Shown: positions 1-64,000 of the stretch, piece by piece
Numbering within the stretch: position 1 is the first letter of the stretch
Layout of the letters: each line of letters begins with the position of its first letter
Origin: Dolomedes plantarius
Lineage: Eukaryota; Arthropoda; Arachnida; Araneae; Dolomedidae
NCBI GenBank assembly: GCA_907164885.2
Contig: OU015493.1
Coordinates: forward strand, 117,613,693 to 117,677,692
Direction: 5' to 3'
Length of the DNA stretch: 64,000 bases
Translations under genes and position numbers: made by a program
Notes under the pieces: model-generated
Seen by the model: only the letters and a program-made list of their open reading frames with translations
Told to the model about the DNA's origin: nothing
Database searches by the model: none

Positions 1-961
1 CTCAGAGAAGCAGGTTGGTCGAACAGGCGTATCGGCCACCACCTCGGTCGGAGCGATATGGTAGTTGCTCGGTGGTAATTGGCAACAATGGATCACGGAA
101 GGGATAGTCAACTGTCGTGGAGGGTCAGGGCGTCGCAGGAACACAAATGCGCGGGAGGATCGTGCAATCATAAGAGCGGCCACGTCCACACCAACAACGT
201 CGCTAGAATCGGTTCGACGCCATTTTCCACCTTCCAGACATCCGGTGGTATTAAGAGAAACCATTCGGAGACGACTGGCCGACGCAGGTATAAGGAGCCG
301 ACGTCCATTAAGACGCCTACCACTGAACCCACATCATAGGAAGTGTCGATTGGATTTTTGCCGACCTCGGGCAAGCTGGAGTGTGACCGACTGGAGGAGT
401 GTGATCTTCAGCGATAAATCCCGATTCAGTCTCAATGTTGATGACCAGCGCATACGCGTGTGGAGGCTGCCAGGCCACCGGTCCGATCAGGCATTTGTTG
501 TCGAGAGGCATACGGGGATTACACAAGGTGTGACAGTGTGGGGAGCGATTTGTTGGGACACACGATCACCTCTAGTCTTTCTTCAACGCACTTTGACGGC
601 ACGCAGTTACGTGGACGAGATTTTAACGCCAGTTGTACTGCCTATGATATCAAGTCACCCAGGTGCCATTTATCAGCAAGACAACACTCGTCCACATACT
701 GCGCTACTCTCCCAACAATGTCTTGAAAGATATGATGTACTCCCATGGCCTGCCAGGTCACCAGACCTCTCGCCAATAGAGCACGTCTGGGACGTGCTTG
801 GAAGGCAACTGCAGCCGTCCCCGAATACTGGTGAATTAACTGCCCAGTTGCAAAGATTATGGCATGATCTTCCGCAGGAGGTCATAGGTGACCTCGCTGA
901 TTCGATGCCATGCCATTTTTCGGCTTGTATAGCTGCCAGAGGTGGATTTACTACTGACTGA
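1..961 (+). pseudogene. Tc1-family transposase, frameshifted near its N-terminus
   Basis: Bases 1-75 encode an N-terminal helix-turn-helix-like stretch (LREAGWSNRRIG) that hits a stop at about 76; the reading continues in a second frame from about 74 to 961 for roughly 295 residues. That part contains the DDE core: SDKSRFSL for the first Asp, QQDNTRPHT for the second, and SPDLSPIEHVWD for the Glu. I count 32 residues between the second Asp and the Glu, two fewer than the 34 of typical Tc1. Comparison with the copy near 60.8 kb, which reads GRSDMVVARCWQKW, places the frameshift at about 70-80. A catalytic enzyme of cut-and-paste transposition by family; not translatable here as one protein. 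Confidence 0.88.
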
Positions 962-1122
962 TTTGTAACCTTTTTCATGCCATATCTTCTTAATAAAACT
1001 GTCTGTTCTTCTGTATTTGTAATTATTTTCTTATCTCCTCATACACTACATACATGTTAAGTTTCGAGACAGTAGCCCGTTTCCTTCTGGGTGCATATAT
1101 TTTTTATTTTTGTGACAGAGTT
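1..1122 (+). mobile_element. Tc1-like DNA transposon, copy 1 (left end outside window)
   Basis: The window opens inside the transposase N-terminal region. The right terminal inverted repeat lies at about 1060-1122 and ends GTGACAGAGTT next to a TA at 1123-1124, the expected Tc1/mariner target. The same TIR motifs (tgcacccagaag, agctactgtctcgaaac) recur at both ends of a second, inverted copy near 59.7-61.2 kb, which also supplies the N-terminal part missing here. The TIR assignment is seen in the sequence; superfamily membership follows from the encoded transposase. Confidence 0.9.
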
Positions 1123-1124
1123 TA

Positions 1125-2751
1125 TTTTATTTGCAATCTAAACTAAAGCTAGAGCATGGTGTTAAGGATTAATATCTAGCGTATACGCGAGCTATTTCAT
1201 CTACAATCTGATAATCGGGTTATCGGATCATTTTATAATACGGTTTTTAGAAACTACATGTGCCACTCCGTTGTAGTCTATTGGACTTTCAAGTGCTCTC
1301 AAAATTTATATGAGAAGAAGTGTAGCTGGCGATAGAAGCTTAAGAGTCAGTAAGATAAATAGCTAAATTGAATTACGGCTGTTGGAACGAGTGATGGTTT
1401 AGCTACAGGATAAAAATCATTCTGATTCAAAGACATTCGGTACTTAATATTCAAGAAGTTAGCCCTAGCCTCTGATCACTCGCAATGAAACGATAAGTTT
1501 TTACAGCGCTAATCAAATTACTAAAGCGTTTGAAGAAATCTCATTTTTGAATTGGAACTTCTTTTGTCGAGGTAGTAAAAGTTTAATGGGGCGAGGCGAA
1601 AAAGTGAAACTGTTCTCGAGACGAGAATGTGAAAGTGGAGGGAGATGGAAACGTACAAAAGCTCTCTATCTAATTTTGATATGTTTTAAATAGTAATTTT
1701 GAAAAATCCGTGTCGATCCTATGTTTACACGTCACGTTCTGTGTTTATAAATTGTATTTTACTATCATAATACGAGTAATAATTAACTCCAAATCTTAGG
1801 TAAGAAGTTTTCATGGTTTAATTATATAATATTTTTGTCTCAGTCACAACTCTAAACAAATCTGAAGTTAACCTATGCTTGCACTTTTAACATACTTAAA
1901 TATTCTTTAAATTTATATTGTGTTAAAATTGTACTAGTATTATTCAGTTCCAGATGTTAAAGATATATTGTTGAAATTTTTACTTACATTTGTCTAAATC
2001 TGAAGCAAAAATAAATGGAACTGTTTTAAACATGTGTTTACTTCTAACGTATATGCTATTTAAACAATTGATCAATCCACTAAATAATATTTAGACTGTG
2101 AGAATAATATTTAAAGATATTTTTGTCGATATGCGATTCATGTGTTATACGTTATATATCTTTTAAACTTACAGGCATGCATTATAGACCTCGTAAGGAA
2201 AACATTGGAATCAGGCGAATGCGAAAAGCGTATAAAATTTAGTACGTAGAAAGAAATGTATTTCTGCTTGTTGAATCTCGTGAATATGGAAAGCAAGAAA
2301 GGACACCATTTCCTATGGATGAAAGCATTGAGGAAATTTCCGGATATTAGTAACGTAAACAACGTTTACTATCCAGTAAACATATAGAAAATTATTATAT
2401 TTCAATTGTTTTTCCACTCACTAATAAAATTACTACTTTACTGCATTAACATACACTGTCTTTGAATTTATTTTTAGGGGGGGGAGGGAAATTGTCATGT
2501 AATTAAATAGTTTGAGTGCATGCATGTTGCTTAATTTCAAGTATGTAACGGAGAAGTAGAATCCACAAGAATGTTTGCTGATAAATAAATTAAATTTGGT
2601 TCATGTATGTAGTGACCCCCTATGGGAGTCGTTAGGTCGTGATCGATAGTTACACCATTGCGTCGCGTTGCGACCAACTTCTGTGCCAGAAAATTCAGCT
2701 AAGTAAATGGGTACAACTCTCAAATAAGAAACTAGTTTTTTACATATTTAC
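1125..2751. other. AT-rich stretch without recognisable genes
   Basis: I see no coding region with family motifs on either strand. The only distinctive spot is a G-run near 2477-2487. The 74-residue minus-strand ORF at 2138-2362 has no recognisable features and is probably chance. Confidence 0.5.
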
Positions 2752-2922
<171 letters not shown>

Positions 2923-3631
2923 TGTGATGATATCAGTTAACGTGCACAGTAAACTTTAACTTAAATTATGTAGAGGAGATGAAACACACACATGTTGTAG
3001 ACGTAGCCAGAGGGTCAGGCGATGAAGACCATTTCACGAGAGCTGTTGACACATCGGGGAGGAAAACCACACACTGCAGAGGCATTGGAAGGATGCACAC
3101 AACAAATATGCGACGGATATTAATTTATTCCGGATTCTAATGTAGACACACATTATTCAGAAAAACACAGGTATCTTGACAACTTGAAACAAACAATTGC
3201 AACGCCACCGGTCCCTGCCGGGCGCATTCAGAACGCAGATTTTAAATCATATTGGGCAGCAGAGGAGCAGCGCGTAGACAGCACAAGACATCGACAGACA
3301 GTCAAAAGCACGCCTTAAACTTTTACAGAAGGTTATAAAGTGTAGGGGTACTGACAGCGGGGAAATAATTTTATTGGCTAAAATTGAGCATGTGACTTGA
3401 TTACATAAGGGTCGCCTGTTGTTCCGAAAAGCGCACCGAGGCGAAAACATCACGTGGTCCTGATTCATGTTTACAAATATCTTTAACGCGCGTGCACTAG
3501 GGGGTAATCTGGATGGTTAGTTGGTCAATTCTTAGGTCACAATTAGAAGAAAGAGACTGTACTTTATTGAGAAGAAACAAGGATAATTTAGAATACGCGT
3601 TAAGTAAAAAAGGTGGGGCTTTATTATCACA
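2923..3631 (-). repeat. gypsy-1 3' LTR
   Basis: 709 bp direct repeat of 9222-9930, downstream of pol in the sense direction. In sense orientation it opens TGTGATAATAAAGCCCC, so an AATAAA lies within the first 15 bases. No difference from the partner LTR was found on reading both. The 73-residue minus-strand ORF inside each LTR is identical between copies but shows no family features and is probably chance. Confidence 0.95.
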
Positions 3632-3635
3632 ATAT

Positions 3636-3646
3636 CCCCCCCTTCC
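3636..3646 (-). promoter_or_regulatory. gypsy-1 polypurine tract (plus-strand primer)
   Basis: On the sense strand the sequence is GGAAGGGGGGG followed by ATAT and then the LTR start TGTGATAATA. An uninterrupted purine run immediately upstream of the 3' LTR is the expected plus-strand priming site for reverse transcription. Confidence 0.8.
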
Positions 3647-4374
3647 GGAAAAAGACCTGCGAGAGGGGCCGGGCCCTAGCTCCTCGAGCAAGGCTTCCCT
3701 TCAGGTGAGAACATTTTACTAAATTTAGAAAAGAAGGTTACAAGTTAAAGGGATGAGTTTATCAAAATCTTGACCTCGCTGTCCGCATACTGTCCTTGGA
3801 GCCTTACTTTACATATAAGATAAACAACATTACTTGAAAAACACATTATATAAATTGAGACATAGCTGCTAATACTGTTAATCAATACACAAAATTTAAC
3901 AAAAAAATACACAACATATCAATTTTTCTCTTAAAAGTCTTTGGAATATATTACACATGAAGCTTCAAACTTTAAGAACATGAAAAAACCATAAAATATT
4001 TCCAACTGTAAAGTAATATGAAGAACTGGAATACAAAAATAGAATACTTGATATACAACTAATTCAATATTTTGAAGTGGTACTAATAATACTTCAATAT
4101 TCAAATTCAAATAACTCTCAAAATGGCAATACAAAATATAATATGTTAATATGAAATACAATATATTAATTCACAAGTTTAATATAGGTATTATAAAAAG
4201 TGTAACTTTATTCAAATATGTAGTATTACAACGCAAAATATAGACGAAAATTTTTCTATATTGGCGAGGTTCTCTTACACTCAACCGAGACTTCTTCATA
4301 TTTAAATTAATGGGACGACAGGAAAGTGCTTAGAGAAGGAGAGAATTACGAAAGATTAAAGTATTAGGTTTGAC
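3647..4374 (-). other. gypsy-1 3' untranslated region
   Basis: About 730 bp between the pol stop and the polypurine tract without a convincing ORF. It holds no envelope-like ORF with signal peptide and transmembrane segment. A GC-rich patch (ggggccgggccc, about 3663-3674) stands out against AT-rich surroundings. Confidence 0.6.
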
Positions 4375-7300
4375 TCATTCATGGTATAATTTAAATTCGG
4401 CAGGTGGATTGTAATATCTCAACTTGGATGCATGTACAATTTCAGTAGACCTGTTATTATATTGATTTGGCTTATCTATTTCATAAGTCACTTCAGAACA
4501 CTGTTTTAAAATTTTGTAAGGGCCAGAATAAGGGGCTGAAAGTTTACGGGTATTTGGATATGAAAATTCTTCTAAGATTACAGCATCACCAGGTTTAAAT
4601 TTAGAGGGTACAAAGCGAGCATCATACCTAATTTTGTTTTTATTATGATAATCTATTGTCCTTTGTTTTGCTAGTTTTCGAGCTTCATCCACTGGAGGGT
4701 AATTAGTTTGATTTATAGGGGAGTCATAAGGCTGCTTGCCAAACATTAAGTATGCAGGGGTAAATTTTGTAACTGAATGGGGACTATTGTTATATTCGGT
4801 AATGACTTCTTCCAACAAACGTGTCCAAGGAACTTTAGTGGACGAAGAATTGACTTTACATTTTAGCCTACTTACTATTGATTGATTCACTCGCTCCACT
4901 TTACCGTTGGTCTGAGGATGATGTGCTGAAGTCAAAAGCTGTTTCACATTATAATTTTGAAGGAATCTCCTGAATCGTGATGAAGTAAAGGCTGCATTTC
5001 TATCCGTTAGAATTTTCTCTGGTACCTGAACTTGGAAAATTTGCTTAAGGCAGTTGGCATACGTTTCTGTGGTGACACTTTTAGAAGGAAATGCCCACAC
5101 ATATCTTGTTGCATGGTCTATTGCAATGTGGAGATATTTTTTTGTAGAATTGTAATAGTTAAAACCACCGACAGTATCAACAGAAATACATTCAAAAGGT
5201 TTATCTGTTGGAGGTACAATTTGCATAAGTCCAAATTTTTTCAATTTTGATTTCTTGTTAAATTGGCATGTTGCACAGTGTTTGACAAACTTTGCAATAT
5301 CCTCAGTTATATGAGGCCAATAATACTGAGGGGTAATCAAATTTAGCATTTTTTGTACACCAGGATGACCAAATTGATCGTGACACTTTTGTAACAATTT
5401 TAAACGTAGTGACATAGGAACAACAATTTTATGTAGATTTTTTCTTTTTAATATGATTACATCATTTATCTCTTGATACTTTGGATCATGAAGGTTGTCA
5501 TTTTTCTGTTGTGTTTTAATTTCATCCAAGTCTAATAAATGTACATTATGTTGAAGATGCTGGGAAACAGGATGCCTTGAGAGCATATCAGCTTCGACAT
5601 TTGTGGAGCCTTTTTGGTATTTGATTTCATAATCAAACATACTGAGTTTTAAGGACCAGCGGAATAACCGACCTCTTAGATTTTTTACATTTTTGAGCCA
5701 AACAAGAGCCGCATGGTCAGTATGAATGACAAATTTTTGGCCATGGAGATAATAGTAGAATTTGTCTAAAGCATCCACAATCGACAAACATTCCAATTCC
5801 GTGATAGCATAATTTTGTTCATAATTACGTAAAGTCCTTGAATGATATGCAACAGGATGTAATATATTAGAGGCATCAGGCTGTTTCAACACAGCTCCAA
5901 CTGCATTTTTTGAGGCATCAACATATACATGACATGGTAATTTAGGATCATATAATTGAAGAACAGGTTTAGAAATTAACACATGTTTTAATTTTTCGAA
6001 TGCACTCTGGCATTCGTCTGTCCAATTCCACTTAACATTTTTTTTCAAAAGTATATTTAATGGATACCGAATTTGAGCATACTTAGGGATAAACTTATTA
6101 TATACATTGACAGATCCTAAGAAACGTTGCAACTCCTTTACGTTCTTAGGAGGTTGTAACTTCTGAATACTATCAATGTTGGCATTATTTGGAGTAATTT
6201 TTCCTTGTTGAACTTCATAACCAAGAAAATTAATTTTGTCTTTGGCGAACACACATTTAGATAATTTAAGTTTAATGTTTTCTTTCTTACAGATTTCAAA
6301 AATTTGTTGTAAGTGTTGCCAATGCTCCTCTTCAGATGAAGAAAAAATAATAATATCATCGAAATAGTTATAAGCAAAGTTAATCTTATATTTAGCCAAA
6401 ATTCTACGAATGGTTCTGTTAAAGATTCCTGGGGCATTTTTTAAGCCAAAAGGTAGACGAAGCCATTCAAATAATCCGAAACTTGTTGCAAAGGCAAGTT
6501 TTTCAATATCCTGAGGGTGAATTGGAATATGCCTGTAGCCTGAAGTTAAATCTAGTGTTGAAAATATTTTAGCTTGACTTAATTTGTCTAGTAGGCAATC
6601 TATGCGGGGTAAAGGCTCAGCATCTGTTTTGGTAATTGCATTTAATTTTCTAAAATCTATACATAATCTTGTACGCTTGCCTTCATCACGCTTAAAAGCC
6701 AAAGTGACGGGAGACGAGTATGAGCTACTACTTTCTCTTATAATACCTGCTTGTAACAATTTCTCAATTTGGCTTTTTATTTCCTCTTCTTCTTTAGGAG
6801 AAGTACGATAAGGTCTTAAGGACACAGGAAGCTCAGACGTAAGTCTAACACGCTGGGGTTCAACCCTAATTAACCCTATATCATACTTGTCTTTAGAAAA
6901 TATATGCGAATATTTATACAGTAAAGAATTGAGTTCACCATTCTCTCTATTGACAGTCTGGAAATTTTCAGAATTGTTTTCAGAGGTCAGAGGAATGTGA
7001 ACCAACTCAGTACCTACATTGTTTACATTTTGACTTACATTTGGTTTAAGATTTACACATTTGGACTCATTATTATTAATATGAAATGACATTGGCGTAC
7101 ACACAAACATTTTATTACGTGGAATTATTAGTCCATTTTGATAAATTTGCATAGAATTACAATCAATGTTTAGTTGAAATTGTCCACATTCTGGTAATCC
7201 CAGGATTATATAAGGTAAATCATTGTCTATAACGTACATTTTTACCTTTTTAGTAACATTTCCAATGCACAAGTTAATTAAACATGATCTCTTTAATTGG

Positions 7301-7458
7301 AGAAGGCCTTTTGCTTGTTTGACTAAAAGTCTTTCAGACGTCTGTGTTTTTAGTCTATGTTGGGTTGTCAAAGTCGAGGGGATGATAGACAAGGAGCTAC
7401 CAGTATCTATCACACAAGGAATTGGTCTCTTATTTATGTATCCGGATACGTTTAATTG
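4375..7458 (-). CDS. pol: gypsy-1 Pol (protease, RT, RNase H, integrase), reached by UGA readthrough
   Basis: About 1,027 codons stay open after the gag UGA, in the same frame. The first internal Met is at 7413 and is followed directly by the retropepsin site DTGSS, so starting there would leave only two residues before the catalytic Asp; a Gag-Pol fusion is more likely. Domains in order from that Met: protease (DTGS, residues 3-6), reverse transcriptase with a YFDD box near residue 350 (YLDD or YIDD is usual), RNase H (HVYVDAS, TELE, HTDHAAL), integrase zinc finger (HX..HX..CATC) and core with Asp near 743, Asp near 803 (LTDRNAAF, where DRG is usual) and Glu near 839 (NGKVERVN), then a GPY/F module (SGPYKIL). 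No internal stop or frameshift. Function by family: copying the element RNA to DNA and integrating it. Confidence 0.93.
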   Translation of the reverse strand, partial: QLNVSGYINKRPIPCVIDTGSSLSIIPSTLTTQHRLKTQTSERLLVKQAKGLLQLKRSCLINLCIGNVTKKVKMYVIDNDLPYIILGLPECGQFQLNIDCNSMQIYQNGLIIPRNKMFVCTPMSFHINNNESKCVNLKPNVSQNVNNVGTELVHIPLTSENNSENFQTVNRENGELNSLLYKYSHIFSKDKYDIGLIRVEPQRVRLTSELPVSLRPYRTSPKEEEEIKSQIEKLLQAGIIRESSSSYSSPVTLAFKRDEGKRTRLCIDFRKLNAITKTDAEPLPRIDCLLDKLSQAKIFSTLDLTSGYRHIPIHPQDIEKLAFATSFGLFEWLRLPFGLKNAPGIFNRTIRRILAKYKINFAYNYFDDIIIFSSSEEEHWQHLQQIFEICKKENIKLKLSKCVFAKDKINFLGYEVQQGKITPNNANIDSIQKLQPPKNVKELQRFLGSVNVYNKFIPKYAQIRYPLNILLKKNVKWNWTDECQSAFEKLKHVLISKPVLQLYDPKLPCHVYVDASKNAVGAVLKQPDASNILHPVAYHSRTLRNYEQNYAITELECLSIVDALDKFYYYLHGQKFVIHTDHAALVWLKNVKNLRGRLFRWSLKLSMFDYEIKYQKGSTNVEADMLSRHPVSQHLQHNVHLLDLDEIKTQQKNDNLHDPKYQEINDVIILKRKNLHKIVVPMSLRLKLLQKCHDQFGHPGVQKMLNLITPQYYWPHITEDIAKFVKHCATCQFNKKSKLKKFGLMQIVPPTDKPFECISVDTVGGFNYYNSTKKYLHIAIDHATRYVWAFPSKSVTTETYANCLKQIFQVQVPEKILTDRNAAFTSSRFRRFLQNYNVKQLLTSAHHPQTNGKVERVNQSIVSRLKCKVNSSSTKVPWTRLLEEVITEYNNSPHSVTKFTPAYLMFGKQPYDSPINQTNYPPVDEARKLAKQRTIDYHNKNKIRYDARFVPSKFKPGDAVILEEFSYPNTRKLSAPYSGPYKILKQCSEVTYEIDKPNQYNNRSTEIVHASKLRYYNPPAEFKLYHE

Positions 7459-7461
7459 TCA
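7450..7461 (-). promoter_or_regulatory. gag-pol stop-codon readthrough signal (UGA CAAUUA)
   Basis: Sense reading is CAG AUG UGA CAA UUA AAC. The UGA at 7461-7459 ends gag and is in frame with pol (48 nt from the first pol Met). The next six bases, CAAUUA, fit the CAR-YYA consensus known to promote stop readthrough in tobacco mosaic virus RNA. A 12-base palindrome GTATCCGGATAC follows three bases later. Seen: stop, frame and motif. Inferred: that translation reads through here. Confidence 0.75.
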
Positions 7462-8526
7462 CATCTGATTGTCATCAGTAAGGTTAGGTATCTGACTCTC
7501 AGTGTTTTCCACTACTTGAGGAGCCATCGGATTACTAATTGCATTTCTAAAGGGGCACGTCTGCACCCAATGATATGCATTCAGTATACCTCTCCCTGTA
7601 CATTCTCTACATGGAGCTGGAGGCAGTTGAGTTTGGGAATGGATATTATTATAGTGAGTTCTTGGTGGTTGAAATCTTGGGTATGAGTTATTGAAATTAT
7701 TTGGATTGCGACTGTTGAAATTTCGATAATATGGTGGTCGTTGAAATCCAGGTCTAAAATTAAATCTGTCATTTTGTGGAGTTCTGGGACTGAAATTATT
7801 TGCTTGTGGAGGTCTGGGACTGTTAGTTTCAGCATGTGTCTCTTCACTTTTAAGTAATTTAGAAATTAAAGTGAGCCATGCTGTTGGGGTAGCAGGAGGA
7901 CTAAGCGCCATCAACTGCTGAAGATTTGGAGGAAGACCATCAGTTAAACCCTCCATTAATAGACTGTTTGATAATCCCAGCTTTCGACCACACGCCAATT
8001 TCTTATGGAAATAATCAGTTACCCCTTTAACCTCCTTTAATTTAAGATTAGTGAATTCGCTAAAGGAGACTACCTTGATTTCTATGAAATTTTCCCTCAA
8101 AATCAAACACATTTGTTCCCAATTTTGAACATCTAAACACGAATTAATGAAAACAGTAAGTGCTTTCCCCTTTAAATATTTACTTAAGTTATTTATTTTC
8201 CATTCCTCATTTTTACAACTTTCCCGACACTTTCGGTTAAAATAGTTTAGCCATGAATCCAGATTCATGCCAGCTTCGGCATCAAAACCAATAATGTGCT
8301 GTTCAGCAGTACTAAGCATTTTTAATTCTGTACTGGTGCTGGCGGCTACTAATTTAGGTTCCATTAAAGTACTTTGATCCAGTACATTTGGTATGTTGAC
8401 ATTGGTAGGGGGTATTACATTACCAGCGCTAGTAATTACTGAGTTAGGCTCGATTGGAGCACTCTCTTCAGTTACATTTGGCAATTCAGCATTGGTAGGG
8501 GGTATTGTGTCTTCACTCTCAGACAT
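7459..8526 (-). CDS. gag: gypsy-1 Gag with an unusual zinc-knuckle-like motif
   Basis: 355 codons from the Met at 8526 (MSESEDTIPP); the frame is open 23 codons upstream to another Met at 8595, but that extension is hydrophobic and lies before the acidic start typical of Gag, so I choose 8526. The N-terminal 70 residues are low-complexity with repeated PPTN motifs. A capsid-like region follows (DAEAGMNLDSWLNYF; YLKGKALTVF; LKEVKGVTDYFHKKLACG). The C-terminal third is rich in Pro, Asn, Arg and Phe, and a Cys/His cluster of form CX2C-X9-HX4C (CRECTG...HWVQTC) sits where a CCHC knuckle is expected. Role by family: virus-like particle shell and RNA packaging. Confidence 0.88.
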   Translation of the reverse strand: MSESEDTIPPTNAELPNVTEESAPIEPNSVITSAGNVIPPTNVNIPNVLDQSTLMEPKLVAASTSTELKMLSTAEQHIIGFDAEAGMNLDSWLNYFNRKCRESCKNEEWKINNLSKYLKGKALTVFINSCLDVQNWEQMCLILRENFIEIKVVSFSEFTNLKLKEVKGVTDYFHKKLACGRKLGLSNSLLMEGLTDGLPPNLQQLMALSPPATPTAWLTLISKLLKSEETHAETNSPRPPQANNFSPRTPQNDRFNFRPGFQRPPYYRNFNSRNPNNFNNSYPRFQPPRTHYNNIHSQTQLPPAPCRECTGRGILNAYHWVQTCPFRNAISNPMAPQVVENTESQIPNLTDDNQM

Positions 8527-9221
8527 GATTAGCAGTTTTCCAGAACGTAAAAACATCAATATATTACATAAAACTTTCAATAATATAAATATCACTCACA
8601 TAAATACCGTACAAAAATAACATATCATCACTATAAATCAATTAGATCATTTTCATTTTCTTATTTTTTCTGACCTACCTTTAACTTCTTTTAAAGTGAA
8701 CCTTTTAATTTCAAAAACAAATTTTTTCATTTTTATTGATGCATACGTTGGACTGACGGAACATTGAACCAAACTGCACACCACTTGTTTTCATCTCCTT
8801 GCAGGGCAGTACACACACTGAGTACATAAGTACGACACTCGAAGTGATGACTCTTAAAAGATGATTACACATTTTTTTTAATTGCAAAAAAATTATCACG
8901 GAATGAAGTTTGATACCGTAGCCCAGGAACAAGCAGCTGACGTTTTACACAATTTTCTTCCCGTTGCAGCAAAACCAGATGCAATGTAGAACACAAAAAC
9001 TTGAACATCGTAAACCTTAATTCACTCGGAATGACGTAAAACACCTTCACATGTATCGAACACGAATATTACGATTATTTATTACACACTATGACGTACG
9101 AAAGAGCACTAGGAGAATATACCGCGATGATCTGGAACGAAGTTCACAACGTAAACAAAACACTCAGCGCCGAACTGAAAACAACCACTTTCTCTTCCCA
9201 CGCAGGGATCCAGCCGACTCA
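8527..9221 (-). other. gypsy-1 5' leader
   Basis: About 695 bp between the 5' LTR and gag. In sense orientation it starts TGAGTCGGCTGGATCCC directly after the LTR CACA. A tRNA primer-binding site must lie here by family logic; a TGG occurs 9 bases inside, but I cannot match it to a tRNA 3' end. Confidence 0.6.
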
Positions 9222-9926
9222 TGTGATGATATCAGTTAACGTGCACAGTAAACTTTAACTTAAATTATGTAGAGGAGATGAAACACACACATGTTGTAGA
9301 CGTAGCCAGAGGGTCAGGCGATGAAGACCATTTCACGAGAGCTGTTGACACATCGGGGAGGAAAACCACACACTGCAGAGGCATTGGAAGGATGCACACA
9401 ACAAATATGCGACGGATATTAATTTATTCCGGATTCTAATGTAGACACACATTATTCAGAAAAACACAGGTATCTTGACAACTTGAAACAAACAATTGCA
9501 ACGCCACCGGTCCCTGCCGGGCGCATTCAGAACGCAGATTTTAAATCATATTGGGCAGCAGAGGAGCAGCGCGTAGACAGCACAAGACATCGACAGACAG
9601 TCAAAAGCACGCCTTAAACTTTTACAGAAGGTTATAAAGTGTAGGGGTACTGACAGCGGGGAAATAATTTTATTGGCTAAAATTGAGCATGTGACTTGAT
9701 TACATAAGGGTCGCCTGTTGTTCCGAAAAGCGCACCGAGGCGAAAACATCACGTGGTCCTGATTCATGTTTACAAATATCTTTAACGCGCGTGCACTAGG
9801 GGGTAATCTGGATGGTTAGTTGGTCAATTCTTAGGTCACAATTAGAAGAAAGAGACTGTACTTTATTGAGAAGAAACAAGGATAATTTAGAATACGCGTT
9901 AAGTAAAAAAGGTGGGGCTTTATTAT

Positions 9927-9930
<4 letters not shown>
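9222..9930 (-). repeat. gypsy-1 5' LTR
   Basis: Direct repeat partner of 2923-3631 with the same 709 bp length and the same TG...CA ends. It is upstream of gag in the sense direction, so it should carry the promoter. Its right edge abuts the resumed (TA)n tract. Confidence 0.95.

Positions 9931-10000
<70 letters not shown>
9931..10000. repeat. (TA)n microsatellite, right half
   Basis: 70 bp of pure TA directly after the LTR, the continuation of the tract ending at 2922. Confidence 0.97.
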
Positions 10001-10002
<2 letters not shown>

Positions 10003-10200
10003 ACATTACACCTAGCATATAGCTGACTTCCTATTACTACTCAATTATATTAAACAATCAATCAATATTACACTTCATCATATTCATCCTGCGCAATTAA
10101 ATAATGTTGCACCTGCCATATAGTTGACATCCTTATACTAATCAATTATATCATACAATCATTCAATATTACTCTTCATAATATTCATCATGCGCCAATA
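10001..10200. repeat. Two tandem copies of a ~100 bp unit
   Basis: Bases 10001-10097 and 10102-10198 align through most of their length: both contain cacct..catatag.tgac, then tcaattatat, caatcaatatta or a close variant, cttcat, and end in attcatc.tgcgc. After the second copy comes aaATGGCGACCCTTGCGG, which resembles a retrotransposon primer-binding site (TGGCGACC), so this may be the edge of an old LTR. Confidence 0.65.
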
Positions 10201-11090
10201 AATGGCGACCCTTGCGGGTAAGTGGCAAATATGTAAATAAGCGAGGATGTGAATTAAGTAATGATAGCAAAGATGCTCAACCTGAGGCTTCTGTCAATGT
10301 AGCTCGGGTCCGTTCCTTCAGTCGCTATAACTGCTTATACACAATTAGTCCGAATATTGTTCGCAGGGCACTGTACACCTCAGTTCTACTAAAAGAGTTC
10401 TGGATCTCGTAAGTCGATGATCACTCAGGAGTTCTCTTCCAATGCTCCACGTCGGCCCGCAGGTCTGTCGGCATTGGTCGTCGGTCATATGGCTGTATCT
10501 CAACACCTCGTAGAAACTTTCGTTTTTGAAACTCTGATCTCCGTTGGTTCCTTCAACTAGCAACTATTGTATGGTATGTTACAAACTTGTTCAGGTAGTG
10601 GTCCTGCAGCATTAGTCTTACTCGTTCTTTCTCATTCTTTTGTCGTGCAGTTGATACTTCGTCTTTATTTGCGAACACTTCGCTGGGTATTCAATCTTTT
10701 TCGTTGTCTTAGGCTTCTCGTCCGCCCTGTTGCAGCTTAGTTTTTTTTTCTTTTTCTAGTAGGGGCTCCCTTGAAACGCTCCAACATGGTATATATATTT
10801 CCTTCTTTCTTTTTCTTATTGACTGTGGCCTTACCGCATTTCTATTCGCTCGTAACACCCGTTATCGGGATGAGGGATGGGTCATTCCTCTCATATGTTA
10901 CGTTCCCGATCCTATTCGCTGCATAGGTTGCATATTAAGTGTTCGTGGTGCATTTTAATTGGTTCTGGTGCATGCCCCTGTATGGAACACTTTCTCACCG
11001 GGTAGCGTCCTTTTTTCTTCGACCTTCGACCTCAGCTTTATAGATGTCTCCTTAATTCTCGATGTTTTATGTTACCTTATGTTACCTTAA
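10201..11090. other. Mixed-composition sequence, no gene recognised
   Basis: Slightly GC-richer than its surroundings, with pyrimidine-rich runs near 10741-10820. It may be the internal remnant of an LTR element (see the TGGCGACC motif at its left edge), but no reverse transcriptase, integrase or gag motif is visible in any frame. A short tandem array of tgttaccttaa lies at about 11068-11105. Confidence 0.4.
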
Positions 11091-11091
11091 T

Positions 11092-11471
11092 GTTACCTTA
11101 ATGTTAACCTATGGAGAAAATTTGTCGACTATTTACAGCTACATAAATGCTGATTTTCCAATAAAAAATGGTACTTTCAGATAGCCTGAACTTTTCTGCA
11201 CCTTGCAACAGGATTCATTTTATAAATTTCGCCCACCAAAGGAATTTATGGGCGTTTAAAATACACTATACCAGAATTTTTCTCCGAATAATTTAAATTC
11301 TAAAATATTAATTGCATTTTTAATGCAAACGAAAAATTCCCCAAAGTGTAAAATTTCTTTCTCTATTACGGAGTACATTTTTAAAAAAATCTTTAAATCC
11401 AAGCCCGCAATCCTAGGACACATTTTCTCCATCGGTTAACATTGAGGTGAGCGAATCCAATAGGGTTAATA
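11092..11471 (+). mobile_element. Small TIR-bearing non-autonomous repeat, copy 1
   Basis: About 375 bp with ends that are inverted copies of one another: the left reads taccttaatgttaacctatg and continues gagaaaatttgtc, and the right end reads the same pattern on the other strand (tgttaaccgatggagaaaat). An inverted relative is present near 46.95-47.29 kb. No ORF. This fits a MITE; the superfamily is unknown. Confidence 0.6.
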
Positions 11472-11934
11472 TACAACAGCCTTAAGACTGTTCTTTGTTT
11501 CAGCATCAGCATTGCTGTTTTGATGTCCTTTTTCATGTTATTTTTGTAGAACCTAAGGGCCTTCATCTCGGAGCTTGCGAAAATTTATCCATTAGGAAAT
11601 GATATCATCGTGACATACATATTTGTAATATCTACCAATGACCGCTAATTCCGATTACAAATATACGTCATGATGGCATATTTGTTCGGTGAAATTTGTG
11701 TGTACCTCTATCAAAGAATTGTTTGCCTATTTTATAATCCCCCCTCCCTTTAGGAGGGAGTTATTAGAATCACCAACTGGGAAAGGTCGACTTTTGTGAT
11801 TTCTGAAAGTTTGCAGAAACCAAGATGGCCTGAAGAACTTTGATAAAAACACAAACTCAAATTAATTATAGGAACTTGTATGAGTCATTTTACGCGTTGA
11901 TACAGATAATGGATATGTAGTACTACAACAGGCC

Positions 11935-12798
11935 CCGCATTTTTTTCCATCTGTTCCGATTGGTTACGCAGCTTACATGAAAGAAACTCATGAGAACATG
12001 AAGCAACTGTTATGCACAGTAAACTATAACAAGTTTAAGTGGCAAATTTCCGGTGATCTGAATATCATTGCCATATTACTTGGCTTGCAAGAAGGTTATG
12101 CCAAATTCTGTTGCTTTTTGTGTTTATGCGACAGCCGTGCAAGGGCACGTCACTACAGATAGAGGGATTGGCCTGTGCATCAATCAGTTAATCATGGAAC
12201 ACACAATGTTTTATATGAACCACTCGTCGAATCAAGCAAAATTATACTCCCTGCTCTTCATGTAAAACTGGGCTTTATGAAAAACTTCGTAAAAACGATA
12301 GATATGACTGGGGAAGCATTTTTGTATTTGTCTACGAAATTTCCACGTCTCAGTGAAGCCAAAATAAAAGAGGGGTTTTTCGTTGGTCCACAGATACGCA
12401 AACTGTTTAAGGATGAACATTTCAATAATATTCTCAAAGGTGAGGAGAAGTTAGCCTGGGATTTCTTTGTTCAAGTGTCCAAAAACTTCCTTGGAGATAA
12501 TAAGCCAGAAAACTATAAGGATCTTGTAGAAAATCTTCTGCAGTGCTACGATAGACTGGAGTGTAACATGTCTTTAAAGTTACACTTCTTACATTCTCAC
12601 TTGGACTTCTTCCACGAAAACTGTGGTGCTGTTAGCGACAAACATGGCGAACTCTTCCACCAACAAATTTCGGACATGGAAGAAAGATACCAGGGAAAGT
12701 GGAGTGAAACAATGTTAGCGGATTACTGCTGGACGATCATCAGGGAATCACCAGCAACAGAGTACAAAAGGCAGGCAAAGCGATTGCGCCATCAGTGA
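11935..12798 (+). pseudogene. Remnant of an arthropod-wide repeat protein (unnamed family)
   Basis: A single frame encodes about 280 residues, interrupted by TAG at 12160-12162, and open upstream of the Met at 11977 (FFPSVPIGYAAYM). Recognisable blocks are SGDLNIIAILLGLQEGYAKFC, YEPLVESSKIILPALHVKLG, FPRLSEAKIKEGFFVGPQ, LHFLHSHLDFFHENCG, and GELFHQQISDMEERYQGKWS followed by LADYCW. From memory, proteins with this order are highly multiplied in arachnid, aphid and cnidarian genomes and behave like a transposon-derived family; I do not know a domain name. The nonsense codon and missing N-terminus make it a pseudogene. It has its own continuation in no other frame. Confidence 0.7.
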
Positions 12799-13394
12799 CC
12801 TTCCTCCGAGGGAGAACTACAAGGTAAATACATGCATAGGCTTTTAAGGGCAATTCTGAAAAGCTTCACTAACCAAAAAACGAGAGCTAAACTTCCATTT
12901 TCATTATCATTTCTGTGTTCAGCACCCTTGAAAACATAAAGATGAACTGTTTTCATCAATGTTACAGAAAAAAAGTTAAATTTTGTTGGCTAGTGTAATT
13001 TGAGTATTATGGAATTTAAATCGCCATTGGCTGGAATAAGGTTTTGACAAAAAGCAATTGTTTTACTAATAAACTTAAGTACTCTTCTTCAATCTCCTTA
13101 AAATGGCAAGGGAACCGCATTTGTCTTCAGTCACATCTTGCTTTAAAATTGTATTTCCAGGCGTTTTAGTAATAAATGGTATATATCCAGAATAGAGGTA
13201 CAATCCTGCTGTTGACTAAGTATCTGCTTTCCAACGTTCCTCTGGAGGTTCCATCAAAACCCTATCAGGAAGTTCGCCAGGCGTTTCCATGCATTTTTGC
13301 TGTAGTAGTATTGCCCTTTATTCAACCACTACATTAATCGAAATACATGTTTGTTATATCCTTTCGGATTGTTTTGTAGTTAACCAAGGGAGGG
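12799..13394. other. AT-rich gap before the piggyBac element
   Basis: No coding motif on either strand. It ends with a TTAA at 13380-13383, 11 bp before the first base of the piggyBac TIR. Confidence 0.5.
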
Positions 13395-13727
13395 CCCTCT
13401 GAAGACCATAGCCGGCCGAGCCGGCCCATCATTCAGAAGTCCAGCCGGCCGGCCGAAACTCTCCTAAATTTCCTTCCCCCTCTTGTGCCTGCTAGGTGGT
13501 CATTTTACCAATCGTTCAATGTCACCGCACAGTTGTTATCTTTTCTGTTCATCTTCTATTATTGTCTAGAACCTGTCCCCGCTTACTTTATGACCGGATG
13601 CTGAGAGGGGACTTTTGGAACTGGTGCACAATTTTAGCATAGTTCTTTCTGTCCAGTCGCTTTCATTTTGAGATCTAGTGCATTCAGATTACATTTTTAG
13701 ATATTCCTAATTTATTTTATTTTTAAA

Positions 13728-15447
13728 ATGAGTAGATATCGTAAATTTTTGAGCCAGGAAGATATAGATGCGATCCTCTTTGTGGACACAGATGAGTCCG
13801 ATTTAGAATTAGAGGATGATGATGGATGGGATGAAAATAGCAGGCTTGAAAATGACGAAAATAATTTAGATTTAGAAGTTGAAGATTTAAATGACAGTGC
13901 AATAAGTGATCAACTTGAGGATAATAAAATTGAAAACATCGGTTGGGTTAATTGTGTAGAAAATACAAAAATGGATTTTACAGAATTTTTCTGTCATGCT
14001 GGTCCAGTTCATAATTTGCCTGTAGGATCATTCAGTCTAAGAAAAGTCCTCTCCAATTTCTTAGGCTGTTTATGACTGATCAAATAATGGATAAAATACG
14101 CATAAACACAAATAAATATGCAGAATTTTGTGCAAGAAAGCGTGGATTTGAAGATGCTGCCTGGTCTCCTATAGACAATATCAAAGAATTATGGGCATTT
14201 TTTGCTGTGTTATTAATTATGAGCATAAATCACCTTCCTAGAATTTCCGATTACTGGTCATCGAATCCTATTTTAGGAAATGAAATGATAAAAAAAATGA
14301 TGAGCCGGAACAGATTTAAGAAAATAAAACATTATTTCCACTTGTCTGACAGGGAGTCCGATAAAAACAGAGATGATTAAAATTTCACATACACGCAAAA
14401 TTTGGAGCCTCTTATGTCTGAATTGAAGGAAAAAAGTCTCCAGCACTTTCACCCATATAAAAAAATTTCAATTGATGAAGCTTTCGTGAAATTTAAAGGC
14501 AGGCTGGGAATAGTTCAGTACATGCCTCTAAAACCCGATAAAATAGGTTTAAAATTATGGATGATGTGTACGTCCCATTTAGGATACACGCTGAACTTTG
14601 AACTGTACAGTGGAAAAATGGAAAAATGGAAAGATCAAATAAAGGACTTGGATATGATGTCGTTCATCATCTCACGAATTCATTAAAAAATAAAGGTCAT
14701 GATATTTATTTTGACCGATTTTTTACAAGTGTTGACCTAATGATCGATTTGCACAAAAAAGGATTAGGGGCATGTGGTACAGTTATGACCAACAGAAAGA
14801 AAATGCCAAGTGAGATCAAAAATCTTAAATTGAAAAATAGTATTGAAAGTAAATATTTTCAATGTGTACAAATTCCTAATTTGCTGTGTACAGTATGGTT
14901 AGATAAAAAACAGATCACCATGCTGTCTACTAATGTAAAAAATAACATCTGCAAGGTATTTAGAAGAAAAGGAGCTGAAAAACATCTTGTTCCCTGTCCC
15001 TTTTCTTTTGCTATGTATAATAAAAATATGGGTGGTGATGATTTAGCTGACCAACGTCGAAAATATTTTACATCAGCTAGAAAATCATGTAAGTGGTGGG
15101 TCTATTTGTTTTCATTCCTTTTAGACACAGCTGTGAATAATGCATATATTATTTATCTAACTACCAACTGTCCATTGCCAAAGCAAACATTTCAATTGCA
15201 TGATTTCAAGCTGAAAATCCTTGAAGAATTGGGAAATAATATCAATTCACAGAAAAGGAAACGTGTTGTTCTAAATGAGATAGAATCCATTGTTCATCAG
15301 CATGTACGTCAAAAAATAAACTGGCGCAAGCGCACGCGCGTTTCCTGTAGAAAAAGTGGAAGGAAAACACTTTCTGGAGGACAAGTCGAAAGTTCTTGGG
15401 AATGCAGCATCTGCAGATTGTGTCTATGCAAAATTTGTTTTGCATAA
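13728..15447 (+). pseudogene. piggyBac-type transposase with three breaks
   Basis: The N-terminus (MSRYRKFLSQEDIDAIL) is acidic, as is usual. Reading moves from frame 3 to frame 2 at about 14065, meets a TAA at 14378-14380 in that frame, then moves to frame 1 at about 14620-14640, beside a short ggaaaaat duplication. Catalytic Asp positions are visible: SIDEAFVKFKG, YFDRFFTS and GGDDLADQ. KWWVYLFSFLLD and a C-terminal cysteine-rich tail (CSICRLCLCKICF) complete the family plan. Family role: excision and TTAA-specific insertion. Not functional here. Confidence 0.9.
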
Positions 15448-15813
15448 TTTAAGACCATTTCTGCATAAGATTTGCGTAGTAAATTTATGAAACTGAGGGT
15501 GGTACTACATATAAAAAAACCTTTTTTATCTGCACTAAAAAATTATAAATACACAAAATTCAAATAATAAAAAAAGTTACTATAGCGCTGAACATCTAAC
15601 AATATTATAAAAGAAATAGTTTCAGGCGAAGCTTAGTTACACCTTTTGAAACAGAAAAAACACCACTAATCTTTTATTGAATAAATGGCACTTTTCTCAT
15701 GAGGAATATGAAAGCAAGATACCCGAATGTTAAGTCAGTTAAAATTATGGATAAGAAAAGACAAAATATGAAGATTAATTTTATATGTTCTATTAAAACT
15801 CATGATAGTAGTG

Positions 15814-15990
15814 CAGTGGCGCACCCAGGATATTTTCTTGGGGGGGGGCCGAGATGAATGGATAAAAATATTTATAATGCATGAGGGGGGGCGAGATGAA
15901 CGAATAAAAATATTTATAATGCAAAATCAATGTTTCTACTTCTTTGGGGGGGGCAGGGCCCCCTGCCCCCCCCCCTTGGGTGCGCCACTG
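15814..15990 (+). mobile_element. hAT-type MITE, 177 bp, with exact 8 bp target duplication
   Basis: Ends are CAGTGGCGCACCCAGG and CCTTGGGTGCGCCACTG. TAGTAGTG flanks it on both sides (15806-15813 and 15991-15998), the 8 bp duplication typical of hAT. Inside are two tandem copies of about 40 bp (cgagatgaa.g.ataaaaat) and several G or C runs. Inserted in the 3' part of the piggyBac element, so younger than it. Confidence 0.88.
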
Positions 15991-16551
15991 TAGTAGTGAT
16001 AGAGACGTTTTTTCAAGAAAATAAAAAAAACTGCTCAAGTGATACCCCCGTTTCAACAACCCCACCCCCCATCTCCATCAATGTTAGAAAAAATCAACGG
16101 TAGGTGGGAAATCCAAGATTTTACGAAGGTAACAAGCATCTACTTTTGATCTCAAATGCTGTGCCACTCTTTCAGCTAGGATTTGGGGGGGGGGGGATAA
16201 AAATCATCTTTTTAATTTTTTTTTATAGCTTTCTTGCATTTGCAACCTTAGACAATTATCGCTTTTATCACCGTTTAGCTGCACTTGTATTAAAAATGTA
16301 AATTTTCATTACCAAAAAATTTGAAACATTACCTCTATGTATGTGTTATATGAAAGATTAATAGTGCATGGTTTTGACATATTATCAGTATTTATTTCAA
16401 TATAATATTGCTATAATATATCTTTTATCGTTTAAAAATTAAATTTCATATTATAAAATTTTTCATTTAAAAAAATGGCATATACTGGAACATTAATCAT
16501 TTGTAATTATTAACAGTTTATTGGAAAAGTTAAATAAAATAATGCCAAAAG

Positions 16552-16583
16552 TTATATATATATATATATAGTGTGTGTGTGTG
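16552..16583. repeat. (TA)n-(GT)n compound microsatellite
   Basis: A short TA run followed by about seven GT units. Confidence 0.9.
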
Positions 16584-16982
16584 AATATAGAATTTAATGC
16601 GTTTAAATGAACCAAATTAAAGTAATATACTAAACATAGACTTCGTGTTCAGTATGTTGTAAAAATATTCATTTCAAATCAGATTATAAAAAAGAGACGT
16701 GCTGCTAAAATCAGACATTCAATCACTTGCACATTTCTGCTTTCCGTTAGAAAGATGTCCTCACGTGTCTAATCTATCTTTCACTGAATTTCTCAACCTC
16801 TGTTGTCTGTCACCCCACCTTGACAAATTTCAGTACAATAGTCAGAATGTTCTGTGGGGGAAGGAAAAGTGGATTTCAGTCTTGGGCCGGTTCGGTCTTT
16901 TGGGGTAACCTGCAAAATGGGCCTCCGGTCGTTAGAGGGTTAAGAAAAAGTAATATTTTCTCTTAAACTACTAAATCTATGC

Positions 16983-17190
16983 TGCTACCACTCAAAAGGC
17001 TGAACTCATTGCAGATTATCTTAGAAGCCAGTTTGAACCTCACCATGATATCTTAGACCACAATACCTATTAGCAAGTAATATCTCGCATAGAACAGTTC
17101 CTACTTACTCTCTCTACAAATTCACTTGAACCCACCTGTCCCTCTGAAATTATGACCTACATAGATAAACTTAAAAGAAATAAATCGTCG

Positions 17191-17192
<2 letters not shown>
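16983..17192 (+). pseudogene. LINE (non-LTR retrotransposon) fragment, endonuclease-RT linker
   Basis: One frame reads TQKAELIADYLRSQFEPHH, then a TAG near 17074, then QVISRIEQFLLT, PTCPSEIMTYIDKLKRNKSSG. The pattern of KAE..ADYL..QF, then P.EI...I..LK..KSSG, is the start of the reverse transcriptase of jockey- or RTE-like LINEs. It is cut off by the (TA)n tract exactly where PGxDG would follow. Confidence 0.72.

Positions 17193-17240
<48 letters not shown>
17193..17240. repeat. (TA)n microsatellite
   Basis: 48 bp of TA truncating the LINE fragment. Confidence 0.97.
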
Positions 17241-17241
<1 letters not shown>

Positions 17242-17700
17242 TCGCTGAATACCTGTACTTCGCTATGGAGTACATTCAAACTAAATACAACGGTCAATGT
17301 ATGCAAATAATGCCAAATATACCCACTAAACACAGAGGCATCGGGCCGGGGACGGAAGATTCCGGCCAGCCGATTTCTCCACTGCCGGGCCGGCGCATTA
17401 GGTCAGTATCGGATCCGTCACGGGAGTGTCCTCTCGCCCGCAACTATCCCGTCGAGTGCGGGGCCGATTCCGGTAAGAATCGAGGCATCGTTCATCCGAT
17501 TACTAACCGTGAGGCAGCCGCGAGCAACCCATCAATGCGGACACAAAGCCGCCCCGTAACCAGAGGTTGAAGGGCCGCTTACAATAATAATTGGTGTCGA
17601 CATACCGTTATCTACCCATCTCGTAAACAGCAATGTGCCGTAGGTCCGAGCATCCTGCCGGCATTCTACCAGAATCGGACCGCCGGCATTTTTTCAAAGT
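17241..17700. other. GC-rich island, unidentified
   Basis: From about 17335 to 17700 the sequence is much richer in G and C than the flanks (cgggccggggacgg, ctgccgggccggcgc, cggaccgccggcat). Its plus-strand ORF at 17265-17570 (101 codons) has no family motif. It could be part of a repeat of foreign composition. Confidence 0.4.
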
Positions 17701-18480
17701 TTTTTGTAGGACCCTTTCGTTTATATGCTTATTTTTATTATTTATTACATTGACGAATAACCTCTGATATCAACCCTTTCACTTTTATTATTATTGTTTT
17801 AGCCTTCATATTTCTAGTATTCTTTCCAGTTTTTCCTTATGCATTTTTAGGTATTACCAAATACTGATCTTTGCTATAACCTAAAAATTTGCATATGAAT
17901 CCCAAGTTTATTTGTTAGAACAAAACCTCATTTTGTATTAAGATACATTTACCCAAATTTGAAAGTTAAGATAACATTAATACCAACCATTAAAGCTAAA
18001 TCTATCTTTCCATTCGATCTAAGATACCCGTTTTTTTTTTTTATTTAGAATGAGATATAGTATGTAAAACAGTATTATATATTTATTCTTTCCATTCATA
18101 TTATTGCATTTCATCCGAAGAAATGCAACATAAATCCATGTTTTTAATAATTAACCCCAAAAATGTGTACTTCCCCAGTATAAAATTTATTAACATAATT
18201 TGATAAATTTATAAACATAAATTTGATAAATTCATTTTTCAAAACTTGAGTAATGTTTAGTGTGATATCATGAAACCCGTACTCAAACCTTTGTGAGCTT
18301 ATGAAAACTTGCTCAGGAGAATTTATTTAAATTATTTTTTGGTGTAGAGTTAATAAATGCTCTACAGATAAGAAAATTATTTTTTGCATAGTTTTGTGAA
18401 TTAAAGAGTAATTTACTAAATTCTTATAAGTCATTTTTTTAAAATATTTTCTTTTATATTATATAGGACATTCAATATCC
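17701..18480. other. AT-rich sequence, no gene recognised
   Basis: No family motif on either strand. The only structure is the left member of a 100 bp direct repeat (18320-18425). Confidence 0.4.
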
Positions 18481-18930
18481 AACACTTCGTAGTACTATTT
18501 TTGAGAAATAGCACTAAGATAGTAATATTTCTCAAAAATAGTACTATGATAGTAATATTTCTTAAAATTACGCAATAGAAGATAATTATAGAATCACATG
18601 CTTTTAAATACAGAAAAGAGCTGGTTTAAAATAAAAATAGTTTATTTAGAAAGTACAGAGCACATTTACACAATTTTTTTCTATATTTTCTACAAAACAG
18701 GATCCTTTCGCTGTAGCTCTACCCCATCTTTACAGCATCTAGGGAAAAAAAGAAAGAGAAAATCAGTTCATAAATTTATGTGAAAGGAAAATAACTCCCA
18801 TCCCCTTATATAATTTATGAATCAAAAGAAGAATTTATTTAAATTATTTTTTGATGTAGAGTTAGTCAATGCTCTGCAGATAAGAAAATTAGTTTTTGCA
18901 TAGTTTTGTACATTAAAAGGTAATTTATTG
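18320..18930. repeat. Direct repeat pair of ~100 bp
   Basis: Bases 18320-18425 and 18830-18930 share gaatttatttaaattatttt, then g.tgtagagtta..aatgctct.cagataagaaaatta, then tttttgcatagttttgt. The copies are in the same orientation about 510 bp apart. An 18490-18546 hairpin and an unremarkable AT-rich stretch lie between them. Confidence 0.7.
18490..18546. repeat. Perfect inverted repeat, 21 bp arms
   Basis: Left arm TAGTACTATTTTTGAGAAATA, of which 18490-18510 is the extent, pairs with 18526-18546 across a 15-base loop. A third, partial copy of the right arm (gatagtaatatttctt) follows. Confidence 0.85.
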
Positions 18931-19126
18931 TTGTAAAAATAGTTGATTGTTGAAAGTAGTTGAAAAAATTCATTGTTGATAAAGTAGAATTAATTGAATC
19001 CAATTAGGAAATATAAATTCTGAGACAGGGGTTTAAAAAAACTTCACATAAAACAGCACTCAACACATGAGTGCAGTTTTAAATCTGTTGTCATTTTATT
19101 GATAACTACTTCCAAGAAGTAAATTC

Positions 19127-19952
19127 CTACCACATTTTTTTGTAAAACCAATTACATACTGTGAAAACTACATCATGTAATAAATATTTACTTGATTAAA
19201 TAAATATACTAATAGAAAATAGTTATTAAAGAGTATTCCCCTTTTCACTAAATTTCTCTCTGTACAGTAGAAAATCCAACCATGTCGATTAATTTGTTAT
19301 TATAGATATAAATAAAATAGGGTAGATTGCCTTGATAAGAGTACAATAATAAGCTTTTAATGTTGAGCATATTTTCAGCTCAACATTGAAAGCTGAATCA
19401 GAGACTTGTCTAGAATGATACCAAAATTTCCTCTTCAATATTGAGAATAATGCTGTTGAAAGTAAAGAAACACAAGAATAAAGATTGAATGCTAAGTAAA
19501 ACATTAGCATACAAAGTCTTAAATTTCTAAATCTGATTACAACATGCCATAGAGAGCATTAATACAGATGCTGGGTCAGATTTAGAAATTTAAGATTTTA
19601 TATGCTAATGTTTTATTTAGTATTCAATCTTCATTCTTGTGTTCTTTACCTTAATGTGATAATATTCTCGATAGTTAAGAGAAAATTTTGTTGTCATTTT
19701 AGATAAGTCTCAAGTCAGCTTTCAATGTTGTTTATTATTGTACTCTATCAAGGCATTCTACTCTATTTTATTTATATCTGTAATAACTAATCATTTAATC
19801 GACAGGATTAAATTTCATACTGTACTGAGGGAGAAAATTAGTGAAAAGGGCAAATAATCTTTAACAACTATTCTATTACTATATTAATGAATAAAGTAAA
19901 CATTTATTACATGATGAAGCTTTCACAGTAATTTTTACAAAAAATGTGGTAG
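19127..19952. repeat. Large foldback: ~400 bp imperfect arms, 39 bp loop
   Basis: Left arm 19127-19536 and right arm 19576-19952 are reverse complements with scattered differences. Matching blocks include ctaccacattttttgtaaaa with its complement near 19935-19952, catgtaataaat with 19903-19914, and the inner edge aaatttctaaatctga with 19576-19592. A transcript would form a long hairpin. No transposase or target duplication is visible. Confidence 0.8.
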
Positions 19953-21169
19953 AAAGTCATTTGGGATACTAAAGATAATTTTAGGTCTTAGACTTAAAGA
20001 TACTAAAGAATAAAATTAAGTTTTAGCAGTAAATTTAATTGAAGTAACATTACATTAACCAAAAGGTATTAAATACATAATGACTTTTTTAAATACGTCA
20101 TCAAGTATTAGAATAATATCCTCCATAATTCCAGCTTCAATAACTAATTGAATCTTTTGTATTACCAGCAGTAATATTAGAAACTGTCCAACAGACTTCC
20201 TGAAATGAATAAAAATAAATATATCATAACACAAGTCAAGCTGTTAAATTATAATCAGAAAAATTTCTCCACATGAATTTTCAAATCAGATTGAGTGAAA
20301 ATTACACATAATGGAATATGTACTGAGCATATAATTTAATACCAAAAATTGCATGGTGATTAAAAGTTGAGAAGTAATCAGACTTTCAATGTGCTGAATA
20401 TGTTTAGCACAATATTTAAATAAGACTTTAATATACATGAACTAGATACATGAACTACTACCTCACAAAACTTCCAAGAAACAATTTCAACTAACTATTG
20501 TATAACTTTCCATATAATTTGGCTTTCCATAAAACTCCAACTGATGTTCAGAATCAGTTGAGTTATTTTTCAGGCACAACTTTATCAACATATTTAATTA
20601 TGAAACTTTGAGAAAGTAAAGACAATTTACAATGCATTTCCCCCCATTTTTTAAACAGCTAAACAAGATGCTCAGTGGAATTTTAAAAAATTTAGCACAA
20701 TTGAATATTTGACAAGGAAATAAATGAAATTCTAAGCATAATGCAACAATTTAAAGAACAACATAAAACAGATGCTGTCTATGTTTTTTTTTTTCATTAA
20801 CCCAAAGCTCATGCTTAACTTGAAGAGTTCAAAATCAATGGGGAGGAAAAAAATGTGCTAATCAGAATTTTTGAAAAAATTCCATATTACATGCCATATA
20901 CGAGATGAGGCACTAGTTCCCAGACATACACTTAACTAAAGTTTAGATTTAATGAGTTTCTAACTCTTAATTTTAGGATAGTAAAACATAGTTATGTCAA
21001 CTGGCTAATGTGTGCATGTGCATGTGAGAAAGCACATAATAGATATATTTAAGATAAAGTACTAAAGATATTTTTTTACTACCTTCATCTCTAATAACAC
21101 AGATAAAAGTGATTTCAAACACGATACAAATTATAAAATTAAGGGGCTAGGGTTTAAAGTCTAAGCTTC
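19953..21169. other. AT-rich sequence, no gene recognised
   Basis: Between the foldback and the P-like transposase remnant. The last few hundred bases may be the degraded 3' end of that element; nothing is recognisable. Confidence 0.4.
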
Positions 21170-22960
21170 GATTCATTTTCGAAAACCTGTGTCAACGAGA
21201 TGTTGTATTGTGACTCAGACAATTGGCGAAACTTTCCAAACCTATTTTCAATAATGTCGGTTTGAATTTTTCCTGTTAAGAAATATGCCATCCCCAATTC
21301 ATTGCAACAATATGTTCACATTTCAAGTACAGCATGTGTAGTGTGAGAAAGTCTGGTATATGTTTCTTTAGTTAAAAAGCCAGAAGTATATTTAAGAGAA
21401 TTCCAAGTATCAAGCCAAACTAAGAATTTCTGTAGGTACATAACCTTTTCATTGGATGTATTAAATGACAAAGGCTCACAATACATATCTCGTTTATGAC
21501 CCCCTTTAAACTTACTTTACACATTCATTATCTTCCACTATTTAATAATGATTGCAATATATTCAAATGTTTCTAGACAAAAAGGTTCATCAGTATGTGT
21601 AGAAAGCACTTTCAAACCTTCAACAAAATGGTCATTGAAAATTTGAAGACATAGTTTTACATTTTGTCTCTCCATAGAAGATAGAGAAAGAGCTTTTAAA
21701 GTTAATCCAAACACATGTTAATCCATTTAACTATCTGTCCATCCTCTAAAGAATGGATATTTTTAATGGTTCTAAAAGAGGCAGTTTTAGTTAAGTTATG
21801 ATCATTAAAATCAATAAAATACATGCACTGACCATAATTCTTCTGATTCAGCCAATTATTTCTGACACACTTCAGAATGTGTACAGGATCAAAAATATAA
21901 AATAATGGTCTATTAGGATTTGAAGGGTGATTATATAATATACTTAAACAAGGGGGGGGGGTAGCAAAATAGGATATTGTTTAATAATAAAGTCAGTTGT
22001 TTTATTAATAAAGTCAGTTGTTCAGTCAAGAAGTCAATTATTGTATTTTGATGATCAGAAATTTTATGTCTTAGAACATCAAGCAATTCAATTACCACAT
22101 TTAATACATTTTCACCATCACTCATTACTGTTTTCATTTAATCCAAATTCTTTTAAAATGCTTAACAAATCATTTATGTTATTTGCTTTGCAAGGAAATT
22201 TATAATTATTAAATTTTTAAATCTTACAATTCTTAACAAATGCTTCAATATTTAGATTATTATCAATAAGTATAGATTTTAAAATACATGGTACAGGTGA
22301 GAAATTCAACTGATAAAAATAAACTAATGAATCTATAAGTTAATCTTTTTTAGAATAGCAAGTTACCTTTTGATGCTTTGCACAATCCTTTAGATTTTGT
22401 TGTATAGCCAGGCTAACGTTTTGTTGATCTTTTCTACGAAACTAAATACAAACAAAAAGATATTTACTTTACTGCAAAGTAAAATAACATAGTTCATTTA
22501 AATACAAAAGAATTTGCATAAATGCATATCTAAATTAAAAAGTGTTAGAATGGAGTTTCTGGGATTTTTATAACATTCAATTACATTAATTTAACTTTTA
22601 TATCGTTTAATAACTGTAAGCAAGACATTTAAGATCAACTCAGTTAATCCTACCCATTCTTTTACATCAATATATGCATTAAATTTGAAACGTTGAAAAT
22701 TAAAAACAATAAATTATTTTAAATAACTGCAATTAGTTTAATCACAAATCTTTAAACAATAAACAATGTTACTTACCCTTGAACTGGAGGTAACTAGGAA
22801 ATCTTTTCTTGAGATCGCTGTCATCCATTTCCTGTTTTGGCATAATTTTTCTTCAATAGTACATGTCCGGAGGAAGAAAAATGGTTTTGTTGTTACTCCA
22901 GAAAGACGCGCAAAAATGAAAATTGACAAATCACAAGCGCGTAAAACATCGCCAACATCA
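21170..22960 (-). pseudogene. P-element/THAP9-like transposase remnant
   Basis: On the minus strand, 21925-21750 reads PNRPLFYIFDPVHILKCVRN and NWLNQKNYGQCMYFIDFN, then TASFRTIKNIHSLEDGQIVKW. Further down, 21480-21170 reads KFLVWLDTWNSLKYTSGF and YFLTGKIQTDIIENRFGKFR followed by QLSESQYNIS. The FDPVH.LKC.RNNW and LTGK.QTD..E.RFG..RQLSG.QY blocks are those I know from P-element and THAP9-type transposases. Several stops and frame changes interrupt it. Possible upstream exons with good donors on the minus strand lie at about 22452-22366 and 22960-22780. The THAP domain itself was not found. Confidence 0.65.
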
Positions 22961-23003
22961 TAAATTGCTAACTCTCAGAGATAACTTCTTTTAAGAGGCA
23001 CCC

Positions 23004-23635
23004 ACTACGAGTGATAGGTTCCTTTGCTTCCTTTATAAACTGCTTTAGTTTTTCATCAGAAATGCCTCTTCATAGGAGGTTATGTTACTTTAACATCATT
23101 CCATTCAATCATATCAATATAATCCTTCGCATCAAAGTTGATACGTTGAATATAAAACTTTCCTTCATTTGTAGTCCTTGTTTTTAGAATCCTACGTAAT
23201 CCAAGCTCTCTGAGTACATTTTGTAAGTTTATGCACCTGTTTCATTTAACATAAAGCTGAAACCATCTTGTATCCATTGATCGAAGAACTTGTGGAAACT
23301 TGTAAGCTATTCACGTTACGTCCATCAGACTCTTAAAAATGTAATTGACTCAGTCATTCAAAGAAATGCATACTTTGCTGCTTCTGAAAATCTCCTTCTA
23401 TGTATCAGATGATCGCAGTCACGTAAAAGAGCTTGGATTACGCTGGATTCTAAAAGCAAGGACTGAAAATGAAGGGGGCATCAGAAAGTTTTTAATTCAA
23501 CGTATAAACTTTGATGCCAATTATATGATTGAAAGGAATGGTGTTAAAGTAACAGAACAAGGCATATTTCTGATAACAAACTAAAGCAATTTATAAAGGA
23601 AGCAAAAGCATCTGATTATGAGAGTCAACGTATTG
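23004..23635. repeat. Inverted duplication of a repeat-gene fragment
   Basis: Minus-strand sequence 23240-23004 and plus-strand sequence 23415-23635 are copies of the same segment: both contain gagagcttggattacg or a one-base variant, gattctaaaa.caaggact, aaatgaagg, attcaacgtat, aactttgatgc, and aaatt/caaagcagtttataaagg-like ends. Spacer about 170 bp. A transcript would fold back. Confidence 0.75.
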
Positions 23636-23820
23636 ACTTCAGTAATTTTCCATGTCACACACAAGCAGTAGAAAAGACTGTTAAATTCGTTTTCGAGTCA
23701 TCCTTGTCCATCCGCTGCACTTCTGCGAGAGTTGCATTGATAAAATCAAAAATACGCTCTCAAAAGATAATGCCAAAATTTGAAACAACAACAAAAAATA
23801 ATAATTCAATGTGTCAGTGA
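23390..23820 (+). pseudogene. Fragment of an unnamed arthropod repeat protein
   Basis: Readable blocks are HVKELGLRWILKARTENEGG, IRKFLIQRINFDANYMIE, then, after a stop at 23582-23584, FSNFPCHTQAVEKTVKFVFE and SQKIMPKFETTT. I recall the order (V.ELG.RRILKAR, NF.A..Y...I, PCHTQAVER.VK, MPKFETK) from uncharacterised multi-copy proteins of arthropods. The in-frame stop and missing ends mark it as broken. The arm at 23004-23240 is an inverted partial copy of its first half. Confidence 0.55.
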
Positions 23821-24488
23821 AATAAGTAATGGAAACCATGTGTGATTACTATGGACTTTTGAGAAACATGAATGTTTTTTTTAAATAACGTTTAACATCC
23901 CCAATCTCAAATAACTTGCTAATCTTATGCACAGTAAGTGTGGGTTTAAATTTTCTTCTACACCCATTTTTGATTATATTCCTAAATCTGAAAAAGTTAA
24001 ATCTCTCAATCAGGCAGATGAGACTGAACTGAAGTGAGTTGCTCACGGCTCTAACTTAACTAGCATTAATGATCGAATCCCTCTCTGAAATCAATTTTCT
24101 ATCCTTGAGAAGGAAATTGTCATATAGGAGGATTGCAGAGGTGAAGAAATTCCAATTAAGCGCGAACCCAAATCTCAGCCTTTTTTTTAAATGGCGGAAC
24201 GATACAAAGATACCCTCAACAAAATTTACAACCTAGTCAAAATTCAATTCCCCAAAACAATTTCAGGAAACTTTGTCAAAATCTTATATGAAAACATTGA
24301 ATAATATAGAACCATTCAAAGATACTTAATTAATTCACGCATTTGATTTTTTTTTTGAAAACTTCCAAAACCGACACTTAAAATACTTTTTAAGGGAATC
24401 CCTATCTACACTTTGGCTGTGGAAGTCGAAGGCGAATTAATTACTTTAGGCTTTAGAGTCGCCATTGCCGGCAATTATATTCCCAATT
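23821..24488. other. AT-rich sequence, no gene recognised
   Basis: No family motif. The frame at about 24390-24480 (IPIYTLAVEVEGELITLGFR) looks protein-like and continues after the MITE, so the MITE may have inserted into an old coding sequence I cannot name. Confidence 0.4.
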
Positions 24489-24664
24489 CAGTGACGTAGC
24501 GAGCATAACTGGCGCCCGGGCACGATACTTTTTTGGCGCCCCCTTTCCGAACAACATATAGTAATATAGTATATAGAATTAGTAAAAAGGGCCATTTGGC
24601 GCCCCTGTTCGAGTGGCGCCCGGGGCATGATAGACCCCCTTGCCCACCCCACGCTACGCCACTG
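24489..24664 (+). mobile_element. hAT-type MITE, 176 bp, with exact 8 bp target duplication
   Basis: Ends are CAGTGACGTAGCGAGC and GCTACGCCACTG. TCCCAATT flanks both sides (24481-24488 and 24665-24672). Internal sequence has repeated tggcgcccgggcac-type blocks. It is a different family from the MITE at 15814 despite the near-equal length and CAGTG start. Confidence 0.87.
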
Positions 24665-24672
24665 TCCCAATT

Positions 24673-25030
24673 TTAGCGTCACTGTAAACACTGGTAACCA
24701 GTTTGGTACCAATCTCACTTCCAATACTCTTCCATACAGCAAAGCTCCGAAAAATAATTTAAATCTGTCATCTAGCGAACCTATTCAAAATTTACAACCC
24801 AAAATATTCAATCTATGGGAAACCTAGATGATACACTAATAAACTTATCAAAATCCGCGATGTGTTAGCTGAAATAAAAAATTTATGTCCCGACCTTAAT
24901 ATTTCAAATCTTACCCAGTCCATTAATTGTTCACAGGTTAATTCATTGGTTTATGATAGTGCTTAATATTTTGTATTTGTTTTTCTGTTCCATGCCAGGC
25001 AGTTTCCTCTTACTGAAGTTCCACACTTAA
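24673..25030 (+). other. Possible decayed coding sequence
   Basis: Plus-strand reading NFSVTVNTGNQFGTN to 24825, then in another frame VLAEIKNLCPDLNISNLTQS, looks protein-like, perhaps a LINE ORF1 or similar, but I cannot name a family. Confidence 0.3.
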
Positions 25031-25039
25031 AAATCTGTC

Positions 25040-25115
25040 AGTGAATGCTGGTGTCTGGCGTCCGTTTTTGCTTCCCATGCTTCCGTCCTGGGTTCGATCC
25101 CGAAAGGTGCATTTC
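25040..25115 (+). repeat. tRNA-like SINE head (candidate)
   Basis: Contains a B-box-like GGGTTCGATCCCG preceded by about 50 bp with a weak A-box-like GGTGTCTGGCGTC. The TTCGATCCCG loop and stem are tRNA T-arm in character. Weak acceptor stem; a SINE remnant is likelier than a tRNA gene. Confidence 0.35.
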
Positions 25116-26148
25116 TGTTTTCTGTACTCGCGGATGTTCAGACCTGCCAATTTAATTTGTTAAATATAACTTACTTATTATTTTAAACTTAATTGCCTTA
25201 TTTTTTTATTTCTAACATTTATTTAAACTAATTTTTTGGCCCTTTTTTTATTGTAAATATTATTTCTCGTATCCTGACTCAATTACAATAAAACAATGTA
25301 ATATATTCTTCAATGTACGTACTGAGGATAAAGGGTCTTATTTTGTGATCTTATTTGGTTTCTCATGACATCTACTGTCTATGTCTCTGACATTACATTA
25401 CATTAATATTTTTCTAAATATATGTGATTTGTTTATTTTAACTAAGGTATGTTAATTTAAAATTCTTTTTCTTTCATTCAAATGTGTATTATAAGAATAT
25501 GTTACTGTAAAATTAATATGATGAACAAATGATATTAATTAAATGATATAATATTATAGTAAAATTAATATGATGAACAATTAATATGATGTAAAATTAA
25601 TATGATGAAATTCCACAAAATCAGTTGTTTTATAATGGCATCTAACAATTAGAAATACTTAGAATATTTAAGTTTCCTGTAAAAATATCATATTTTGAAT
25701 ATTTTATCTACAAATATATATATATCGTTATTTTAATATACTATAAAAGAAATTTTAAAAAATACAAATTTTACCACTATTTCCTCTCTTATAAATAAAG
25801 AGTGGTGAAACAAGGACCCATTTTTAAGTAGATATTTAATTTCTCCAGTAATATATAAAAATAAACAATGAAACTAATTTTCATCTGTTTTTATAAGCTT
25901 CTAGGGAGTTAAAAACACACACACATAATACAATATTTACATACAAGGAAATTTATGTGAATTTTCACATAATACAATCATACAATTTCACATAATACTT
26001 CTCACATAATACAATCCTTACATACAAGGAAAATTATGGGAATTTTCCGCGTAAAAGAAGTTTTACAAAAATGAAATAAATATTTTTGAAAAGTCTGTTT
26101 ATTTTAATAATCAACTTCCCTTTCAAATCCATAATTCTGATGCAGATT
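25116..26148. other. AT-rich sequence, no gene recognised
   Basis: Includes short local repeats (aattaatatgatga, about 25518-25608; cacataatacaat, about 25922-26010). No coding motif. Confidence 0.5.
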
Positions 26149-26501
26149 TCTGTTACTTGTGGTTACGAATCGGAGGTCCAGTTCCGGGACGTTGGATGAA
26201 AAGCGGTTTCGGGTCGATTCCCATCCAACCGTCACCGGCCCTCAAAAGGGTTCACACTACGGGATCCCCCGTCGGAGATTCGTAAGTCACCCGGCAACGG
26301 TACGGATCATTTCCCCCGAGCCTATCGTTCTGCCGGTGCCTCCAGCACCGGTCCGTCAAGTTGCCGTCAGTCTTGTGTTTGTTGGGTATATATATATTTA
26401 GGGACCCGCTCCCTTCAGCAATCATTGTCAAAGAATGGAAATACTAAAAAACAACGAATAAATCTATTTAAATTTTGTGGGTACGTATCCCACGTCCTAC
26501 A
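26149..26501 (+). mobile_element. Possible solo LTR
   Basis: Starts TGTTACTTGTGG and ends CACGTCCTACA. It has a GC-rich first two thirds, then a TATATATATTTAG box near 26386, about 30 bp before a start-like CTCCCTTCAGCAATC, and an AATAAA at about 26457. That order is LTR-like. No second copy or clear target duplication is present in the window. Confidence 0.35.
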
Positions 26502-26974
26502 AACAGTCGCAAGCAGAAGAAAAATTCTCCCCCCGGAGAGCCTGCGTTGCCCGGGATTTTAAGAATGTCTGTTAAGTAAAATCAATTTAAAAACTAAGCA
26601 CAGCATAAATTATATAGTAAAAAAAATGTGTCATCTCAGAACACTATAGTCAACATTATAGACATCTCAGAATTTAGGTAGATGCAGCCTTTCTTCATTG
26701 TACCACTAAAGGCTGTAAAGTAAAAATGTCAAATTTGGGAATAATTGTTAAACAGAGTCAATTTAAAAACTAAACAGAGTATAAATAACATAGAAACAAA
26801 AAGCATATGAAATGTTATACGCATGAATGAAAAGAAAACCCAATACAAAAACAAATATATTTATAATAAACTCCTCAGAATTCAGCTAGTTTAGCCTTTC
26901 AACATTGGAGCAAAAAAACTTGAAAAGTAAAACATAAAATATATTCATTTATAATAAACCACTAAAATCTGAAA
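26502..26974. other. AT-rich sequence, no gene recognised
   Basis: Two loosely similar blocks (aatttaaaaactaa.caga) suggest old local duplication. No coding motif. Confidence 0.4.
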
Positions 26975-28760
26975 AGGAATGAGAAGGAAATTAAAATAGT
27001 AACATTAGGATTTTGCGCAGAGTGATAGGCGTTTTAGCTAAATTTCATTAAAAATTACTTCAAATTGATCAATTTCTAAAAACGTATGCTATTTCCAGGT
27101 AAGTTTTTGTTCCTTTTTTTAATTTTTAAGTGCTATTTTGCCATAAAAGACGAAAAAAACCTTTAAAAAGTTCTTTTTTTTAAAAATTGACTCCGAACGT
27201 AGACAGTCACCTTAATTTCTACATGAGAATGAGAATAAAAAATGAGGAAAGAATAAACTGTACCCCCCCTCCCCATTGAAATAATATTTAAAGTAATAAA
27301 TTCTGTTTTAACAATTAATTTGTGAATAATTAAAAAATTAACTAACTGTAAAATAGAAAAGTAAATAAAACATAATTATATTTCACTGCCCTTCAAAAAT
27401 ATCCGGAAATAACACAATTTCCTTAGCAAATATAAAACAAACAAAAAGTAAACAAAAATAATTGGTGTATAGTAAATATTTTATTTGGGGCTGTTTTTAT
27501 AAGGGAAGGAATGATGAATCGGGGGAAATTTTCATATTGGAACATAAAATTGCGTGTATTATTTTTGCATTTTAAAATTTTCTCTTAGATTTTATGTCAT
27601 TTTGAAGATAACTGTCATAAGTAACATGTGTGAGAAGGAAATTAAAAAAGTAGCATTAGGAATTTGTGGAGAGTGAATAATAAATATATTTAAGAAATTT
27701 AATAAAACAAACGCTATTGTTAATGAAATGACGCACAATAATTGGTGTATAATAAATAGTATTTTATTTGGGGCTGTTTTTATAAGGAAAGGAATGACGA
27801 ATCGGGGAGAATTTTAATATTGGAACATAAAATTGCGTGTAATATTTTTGCATTTTAAAATTTCCTCTTAGATTGTACGTCATTTTGAAGATAACTGTAA
27901 TATATATGACGTGTGAGAAGGAAATTTAAATAGTAGCATTAGGATTTTGTGCAGAGTGATAGGCGTTTTAGCTAAATTTCATTAAAAAATACTTCAAATT
28001 GACTAAATTTTAATAAAGTAAGCTATTTACTTGAAAGTTTTTGTTTCTTAAATTTTTAAGTGATATTTTACCATACAAGATGAAAAAAAACCTTTAAAAA
28101 ATTATTTTTTTTTAAATTGAGTCCGAACGTAGACAGTCACTTTAATTCCTACTTGAGAATGATAATAAAAAATGATGAAAGAATAAAATGAACCCCTCTT
28201 CCATTGAAATAATATTTAAAGTAATAAATTCTGTTTTAATAATTAATTTCTGGAAAATTAGAAAATTAACTAAATGCAAAATACAAAAGTAAATAAAACA
28301 TAATTATATTTCACTGTCCTTCAAAAATGTCCTATAGCAACACAATTTCCTTAGCAAATACAAAATAAACAAAAAGTGAACAATAATTGGTGTATAATAA
28401 GTAGTTTTTTATTTGGGGCTGTTTTTATAAGGAAAGGAATCACGAATCGGAGAAAATTTTCATATTGAAACATAAAATTGCGTGCATTATTTTTGCATTT
28501 TTTAAAATTCTCTCTTAGATTGTAGGTCATTTAGAAGATAACTGTCATATGTATCATGTGTGAGAGGGAAATTAAAATATTAGCTTTACGATTTTGTGCA
28601 GAGTGATTGGTGCTTTAGGTAAATTTCATTCAAAATTACTTCAAATTGACCAATTTATAAAAAAGTATGCTATTTACAGTTAAGTTTGTTTCTTTTTTTT
28701 GATTTTTAAGTACTATTTTAGCATAAAAGACCAAAAAAACCTTTACAAAATTATGTTTTC
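26975..28760. repeat. Tandem array with a ~650 bp unit
   Basis: The markers gcagagtgataggcgttttagc (26 to 28 kb), aattggtgtat, tttggggctgtttttataag and gtccgaacgtagacagtcac return in the same order. The gagtgat marker is at about 27018, 27953 and 28600; the ggctgtttttataag marker is at about 27489, 27771 and 28416. One intermediate copy is only about 280 bp long. Copies are diverged by small indels. No ORF. Confidence 0.8.
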
Positions 28761-29704
<944 letters not shown>

Positions 29705-30030
29705 TGCCACATTTCACCGAAGCAATGGTGGCTCAGCGGTATTGCTCCCGACGTCTAATCTGAAGGTCCCGGGTTCGAAAGCAGCCGCCGTCGGGGTGCC
29801 AGAACATCGTTTATTTTAATTTGCTCTGCATGCGAGCTGTATGCAAATTTACCTATTATTTATTTCAGTTCCGGTTCCAGAGGTTTCTGGAATATTCCTC
29901 ACACTTCCGGTGGGGAGTGTCGGGAAATATCCGGAGGTGTATTTAAGGGAATGTTCCCCGCAATCTGGGGAATAAAAACCTGTCCTGAGCTACGCTTCGT
30001 ATCATTTCTGTGTTCCACAAAATCATCGTG
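29705..30030 (+). repeat. gypsy-2 left LTR with TATA-like box and polyadenylation signal
   Basis: The LTR carries a tRNA-like module (29729-29793), then GTGTATTTAAG (TATA-like, near 29936) and GGGAATAAAAACC (AATAAA, near 29970). The last bases shared with LTR-2 are aaaatcatcgtg. The plus-strand ORF at 29951-30160 overlaps the LTR and leader and is not a recognised gene. Confidence 0.88.
29729..29793 (+). repeat. tRNA-like Pol III module inside the gypsy-2 LTR
   Basis: GGTGGCT at the start can pair over seven positions with AGCCGCC at the end (one G-U), as an acceptor stem would. TGGCTCAGCGG resembles an A box and GGTTCGAAAGC a B box, about 45 bp apart. The D-stem AGCG/TGCT is AGCG/CGCT in the other LTR (35147-35211), so pairing is kept. 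The anticodon arm is shortened, so it is not a functional tRNA gene. A SINE or tRNA captured by the LTR is my inference. Confidence 0.65.
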
Positions 30031-30035
30031 TCATT

Positions 30036-30053
30036 TGGTGGAGGCGCCGGGTA
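30036..30053 (+). promoter_or_regulatory. gypsy-2 primer-binding site
   Basis: TGGTGGAGGCGCCGGGTA lies a few bases after the LTR. It starts with TGG, the complement of the tRNA CCA end. The tRNA identity was not determined. Confidence 0.65.
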
Positions 30054-30162
30054 AAGCTGAATTCTGGATTCCGGAGAAAACCGAAAAAGTCGAAGACTCC
30101 AAGGAGTACCACCTGAATTTGGACTGTGGAATCCCGAACCTCGAAAAAGACGAGAGTTAGCG

Positions 30163-31317
30163 ATGGAAGAAAAACCTGCAGTATCTGCTGTGCCTTTAAT
30201 TCAGCAACAACGCAATCCCTCGATTTTCAGAGGGGAAGCTTGTCAAGATCCAGGAAAATGGTTGAAGGAATTTGGGCGTGTAGCAAAATACAACGCATGG
30301 AGTGACCTGGTGTGTTTAGCAAATACCTATTTCTTCCTTGACGGTACCGCAAAACAATGGTCCGAAAATAATGAAGCCCGACTAACGTCATGGGAAGTTT
30401 TCAGCGAGGAACTAAAAAAGGCTTTTGGTGATACGACCTACTTTGTCCGGCAAGCACAAGATCAGCTAAAAATCCGTGCCCAGAAACCTGGTGAAGATAC
30501 TCAATCATACATCCAGAGTGTGTTAGGACTATGTCATGAGGCAAACCCAAATATGACGGAAGAAGAAAAACTCTCACATCTAATGAAGGGAGTGACCGAA
30601 AACGTATACCAGGCCTTGGTTACGAAGGAAATCGCCACGACTGCAGACTTTACAAAATGGTGCCAACATATCGAAAATATGCAGCAAAAGCGCATAAATC
30701 CGCATAAGTTTGAACGACTTCCGAATGTCGTACCCATAGCGGCCATCCAGGAACAATCCGACCTTGCCAGTCTAATTCGACAAATAGTCCACGAAGAGGT
30801 TGAACGCGTCCTGGCGCCAGTGGCTGCTGAACCCGAAGCACATATTACAGCTATTGAGTCCTTTGTTCGTGATGAAGTTGTCAAGACCCTAGCACCTGTA
30901 AATAATGAACCATCTCCCTGGACTGAAGCAAAATCAAGGCGTCAAACTTCCTACGCTGATGTTGCGAGAAAAGTCAGGCCGACTCCTATGACCCCACAGA
31001 GGAAGACTGAGGTTTGGCGACCTCCCGACAACCGACCAGTCTGCTTCCACTGCGGACGGCCAGGCCATGTTGTCCGGTACTGCCGGGAAAGGAGAGCCGT
31101 ATTCAACAACTATTGGGCCGATCGAAGAGGTATCAACGAAGCCAGAAGTTCATATGCCGATTTCACCCGCCAGACGCCAGGAGCTCATCTCCCAGTCCCA
31201 CGCGTGGAAGATCACCGTCCCGCCGCTTCAGAGCTCCTTCGCCGTACCGGCGATCTAGCCAGTCTCCAGGCCGACGTAACGAGGAAAATTAGTTGGTGCG
31301 AGCTTCCCTGGGGGTGA
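30163..31317 (+). pseudogene. gag: gypsy-2 Gag with CCHC zinc knuckle, frameshifted C-terminus
   Basis: From MEEKPAVSAV at 30163 one frame runs 384 codons. Residues about 18-200 form the capsid region (PSIFRGEACQDPGKWLKEF; FFLDGTAKQW; PGEDTQSYIQSVLGLC). A classical CX2CX4HX4C knuckle (CFHCGRPGHVVRYC) follows near residues 291-304. The Ser/Arg-rich tail expected after the knuckle (SPSPTRGRSPSRRF) is found in another frame at about 31150-31292, which points to a frameshift between about 31100 and 31160. The out-of-frame tail on the present frame is therefore probably not native. Role by family: capsid and RNA binding. Confidence 0.82.
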
Positions 31318-31351
31318 GGCCGCTGGCACTTGAAATCCTCCGACGGCCGCA

Positions 31352-34300
31352 ATGATGTGTGGAAACCATCTCGACGTGACTGTGGACGGCCAACCGGTGC
31401 GTGCCCTCGTGGACTTCGGAGCATCTTTTTCGGTTATTTCTGACGAATATAGACGCCACTTACGAAAAACAATGTTTCCCACTACAGAAATCGTAACACT
31501 CAAGGTAGCCGATGGAAAACATGTCCAGCCTATGGGAAAATGCGTACTTAGAATCGGTGTGAACGGGCGAACACAACCACTTGAGTTTACAGTGTTAAGC
31601 CAATGCAGCCACGATGTTATCCTTGGCTGGGATTTTCTTCAGTCCACTCAAGCCGTTATAGATTGTGGCCGGCTGGAACTGTCGTTGGAAGATAACATAG
31701 AGGATTTAAAGAATTCCTGCCGTTTGTCATCGATAAAAGACTACATAATACCTGCCAGATCCATGAGCCGAATATCAGTTTCAGTCCCGGAAATGAAGGA
31801 AACTGTGAATGCCATTGTCGTAGCTAATAAAAATTTGCGGCTGAGTAAAGAAATCTTTATTCCTTGCACCATGATCACCATCCAGGACAGTACGGGAAAA
31901 ATATGGATTGCGAATGGAAGAGCTGAGCCCCAAACCATCCCTCAAGGTATGTGCGTTAGTTTGGCTGAACCACTCGATGAAGACATTTTAACAGTAGCAT
32001 CTGATACGTCTTCCGGGGATGCTAGGAAGGCGGGAGATAGCGATATTTCAGTTGATTATGCATCAATGGTATCAACAGGTCTTGCTCCTAAGCAACGAGA
32101 AAATCTAGTTCAAATCCTGAAACAGTTCTCTAATATTTTTTATAACGAGAAGAAAAGTGTGACCAACAGCCTAAAAGTCAGACACCGAATAAACACAGGC
32201 GATCATCCACCAATAAAACAAAGAGCCTATCGAGTTTCACCAGCCGAACGCCGCATTATACAGAACGAAGTGTATAAAATGCAAAAAAGGGGCATAATCC
32301 AACCCTCGGAGAGCCCGTGGTCGTCCCCAGTCATCTTGGTAAGAAAAAAAGACGGAAGCTGGCGGTTCTGTGTTGACTACCGTCGACTGAATCAAGTTAC
32401 TAAAAAGGACGTATACCCCTTGCCTCGTATCGATGATACATTGGACTGCTTGAAGGGAGCTAAGTACTTTTCCTCCATTGACCTTTACTCAGGATATTGG
32501 CAAATTCAAGTCGATGAAGCAGACCGTGAGAAGACAGCTTTCATAACACCTGAGGGGTTGTACGAATTTAAAGTTATGCCTTTCGGCTTGTGCAATGCCC
32601 CTGCCACCTTCGAGCGAATGATGGATAACTTATTGCGTCATCTTAAGTGGACAATGTGTCTGTGCTACTTAGACGACATAATAAATTTTTCAGAAACATT
32701 TGATGAACATCTGAACCGGTTAACTACTGTGCTGCAGTGCATTCAGAATACAGGCCTTCACCTTAATCCAAAGAAATGTCTTTTCGGTGCTGAAGAAATT
32801 AAGATCCTCGGACATCGTGTGTCTGGTAAAGGTGTTCGACCCGATGTCGACAAAGGAATTTCCGACGCCAAGAAACGTGTAGGATGTCAAGAGTTTTTTG
32901 GGACTTTGTTCGTACTATCGACGATTCATTAGAGATTTCTGTCACAGAGCACGGCCCCTTCAAATATTGTTAAAGGGCGACTCAAAGTTCCACTGGGGCT
33001 GTGACCAAGAAGACGCTTTCGACGACTTAAAGGGAGCGCTAATTTCGGATCCTGTGCTTGGACTCTACGATGAAAACTCCCCCACCGAAATCCACACTGA
33101 CGCCAGCGGATATGGCATAGGAGCCGTCCTAACCCAAGTACAGAATGGCGAGGAAAAGGTAATAGCTTATGCCTCTAGAAGTTTAACGAAAGCTGAGAAT
33201 AATTACTCTACGACAGAGAGAGAATGCCTTGCGGCCGAATGGGCTATAAATAAATTCCGTCCCTACCTTTTCGGTAAATCTTTTACGATTGTGACGGACC
33301 ATCATTCCTTGTGTTGGCTAGCTGGTCTGAAGGATCCTTCTGGAAGATTGGCAAGGTGGGCTTTGCGCCTTCAAGAACACAACATCTCCATTGTTTATAA
33401 GAGTGGATTGAAACACAAAGACGCAGATAGCCTCTCGAGGAATCCTGTGTAAAATGACAATTCGCTATCGGGAATCATTTCTGTTGTTACACAATTGGAT
33501 CTTGCTGCAGAACAACGGAAGGACCCTAAAATTGCGCAACTGATACAATGTGAAAGAAAATCAAAAAAAGACGGTAATAACTCACACAAGAGTTACCAAC
33601 TGATCAATGGTATCCTGTATAAGAAGAACTTTGATCCATGTGGAAAAAATCGTTACCAGTAATTCCGAAATATCATCGAACCGACATACTAAAGCATTTT
33701 CATGACGAACCGACGGCCGGACACCTGGGAATCCTTAAAACCTATGACAGGGTCCGTAAGAGGTTTCATTGGCCGGGTCTATATAGGAGTGTACGCCAAT
33801 ACGTAAGTCATTGCCGAGAATGCAAACGAAGGAAATCTGTTCCACAACAGCCACCTGGGCGTCTAGTACCGATACCTCCAGCCTTTCAACGGATTGGCAT
33901 AGATCTACTGGGAAGATTCCCGAAGACGAATCGAGGAAATAAAGGGATAATCGTTTGCACCAATTATTTAACTCGCTACGCTGTTACAAGAGCTCTTCCA
34001 AATGCTGGTGCGCGGGAAGTAGCTAAATTCCTTTTGGAAGACATTATTTTGACGCACGGAGCCCCGAGAGTACTAATCAGTGATCGAGGTCAGGTCTTTC
34101 AGTCAAAAATGATTCATGAACTTAATGGGCTGTGTAATATCTCACATAGAATGACAACGGCATACCATCCACAGACGAACGGGCTGACTGAACGTTTTAA
34201 CAAAACGTTAACGGACATGCTCTCCATCTATGTCGACTTAGAACAGAAGAATTGGGACGTAGTTTTGCCGTTTGTTACCTTCGTGTACAACACTGCTAAA

Positions 34301-34864
34301 CAGGACACAACTGGCTTTTCCCCATTCTTTCTGTGCCATGGAAGAGAAGCTGAGACTACACTTGACACCATGTTTCCATGTGTTGACGATAAGGAGGAAG
34401 ATGGCTATGTAAGCGACTTAATTACAAAAGCTGAGGAGTCAAGACAATTGGCCCGACTCCGAACATTAAATGCTCAAGCAAAGGATAGTCATCGTTATGA
34501 TACCAGACACCGGATGGTAACTTATAAGCCTGATGACCTAGTGTGGGTTTTCATCCCGATAAGAAAAGTTGGACTATCAGAAAAACTATTGAAGCGATAT
34601 TTTGGTCCCTATAAGATTTTGCGGCGGTTATCTGACGTCACTTACGAAGTGGAAGATTTTGACCCTACTTCAAGGAGGAGGAAATCGAAAGAAGTGGTTC
34701 ATGTGCTCCGGATGAAACCGTATTACAACCCAGACGCTTATTTGGATGCCGATACCGACAGCAACAACCCAGAAGCAGAAAATGTTGAACGAGAACAGTC
34801 TCACGACGTACCATCCAGATCTTATGCGGGTCCCCTTACGCGGTCTAGGGCAAAAATCACGTAA
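31352..34864 (+). pseudogene. pol: gypsy-2 Pol (protease, RT, RNase H, integrase), three breaks
   Basis: 31352-32890 (frame 2) encodes protease and RT. The protease site reads VDFGASFSV, where DTGAS or DSGAS is normal, so a key residue is replaced. RT shows PLPRIDDTLD, SIDLYSGYWQI and CYLDDII (YLDD at 32666-32677). A frameshift near 32890 moves to frame 3 for RNase H (HTDASGYGIG; TERECLAAEW; VTDHHSL; KDADSLSR), which stops at TAA 33450-33452. Another frameshift near 33630 returns to frame 2 for integrase, 33638-34864: zinc finger (HDEPTAGH..CRECKRRK), core Asp in GIDLLGRF, Asp in SDRGQVF, Glu in NGLTERFNK, and a GPYKIL module. By family it makes and inserts the DNA copy; these lesions should prevent that. 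Confidence 0.92.
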
Positions 34865-34957
34865 CATATCATTTTAATACAAACAGCGAGGCGCTGTTTG
34901 TATTAAAGACAAACAGCGCCTCGCTGTTGTCTTTAATACAAACTTCGGATGCTATAC
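34865..34957. repeat. Cluster of nested hairpins next to the gypsy-2 polypurine tract
   Basis: Three overlapping palindromes occur in under 120 bp: TTTAATACAAACAGCG against its complement with a 3-base loop (about 34874-34908); GTTTGTATTAAAGACAA against its perfect complement with a 14-base loop (about 34896-34943); and TCGGATGCTATAC at 34945-34957 against 34965-34977, which already belongs to the hAT-like insert. Confidence 0.85.
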
Positions 34958-35111
34958 TTTGGTAGTATAGCATCCGATTTCTGCATAGCTTTACTTACGA
35001 TATTAATTTTTGTTAACACATTATACCATGTAATAATGGAACAAATAAATTTAAACGACTTAATTTTCAAAAGTAATGAATTTGCCATGTTTCTAGTTTC
35101 AGAGTCTCTAG
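34958..35111. mobile_element. 154 bp captured fragment of hAT transposase
   Basis: Matches 36321-36474, inside the hAT transposase gene, in the same orientation with only two differences seen (t for c in gattc/tctgc, g for t in aaaag/ttaat). On the minus strand it reads RDSETRNMANSLLLKIKSFK, as the transposase does. It sits directly before the polypurine tract. A repair-linked templated insertion is my inference. Confidence 0.88.
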
Positions 35112-35122
35112 GGAGGGAGGAA
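35111..35122 (+). promoter_or_regulatory. gypsy-2 polypurine tract
   Basis: GGGAGGGAGGAA directly precedes LTR-2 (TGCCACATTT). Confidence 0.8.
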
Positions 35123-35261
35123 TGCCACATTTCACCGAAGCAACGGTGGCTCAGCGATATCGCTCCCGGCGTCTAATCTGAAGGTCCCGGGTTCGAAAGC
35201 AGCCGCCGTCGGGGTGCCAGAACATCGTTTATTTTAATTTGCTCTGCATGCGAGCTGTATG
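35123..35261 (+). repeat. gypsy-2 right LTR, first part
   Basis: Collinear with 29705-29843, with four differences in the tRNA-like part. It breaks off at GCTGTATG, where the hAT element begins. Confidence 0.92.
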
Positions 35262-35545
35262 CAGGGCCGTTCCTAGGGTAGCTGCCGCCCGTGTGCGAGA
35301 ATAATTTTGCCGCCCCCCCCCCCTCATACATTATGGATTAATTGAAATTTATCTGAAATATTTTTACCTTAAATGAAACAACGAATTACAGAAAATATTA
35401 TAAATTCAGTTTATTTTTTAATTTTACAACCTAACATAATAATCATTAATGTATTGATATAGTAACCAAATGAATGCGTTATATTAAATACATACAACAC
35501 ATATCTATTAATATATATATACTTAATAACAGACAGTCAAAAAGC

Positions 35546-37895
35546 TTAAAAAATCTTTGCTTTTCGTGCCTTTTTTAATGCAAATTCTGTTATAATATCT
35601 GATACATCTATATCTTCCGAAATGTCCTTTTCTATACTAATAATAGATAAGTCTGAAAGCCTTTCTTGTCCCATTGTTGATCTCAAATAATTTTTTATTA
35701 TTTTAAGTTTTGAAAAGCTTCTTTCCCCGCTAGCCACAGTCACGGGTAATGTTAAAAAAATTCGTATGGCAATCACTAAATTTGGAAACAGATAGATGAG
35801 GTTACTTGTAAATAAGTATTGAATCACATTTAACGCGTTCATTTCAGGGGAAATAAAGGATGCAACGTTGTCAATTTCATCGCATAAATCTTCAGCTATA
35901 ATATCTTTTTCATTTTTAAATTGATAATGTAACATAATTTCCACAGATTTACATTTTGTAGACCTATTTGATTTATCTGTTTTAAGGAAATTATTTAGGT
36001 CGTTGAGAAAATTGAAAACTGTGTGATGTTGTTTTATTTGTTCGAACCTTTCTTCTATTTTTGATAATGCAGTGTCCAATATTACAAAGTAAAAATTAAT
36101 TTTGAATTGGTCTTCTGGATTTTTTGGAGCCTCATCTTTACATTCGTAGTCAAATAAACGTTTTTTTGTTAGGGGTCTAACAATATTAACCAGAGGAAAT
36201 GAAGGGTCGCAATCGATATCTTCTGCAATATTTTTTGCCTCTTCTAAAATATCACTAAAACCTTTATCTGACCTAATATTATATAAATATGTTTTGGTTT
36301 GCTCTAACATTAAAATAATATTTGGTAGTATAGCATCCGATTCCTGCATAGCTTTACTTACGATATTAATTTTTGTTAACACATTATACCATGTAATAAT
36401 GGAACAAATAAATTTAAACGACTTAATTTTCAAAATTAATGAATTTGCCATGTTTCTAGTTTCAGAGTCTCTAGTATTATCAGAATAGAGGGTATATAAA
36501 GCATCATATATTTTTGTTAGATTGTATCTAAGAACTTTTAGCGCATCTATTCTGCTTTCCCATCTAGTATCTGAAAGGGGTTTAAGCATTAAAGTTGGGA
36601 TTTCATTTTTTACGTTTAGTGGATGCGGAGAAGAAAACGTATAGCTCCTGTACAATTGCAAAAAAGCTTGTAATTTCTAAAGACGCTTTTGCAGCGTCAT
36701 TAACAACTAAATTTAAACTATGGGCCGCACAAGGCACATAAAAAGCTCTAGGGTTTAAGTCAAGAACTTTTTTTTGTAAACCCTTATTGCGATTCTTCAT
36801 ATTCTCACCATTATCATAACCCTGCCCCCTTAAATCCCCCAAACAAATGTTGTGAGTCTCCAAAAAATCTAATAAAATATCAGTTAAACCCTCTCCTGTC
36901 GAATCTGGTATTGAAATAAATCCCAAAAAATGCTCCCTAATTTCTATTTGCCTTGATTTATTATTTAATAGAACAAATCTTACTACAACAGTAAGTTGGT
37001 CTTGGTGACTTAGATCAGGGGTGGAATCTAAAATAATAGAATAATATTTACTAACTTTTAAGAGCGAAATTATTTCATGTCTTATTTTTTGACCCAAAAG
37101 GGAAATAAGTTCATTTTGAATATGAACACCTAAATAATGAGGCATACTTGATGGATTTCTGCTAATTCTAGTGAGGTGGTCTGATATGGTATCATTAAAC
37201 TTTGCAATTGCTTCAATTAATTTTTAAAAGTTTCCATTTCGTTGCTCGTATAACTTATTATTTTTGCCTCTAAAGCTCAAATTTTGACCGGCTAAGAATT
37301 TAACGGTATAAATTATAATTTTTAACACGGAAACCCATCTATCTTTTTCCATATTTATTAATTTCTCATTTAGAGAATCAGTAGTTGTTTCAGAAGAAAT
37401 TGATTTATTTAAATCAATCCAAGATTTTGTATTACAAATGTGACTTTTTGGTTTTTCATGACGTTCAATAATCTCAGTTAAATGTTTCCAATCGCTATAT
37501 CCCTCAACAAAGGCACTAGAAAAAGTTTTAAATAATTTGCAAGGAAAACAAAATACACAATCTTTTAACTTAGAATACACTAGCCAAACTCTTGGAATTA
37601 TTTCCCCATTACTTAATTTTTTTTTATAATAAATAGATGAGAAACCTCTGCTATCTTTATTTACAGGAAAGTTTAGATTCGCTTCTGTAAGTTGGGTAGG
37701 GCCTAACTCTACTAAAGTTAATTTAATTTTGTCAGATAGTACGGAAGGCCAACAGCTAGGATCCTTATAAACATCATCTTTGTAAGAAAGATGAAGAAAA
37801 TCTTCATGATCTTTGGTCACGGTTTCACTGGTTTCAAGACTTGGTTCTGCGATTAAAACATCTTCCTTGGGGTTTGTGATTTCGGTCTCCGTCAC
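35546..37895 (-). pseudogene. hAT transposase, ZMYM1/TTF-zinc-finger type, two breaks
   Basis: Minus strand. The N-terminal 220 residues hold the zinc-finger-like region (GFSSIYYKKKLSNGE; KDCVFCFPCKLF; HEKPKSHICNTKSW). A TAA at 37226-37224 interrupts a frame that goes on (KLIEAIAKFNDT...MPHYLGVHIQNEL). The RNase H-like core shows YYSIILDSTPDLSHQDQLT and GQGYDNGENM, then VPCAAHSLNLVV. A frameshift near 36640-36605 leads to the last 370 residues with TRWESRIDALKVL and the hAT dimerisation block (FLTLPVTVASGERSFSKLK). Acts in family by binding subterminal repeats and excising the element. The last two lesions make it inactive as written. Confidence 0.92.
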
Positions 37896-38799
37896 ATTTG
37901 TATCTCTGGAACTTGATGGCGCCTCATGCGATCTTGCTGGGATTAAAAATGTTTTTAATGAACCACAAGCTTTCTTTACTAATTCTTTTTTTCAAGTTTT
38001 CTTTTTCTGTATTGGGCCCCAGAAAACTTTTTACGTTTATCAGACATCTGTAAAAAAATGAGGTTCTTTTCATAAAGAACTTATAAAAATGGCGCAATGT
38101 AAGTTAAGCTGTTTCTCGATAAAGAGTGACTTTTGCAAAGAAACGTTCCAAATCGATTTTATTTTAATTTTGTTCATATTTTAAATACAATTCCCCGTAC
38201 GTTTTCTTTAATAAAAAATCGTATTTTCCCGATTTCTGAATTGCCATATTTCACGTACCTGTTAAAAAAATAAGGTGATGCAGTTCAAAAATTCAAGTTT
38301 ACACTTGTTCCTGTAGTATATATTTAACATTTGCAAAATAAAATAAAAACCTTTAAAATAGAATTAAGTAATGAATCCTAGCTTTTTTTAAAACAAATGT
38401 CAAACCATAAATGTATTATTTCAATTTCTAACCGGTAACCGCTCAAAAGAAAAAATATCATCAAGTTTACTTACCTGTGAAATATTTTTATTGGTCAGCA
38501 ATCACAATATCGAGCACAAAAATTAGAGACAAAAAGCTTTGTTTTTCAGTTGTTGAGATGGACACGTTCAAAATTAATATAGTGCAAATTATCCCGGTCC
38601 GTGTATTTATAGGCTCAGGGCATAAAAGAGTATTTTCCTGCAACCTGACAAAAACCGCCCGCACCGATGCGATGCCGGCAATGCGACGCGATTTGATGGG
38701 ATGATGGGTTAAAATGTGCTAAAACAAAAACGAACAATATATTTCCCAACTGGTTGCGACGTGGAGTAGCGCTGCTAAAATCAATGTGGTTTTGTTTAA
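37896..38799. other. hAT upstream region
   Basis: Non-coding part of the hAT element 5' of the transposase. No convincing second ORF. Ends at a TTAA at 38796-38799. Confidence 0.5.
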
Positions 38800-40230
38800 G
38801 GCGACAATGGACCTTCAGATTGACAAAAATATGTCTCAAAAACGATTTTTTTTTTCAGAAAATGATTCTGCAACTCATCAGCTTTAAATTTAAAAAAAAA
38901 GTTATATTGATCCAATCATTATTAACCGAGTTATAAGTTTTTTTCCAAACGTAAACAATGGAAATGTTACGTTAAATTAAAACTTTAAATGCTATTTTCT
39001 CAAAGAAACTTTTCATGTCGTTTCGGTAAGTTCAAAATGCTCCATGCGTCATAATTTTTCTTGAATTTTCATAAAATTTCATAAAATGATTAATTATATA
39101 TGTTAGAATAAAACTTAGTGATAAATTCATTATACTATTTTAAAACACCTTAAAATTTTTGCAATAAAAAAAATTGATAAAATTTTGCATAAAATGACCT
39201 ATTTTTATCGATTTCTTTTCTAGTTTTTATAAATATGGCTGTAAATCTAATATTACTACTAACTTTTATTATAACTATATAAAGCTAGCTTAAGAAAGAA
39301 AATTAGATATCTGAGACAAAAATTGATGCACATGGAGCATTTTTAAGTAGAGTAATTAACAAACTGATTTTAATTAATATCTTAATTAATTACATTCTGA
39401 TCTTTTTTTTAATTTAGCATTTTCATCTCTAAACAACACTGTATAAGTATACAAAATTTCATAGCAATTGGTTGATAAATAAATTAAAAAAATGTGTTTC
39501 ATGGTCCATTGCCGGGACAGTGGACTTTCAAAATTGTGAAATTTGTCCAAAAATTCGATTTTTTTTATTTTATTGAATTATGAAACTACGGACGAGTAGA
39601 AATGTGTTGCTAAAAGAATTTTTAATGTCTGTGATTACTTTCCTAGTTATAGGCATTTGTATTTAATTTAGATATTATGTGGTTACTAACAGCAATAACT
39701 TTAAATGTGTTTTTCTCAAAATAAAAATTTTCATGTCATACGAATATTCAAACTACTCCAGGAGCATTTCTAATGATCGTATTGCTTTGAAATTTAAGTT
39801 TTATATACTTAACTGCATATCAAATAAATATTATTGAAAAAAATTATGCTTCGTAGCTCAGAATTTCTAAATTTTGTACTTGAAAAGATGATTTATAGGT
39901 ATTTTGCGTAATAAAAAGGGTGTTTTCACTATTATTTTTTTCTCTTTATATTTTTAATGAATGCTTAAACTAAGCAATAAGTTTCGTTGTTAGTTCTATA
40001 AGGTATCCTGTAAATAAAAATGACCATATTATATGCAAAAGAAATGCGCTTGGAACGTTTTTAATGAGGCCAATTTTTGATATAATTAATAATTCATGAT
40101 TCATAAATTATTAATATTTCATCTTTAAATTTTAACCTTTTTTACATATCTATGGTACTAATCACATATTCAAATTTCAAGCAAATCCATTCAAAACAAA
40201 AAAAGTTAGGTTTGAAGGTCCATTGTCCCC
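38800..40230. mobile_element. TTAA-flanked tandem-dimer non-autonomous element
   Basis: TTAA at 38796-38799 and 40231-40234. The ends GGCGACAATGGACCTTCA and its near-complement TGAAGGTCCATTGTCCCC are inverted. At 39503-39530 the end sequences meet back to back (GGTCCATTGCC then GGGACAGTGGACTTTCA), dividing the element into two monomers of about 714 and 717 bp in the same orientation. They share an order of blocks such as actttaaatg...tttctca and tcaaa.t.ctcca..gc but are diverged. No ORF. TTAA suggests piggyBac or a similar TTAA-targeting family. Confidence 0.75.
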
Positions 40231-40857
40231 TTAAGTAAATTTCTCCATGGCCGAATTTAAATTATTATTAAAATATAGGCATTCTTGCTTCGCCAAATAA
40301 AAACGAAGTCTTAATTTAATCAAACACATTTGATTATATATAGCGACACACAGAGTTACAAAACGAAATCACAATAAAAATAACATACCGGGAGCGCAAA
40401 TGATCTGACACGACCTCAGCCTAAGACAAAATCTCCCAGAATAACCTTCTTTTAACATTTTTCGCGCGCAAACCTCATCACATCCGGCATGTGCCGAATA
40501 AACAAAAATTACACTAGATCAGCAATGTCCTGTAGACACACTGGCTTCGCAAAAGCGATAAATCTAAGGGCCTTATTATACAGAGCTACAGTTGTGGCTA
40601 TAGGTCGCGACTGTCGCCTGGGCGCGTCACTTCCCCTTCTGAGTCCAAACCTTACTGTTTATTTCCAGTTATACTTGCAAAATGCATTTTTTAACTCTAA
40701 GTAGTTACCTAGCATAATGGTGATATTTTTATATTAATTATTTTTCTAATAAATTAGTTTTAAATTTTTTTTTATCCTGTCGGCTGACTTGCCGCCCCCC
40801 TTGATGTGCCGCCCGTGTGCCCCGCACCCCTTGCACCCCCGGGTTGGAACGCCCTTG
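40231..40857. other. hAT right subterminal region
   Basis: AT-rich, then a GC-rich last 70 bp with gccgccc blocks as at the left end. Confidence 0.6.
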
Positions 40858-40865
40858 GCTGTATG

Positions 40866-41052
40866 CAAATTTACCTATTATTTATTTCAGTTCCGGTTCC
40901 AGAGGTTTCTGGAATATTCCTCATACTTCCGGTGGGGAGTGTCAGGAAATATCCGGAGGTGTATTTAAGGGAATGTTCCCTGCAATCTGGTGAATAAAAA
41001 CCTGTCCTGAGCTACGCTTCGTATCATTTCTGTGTTCCACAAAATCATCGTG
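40866..41052 (+). repeat. gypsy-2 right LTR, second part
   Basis: Collinear with 29844-30030 with four substitutions; contains the TATA-like GTGTATTTAAG and AATAAA of the LTR. Followed by the TGATAT target duplication. Confidence 0.92.
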
Positions 41053-41249
41053 ATATAAATTTTATAACCGTCAGATTATTATTTTACATGAAAATTTTAA
41101 AGAATGTTAGAAAAACAGCTGAAAAATTTAATTTAAAAAAATCTAAGAAGAATTTTTCAAAAATATTTCTTAGTGCACCCCTACACTATAAGAAGAATAG
41201 CCATGCAAAATTTCAACCCTTTAGGTCCAGCGATTTGATCTGTGCGTTA

Positions 41250-41295
41250 TCTGTCAGTCAGTCAATCAGTCAGTCAGTCAGTCAGTCAGTCAGTT
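41250..41295. repeat. (CAGT)n microsatellite
   Basis: About ten CAGT units with one CAAT interruption. Confidence 0.95.
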
Positions 41296-41429
41296 ACGGA
41301 ACTGTTTTATATAGACAATAGTTTATTTTTTTTAATTTTAATTTCTCTCTCTTAGAACTTATGCCCTGACCAAAAAGGGTTTCTAGCCCTAGCTGAGTGA
41401 TTTTTTTTCGATATATTGTGCTCTAATAC

Positions 41430-42026
41430 CCCAGTCAAAATAGACCCGATTTTGACAAATGGCTAAAAAAAATATGAAAGTTTTGAAATTTGGTGGAGAT
41501 GTTTGTTTAGGCATGCTAATGAACATACTAAAAGTCCCCACCGATCAGACTTGAGCTTTCGCCGCCATCTTGGAAAATGTGTACACTTTTTTGGTTTTTT
41601 GGAAATATCTTTAAAAATATTGATTTTATAAAAAATAATTAAATACAAAAATTAAAGAGCATTAAATTATGAACAATAATCATTCATAACATTTTTTTAT
41701 ATGTCTAAATAGGAAAAAAGATAACTGACTTTGAAAAGAGCGCACTATCACACCTGAGACGCGCAAGCGCGGTTCCCCATCCCGGTGGGGGGAGATACCA
41801 GCGCATGTGCATACCATAATTAGCCAAATTAGTTTTACACTAAATGGGAAGGTTTTTTGTATTTTTTCAAATAACTAGGGAAATATTAACTTTACGTAAA
41901 AAAAGTTTATTTCAAAATTAAAAAACATTAAATTATGTACAAAAAACGATTTTATACATTTTTGTTGTAAACCTAACAGGAACGAAGATATTGACTATAA
42001 AATGCGCGTTGATAATGGAGGTAGCT
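41430..42026 (+). repeat. Left terminal inverted repeat of the CXC transposon
   Basis: 597 bp. It contains GC-rich spots (gacgcgcaagcgcgg, about 41759; ccccatcccggtgggg, about 41776) and a motif aagataactgactttgaaaa that returns near 41991 and 42084. Confidence 0.85.
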
Positions 42027-42304
42027 TCTACAAAATACAATGCACAAAAAACATATATTATATTTTTTTAAGTCTAACACGAACAAAGATAATTGACTTT
42101 GGAAAGAGCGTACTATTACACCATTGACGCGCATGCGTGGGTGCCCATCGCGATGGCTGGAAGACACGTGCATGTGCATACCGTAAGGCGCCAAATCGGT
42201 CTTATCCCTAGTATTTTCCTAGCCAGTTAATAGTTAGTCACCGTTCCGTGTGCGTCTGTGAACAATGGCTGATACGGAACTATGTTTTTATAAGTAAAAA
42301 ATTA
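42027..42304 (+). promoter_or_regulatory. Leader between left TIR and coding region
   Basis: Includes a further copy of the TIR motif: 42076-42190 (aaagataattgactttggaa, gcgcatgcgtggg, gcatgtgcatacc) resembles 41712-41830. Candidate transposase-binding or promoter region by position only. Confidence 0.5.
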
Positions 42305-44777
42305 ATGTCAAATGATGATTTCGTGAATGTAGGAGAAAAGGGGATCGACACTTTAAAGAGAGCTAGTGTCCAAAGAAAAGACAATAAGCATGAACAGTTG
42401 GAACATTTAAAATCTGTTTCGATTCATTCGTTGTGTCGGAGAAATATAAAAGGTGATTTAAAAAGAAATGCAGAAATCGCGTCAACATCCCAAAGTGAAG
42501 AGCGCGCGGTAAGTTTACGATCTTTTTTACCTCAGTTCGATTTTCGAACAAAATGTTTCTTTTGTACGGCAGTGATAGACGAAGAATTCAAAGCAAGACA
42601 AAAGAAAAAACCAACTGACAGACGAAGAACTATATACGAAGTTAGGAGTCTCGAAATGAAATACAAAGTTCTTGAAACTGCAGAGAATAGACATGACCAG
42701 TGGGGAGAGGAAGTTCAGTGTCGTATAATAAACGTTGCTGATTTAGTTGCAGCTGATGCGATTTATCACCAAGATTACTTCATGACTTTTTTTCTACACA
42801 CTGTACCAATCAGAAAGAGAGGGCGGCCTGAGTCGGATTACGCCTCAGCAGCTGTAGACGAAATATCCTTCTTCCTTGATAATAATGACGACTGTCGATT
42901 CTCACTTCCTGAACTCAAATCTCAAATTGCAGGGCTAGTTCCAGACGACATCACTTTGAGAAATAAGTTGAAACAAAAATACGGGGATGGCATTATTTTT
43001 GCTTCAAACTCCAAAAAAAGTTACTGTCATATATTTACGTAATACTGGAATGAAAGTCTTATCAGACTCTTGTACGACAAAAGGATACGAAATGATCGTG
43101 AGGAGCGTCTACGAATAGTACAAACTGCTGCAGCCATAATAAAAGAAGATATCCAGACACCAGTTTATGACACTCATTGCTATCCTCCAAGTGATAACTT
43201 TTTCAGAGATGTGAACAAGGGCATTCCAAAATGCCTAAAATCTTTTTTGGAGCACTTGATTATTAAAAAAAAGGCGGAAAAATAGTCACTTCAATAGCTC
43301 ACGTCATTATATCAGCGCTAAGGCCACGATCATTTATGTCTCCTCTGCTCAATAGTCTTGATTTATTTTTGTACAAAAAGTTCTGTTCCAAGAATTTAAT
43401 AACAATGCTCTCGAATTTGGGATTTTGTTCTTCTTACTATGAAGCCCAAACACTTGAGATGTCAGCCATAAATCATCCTCAACCCCAAATGCGCGAGGGA
43501 TCATTCTGTCAATTCGTATTTGATAGTGCAGATTTCAATGTGTCGACAATCGATGACCTGAATACGTTTCATAGCACGGGGGGCATTGCTTGTTTTACTC
43601 CAGCGTCAGCAGTGGAACCCGGGACGAAGATAAAAAACTTAACCGAACTTACATCCGCATCGACCGTAGGCAAAATGGGAATCATTACTCTAGAAACGTT
43701 TGAAAATTTTCGAGGGCCTGGATTACAAACAATTACTATCGAAGATTTGAATGTCTTAAATCCTTTAGCGGAAGATTTACCACTGCCTAAACCATCTGAT
43801 ATCTCCTGGATGTGTGCTAAGTGGTTAGGTCTTCCACAGATACCTGAATGGAAAGGATTTTTCCATTGTATAACCAGAAACCAGCCTTGTGAAAAGACCA
43901 AAGTAATACCCCTTCCTTTTGTTAATTTACCACCAAGCAAGTATGACACCATTTTCACTGTGCTGAAATATGTTGCCCAGCAGTGTGTTAAAATGCACCA
44001 AAAGTCTTGCATACTCGCGTTTGACCAACCACTGTATATTAAAGCTCGAGAGATAGTCGCAGCAACATCCAATCCATTATTATCAAGTTGTATTGTGAGG
44101 CTTGGTGGATTCCATCTTTTAATGTCATTCTCAGGCTGCATTGGGTACATAATGGCTGGAAGTGGGTTGAAAGACATACTAACTTTGATTTATGCACCTA
44201 CGTCAGTAGAAAAAATGTTGCCTGGCCATGCATACGCTAGGGCAGTCCGAGCTCATTTATTGACCCAAACAACTTTAGCAAATATAATTTTTGACGGCAT
44301 GGACATATCGGATTTGAAATGTAAAAATCTCCGTGAGTTGTTTCGAGATTTTGCTACTGAACCACCATCGCAAGAAACCTTAAACGCACACACTCAAATA
44401 TGAGCCATCGAAATTAAAATGAGGAAGACTTTGGAGCACCTGAAAAAGAAAGGCCCAACTGCCTGTGGGGCTGGAAGCGTCAAGAGAAAATTCTTGAAAA
44501 AATGTATGCAGTAGCTCCCGATTCAGTTTTAAACATGGTGTTTTGCAACTGTAAGACTGACAATGGAATAAGATGCGGATGTCGGAAAGCAGGCATCAAC
44601 TGCACAACGGCCTGGAATAATTGCAATGGGGTATGTCAGAATGGCTTCAGCCCTGTTGATGATGACGATCGAATGAAAGAAGTTGATGAATGGGCCGATG
44701 CTAGCGGATCCATAGACGATCTATACATGCCTGACGAAGGGGAGAATCCCGTACCGAAAAAAGCACGTAAATCCTGA
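42305..44777 (+). pseudogene. Putative transposase with C-terminal CXC (tesmin/TSO1-like) module
   Basis: I start at MSNDDFVNVG (42305) because the 19 upstream codons look unlike protein. Frame 2 runs to TAA 43040-43042 and goes on in frame to 43285; frame 1 covers 43290-44403; frame 3 covers about 44455-44777. So one nonsense codon and two frameshifts. N-terminal part has CFFCTAVID and a KKYGD-like block (KQKYGDGIIFASN). The middle has ALRPRSFMSPLLNSLDLFL, SDISWMCAKWLGLP, LAFDQPLYIKAREIV, VRLGGFHLLMSFSGCIGYIM and GSGLKDIL. The end has CNCKTDNGIRCGCRKAGINC, then CNGVC. The CXC match is known from TSO1/tesmin DNA-binding proteins. The role as transposase is inferred from the flanking TIRs. Confidence 0.75.
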
Positions 44778-44976
44778 AGTAGGTAAGCTTGAACAATTAT
44801 TCGCAATGGAAATCTGATAGTGAATACCCCCAAGTTTATTACATTCATGTATAAAATTAATAATGACAAATATGTACATAGCCAAAAACATTAAAGTCTA
44901 TTTTCTTGTGTTAAAGAATGCCGAAATGTGGGAGAGGTTAGATATTCAAAGAAGAGCGCCTGCAACGATACTTTAA

Positions 44977-45563
44977 AGCTACCTCCATTATCAACGCGCA
45001 TTTTATAGTCAATATCTTCGTTCCTGTTAGGTTTAAGACAAAAATGTATAAAATCGTTTTTGTACATAATTTAATGTTTTTTAATTTTTGAAATAAACTT
45101 TTTTTTACGTAAAGTTAATATTTTCCTAGTTATTTGAAAAAATACAAAAAACCTTCCCATTTAGTGTAAAACTAATTTGGCTAATTATGGTATGCACATA
45201 CACAGGTATTTCCCCCCACCGCGATGGCGAACCGCGGTTGCGCGTCCCAGGTGTGATAGTGCGCTCTTTTCAAAGTCAATTATCTTTGTTCCTGTTAGAC
45301 ATATAAAAAAATGTTATGACTGATTTTTGTTCATAATTTAATGCTCTTTAATTTTTGCATTTAATTATTTTTTATAAAATCAATATTTTTAAAGTTATTT
45401 CCAAAAAACCAAAAAAGTGTACACATTTTCCAAGATGGCGGTGAAAGCTCAAGTCTGATCGGTGGGGACTTTTAGTATGTTCATTAGCATGCCTAAACAA
45501 ACATCTCCACAAATTTTCAAAACTTTCATATTTTTTTTAGCCATAAAACCTATTTTGACTGGG
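44977..45563 (-). repeat. Right terminal inverted repeat of the CXC transposon
   Basis: 587 bp reverse complement of 41430-42026. Inner edge agctacctccattatcaacg pairs with 42007-42026. Confidence 0.85.
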
Positions 45564-46107
45564 CTATAAAGGGAGTTAGTTGGAGGTCAGGTCTTCAGTT
45601 GGAGCACTGATGCCTGCGTTTGTGTTTTGGAGACGAGTATATTAGGTCTTTCAGGTTTATAACTCAGATGTAAACTCTCATGATCAAGACTCTTTTTTTA
45701 CATGGTGCATTAGTCTACCAAAAAGCTTTTTTAAAAAATCCTTTTCCCATCCACAAAGTTGTGAAAATCACAACCCATAAAATTTGTACAAGTATTCGAA
45801 AGAGGATTTATGGAAAATCAGATACACTTTACCTGAAATTTACTCAGTAATAAATTAAATGTAAGTTTTTCCTCAATATTAAGATAAATGCAAAAATTTT
45901 AACGAGAAGTTTAGTTATTTATAAATATACTTAGTTATGTATAATATATTATGTACAAATATAGTGACAAGCCGAAAACAAAGCCTTGGCTAAGTTTTCG
46001 GCTTTTTTGAGCTGCCACTAAGTTCTTTGCACTGATGAAGAATCTCCTTTGTAGCTTCGAAACGGCCGTATGCAAAATTGCTTCTTACTGCTGTTTGTGC
46101 TTTATTT
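45564..46107. other. AT-rich sequence with a short hairpin
   Basis: No gene recognised. AGCCGAAAAC at about 45972 pairs with GTTTTCGGCT at about 45995. Confidence 0.5.
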
Positions 46108-46470
46108 ACGTTGGATTTCCTGTTTATTCCTCGAGCACAAAGGTTTTATCTTTTCTTTTCATACACAAAGTAGTCTTGTGTTTCGGGCCATGGCAGCGCC
46201 CCTGGTGGTCCCCTGAGTCAGACTCGTAGATGATTTCAAGAGAGTGAGGGACATAAGCCGCACGAAGACGTTCTTATCTCAGGCGTGTGGACATGATAGT
46301 AAATTTATTGTAACTTGGAAATAATATAACTTGAAGTGATATTCGTTATGTGTAGTGTAAGTGTAGTTGTACGATTAAAAGTGTCATTTGTGTTTCTCCG
46401 AGAGTGTCGTCCTCTTTATTTTATCGAAGAAAGAGGACCTTTTCATCTTAGGTCAAAGCCCGGCTACTGC
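46108..46470 (+). mobile_element. Possible old copia-type LTR with primer-binding site
   Basis: Order is GTTGGATTTCC..., ggccatggcagcgcccctgg, then a promoter-like AT-rich part, then ttcatcttaGGTCAAAGCCCGG. The last part resembles the copia primer site TGGTATCAGAGC with changes. No coding part follows. Low certainty. Confidence 0.3.
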
Positions 46471-46944
46471 ATGGATATTACTGTTCTGTCTCCTCACTGG
46501 AAGTAGTGTTGGTTCATCTGCATGATACCCCCCCCCCGTAAAAAATAGCCAACAAAATCGTGATGTGGATGGATAAATGTCCTCGGGAAAGTGTCAACCA
46601 CATTGGAAGAGAGTCATCCCCGAATACTGTGTTTTATGATAAAAAATTAAATAAACAATGACTGCCCTTTACGGCGTATGTCACTAAGCAGTGAAAAGTT
46701 ATCAAATCTAGTATTGATCTTGGTAAGAAATTTAATTGGTCAATGGAATAGTTATTTTTGTAAGCTGAGTAAAATAAAGACAAAGCTGTAATTGGACTTT
46801 TTTTATTGTTGCCTTTTAAAATTAGCAATTCCAGTTTTATTGAATTCGTTCTTCCTATCTTATATATTTTTTAAATATTTGATGTCTGAATCATTCCCGG
46901 TATTAATCAAGAAAAAATTTCCCTAGTTTGAGGCTGCTATGTAC
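46471..46944. other. No gene recognised
   Basis: A run of ten C near 46527 is the only marked feature. Confidence 0.4.
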
Positions 46945-47291
46945 TAACCCCATTGGATTCACTCACCTCAATGTTAACCTATGCAGAAAATTTGTCCACG
47001 GATTGCCGACTTGGATTCAAAGATTTTTTTTTAAAAATTGTACTCCGTCATAGAGAAAGAAATTTTACATTTGTGTACATTTTTCGTTTTTTTTTAAATG
47101 CAATTAATATTTTAAAATTTAAATTATTCTGGGGAAAATCTGGTATAGTGTGATTTAAACGCTCATAAATTCCTTCGGTGGACTAAATTTATAAAATGAA
47201 TCCTGTAGCGCTTTGCAGAAAAGTTCAGGCTATCTGACAATACCAATTTTATTTGATTATCAGCATTTATGTACCAGTAAATAGTTGACAA
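46945..47291 (-). mobile_element. Small TIR-bearing repeat, copy 2 (inverted, truncated)
   Basis: Reverse-complement relative of 11092-11471: shared blocks are cattggattcactcacctc, aatgttaacctatg.agaaaat, ttactccgt, ataaattcctt.ggtgg and aaaagttcaggctatctga. The far end departs after gtaaatagttgacaaa, so that TIR is lost or diverged. Confidence 0.65.
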
Positions 47292-47640
47292 AAATATATT
47301 TTAAATAGACAATTCGGGGGCAGCGCTTAACCCCCCTATAGAGAGAGAACTATTGCAATCCCTAAAAATGTCAATCCTAAGGGGAGTGGAATTCTTGAAC
47401 TGTCAACTGGACTCCTCCCACCACAAAAGTCTGCAAGAAGAGGAAAAGGGAAATAAAAAAATTTTTCTTAGTACACTAGGGGCTTCGCCCCTAGGCTCAC
47501 TACGCTCGCTCCTCTGTTAGGGTCAAGATCAAGGTATATTGAGTTTGTTGGAGTGTCATGGTCTTACGACTTCACCTCCAGTAGCAAGATATGTACATCA
47601 GAAAAGTATGTACATCATATGTGCTCAGCAGTAAAATAAA
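47292..47640. other. No gene; short perfect hairpin
   Basis: CTAGGGGC-TTC-GCCCCTAG at 47477-47495 is a GC hairpin, followed by ctcactacgctcgctcc. Otherwise unremarkable. Confidence 0.5.
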
Positions 47641-47825
47641 AGTATAAAAATTAAGCCCTCTTCAGATAAGTAAAATAAAAATATAATAAGAATTAAAAGA
47701 ATAAAATTCAAATATTCAGAAAAATGAGTGTCCACCGGGATCGAACTGGGGACTATGGTACATGAGCAGCGCGCTCAAGCACAGCGCCAATCATGGCACA
47801 GCATGTTGAAGGAATAAGTTGCTAT
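47641..47825 (-). repeat. tRNA-derived SINE (minus strand, candidate)
   Basis: On the minus strand, CAGTTCGATCCCGGTGGACAC is a strong tRNA T-arm/B box, and about 50 bp upstream ATTGGCGCTGTGCTTGAGCG resembles an A-box region. An AT-rich tail follows to about 47641. The GTTCGATCCCGG loop and stem are intact. Confidence 0.55.
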
Positions 47826-48990
47826 TAGAGCAGACTAGAAGGAGAGATACATAGGGGTGATTCTCGGGCAATGCAAAAGCTTCCATCCATTTACTGTTGA
47901 AGGGGAATCACTGTTTCAGCTTTACAATTCAATTAAAAATCGAAAATTTAAGATATAGACTTGAAATGATGTTTATATGAATAAGAAAGCTTTCAGATTC
48001 CAGATGATGTAAATATTTTCTTTGTAAGATAAAAACTCGAGGAGCATCGATATTATATCCATTTTGGGGACGATATTTCTTGAAAAGGTGGGTTTAATAT
48101 TTTGATGAAAATATTAGTCTGTTTTAAATTATTTTTAAACAAATGAGGTCTTGTTTGAAGGAGAAATTTCTGTAGTCTTAGATTGTAAAAAGATCAAAAT
48201 TCTACGATTAATTTTTGGCGAGTTATCGTAATCTGAACATGAAAAAGTCAATATTTTTCCACAAAACATAAAATTTTTAAAAAAAACTTAAAGTCCGACG
48301 AAGATGAGACATGTCTTACTTTCTTCCCCGCATTTTTCTGCATCTATTGGTATTGGTCTCGACCCCATACCCCCAGCGGTCTTGGAGGAGATATTGATTG
48401 ACAAAAGATTGACAAGCTTTTGACAGCGGCGGCGGCGCCAGTTACTTCTTTTTAGAATAGAGATAGCAGCCTTAATGCGATGCTTTTCACTATCATTTTT
48501 CAAAATATGGTAAATGCAGTTGATATTCCATGCCAATCCTGCTTTGGTTTGATATTTAAAAACTTACTGTACATTTTCTGGGTTTTTTAACGTATTATGT
48601 AGAATATAAACGAAACATATCAAATACAATTGGAACTACTTGTATGCTATGCACTTCCGTGATATTTTGCTACATCTGTGATACAATATTCACTATATTT
48701 CTTTCTTTTAAAGTTTCAGAAGCTGGACATGTGTTTATTTTCCGATAGCAGAATGCATTTTAATTTTTATTGAATCCTCAAAGAACAAATTTCTTTTCTC
48801 TATTCAGCTACAGTGTACTCTCACTTGTGAATGATTTTATGACATTCAACATCGTCAAACCAAAAAGCGAAACGCGTGGTTCCAACATTCCTGCAAAGGT
48901 ATTACTAACGTATAATTATATTGTTTGAACCAAAGTAAGTTCAATTCTATACTGTGTAAAGCTTGCTTCTCTCTTTCTTACATTCTTGTT
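47826..48990. other. No gene recognised
   Basis: The minus-strand ORF 48288-48536 has no family motif. A ggcggcggcg run near 48426 stands out. Confidence 0.4.
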
Positions 48991-49338
48991 CCTATCGAAG
49001 GTAAGTCACAGCCACCAGCCTTAAGATCTGAGAAATGTAACGCTGGCTATTCAGATTACCGACGATTCGAACAAGAGGTGTTTCTGTAGTGTAGCCAATG
49101 GCTGCCCATACCACCACATCGGGTGCAGGTCCCGGATGACGATATCGAATACAAGCAGGCCGCGTGCGTTCTCCTCAGTGCCTCCAGACACGGATACGTC
49201 CATCATGATGCAGCACGCACAACCGGGACTCGTCTGAAAAGACGACGTGGTGACACTCCTGTATCCAGTTTTGACGTTTGGCGCACCACTGTCGCCGCGC
49301 GTCTCCCTCCCATAGCTAAGGAGAACTTGGTAGTTCAT
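48990..49338 (-). pseudogene. Tc1-family transposase fragment, degraded
   Basis: On the minus strand 49299-49030 reads QWCAKRQNWIQECHHVVFSD, then ESRLCVLHHDGRIRVWRH, a TGA, GERTRPACIRYRHPGPAPDV and VVWAAIGYTTETPLVRIVGN. FSDESR holds the first catalytic Asp, and VVWAAI the usual following block. It is a different Tc1 lineage from the copies at 1 kb and 60 kb. Only the middle third of a transposase is present. Confidence 0.82.
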
Positions 49339-49344
49339 GTGTAA

Positions 49345-51320
49345 AACAATTTATTTACGACTGTGAAATTACATTTGAGTTAGAAATATACGTTTATTAA
49401 TTTCAAATGGACAAATTTAGAAAAATTTGTAAGCAGATTGCAAACAACGGAAATTTTAAAACTAATAAGGATTATCTAAAGTTCAATTCTGGAACCAGTT
49501 GATTGGAGACTGTAAAACCTTACAAATGTAATCCAAACTCTAACTCAAAGTTTGCATCTCAATCCTTCCGCGAATATTTGGAGTCATTTGCAAAGTCAAA
49601 TTAATGATTAATAATTTAAATCATAGTTTCTTGAATAAACTTTTCAATGGAACCCGTATTGGATTTTTCAAAAATCGGAGAACACCTACCTATATTTTTT
49701 GGAAACCTCCTTAGCTTTGATTTTTAAAAGGCTTAAAAGTAACACGAATTGTTTTATAAAAAGAATTTATGTAAAAAATCGATAATATATAAAATATTGT
49801 TAAAATATATGTTTTTAATTGGTATGAGAGTGTAAAAATTTAATGAAAAGATCAAACCAAATAAAATGGCTGCTTCTTAAATTCCAGTAGCCTCTAAAAA
49901 TTTGTTTAATATTAGTTAGCTGAATTTATTGATTTGAAACAGTGTTCAGTCTGCACTGATATTTAGACTTGTGATAGTTTATTTAGAAAATCCAGATTCC
50001 CATAAATATGTTGTGGTAAATTTGAATATTCGTTGAATATATTTCAGAAGAAAATTGATCAAAGTCGTCAGCAAACAAAATTAAATGACCAACACATTTG
50101 TATAATGCTCTCAAATAGTGCCACATATTTTTCCTTGAGTCAGATAAGGTCTGTCTCATCACCAAAGCAATATTTTAATGACTCATGCTCTGAAATATCG
50201 TTTACTGTCTACCTCTGGAGAGAACAGACCTGAGACGGTCTTTAAGTTTGGTGCCTCGGGGAAGTCGATTCTCGGAATTAGGGGAAGGGGATAATTATCA
50301 CCTCACGAGAAGCAGCCACGAGAAGTATTTATCACTCTTTAGACTTTAAGGAAATATAAAGGTTTTAACTACATTATTAAAACCATTAAAATCGCAACAC
50401 CAGGAAAGAAAAAAAATAACAAAACTTTACTTGTTGTGCGTATACAGCATAGTAGGAAGAAAACATGATTAAATTTGTAGGCAATTTGGGGATATTCAAG
50501 GTCCGAAATTACTAGGAAAAGATTATTATGTATTAATTGAAATAACTAATTAAATTATCTTTCCTGATCTCAAAATAAATCAGTTCAGTTCAATTTTAAA
50601 ATTTGGATAAGTTTCTTCGTATCCTATGAATATTGGGATACTCAATGGGTCACTGTCATAGACTAGTAAATACATTTCAGAGCAGTTCAATTTGGTTCAG
50701 GATCTCCCCTGCAATTCTAACTGATAGCGTGTGGTATCGTTTTTTCTACATATTCCGTACTTTTGTCATGTTAACATGGCGACGTTTTTCCATTTCACAC
50801 AAAAGGACAGAACTAATCGTGCAAGTTGTCATCATTTATATATTGCTTAAACAAACATCTCTTAAAATCTATTGTACTTGTTTTTAGACAAAAGAAATTC
50901 TATACAAAATAGTCCTTTCATTAAATGTAATTCAAGGAAATAACTCTAGTATAGATTGATAAAAAAAACTAAATAACTGTCATTGTTGTTTGAAACTTGA
51001 TTATGATACGTACAATTTCGTTTTATTATTGTATGAATTGCGTGCTTTGAAAAAGGTGACCTGAAAATTTCAGAATATATTTTCTGGAATTTTCTGTACA
51101 TTTATAGCTTAAAGGCAAGCATGTAGCTTTACGTGACTATAGCTACAGAACATCCCCGTTGTTAATTTTTGTCAATGTTTACTCAATATTCATTCTCCAA
51201 TCAAACGCAAGCATTAGACAGCAAATTAGCATCTAAATATTCAATAGTCACGTGAAAATACATGACGGACTTTTGTAACGAAGAAGCGGTTAAAATAAAA
51301 ACGAAAATTTCTCTTTAGTC
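49345..51320. other. No gene recognised; upstream region of the secreted-protein gene
   Basis: AT-rich, no coding motif. The nearest promoter-like element is gatatttaag at about 51326. Confidence 0.45.
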
Positions 51321-51325
51321 CAGTT

Positions 51326-51335
51326 GATATTTAAG
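51326..51335 (+). promoter_or_regulatory. TATA-like element of the secreted-protein gene (weak)
   Basis: GATATTTAAG lies about 100 bp before the ATG at 51427. Position is suitable for a core promoter; no other support. Confidence 0.3.
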
Positions 51336-51426
51336 TTTCCGAAATCACTGGTACGAAGTGTTTTAGAATCTTCATTTCTAAGAAAAAGGCCTTAAAGAAG
51401 TTTCTAGATCAAAGTAAACGAAGATC

Positions 51427-51601
51427 ATGGTTTTCCGAAAGGAAATGTTTGTCGTGCTAACGCTTGTTATTGCAATATTTTGGATTCATCAGTCAGTTGC
51501 AGGACTACCGCACGGCTTTCCGAAAAAACCTCCTAAAAAAAACGAGAGAAACGAAGCAGCTGTCCTATTTCAGTGTTATCGAGATATCAATTGCTACTTC
51601 G
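51427..51601 (+). CDS. Secreted cysteine-containing protein, exon 1
   Basis: ATG at 51427 opens a hydrophobic signal peptide (residues about 7-25) with a likely cleavage after SVAG, residue 26. A basic Lys/Pro stretch follows (PKKPPKKNER, 32-41), then Cys 50 and Cys 56. A strong donor (G|GTGAGA) at 51601/51602 ends the exon in phase 1, and the next exons join without breaking the frame (see 55427, 63506, 63833), giving at least 136 residues with Cys at 50, 56, 69, 105 and 136. Read without splicing, the ORF would end at 51642. I do not recognise the family. It is the only gene in the window that looks like a host gene; the secreted form suggests an extracellular role, nothing more can be said. 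Confidence 0.72.
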
Positions 51602-51708
51602 GTGAGAAATTTTATTGCACATGTGGATATGCAAAATTGTGATGGAAGACAGTACCGATGACTTGTTCAATCTTAAGTTGATTTACGCACAATACTGTGC
51701 GCAATGTA

Positions 51709-52432
51709 CGAGGTGCATCCAGAAAGTAAGAACCACATCGTTGTAACAACAACGTCACTGTTATTTGGTTCCTGAAAGTCTGGTGCTTCATTTGGTATAA
51801 ATTATGTTGTTCTATATAGTTTTCTCGTTTTGCTGTGTTAGTTTAAAGTGGGCAGTAAAATCGAAAATCCCACCAGTTGTGAAATGCAGTCAGTGATAAG
51901 ATTTTTAAAAGCAAATATTGTCCATGCGGTACGACCATAAATTGTAAGGTACGGCCATAAATGCTGAATCCTACTGTGGAACTCTAAAGAAGGTGCGCCG
52001 AGCTATTCAGATTCGATGGCATGGGTTACTGTCTGCTGGAGTTTGTGTCTCTTGCACAACAACATGCCACCGCCCGCGTGTATAGCTTGAATAGTTCGGT
52101 TAAGAAATTTTTGAACAACACCGTATTGTCCCGACCTAGCTCCTAGAGATAGCCATTGGTTTGTTTACCTAAAAAGATTTTAAGCCGGTCAGAGTCTACA
52201 GAGTTATCAAAAAAAAAATTCTGAAGGAGTGGCTAAATAGGTTGGCGGTGAGTTTCTTCGACGAAGGAATACAAAGCTAGTCTCACGATACGACAAATGC
52301 CTTAATAAATATAGAGACTACATAGAAAAGTAATGTAATACACGTTTTAACTTTTGGCAGTAAATATTTTTCAGAAACTTCTTCCTAAATTTTTTTACAT
52401 CCAATCGGTTCTTACTTTCTGGATACGCCTAG
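51709..52432 (+). mobile_element. Degraded mariner-type element
   Basis: Inverted ends: cgaggtgcatccagaaagta and, at the right, tactttctggatacgcctag. TA on both sides (51707-51708 and 52433-52434). Inside, fragments of a mariner transposase are visible in several frames: KSKIPPVVKCSQ, LCLLHNNMPPP, ILKEWLNRLAVSFFDEGIQS. Length 724 bp, about half of a full mariner. Inactive. Confidence 0.82.
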
Positions 52433-53412
52433 TACTAAATCCTCAAAATTTCAAATTATTCCTCAGTTACTTTCTTCTAAATTTTAGAAGTTGATATTGC
52501 GTAAATCTAAGGATTTTTTCATTTGTTTTTTAATTTGCTTTCCTCAACATTCCTTCATTAAACAACACTTACATTGATAGATTTGAAAATGGGGAAAATG
52601 AGACAGTTCTGCAAAACTGATTTTACAAAATACTTATCAATCGTTTTACCTTCGATTTTTTTCATTTAAACTACCCATCAAAAATCAAGAAAATCTTTTA
52701 GGCTTGTACACTGGACTTTGAACTTGATTGTACAATTTTATCGGACACGTATAAGTATTATAAATAAAAATTACCGTTCTTTTGCTATAAAATAGGAAAA
52801 GAATCCTAAATCTTTCGTCGTCAAGGGATCGTTTTCTATATAACTTACTGGCAATCGTTTAACCTTTTTCGTTTCGTTATTGGATTTCATTTCATTATTC
52901 GTAAATTTACGATTCATATACAAAATTGCCTTAATTGTCAATAGTTATGTGCCGGATTTTAATTTTAATGTCTTTATTTTTCTAGTATAGAGTTTCTATA
53001 CCTTTTATTGTCTAGTACTTGGTTTCTATTTTTCTATTTATTACTACTTGGTAACTTTCATTTTTAAAATGGTGAATATAAAGATTCAACTTTCAGTTGC
53101 CCAGGAGGAGACCATTGAATATCAACACAAAAAAAAATTATCCTTTTCACAATTAGGTTATTTTTTCCTGTTTAACATTGTTACTTAAAATAACTTGGAA
53201 TATATTCATCTATTTTGCTTCTCAACCCCAAACTCTCTAACGTATCGGTGTAAGAGACCGTCATCACCATCACCTTTTTGCCCTCAAGTTCATACATTAT
53301 TCCAAATTTATCTATATCTGCATTGTCATAATTCAAAATTTCGCTAAATATTAGAATAATTTTTGACTCTATGTTTTTATTGGAGCGATTGGATGGGGTA
53401 TTTTAAAAATCC

Positions 53413-53433
53413 AGGGACACTCAAAGAGTGTCC
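53413..53433. repeat. Short hairpin, 9 bp arms
   Basis: GGGACACTC-AAA-GAGTGTCCC. Confidence 0.8.
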
Positions 53434-54355
53434 CATACATTAGCACACATAAATTGCTTAAGCTACTTTGATACTAAATGTTTTACAGGAATCCCTTACA
53501 CTTGTATAGCGGGAACACCTGTGCTATTATTTACCAGAATCTAAAGCATTTCCCATCCAAGTTCATCATCCGAGCTCTTTTCATACAATTTTACTCCATC
53601 CGCAATCAATAGTATCTTCCAATGATATTTTTACCACATATTTTTCTAAATAAATGATGCGTGACAGATCCGAGTACATTCAAAAACACTTTAGCGTGTC
53701 AGATTCGAGTAAATTCAGATTCGCTATTCAGGTTTTATTTGTCGTTCTGATGTTTTTTCCCTGGCACGTCTTCAAATTAGATTCTGAAATTTATTCTAAA
53801 CGATAATGACACGTCTTGGTGGTGTCAAAACATCATATGTGTCCGAAGGTGTCATATGTCTGTAAAGTTGTTTCGCAAATGTAAAAAAAAAGAAAAATTG
53901 AAAGTTTGTAGCGTCCAATAAAAGCATTAAGGGATTTAGACTGAGGTAAACCTCTTACCCTGTCTGTCTCAGGCTACGGGAACATCAGATTAATAGCAGG
54001 GCATCATGGTACTACTGGCATCTCGGTGTAAGAGTCAGAATATCCATTTATTGAGTAGTAGGTTTCTTGGATTGTCCAAGTTGCTTGACCAGGCAGAAAT
54101 ATTTTAAAGTGCCTGGCTGAGTCTTTGTCAAACGTCTCAGATTTAATGCATTCTCTTTTACACCGAAATTATCAGGACTCTGCCTGAAACCTTTTGAAAC
54201 TAGTATTACTCTATTCATATGATAAAAAGGCTTGTTGAACAATATCACTTTTACAGTTCTATCAGAAAAGGAGTTTACCCCTTGAAACCTAAACTGTTTC
54301 TCATAACACATTTTTAAGTTGGTCTTGTGACGTTAATGAGCTCTCGTTTTATTTC

Positions 54356-54395
54356 ATTTTCACCTGACGATAAAAAGTTATCGTCAGGTGAAAAT
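54356..54395. repeat. Perfect hairpin, 18 bp arms, 4-base loop
   Basis: ATTTTCACCTGACGATAA pairs perfectly with the right arm across AAAG. Short related pieces (ataactatcg, tttttatcgctatcg) follow to 54470. Confidence 0.88.
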
Positions 54396-55426
54396 AAATC
54401 GAATAACTATCGAAATAACTATCAGTGTGCAAAACTTTTTCCGGTAACTTTTTATCGCTATCGATGTGTAAAACTTTATCCGAGTCTCTACTTTCACCGT
54501 TTTTCTGAGCCTGGCGTGAGAGAGCGGAGATTTTTTAATATTACCAATCCCAGTGATGTTTCACTTTAATTCATTTACTTCCAGTCAACTGCTTCCAGTT
54601 TATATTTTAAGAACAGGGCGTAGATAATCGAAGTTGCTTGCTGGTGTAGTGTTTACTTACTGCAAAGTTTGTGTAACATAAAATATTTAAAGGTCAGATG
54701 CCTAGTTGGGTTTTATTGGAAGTCATCATAATAATTCCAGTTTATATTGCTAGAGAAATAGATTTTAAATTCTGAAACGAGATAACACGATTCGAAGGAT
54801 GAAAGCAGGGTATGTACTTTGAACCCTGGGTCCTTTCTAGTGTCCTTCTAACAAAATAGTAGGATTAGAGAGATAAGGGCAAATGGTTAGGTAATATTTT
54901 GACCGCTCTGCAGTCCTTTGAACCTCCTGCAATATTCTTTCACACCACATTGTTATATCCAATGTAGCCTTGCATGTAGATCGTCAAACCTAGTTTCCTC
55001 CAGAAGAAAAACTACAGGCATACAAGAACAGTCGTCTGAGATCGTAGGTTTTAGTACGTTGTTAAGCAGTTTGTATAGGTATTCTATTATGAAAACTAAA
55101 ACTTCGAAATTTCTTTAATTCATATTAGTTCAGTATTATTCTCGATTGAAGCATCTGCCCAGGTAGTACCTAACGATTCCTTAATTCAATTCAGTGGATG
55201 ATTTTTTCAAACTCTCAGAATATATCGATCTATTTTATTCTATCTAGGAAAATTCACAAAAAAAATGTGCATGAAAGATCTTATGAGAGACCTCAGTTTA
55301 ACATAAGTGTGAAGTTACCTAGGTTGTGACTAGAAGGTTTTAGCATAGCAACTGCATGAGGACAATTCTTTTTCCTATTTCATTCTTGATTACTAATATA
55401 TACATATATATTTTATCTTTTTACAG

Positions 55427-55479
55427 GAGTAGAGGTGTATGCAGAAATAAAAGTATGCTATTCAAAAGGGAATGATAAG
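55427..55479 (+). CDS. Secreted cysteine-containing protein, exon 2
   Basis: 53 bp between ttttatctttttacag and AAG|GTAACA. Joined to the phase-1 end of exon 1 it encodes 18 codons without stop (residues 59-76, with Cys 69) and ends in phase 0. In the other frames it contains TAG or TAA, so the open frame is informative. Confidence 0.65.
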
Positions 55480-55957
55480 GTAACAGCGTCATCATTTTAC
55501 GGGAATCTCTGTCTAGATATGTAGAATATTTTTGTTTTTGCTTCTCAGGAACTTTACTTTTATTACCGCTGACTGTCTTCGGCGGTGAAACTCTAGTACT
55601 TTTTGAAAAAAATGCAGAATTTACATATATTTTTAAAAAAATTACACTTTATACATCAAGCTTGTTTTTCAGCATAGAAAGATTCAATACAAATTACTAA
55701 ACTATAGTTTTAAAAAAGTCTTATAGACGAAATGTTACAATCCTAACATGTGTGGGAAAAAGTTTGTTTTCTTTCATTTTTATAGGAAATATATTCATAA
55801 AAGAATTGTGTTTTTCTTTGTTGATTAGTAATGTATATCAGGGCAAGTATGTAAATATTCAAAATTTACCATATTTGAAGTCCCAGAGTCTGTCTTTATT
55901 ATAGAAAGATTATGTTTCCTTGGTGTAATTTTTTATGTAGATTATTCCTTTTCACTA

Positions 55958-57327
55958 CCGTCCATTGGGGTAACTTTGGCCCTTGCGGGTAACTTTGGCC
56001 CAACAAAGGAAAAAAGATTGTATATGCTGTATCTAGACAAAGGAGAGTGATTATCACTTATTTATTGCAAGGATCAATAAGTGGCAGTACTACCTTGACT
56101 TTCTCATAGTTTTGCCTTTTAGTTCCTCACTTTACCACAATTACAGTGCTGCTCCACTTTGGTATCAGTAAAACGTATATTGCTGTTGTCTTCCAACTTT
56201 TCCTTGTAAATGTGATAGAACACGTGATTCAGAGCAGGTAAGCCAATTGCCTCAGTTTATTATTAATTGTTTCAACTATTTTCACTGTCGTTATCTTGAT
56301 TTATTTTGTGGTTTGCCAACTAATGAATATTTACTACATTAGGCAAACTTTGTCCCAGTCGTGGTGTAACTTTGGCCCAACATGGCAGTTGGGACAAAGT
56401 TACTCCAACTACTCCTTCTACTTTTAAAAAGGGTCCAGTTTCAAAGAGGCTAAAACGGCCATGCTCCAGCTCATCAGAAATTAATTAAAAAAACATTACA
56501 AACAAGCAAGTAAATCTCAAACACAGGCGGACTCTGAATTTGTACATGTATGCTCTGAACTTGTACATGTAGGCTGTAGATGATTTTGTTATTGGGAAGT
56601 ACGATGGTGTTTAATATCCTGAAAAGATTTTAAGTTTAACAGATATCGGACCGATTGTGGAATGTATGGAAATAAAACTCAAATTTGGCGTTGGCCATAA
56701 AAACAAAACTGCATAAATTATGAGGGGGAAGAAGTGTGCGGGAAAATCAATCCTCCGAAAATCGAGTCAAAGAGGAATTAGTTTATTGTTCCAGAATTGG
56801 ATTATCTTTCTTCTCCATAGTTTGTACTATCAATTCATCAAAACATATAAGACTGTTCAATTACTGTTTTACTATTTATTTATTATTATTTTCCTTTCTT
56901 TGAAAATTCCACTTGTAATTTAAAAATAAATCAATTTTTCATAGAAAAAATTTTGATTTATTAATTTTTTTCCAAATTAAGCTTGAGATTAACTCGGATT
57001 AGGTAAGATATTATTGATATGTAATTTTTCAATACTTGTACATGGTCTAACTTTGGCCTAAGCTATCTCAACAATTTAAATGTTTGGTTTTCAAGAGCTG
57101 GGCCAAAGTTGCCCCAGTTCAAGGTAACATTAGCCCAAAAATTTGAAAAAATTAAAAAATTGTTTAAAGTTTGTATGTATACTTTAACAATGGCTTATAT
57201 TACAGTTAAATATGTTTAAAATAATATAAACTACTTACCATATCAAATTTTAATTGGCTTACAACTATTGTTTGTTTTTCCTGTGAAATAAACATGAAAA
57301 ATGGGACAAAGTTACCCCAGTTAACGG
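55958..57327. mobile_element. Non-autonomous TIR element with repeated TAACTTTGGCCC motifs
   Basis: Ends CCGTCCATTGGGGTAACTTT and its near-complement (gacaaagttaccccagttaacgg). TA flanks at 55956-55957 and 57328-57329 suggest the Tc1/mariner/pogo group. The motif taactttggccc or its complement recurs inside at about 55987, 56372, 56395, 57050, 57103 and 57125. No transposase seen. Confidence 0.72.
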
Positions 57328-58647
57328 TATGCATTATTTAGGAATATGGATTGGAGTTATCCTATATAAAGGTTTGAACGTAGTATTTATTTTATCAGTT
57401 TTGTATAATCAGTCATTAATTTGATTTATGTGAGAGAAAATGATATGAACAATTAATGTTTCATTTATTACAAACAGTAGCTTAGTATAATTTTCTTAAC
57501 ATTTTTTTAAAACTTTATTTGATTAAGTTTTAATGGCTGACGTTAATTGCTGTTTGATTTACTTTGCATTTTAAGTGTTTAATTTCCGAGTTCAGTTTTC
57601 GTTAAATATGAACTAAATTCTACATGATACGTATTCGATTGCAAAAGCAAAAAAATGTTGTTATTCGGAGGTAGCCCAAAGCGGAAGTAATCGAAGCGGT
57701 GGAAGGTCAGAGGCCAAAAGAAAAATCTGATATCTATGGAGAGAAAAAAAAACTTTATGCTAACGAAATCCAATACCAATTTTTATACACGTGGGGAGTC
57801 TGAACTAAGAATATGACGTTTTATCGTTGCTATTTCTAAAGACACTAAACTTTTGAAACAGTGCATGAAGCCAGCTGCAGAAATGTAGCTAAATAAGTAC
57901 ACAATTGAAAGTATGGTGAGGAAAAATTGAAGAATTTTGCTTTAGAAAATAAATATTTAGAATGGAAGGCTGAGACAAACTGCAAGGGAAGTGTTTAAAT
58001 GGATATAGGTGTAGGTAGACTAAACATTAAAAAAATTAACTAACAAAAGTATTTAAAAAAATTAAGTTAAGAAATAAAAGAATTAAAGATTAATAAAATT
58101 TAGATATTTATACATATATTAAATATAAACTAAAAAATTAATGAATAAAAATACCACTAACTTATTATATATAAGAAAATTACAATTAACTTTGCAATAA
58201 GTAAATATTCATTTAGGTTTTTACGCTAAAGAAAATTGCATTTGCTTATCGAGAAAAGTTAACGCATTCTATGACTTGCTCTATAAGACTTGTAGGGTAG
58301 GATTTTGATTGTAATCGTTTAACCACGTTTTGTAGATTCTTTACTTTATTATTCAAGAGGAATAACCTATTAATTATGATAATTAAGATTATGATTTCTA
58401 ATTAATTATTTTTAAGAAATACTATTGTAGAAATGAAATTTATTGATATTAATGTTGTTTTCTTTCCTTTAGTCAGTGACGAGGTTATGCGAATTTAATT
58501 ATTTATAATAATATCATCTATATATCTATATGGATTGACAACTTTTCGAAGAAATTTTTTATCAAAGTAGAGTAAAGTAATATTGGCCCGTCAGAGTATT
58601 TGAGCAGTTACTTCTTAAGGTACTACTTGAAACTAACTAACTAAATA

Positions 58648-59707
58648 CAGTGGAATCTCGATCGATCGTTCCCCGAACGATCGTTTTCCCGTATGCATCG
58701 TTTATTTTATCCAGTCCCGAATAAATTCCATAGAAAACAAGCAAAAAGAGACCGCATGGATCGTTCCTCGATCCATCGTTTTCCCGCAATATTCGTTCAG
58801 AATATCGCAGCTTTACATTAATTTACCGGATCGATCGTTTTTTTCATAATAACTGAACCTGAAATATAAATGTCTGGATTGAGTTAGAATGACGCTCTAA
58901 TTAAACAATGAGCAGAACATTTGAGATGCACTGTCTCGTATTTTTGTTCTGTCCTGTTTAGCCTGGTTTTGCATAATCGTACCACTCCCATTATTTGTTC
59001 GTCGTTGGTGTTCCTTAATTTTTTAGCCCCTGAAGTACCCTATTTTCGGAAACTCATTCCAAATTCTCCGCCTATTCAACATTTCTGTTCTTATCGGCAA
59101 TGGCTCACAGTCAGCCGACCTGAGCAGTTCCTGATGTCCTCTGGCTTTTGTCTTGGCCTTGGGATGGAGGCGCCCTGGTGTTTAGTCTAGGGTGTGAAAA
59201 GTTTTTGATTGCTGCAATTCTACACTGGCCTATGAGGGTTTCACCCGGAAGCAGAACTTCCTGGTGGTCTTATGTCGGACCCCATCCAGTGCAATGGAAT
59301 GGTTCAAGTTACAAAGCACTCACGGCTGTCGTTTCTTTATACTCTCACACAATAACCGATACCGAAAGGAAGGCAATTTGCAACACAGAAAAAATATTGC
59401 TTACTTGTGGAAAGAAAACCGCCAAAAAACAAACGAAGATTAAATACTTTTATTTGAATTAAAATTCCTATGTACCTACGTGTAATTCTTTATTATTATT
59501 ATTAACTTAGATTTCAGTAAAACTAAGTAATTTTATCTTCAATTACACCACAGGTAGGTATGCATTTATGTATGTGAGTAAATATATTTTAGGGATATCA
59601 AACTTTAAGGAATGTTAATACTTTTTGTATGTTCCCGCATCTATCGTTTTCCCGCATTCATCGTTTAGTTCAGTAAGTCTCTTCGAAAACGATAGATCGA
59701 GATTCCA

Positions 59708-59710
<3 letters not shown>
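58648..59710. mobile_element. pogo/Tigger-like element
   Basis: CAGTGGAATCTCGATC at the left and GATCGAGATTCCACTG at the right, flanked by TA (58646-58647 and 59711-59712). CAGTGGAA.CTCG ends are characteristic of pogo/Tigger elements. ATCGTTTTCCCG recurs at about 58680, 58777 and 59645. The ORFs at 58921-59190 and 59148-59462 have no recognisable transposase motif. 1,063 bp, probably non-autonomous. Confidence 0.8.

Positions 59711-59746
<36 letters not shown>
59711..59746. repeat. (TA)n microsatellite between two TA-target transposons
   Basis: 36 bp of TA with the pogo-like element ending at its left edge and the Tc1 element starting at its right edge. Confidence 0.95.
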
Positions 59747-59749
<3 letters not shown>

Positions 59750-61161
59750 TCTGTCACAAAAAAATATATGCACCCAGAAGGAAACGAGCTACTGTCTCGA
59801 AACTTAACATGTATGTATTGTATGAGGAGATAAGCAAATGATTACAAATTCAGAAGAGTAGACCGTTTTATTAAGAAGATATGGCATGAAAGGGGTTACA
59901 AATCAGTAAGTAGTAAAACTACCTCTGGCAGCTATACAAGCCGAAACATGGCATGACATCGAATCAGTGAGGTCACCTATGACCTCCTGCCGAAGATCAT
60001 GCCATAATCTTTGCAACTGGGCAGTCAATTCACCTGTATTCGGGGACGGCTGCAGTTGCCTTCCAAGCACGTCCCAGACGTGCTCTATTGGCGAGAGGTC
60101 TGGTGACCTGGAAGGCCATGGGAGTACGTCATATCTTTCAAGACATTGTTGGGAGAGTAGCGCAGTATGTGGACGAGTGTTGTGTTGCTGATAAATGGCA
60201 CCTGGGTGACTGTATATCATAGGCAGTACAACTGGGGTTAAAATCTCGTCCACGTAACTGCGTGCCGTCAAAGTGCGTTGAAGAAAGACTAGAGGTGATC
60301 GTGTGTCCCAACAAATCACTCCCCACACTGTCACACCTTGTGTAATCCCCGTATGCCTCTAGACAACAAATGCCTGATCGGACGGGTGGCCTGGCCGCCT
60401 CCACACGCGTATGCGCTGTTCATCAGTATTGAGACTGAATCGAGATTCATCGCTGAAGATCCCACGCCTCAGTCCGTCACACTCCAGCTTGCCCGAGGTC
60501 GGCAAAAATTCAATCGACACTGCCTATGATGTGGGGTCAGTGGTAGGCGTCTTTATGGACCTCGGCTCCTTATACCTGCGTCGGCCAGTCGTCTCCGAGT
60601 GGTTTCCCTTGATACCACCGGATGTCTGGAAGGTTTTGAATGGGGTCGAACCGATTCTAGCAACGTTGTTGGTTCGGACGTGGCCGCTCTTATGATCGCT
60701 CGATCCTCGTGTTCCTAGGACACTCTGACCCTCCGCGACGGTAGACTATCCCTTCGGTGATCCATTTTTGCCAACACCGAGCAACTACCATATCGCTCCG
60801 ACCGAGGTGGCTGCCGATACGCCTGTTCGACCAACCTGCTTCTCTGAGGCCTACTATACGCCCCCTCTCAAAGTCCGACAATTATTCGTACTGTCGCCGA
60901 TTACGTCTCAGAGGCATCTCGAATCACAATACCGTCCATCCAAGTCGGCAGATTTGTTTGAATAACCCTATGGCACGAGCAATCATGGTTTTGAATTCTC
61001 CCAGCTGCGCATCTCATATGCGCATAGCGCGCTTACCCTTGTCTCAGTGGCGTCGAAATGTTAATCATTTGCATATCTCTTACCAGACTATATTTCTGCC
61101 AAGTTTCGTGATAGTAGCTCAATTTCTTCTGGGTGCCTATATTTTTTTCTGACAGATTGTT
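59747..61161 (-). mobile_element. Tc1-like DNA transposon, copy 2
   Basis: Full length, about 1,415 bp, inverted relative to copy 1 at the left window edge. Left TIR starts CACTCTGTCAC; right TIR ends CTGACAGATTGTT; both continue with the tgcacccagaag and gagctact..c.cgaaac blocks. TA on both sides. Confidence 0.9.
59903..60881 (-). pseudogene. Tc1-family transposase, broken
   Basis: Minus strand. Starts MSDFERGRIVGLREAGWSNR (60881) with the helix-turn-helix domain. Relative to copy 1 about 10 bp are missing near 60710, shifting the frame; a TAG replaces Glu near 60361; the last 143 codons (60334-59903) are open and hold GVICWD, QQHNTRPHT and SPDLSPIEHVWD. In QQHNTRPHT the second catalytic Asp of copy 1 (QQDNTRPHT) is His, so catalysis would fail even if the frame were intact. 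Confidence 0.88.
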
Positions 61162-62175
61162 TATATATTATAATCTTGTAAAAGTTATACTGGTAAGTGA
61201 CCAAGTTCAGAGGTTTATTAAATTCTGGGATTTTTAGGGTCAGACTTATGTATGTGTTATAAGATTTGTATAATGAAGAAATGACACTTGTTAGGTCTTT
61301 TATGATTATATTATAATAAAAATCCTTAAAATGGTAAAAATTAGTTTTCCTATTAGTCAGATTTTATTTTTATTTATCAAATCCTAACCATTTTTATGAT
61401 ACAGTTTGAGTTTTTTTTTCATTTCGTAATAAATTAATTTCAGAGTATTAAGTAGTTTTTTGCTTACTACAGCTGTATACGTAATAATCTCACAAATTAC
61501 TGTTCTAAGGGATAGAGCAGTTTTGTGAAACTTAGAATTTAATAACATGTTAGAAAGTTTAAAATGTATTACATTTAATTTAAGAAGTTTGTATTACCTT
61601 TTTGATTATAATATTTGAGATTAGGTTACTGTGTTGAATATTTCGTTTGCTGTTAATGGCTTGAATATTTGTTAAGTTGGGGAGCATATGTTTTAGTGGT
61701 AACTGGGAAATTCTATGGCGCTTACTTAGCTGCAACTTCTTTAGATCCCGTTATACTTCAGCAGCTGGCTTTGAGTACTGTAGTTTTCAGTTGTTTAATC
61801 GCCAAGAGTAGCAACGATAGAGTGTTTCAGTCTCAATTTGGATTCTCCTTCCGTAATCAATTTGGTGAGGAGTTTCCCTTTAAACTCTTTTCACTGCTTT
61901 CTTTATATTTTAATTAGTGTAGAGTCTAGCCAGAGATTTTACTTGTACACTTCGGGATTAGAGCGCTTGGGTTCCAATCCTTCATGTAGTCACTAATGAA
62001 GATGGTATATAAGCAAATTGTTACTAATCTACAGTGTCTAGAATATTTGCTACTGATTCAGTATCATATCCTCATGAATTTAGGTCTAGATGCCTTTGCT
62101 CGAATTGAGACCATTAGTTTATTAGTTTTTTTCTTCTTTTGAATTTCATTGGTATTTAACGCTGTTATATCACTT

Positions 62176-62179
<4 letters not shown>

Positions 62180-62255
<76 letters not shown>
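62180..62255. repeat. (TA)n microsatellite
   Basis: About 76 bp, ending at the left tip of the next element. Confidence 0.95.
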
Positions 62256-62258
<3 letters not shown>

Positions 62259-62884
62259 GGTGTCCAGCGAAAAAGTACCTGATTTCAAATTGAAAAATCT
62301 CGAGAGCAAAGATCTGTAGAAGAATGCAATAAACGGTATTTTTATCGTGAAAGCTGTAAGAATTTTAAGCACTAATTTTCGAAATAGTTACAAAAGCTGC
62401 TAACAGATGGAGCTGTACAACTCGTATCAGCATGTTTATTTAAACTTGTAGTCTTTGCAATCACTACATCACAATCTTTTCAAAATGCTCACCATTCGCT
62501 CTATGGAGGTGGCGCAATAAAATTTGCCATCATACCCTGTAGTTTCTCAACAAAAATTGATTCAGCTGCCACATAGATCGCCGATTGAAGCTCGCCCAGC
62601 GTGATGGGATGGTTCCTGTAGACAGTATCTTTTAATGTGCCCCACAAAAAATAGTCACAAGGACTCACGTCCGGGGAATATGGAGTTCAATCCATGCCTG
62701 CGGCTCAATTGCTAAAAGCTGCTAACAGCGCCTCTGTTAGCAGCTTTTGTAACTATTTCGAAAATTAGTGTATAAAATTCTTACAGCTTTCACGATAAAC
62801 ATACCGTTTGTAGCATTCTTCTACGAATCTTTGTTTTCGAGATTTTTCAATTTGAAATCAGGTACTTCTTCGCTGGACACCCTG
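62256..62884. mobile_element. Mariner-related deletion derivative with 151 bp TIRs
   Basis: Left TIR 62256-62406 and right TIR 62734-62884 are inverted copies (tip CAGGGTGTCCAGCGAA), with TA at 62254-62255 and 62885-62886. The 330 bp between them encodes, on the minus strand, PYSPDVSPCDYFLWGTLKD and ELQSAIYVAAESIF, the C-terminal catalytic block of a mariner/Tc-type transposase, ending at a stop near 62510. The rest of the transposase is missing, so it is non-autonomous. Confidence 0.85.
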
Positions 62885-62886
62885 TA

Positions 62887-63505
62887 TATATTCTACATGT
62901 CCACCCCTCTAAACGTCCATATTTTTTTCAGAACTCATTAAAGACTCCATAGCACCAATGCTAAGGAAGAAAGCTCTTTTAGACGGCCACCCCTCAAAAC
63001 GGACACTTTTTTACCGAACTATTAGTGGCCGCCGTAGAAAAGTTTCACTATATATATATTCTGATTTTTTTAAATGTTTAATTTTTACCTACATGAAATA
63101 CAAATATATATATATTAATTTTTTAGTATTAAGTTTTAGTCACATGGTATTTGGCAAAAACAAGTGTACAAGATAATCAAGACATTTCTTTATTGTTTTT
63201 GTAGAAAGTAAATTTATAATCAAAATCTATTACAGTTCATTAATTTTTAAAGTAATTTATCAAAATTCACTTATTTCTTTTTCCTATTTTTTTTAACATT
63301 TTCCTGTTTAAAAAAAAAAGAAATTGACTCTTTCAAAAAATTTTCATTGGGTTGAGTGATTATTTATTTAAAGAAAGTGGGTCACAGTCGAAAAAAAATT
63401 TCGCACCACTGCATTAGTGGTTAAAAATAAGTATTGCTTAATTGTCCGCTGCTCTAGTGTTAATTTATCCGGGACTGATTCTGTTTCTGTTTTCTCTTTA
63501 TATAG
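62887..63505. other. End of intron 2, no gene recognised
   Basis: Two similar blocks, ccacccctctaaacgtcca (62900) and ccacccctcaaaacggaca (62988), hint at a repeat relic. The rest is AT-rich. Confidence 0.5.
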
Positions 63506-63613
63506 GATGTTGAGGTATTAGTTACTTTCATAAAACAAATGGGGTATACTCCTACTGTAAAGACTTTCGACGAACTGGTTGACTATTTCTGTCCCTTTGA
63601 AAATCAAAAGAAG
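63506..63613 (+). CDS. Secreted cysteine-containing protein, exon 3
   Basis: 108 bp between tttctctttatatag and AAG|GTACGA. In phase 0 from exon 2 it encodes 36 codons without stop (residues 77-112), including Cys 105 in DYFCPF. Exon length is a multiple of three. Confidence 0.68.
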
Positions 63614-63832
63614 GTACGATTATTTTTTTATAATATTTCCGCGAATTTCAATTTTATTTTAAGCAAACACCTCTTCATTCTTTAAAATAAAATCTCCTTA
63701 ACATTATTTTTAACTTTTCAACTTTAATTTTCATGGATGAACTAACTGCTTGTTTTGTATTTTGATTCTATTTCGATTTTAAAAAAAAATTAAGTCATTT
63801 CTTTTCGTAACGAATTTTTTCTTTTTGAACAG

Positions 63833-63973
63833 CTGTTAATAAAAGTGAATTACAGCAGAAAAAAAGAACATTACTATGAAATATCCGAACCTGAAATTTC
63901 ATGCGTTCTTTTTTTTCTTTTTTTTTTTGGGGGGGGGAGGGGTGTTTATGCCCCTGGCTGGATTGTATTAGGC
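63833..63973 (+). CDS. Secreted cysteine-containing protein, exon 4 (end uncertain)
   Basis: Begins after ttttttctttttgaacag, in phase 0, and encodes LLIKVNYSRKKEHYYEISEP and further residues to Cys 136. The frame stays open to a TGA at 63974-63976, but from about 63908 it passes through T and G runs that look non-coding, so the true exon probably ends near 63905 or continues by another splice outside what I can resolve. Confidence 0.55.
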
Positions 63974-64000
63974 TGAGGGGTGTTGTAGCGGTTTATAAAG

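What the first reader, a model, noticed from the sequence alone, without database searches (positions are those of the whole stretch)
7450..7461. gypsy-1 appears to make Gag-Pol by UGA readthrough with a TMV-type CAAUUA signal
Gag and Pol are in one continuous frame separated only by UGA, and the six bases after it, CAAUUA, are exactly the 3' context known to drive readthrough in tobacco mosaic virus. Most Ty3/gypsy elements use a frameshift or a single ORF. The rest of gag and pol is intact and the LTRs match, so the stop is unlikely to be mere decay. The first Met in pol lies only two residues before the catalytic Asp of the protease, which argues against independent initiation.
Basis: partly seen in the sequence, partly recalled or inferred. 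Interest (0 to 1): 0.87.

Follow-up and report, generated by a model that had tools for sequence, protein, structure and literature searches.

The report
Spider retrotransposon with leaky stop codon
In what is probably a spider genome, a virus-like jumping element has a stop codon between its coat gene and its enzyme genes that is present in 99 of 100 listed copies, and ribosomes are predicted to read through it now and then to make the enzymes, likely by the same trick as tobacco mosaic virus.

Summary
Confirmed and extended. On the minus strand lies a 7.0-kb Ty3/gypsy LTR retrotransposon with identical 710-bp LTRs. Gag ends in UGA and Pol continues in the same frame after UGA-CAAUUA. I searched the window's own genome with stop and hexamer left open: of 100 listed copies (110 found) 99 have UGA and 95 encode Gln-Leu next. 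The exact hexamer varies: CAATTA 62, CAATTG 20, CAACTA 11, others 7. The stretch from the stop to the protease active site evolves as protein (pN/pS 0.21 among diverged copies) yet holds no AUG. A second family in the genome, 41% identical in the aligned Gag and protease pieces, has UGA-CAAUUA in 27 of 28 fetched copies. It also shares a palindrome, GTATCCGGATAC, three bases further on. Against: the Argiope relatives seen have Leu at this site, and readthrough was not measured. Readthrough is still much the best explanation. It is in print for fission-yeast Ty3/gypsy elements; ten searches of an open-licence library listed no animal case with this signal. Verdict: real, a new variant of a known kind.

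The parts
9221..9930 (-). 5' LTR
   Evidence: identical to the 3' LTR over 710 of 710 bases; outer flanks are TA repeats
2922..3631 (-). 3' LTR
3632..3646 (-). purine-rich run next to the 3' LTR, probable polypurine tract
   Evidence: sequence; role inferred
7459..8556 (-). gag, 365 codons plus UGA
   Evidence: open frame; start M-x-L-R-S-G aligned with relatives; 10 Gag relatives
7555..7611 (-). Gag Cys-His motif CX2CX9HX4C
   Evidence: same motif in 9 of 10 Gag relatives
7459..7461 (-). UGA stop between gag and pol
   Evidence: TGA in 99 of 100 listed copies
7453..7458 (-). CAATTA, TMV-type 3' readthrough context, encodes Gln-Leu
   Evidence: same in second family
7438..7449 (-). perfect 12-nt palindrome GTATCCGGATAC (Val-Ser-Gly-Tyr), 3 nt after the hexamer
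   Evidence: identical in second family; role unknown
4375..7458 (-). pol frame, 1027 codons plus stop, same frame as gag
7399..7407 (-). protease active-site Asp-Thr-Gly
   Evidence: protease Pfam PF13975
6211..6678 (-). reverse transcriptase core
   Evidence: PF00078
5635..6024 (-). RNase H
   Evidence: PF17919 and PF17917
4915..5202 (-). integrase core
   Evidence: PF00665

Best explanation
The element is a Ty3/gypsy retrotransposon whose Gag-Pol is likely made by programmed readthrough of a conserved UGA in a tobacco-mosaic-virus-type context, UGA-CAAUUA. Shown: one continuous frame broken only by UGA; UGA kept in nearly all examined copies of two diverged families; protein-level constraint straight after the stop, with no AUG there. 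Inferred: most ribosomes end at UGA and release Gag, while a minority insert an amino acid at UGA with a near-cognate tRNA and go on through Gln-Leu-x-Val-Ser-Gly-Tyr into protease, reverse transcriptase, RNase H and integrase, giving a small share of Gag-Pol. The hexamer would be the main stimulator; its first base and its Gln-Leu meaning are kept more strictly than its last base.
For: Frame and context. UGA in 99 of 100 listed copies with the nine positions left open, Gln-Leu in 95 of 100. UGA in 59 of 60 fetched junctions that differ by up to 17%. pN/pS 0.21 from stop to active site and 0.31 over 300 nt, against 1.22 and 1.18 over the 300 nt in the wrong frames, in 291 diverged pairs. No AUG before the active site. 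Second family: UGA-CAATTA in 27 of 28 fetched copies, while gag and protease pieces are 41% identical. Ten diverged Gag relatives end as stand-alone Gags, 5 of the 9 with the Cys-His motif in Gln, p 0.0012. CARYYA after UGA gave about 15% readthrough in a mammalian-gene reporter (PMC4132726, passages). In the Ty3/gypsy element Tj1 of fission yeast the stop at the end of Gag is required for transposition (PMC4600332, passages).
Against: No product was measured. 27 of 100 copies depart from CARYYA, 20 of them as CAATTG. The base-by-base stop is well kept but not uniquely: 21 of 181 codons, the stop included, are kept at least as well. The codon before the stop is ATG or ATT, not the CAA of TMV (TMV codon recalled). 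All five fused spider proteins seen have a sense codon there: Trp in P0018, Leu in P0023 and in three records of one Argiope gene, so some relatives may be single-ORF. Second-family copies are nearly identical (mean difference 0.8%) and count as about one observation. The downstream region folds no better than shuffles. In 199 recent pairs the pN/pS from stop to active site is 0.57.
Confidence: 0.86

Rival explanations
1. The UGA is a chance decay mutation in this copy, and the active family has one fused gag-pol ORF.
For: Five fused spider relatives have Trp or Leu at the site; 1 of 100 listed copies has AGA and 1 of 28 second-family copies has TTA.
Against: UGA in 99 of 100 listed copies and in 27 of 28 of the second family. 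Other in-frame stops in the 60 windows are scattered, not shared by the family.
Confidence: 0.02
2. Pol is translated on its own, by reinitiation or an internal entry at a non-AUG codon, and UGA simply ends Gag.
For: A GTG codon stands two residues before the catalytic Asp.
Against: Constraint and Gln-Leu begin right after the stop, upstream of that GTG, and such a start would cut off the protease N-terminus. The first AUG is residue 74.
Confidence: 0.05
3. A minor spliced or edited RNA removes or changes the stop, and Gag-Pol is made from it by ordinary translation.
For: Drosophila copia uses regulated splicing for its Gag:Pol ratio (PMC2194720, passages). DNA data cannot exclude it; no RNA was available.
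Against: Codons directly on both sides of the stop look coding and no spacer is present, so an intron would have to take the stop almost alone. The leaky context at this very stop would be coincidence.
Confidence: 0.05
4. Ribosomal frameshifting makes Gag-Pol.
For: One shift-like heptamer, CCCTTTA, lies 93 nt before the stop.
Against: Gag and Pol share a frame, the heptamer is not in the usual register, and both other frames are closed around the junction, so two compensating shifts would be needed.
Confidence: 0.01

Closest known systems
Fission-yeast Ty3/gypsy elements Tj1, Tosmo1-3, Tcry1 (PMC4600332, PMC10085805, passages read)
   Same: Ty3/gypsy; UGA in frame between Gag and Pol; conserved context at the stop; for Tj1 no AUG in Pol and the stop is needed for transposition
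   Different: context there is GAA-TGA-CT, not CAAUUA; fungal hosts
Tobacco mosaic virus and plant viruses with CARYYA (PMC2194720 and PMC4132726, passages)
   Same: six bases after the stop, CAAUUA in this copy
   Different: TMV stop is UAG (title of a cited paper) and its preceding codon is CAA (recalled); here UGA after ATG or ATT; plant RNA virus replicase instead of retrotransposon Gag-Pol
Murine leukaemia virus type Gag-Pol readthrough (PMC5009743 and PMC2194720, passages)
   Same: in-frame stop between Gag and Pol of an LTR retroelement
   Different: there UAG with a downstream pseudoknot; here UGA with a CARYYA-type hexamer and no fold better than shuffles
Ty1/copia elements Tca2 and VdLTRE5 (PMC2194720, PMC3441728, passages)
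   Same: UGA between Gag and Pol in one frame
   Different: other superfamily; both described as lacking CARYYA
CsRn1-like Ty3/gypsy of Anopheles, AgCR (PMC2582038, passages)
   Same: animal Ty3/gypsy; six have gag and pol ORFs in the same frame; unusual Gag Cys-His motif
   Different: those ORFs lie 60-165 bp apart and the motif is CX2HX9CX3C; here one stop codon and CX2CX9HX4C

Membership tests
Ty3/gypsy LTR retrotransposon | LTRs and pol order protease, RT, RNase H, integrase | tested here: met
Programmed stop-codon readthrough | downstream ORF in the same frame, directly after the stop, no AUG before its essential part | tested here: met
Programmed stop-codon readthrough | stop conserved and coding constraint on both sides | tested here: met
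Programmed stop-codon readthrough | extended protein is made | not testable with these tools
   no RNA, ribosome or protein data held
TMV-type (CARYYA) readthrough | CARYYA directly after the stop | tested here: met
   met in this copy, in 73 of 100 listed copies and in 27 of 28 second-family copies (28 of 28 have the hexamer); 20 of 100 have CAATTG
TMV-type (CARYYA) readthrough | UAG stop after CAA, as in TMV itself (codon recalled) | tested here: not met
   UGA after ATG or ATT in most copies; so it works like the TMV signal without being its copy
Gammaretrovirus-type readthrough | stimulating RNA pseudoknot after the stop | tested here: inconclusive
   120 nt fold at z -0.16; pseudoknots were not modelled
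Gypsy-type insect retrovirus (Errantivirus) | env gene after pol | tested here: not met
   longest open stretch between pol and 3' LTR is 79 codons in the three minus-strand frames; no env model was searched
Chromovirus (group of Tj1) | chromodomain at the integrase C-terminus | tested here: not met
   no chromodomain match at E 0.001; not all members have one (PMC10085805 says 'usually')

The most novel reading that the evidence does not exclude
A compact RNA module, UGA-CAAUUA-NNN-GUAUCCGGAUAC, drives Gag-Pol readthrough across a clade of spider retrotransposons. The self-complementary 12-mer, identical codon for codon between two families that are otherwise 41% identical in Gag and protease, is the second half of the signal: it acts as a small hairpin or pairs two genomic RNAs, so that Pol synthesis is tied to RNA dimer formation and packaging.
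Probability: 0.13. Interest if true: 0.82.

Novelty: new variant of a known kind. Interest (0 to 1): 0.6.

Why it matters
If readthrough is confirmed, this is an animal Ty3/gypsy lineage that sets its Gag to Gag-Pol ratio with a plant-virus-type stop signal, beside the frameshifts and single ORFs usual in the superfamily. One genome holds many natural variants (CAAUUA, CAAUUG, CAACUA), so the question of which bases matter in arthropod cells becomes directly testable. It would also explain why gene annotation splits such elements at the stop or picks out sense-codon copies.

Tried and rejected
Copy decay of the stop: rejected. Frameshift: both other frames closed at the junction. Downstream fold: no better than shuffles; the 4-bp palindrome hairpin is in the minimum-energy fold but not in the centroid, and predicted pairs are too invariant to covary. 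IMG/VR scans with Gag and with the protease piece found no relative. A protein search aimed at junctions of fused relatives gave only Argiope bruennichi proteins. A search for third families in the own genome, by a degenerate junction pattern that shuts out the two known families and by Gag P0011, did not complete; reach beyond two families therefore rests on protein ends only. The earlier survey of recoding in LTR retrotransposons (Gao et al. 2003) is not held and was not read.

Full report
What is there. On the minus strand of 2922-9930 lies an LTR retrotransposon. Its LTRs of 710 bp are identical at 710 of 710 positions. It has a gag of 365 codons (8556-7459), a pol frame of 1027 codons (7458-4375), a purine run before the 3' LTR, and no long ORF after pol (longest open stretch 79 codons in the three minus-strand frames). 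Pfam finds protease, RT, RNase H, H2C2 zinc and integrase core in Ty3/gypsy order; Gag has no Pfam match at E 0.001. Named hosts among Pol relatives include Araneus ventricosus, Argiope bruennichi and Trichonephila clavipes, so the host is probably a spider (inferred).

The stop. Gag ends in UGA (7461-7459), CAATTA follows (7458-7453), and pol goes on in the same frame. Both other frames are closed around the junction. In the window CAATTA follows 6 of 7831 stop triplets and CARYYA 14 of 7831.

Copies in the genome. An exact 18-mer across the site occurs 62 times, control 0. A 35-place pattern that leaves stop and hexamer open, with up to 3 mismatches in the flanks, finds 110 places, control 0; 100 are listed. 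Of these 100, 99 have TGA and 1 has AGA. Hexamers: CAATTA 62, CAATTG 20, CAACTA 11, CAATTT 2, and one each of AAATTA, GAATTA, CAGTTG, CAACTG, CAAATA. Gln-Leu is encoded in 95 of 100 and CARYYA is present in 73 of 100. The flanks were fixed by the search, so conservation of the flanks, the palindrome included, is biased in this set; the nine open positions are not.

Coding constraint. I fetched 60 of the 100 junctions: 20 of 29 with no mismatch, 9 of 9 with one, 16 of 43 with two and 15 of 19 with three, the last two groups chosen to include unusual forms such as the AGA copy. TGA is in 59 of 60; the codon before it is ATG 28, ATT 28, AAT 3, AGT 1. Copies differ by up to 17%, mean 5.9%; a codon departs from its majority form in 5.8 copies on average, median 3, the stop in 1. 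21 of 181 codons, the stop included, are kept at least as well as the stop, so it is well kept but not uniquely so. Of the 60, 38 windows are gapless. Their 291 pairs that differ by more than 4.5% give pN/pS 0.63 for the gag tail, 0.31 for the first 300 nt of pol and 0.21 for the 51 nt from stop to active site; the wrong frames over the 300 nt give 1.22 and 1.18. In 199 pairs under 2% the 51-nt figure is 0.57, on few changes. Pairs are not independent. Still, the stretch is read as protein in the gag frame, and no AUG could start it.

A second family. A search of the genome with the fused Argiope protein P0023 scored 56 of 21476 first-look candidates and gave 84 matches: 28 of the window family, 27 of them with a TGA inside (the other is the AGA copy), and 28 gag-protease plus 28 RT pieces of another family, 27 of the 28 gag-protease pieces with a TGA inside. 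I fetched all 28 gag-protease pieces. 27 of 28 read CAATAT-TGA-CAATTA-ATT-GTATCCGGATAC; one has TTA in place of TGA with the same hexamer. These copies differ by 0.8% on average, so they count as about one observation. Between the window copy and one copy of that family (L091) the aligned gag pieces share 119 of 287 residues and the protease pieces 57 of 139; the latter are 53% identical as DNA. At the six shared residues just after the stop, 6 of 6 codons are identical; beyond them in the protease piece 20 of 51, in gag 41 of 113. At 0.39 per codon, 6 of 6 has a chance of about 0.004, reckoned after the fact. GTATCCGGATAC is a perfect palindrome, one of 16 not purely AT 12-nt palindromes in the window. 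The 120 nt after the stop fold no better than shuffles (z -0.16); a 4-bp hairpin in the palindrome is in the minimum-energy fold but not in the centroid. Its pairs hardly vary, so covariation says nothing. Its role is open.

Other relatives. Ten Gag relatives (32-45% identity), from assemblies without names, are all stand-alone Gags of 273-418 aa; the search length limits (0.55-1.75 of the query) would have shut out full fusions. Nine carry CX2CX9HX4C, 11-38 residues before the end, and 5 of these 9 end in Gln, against a Gln share of 0.106 in the tails (p 0.0012). Stop codons cannot be seen in protein data. Of the 120 listed pol relatives (648 passed), two show the junction peptide: P0018 of Araneus, ENQQ-W-QL, and P0023 of Argiope, SPAQ-L-QL; three further Argiope records of one gene read GPEQ-L-QL. 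So all five fused spider records have a sense codon, Trp or Leu, each one base from a stop. Annotation favours such copies, but a single-ORF lineage in Argiope is possible and speaks against a uniform rule. Three more distant fused proteins with a similar Cys-His motif are single ORFs (P0067, P0094, P0096). A single-ORF ancestor that gained a stop is possible and untested.

How it works. Best supported: most ribosomes end at UGA and make Gag; a minority read through and make Gag-Pol. In the OPRL1 reporter CARYYA after UGA gave about 15% readthrough, UGA and UAG alike and well above UAA, and all six bases appeared to matter (PMC4132726, passages). By that measure the CAATTG copies should be weaker, which speaks against a strictly TMV-like rule. 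Splicing, editing and non-AUG initiation are not excluded by DNA but fit the constraint poorly.

What is known. Readthrough of an in-frame UGA between Gag and Pol is proposed for Ty3/gypsy elements of fission yeasts with a conserved GAA-TGA-CT, and in Tj1 the stop is needed for transposition (PMC10085805, PMC4600332, passages). Tca2 and VdLTRE5 (Ty1/copia) have UGA without CARYYA (PMC2194720, PMC3441728, passages). Six Anopheles CsRn1-like elements have gag and pol ORFs in one frame, 60-165 bp apart (PMC2582038, passages). Ten library searches listed no title or abstract start that describes an animal Ty3/gypsy element with a CARYYA stop; most listed papers were not opened, the library holds open-licence papers only, and the main survey (Gao et al. 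2003) could not be read. So: a new variant of a known kind.

Noticed in passing
30163-34864 (+): A second Ty3/gypsy element: Gag ORF with a Pfam Retrotrans_gag match and a pol in another frame (+1 relative to gag), its pol broken into three ORFs.
   Followed up: partly
L091-L118 (same genome): A second retrotransposon family with 0.8% mean difference at the junction, so recently active; one of 28 copies has TTA where the others have TGA.
   Followed up: partly
copies listed: Copies with CAATTG or CAACTA after UGA: natural variants of the readthrough hexamer, synonymous for Gln-Leu.
   Followed up: partly
7555-7611 (-): Gag Cys-His motif CX2CX9HX4C with unusual spacing, shared by 9 of 10 Gag relatives; three distant mite- or other-source fused proteins have CX2CX8HX4C.
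   Followed up: partly
2664-2921 and 9931-10016: The element sits inside TA repeats, so a target-site duplication cannot be told apart.
   Followed up: no
65-961, 14626-15447, 35546-37145, 59903-60334: DNA-transposon remains: Tc1-like (DDE_3), piggyBac-like (DDE_Tnp_1_7), hAT-like; the last one is below Pfam's cut-off.
   Followed up: no
12175-12798, 37224-37895, 42248-43042, 43336-44403: ORFs of 207-355 aa without a Pfam match at E 0.001; origin unknown.
   Followed up: no
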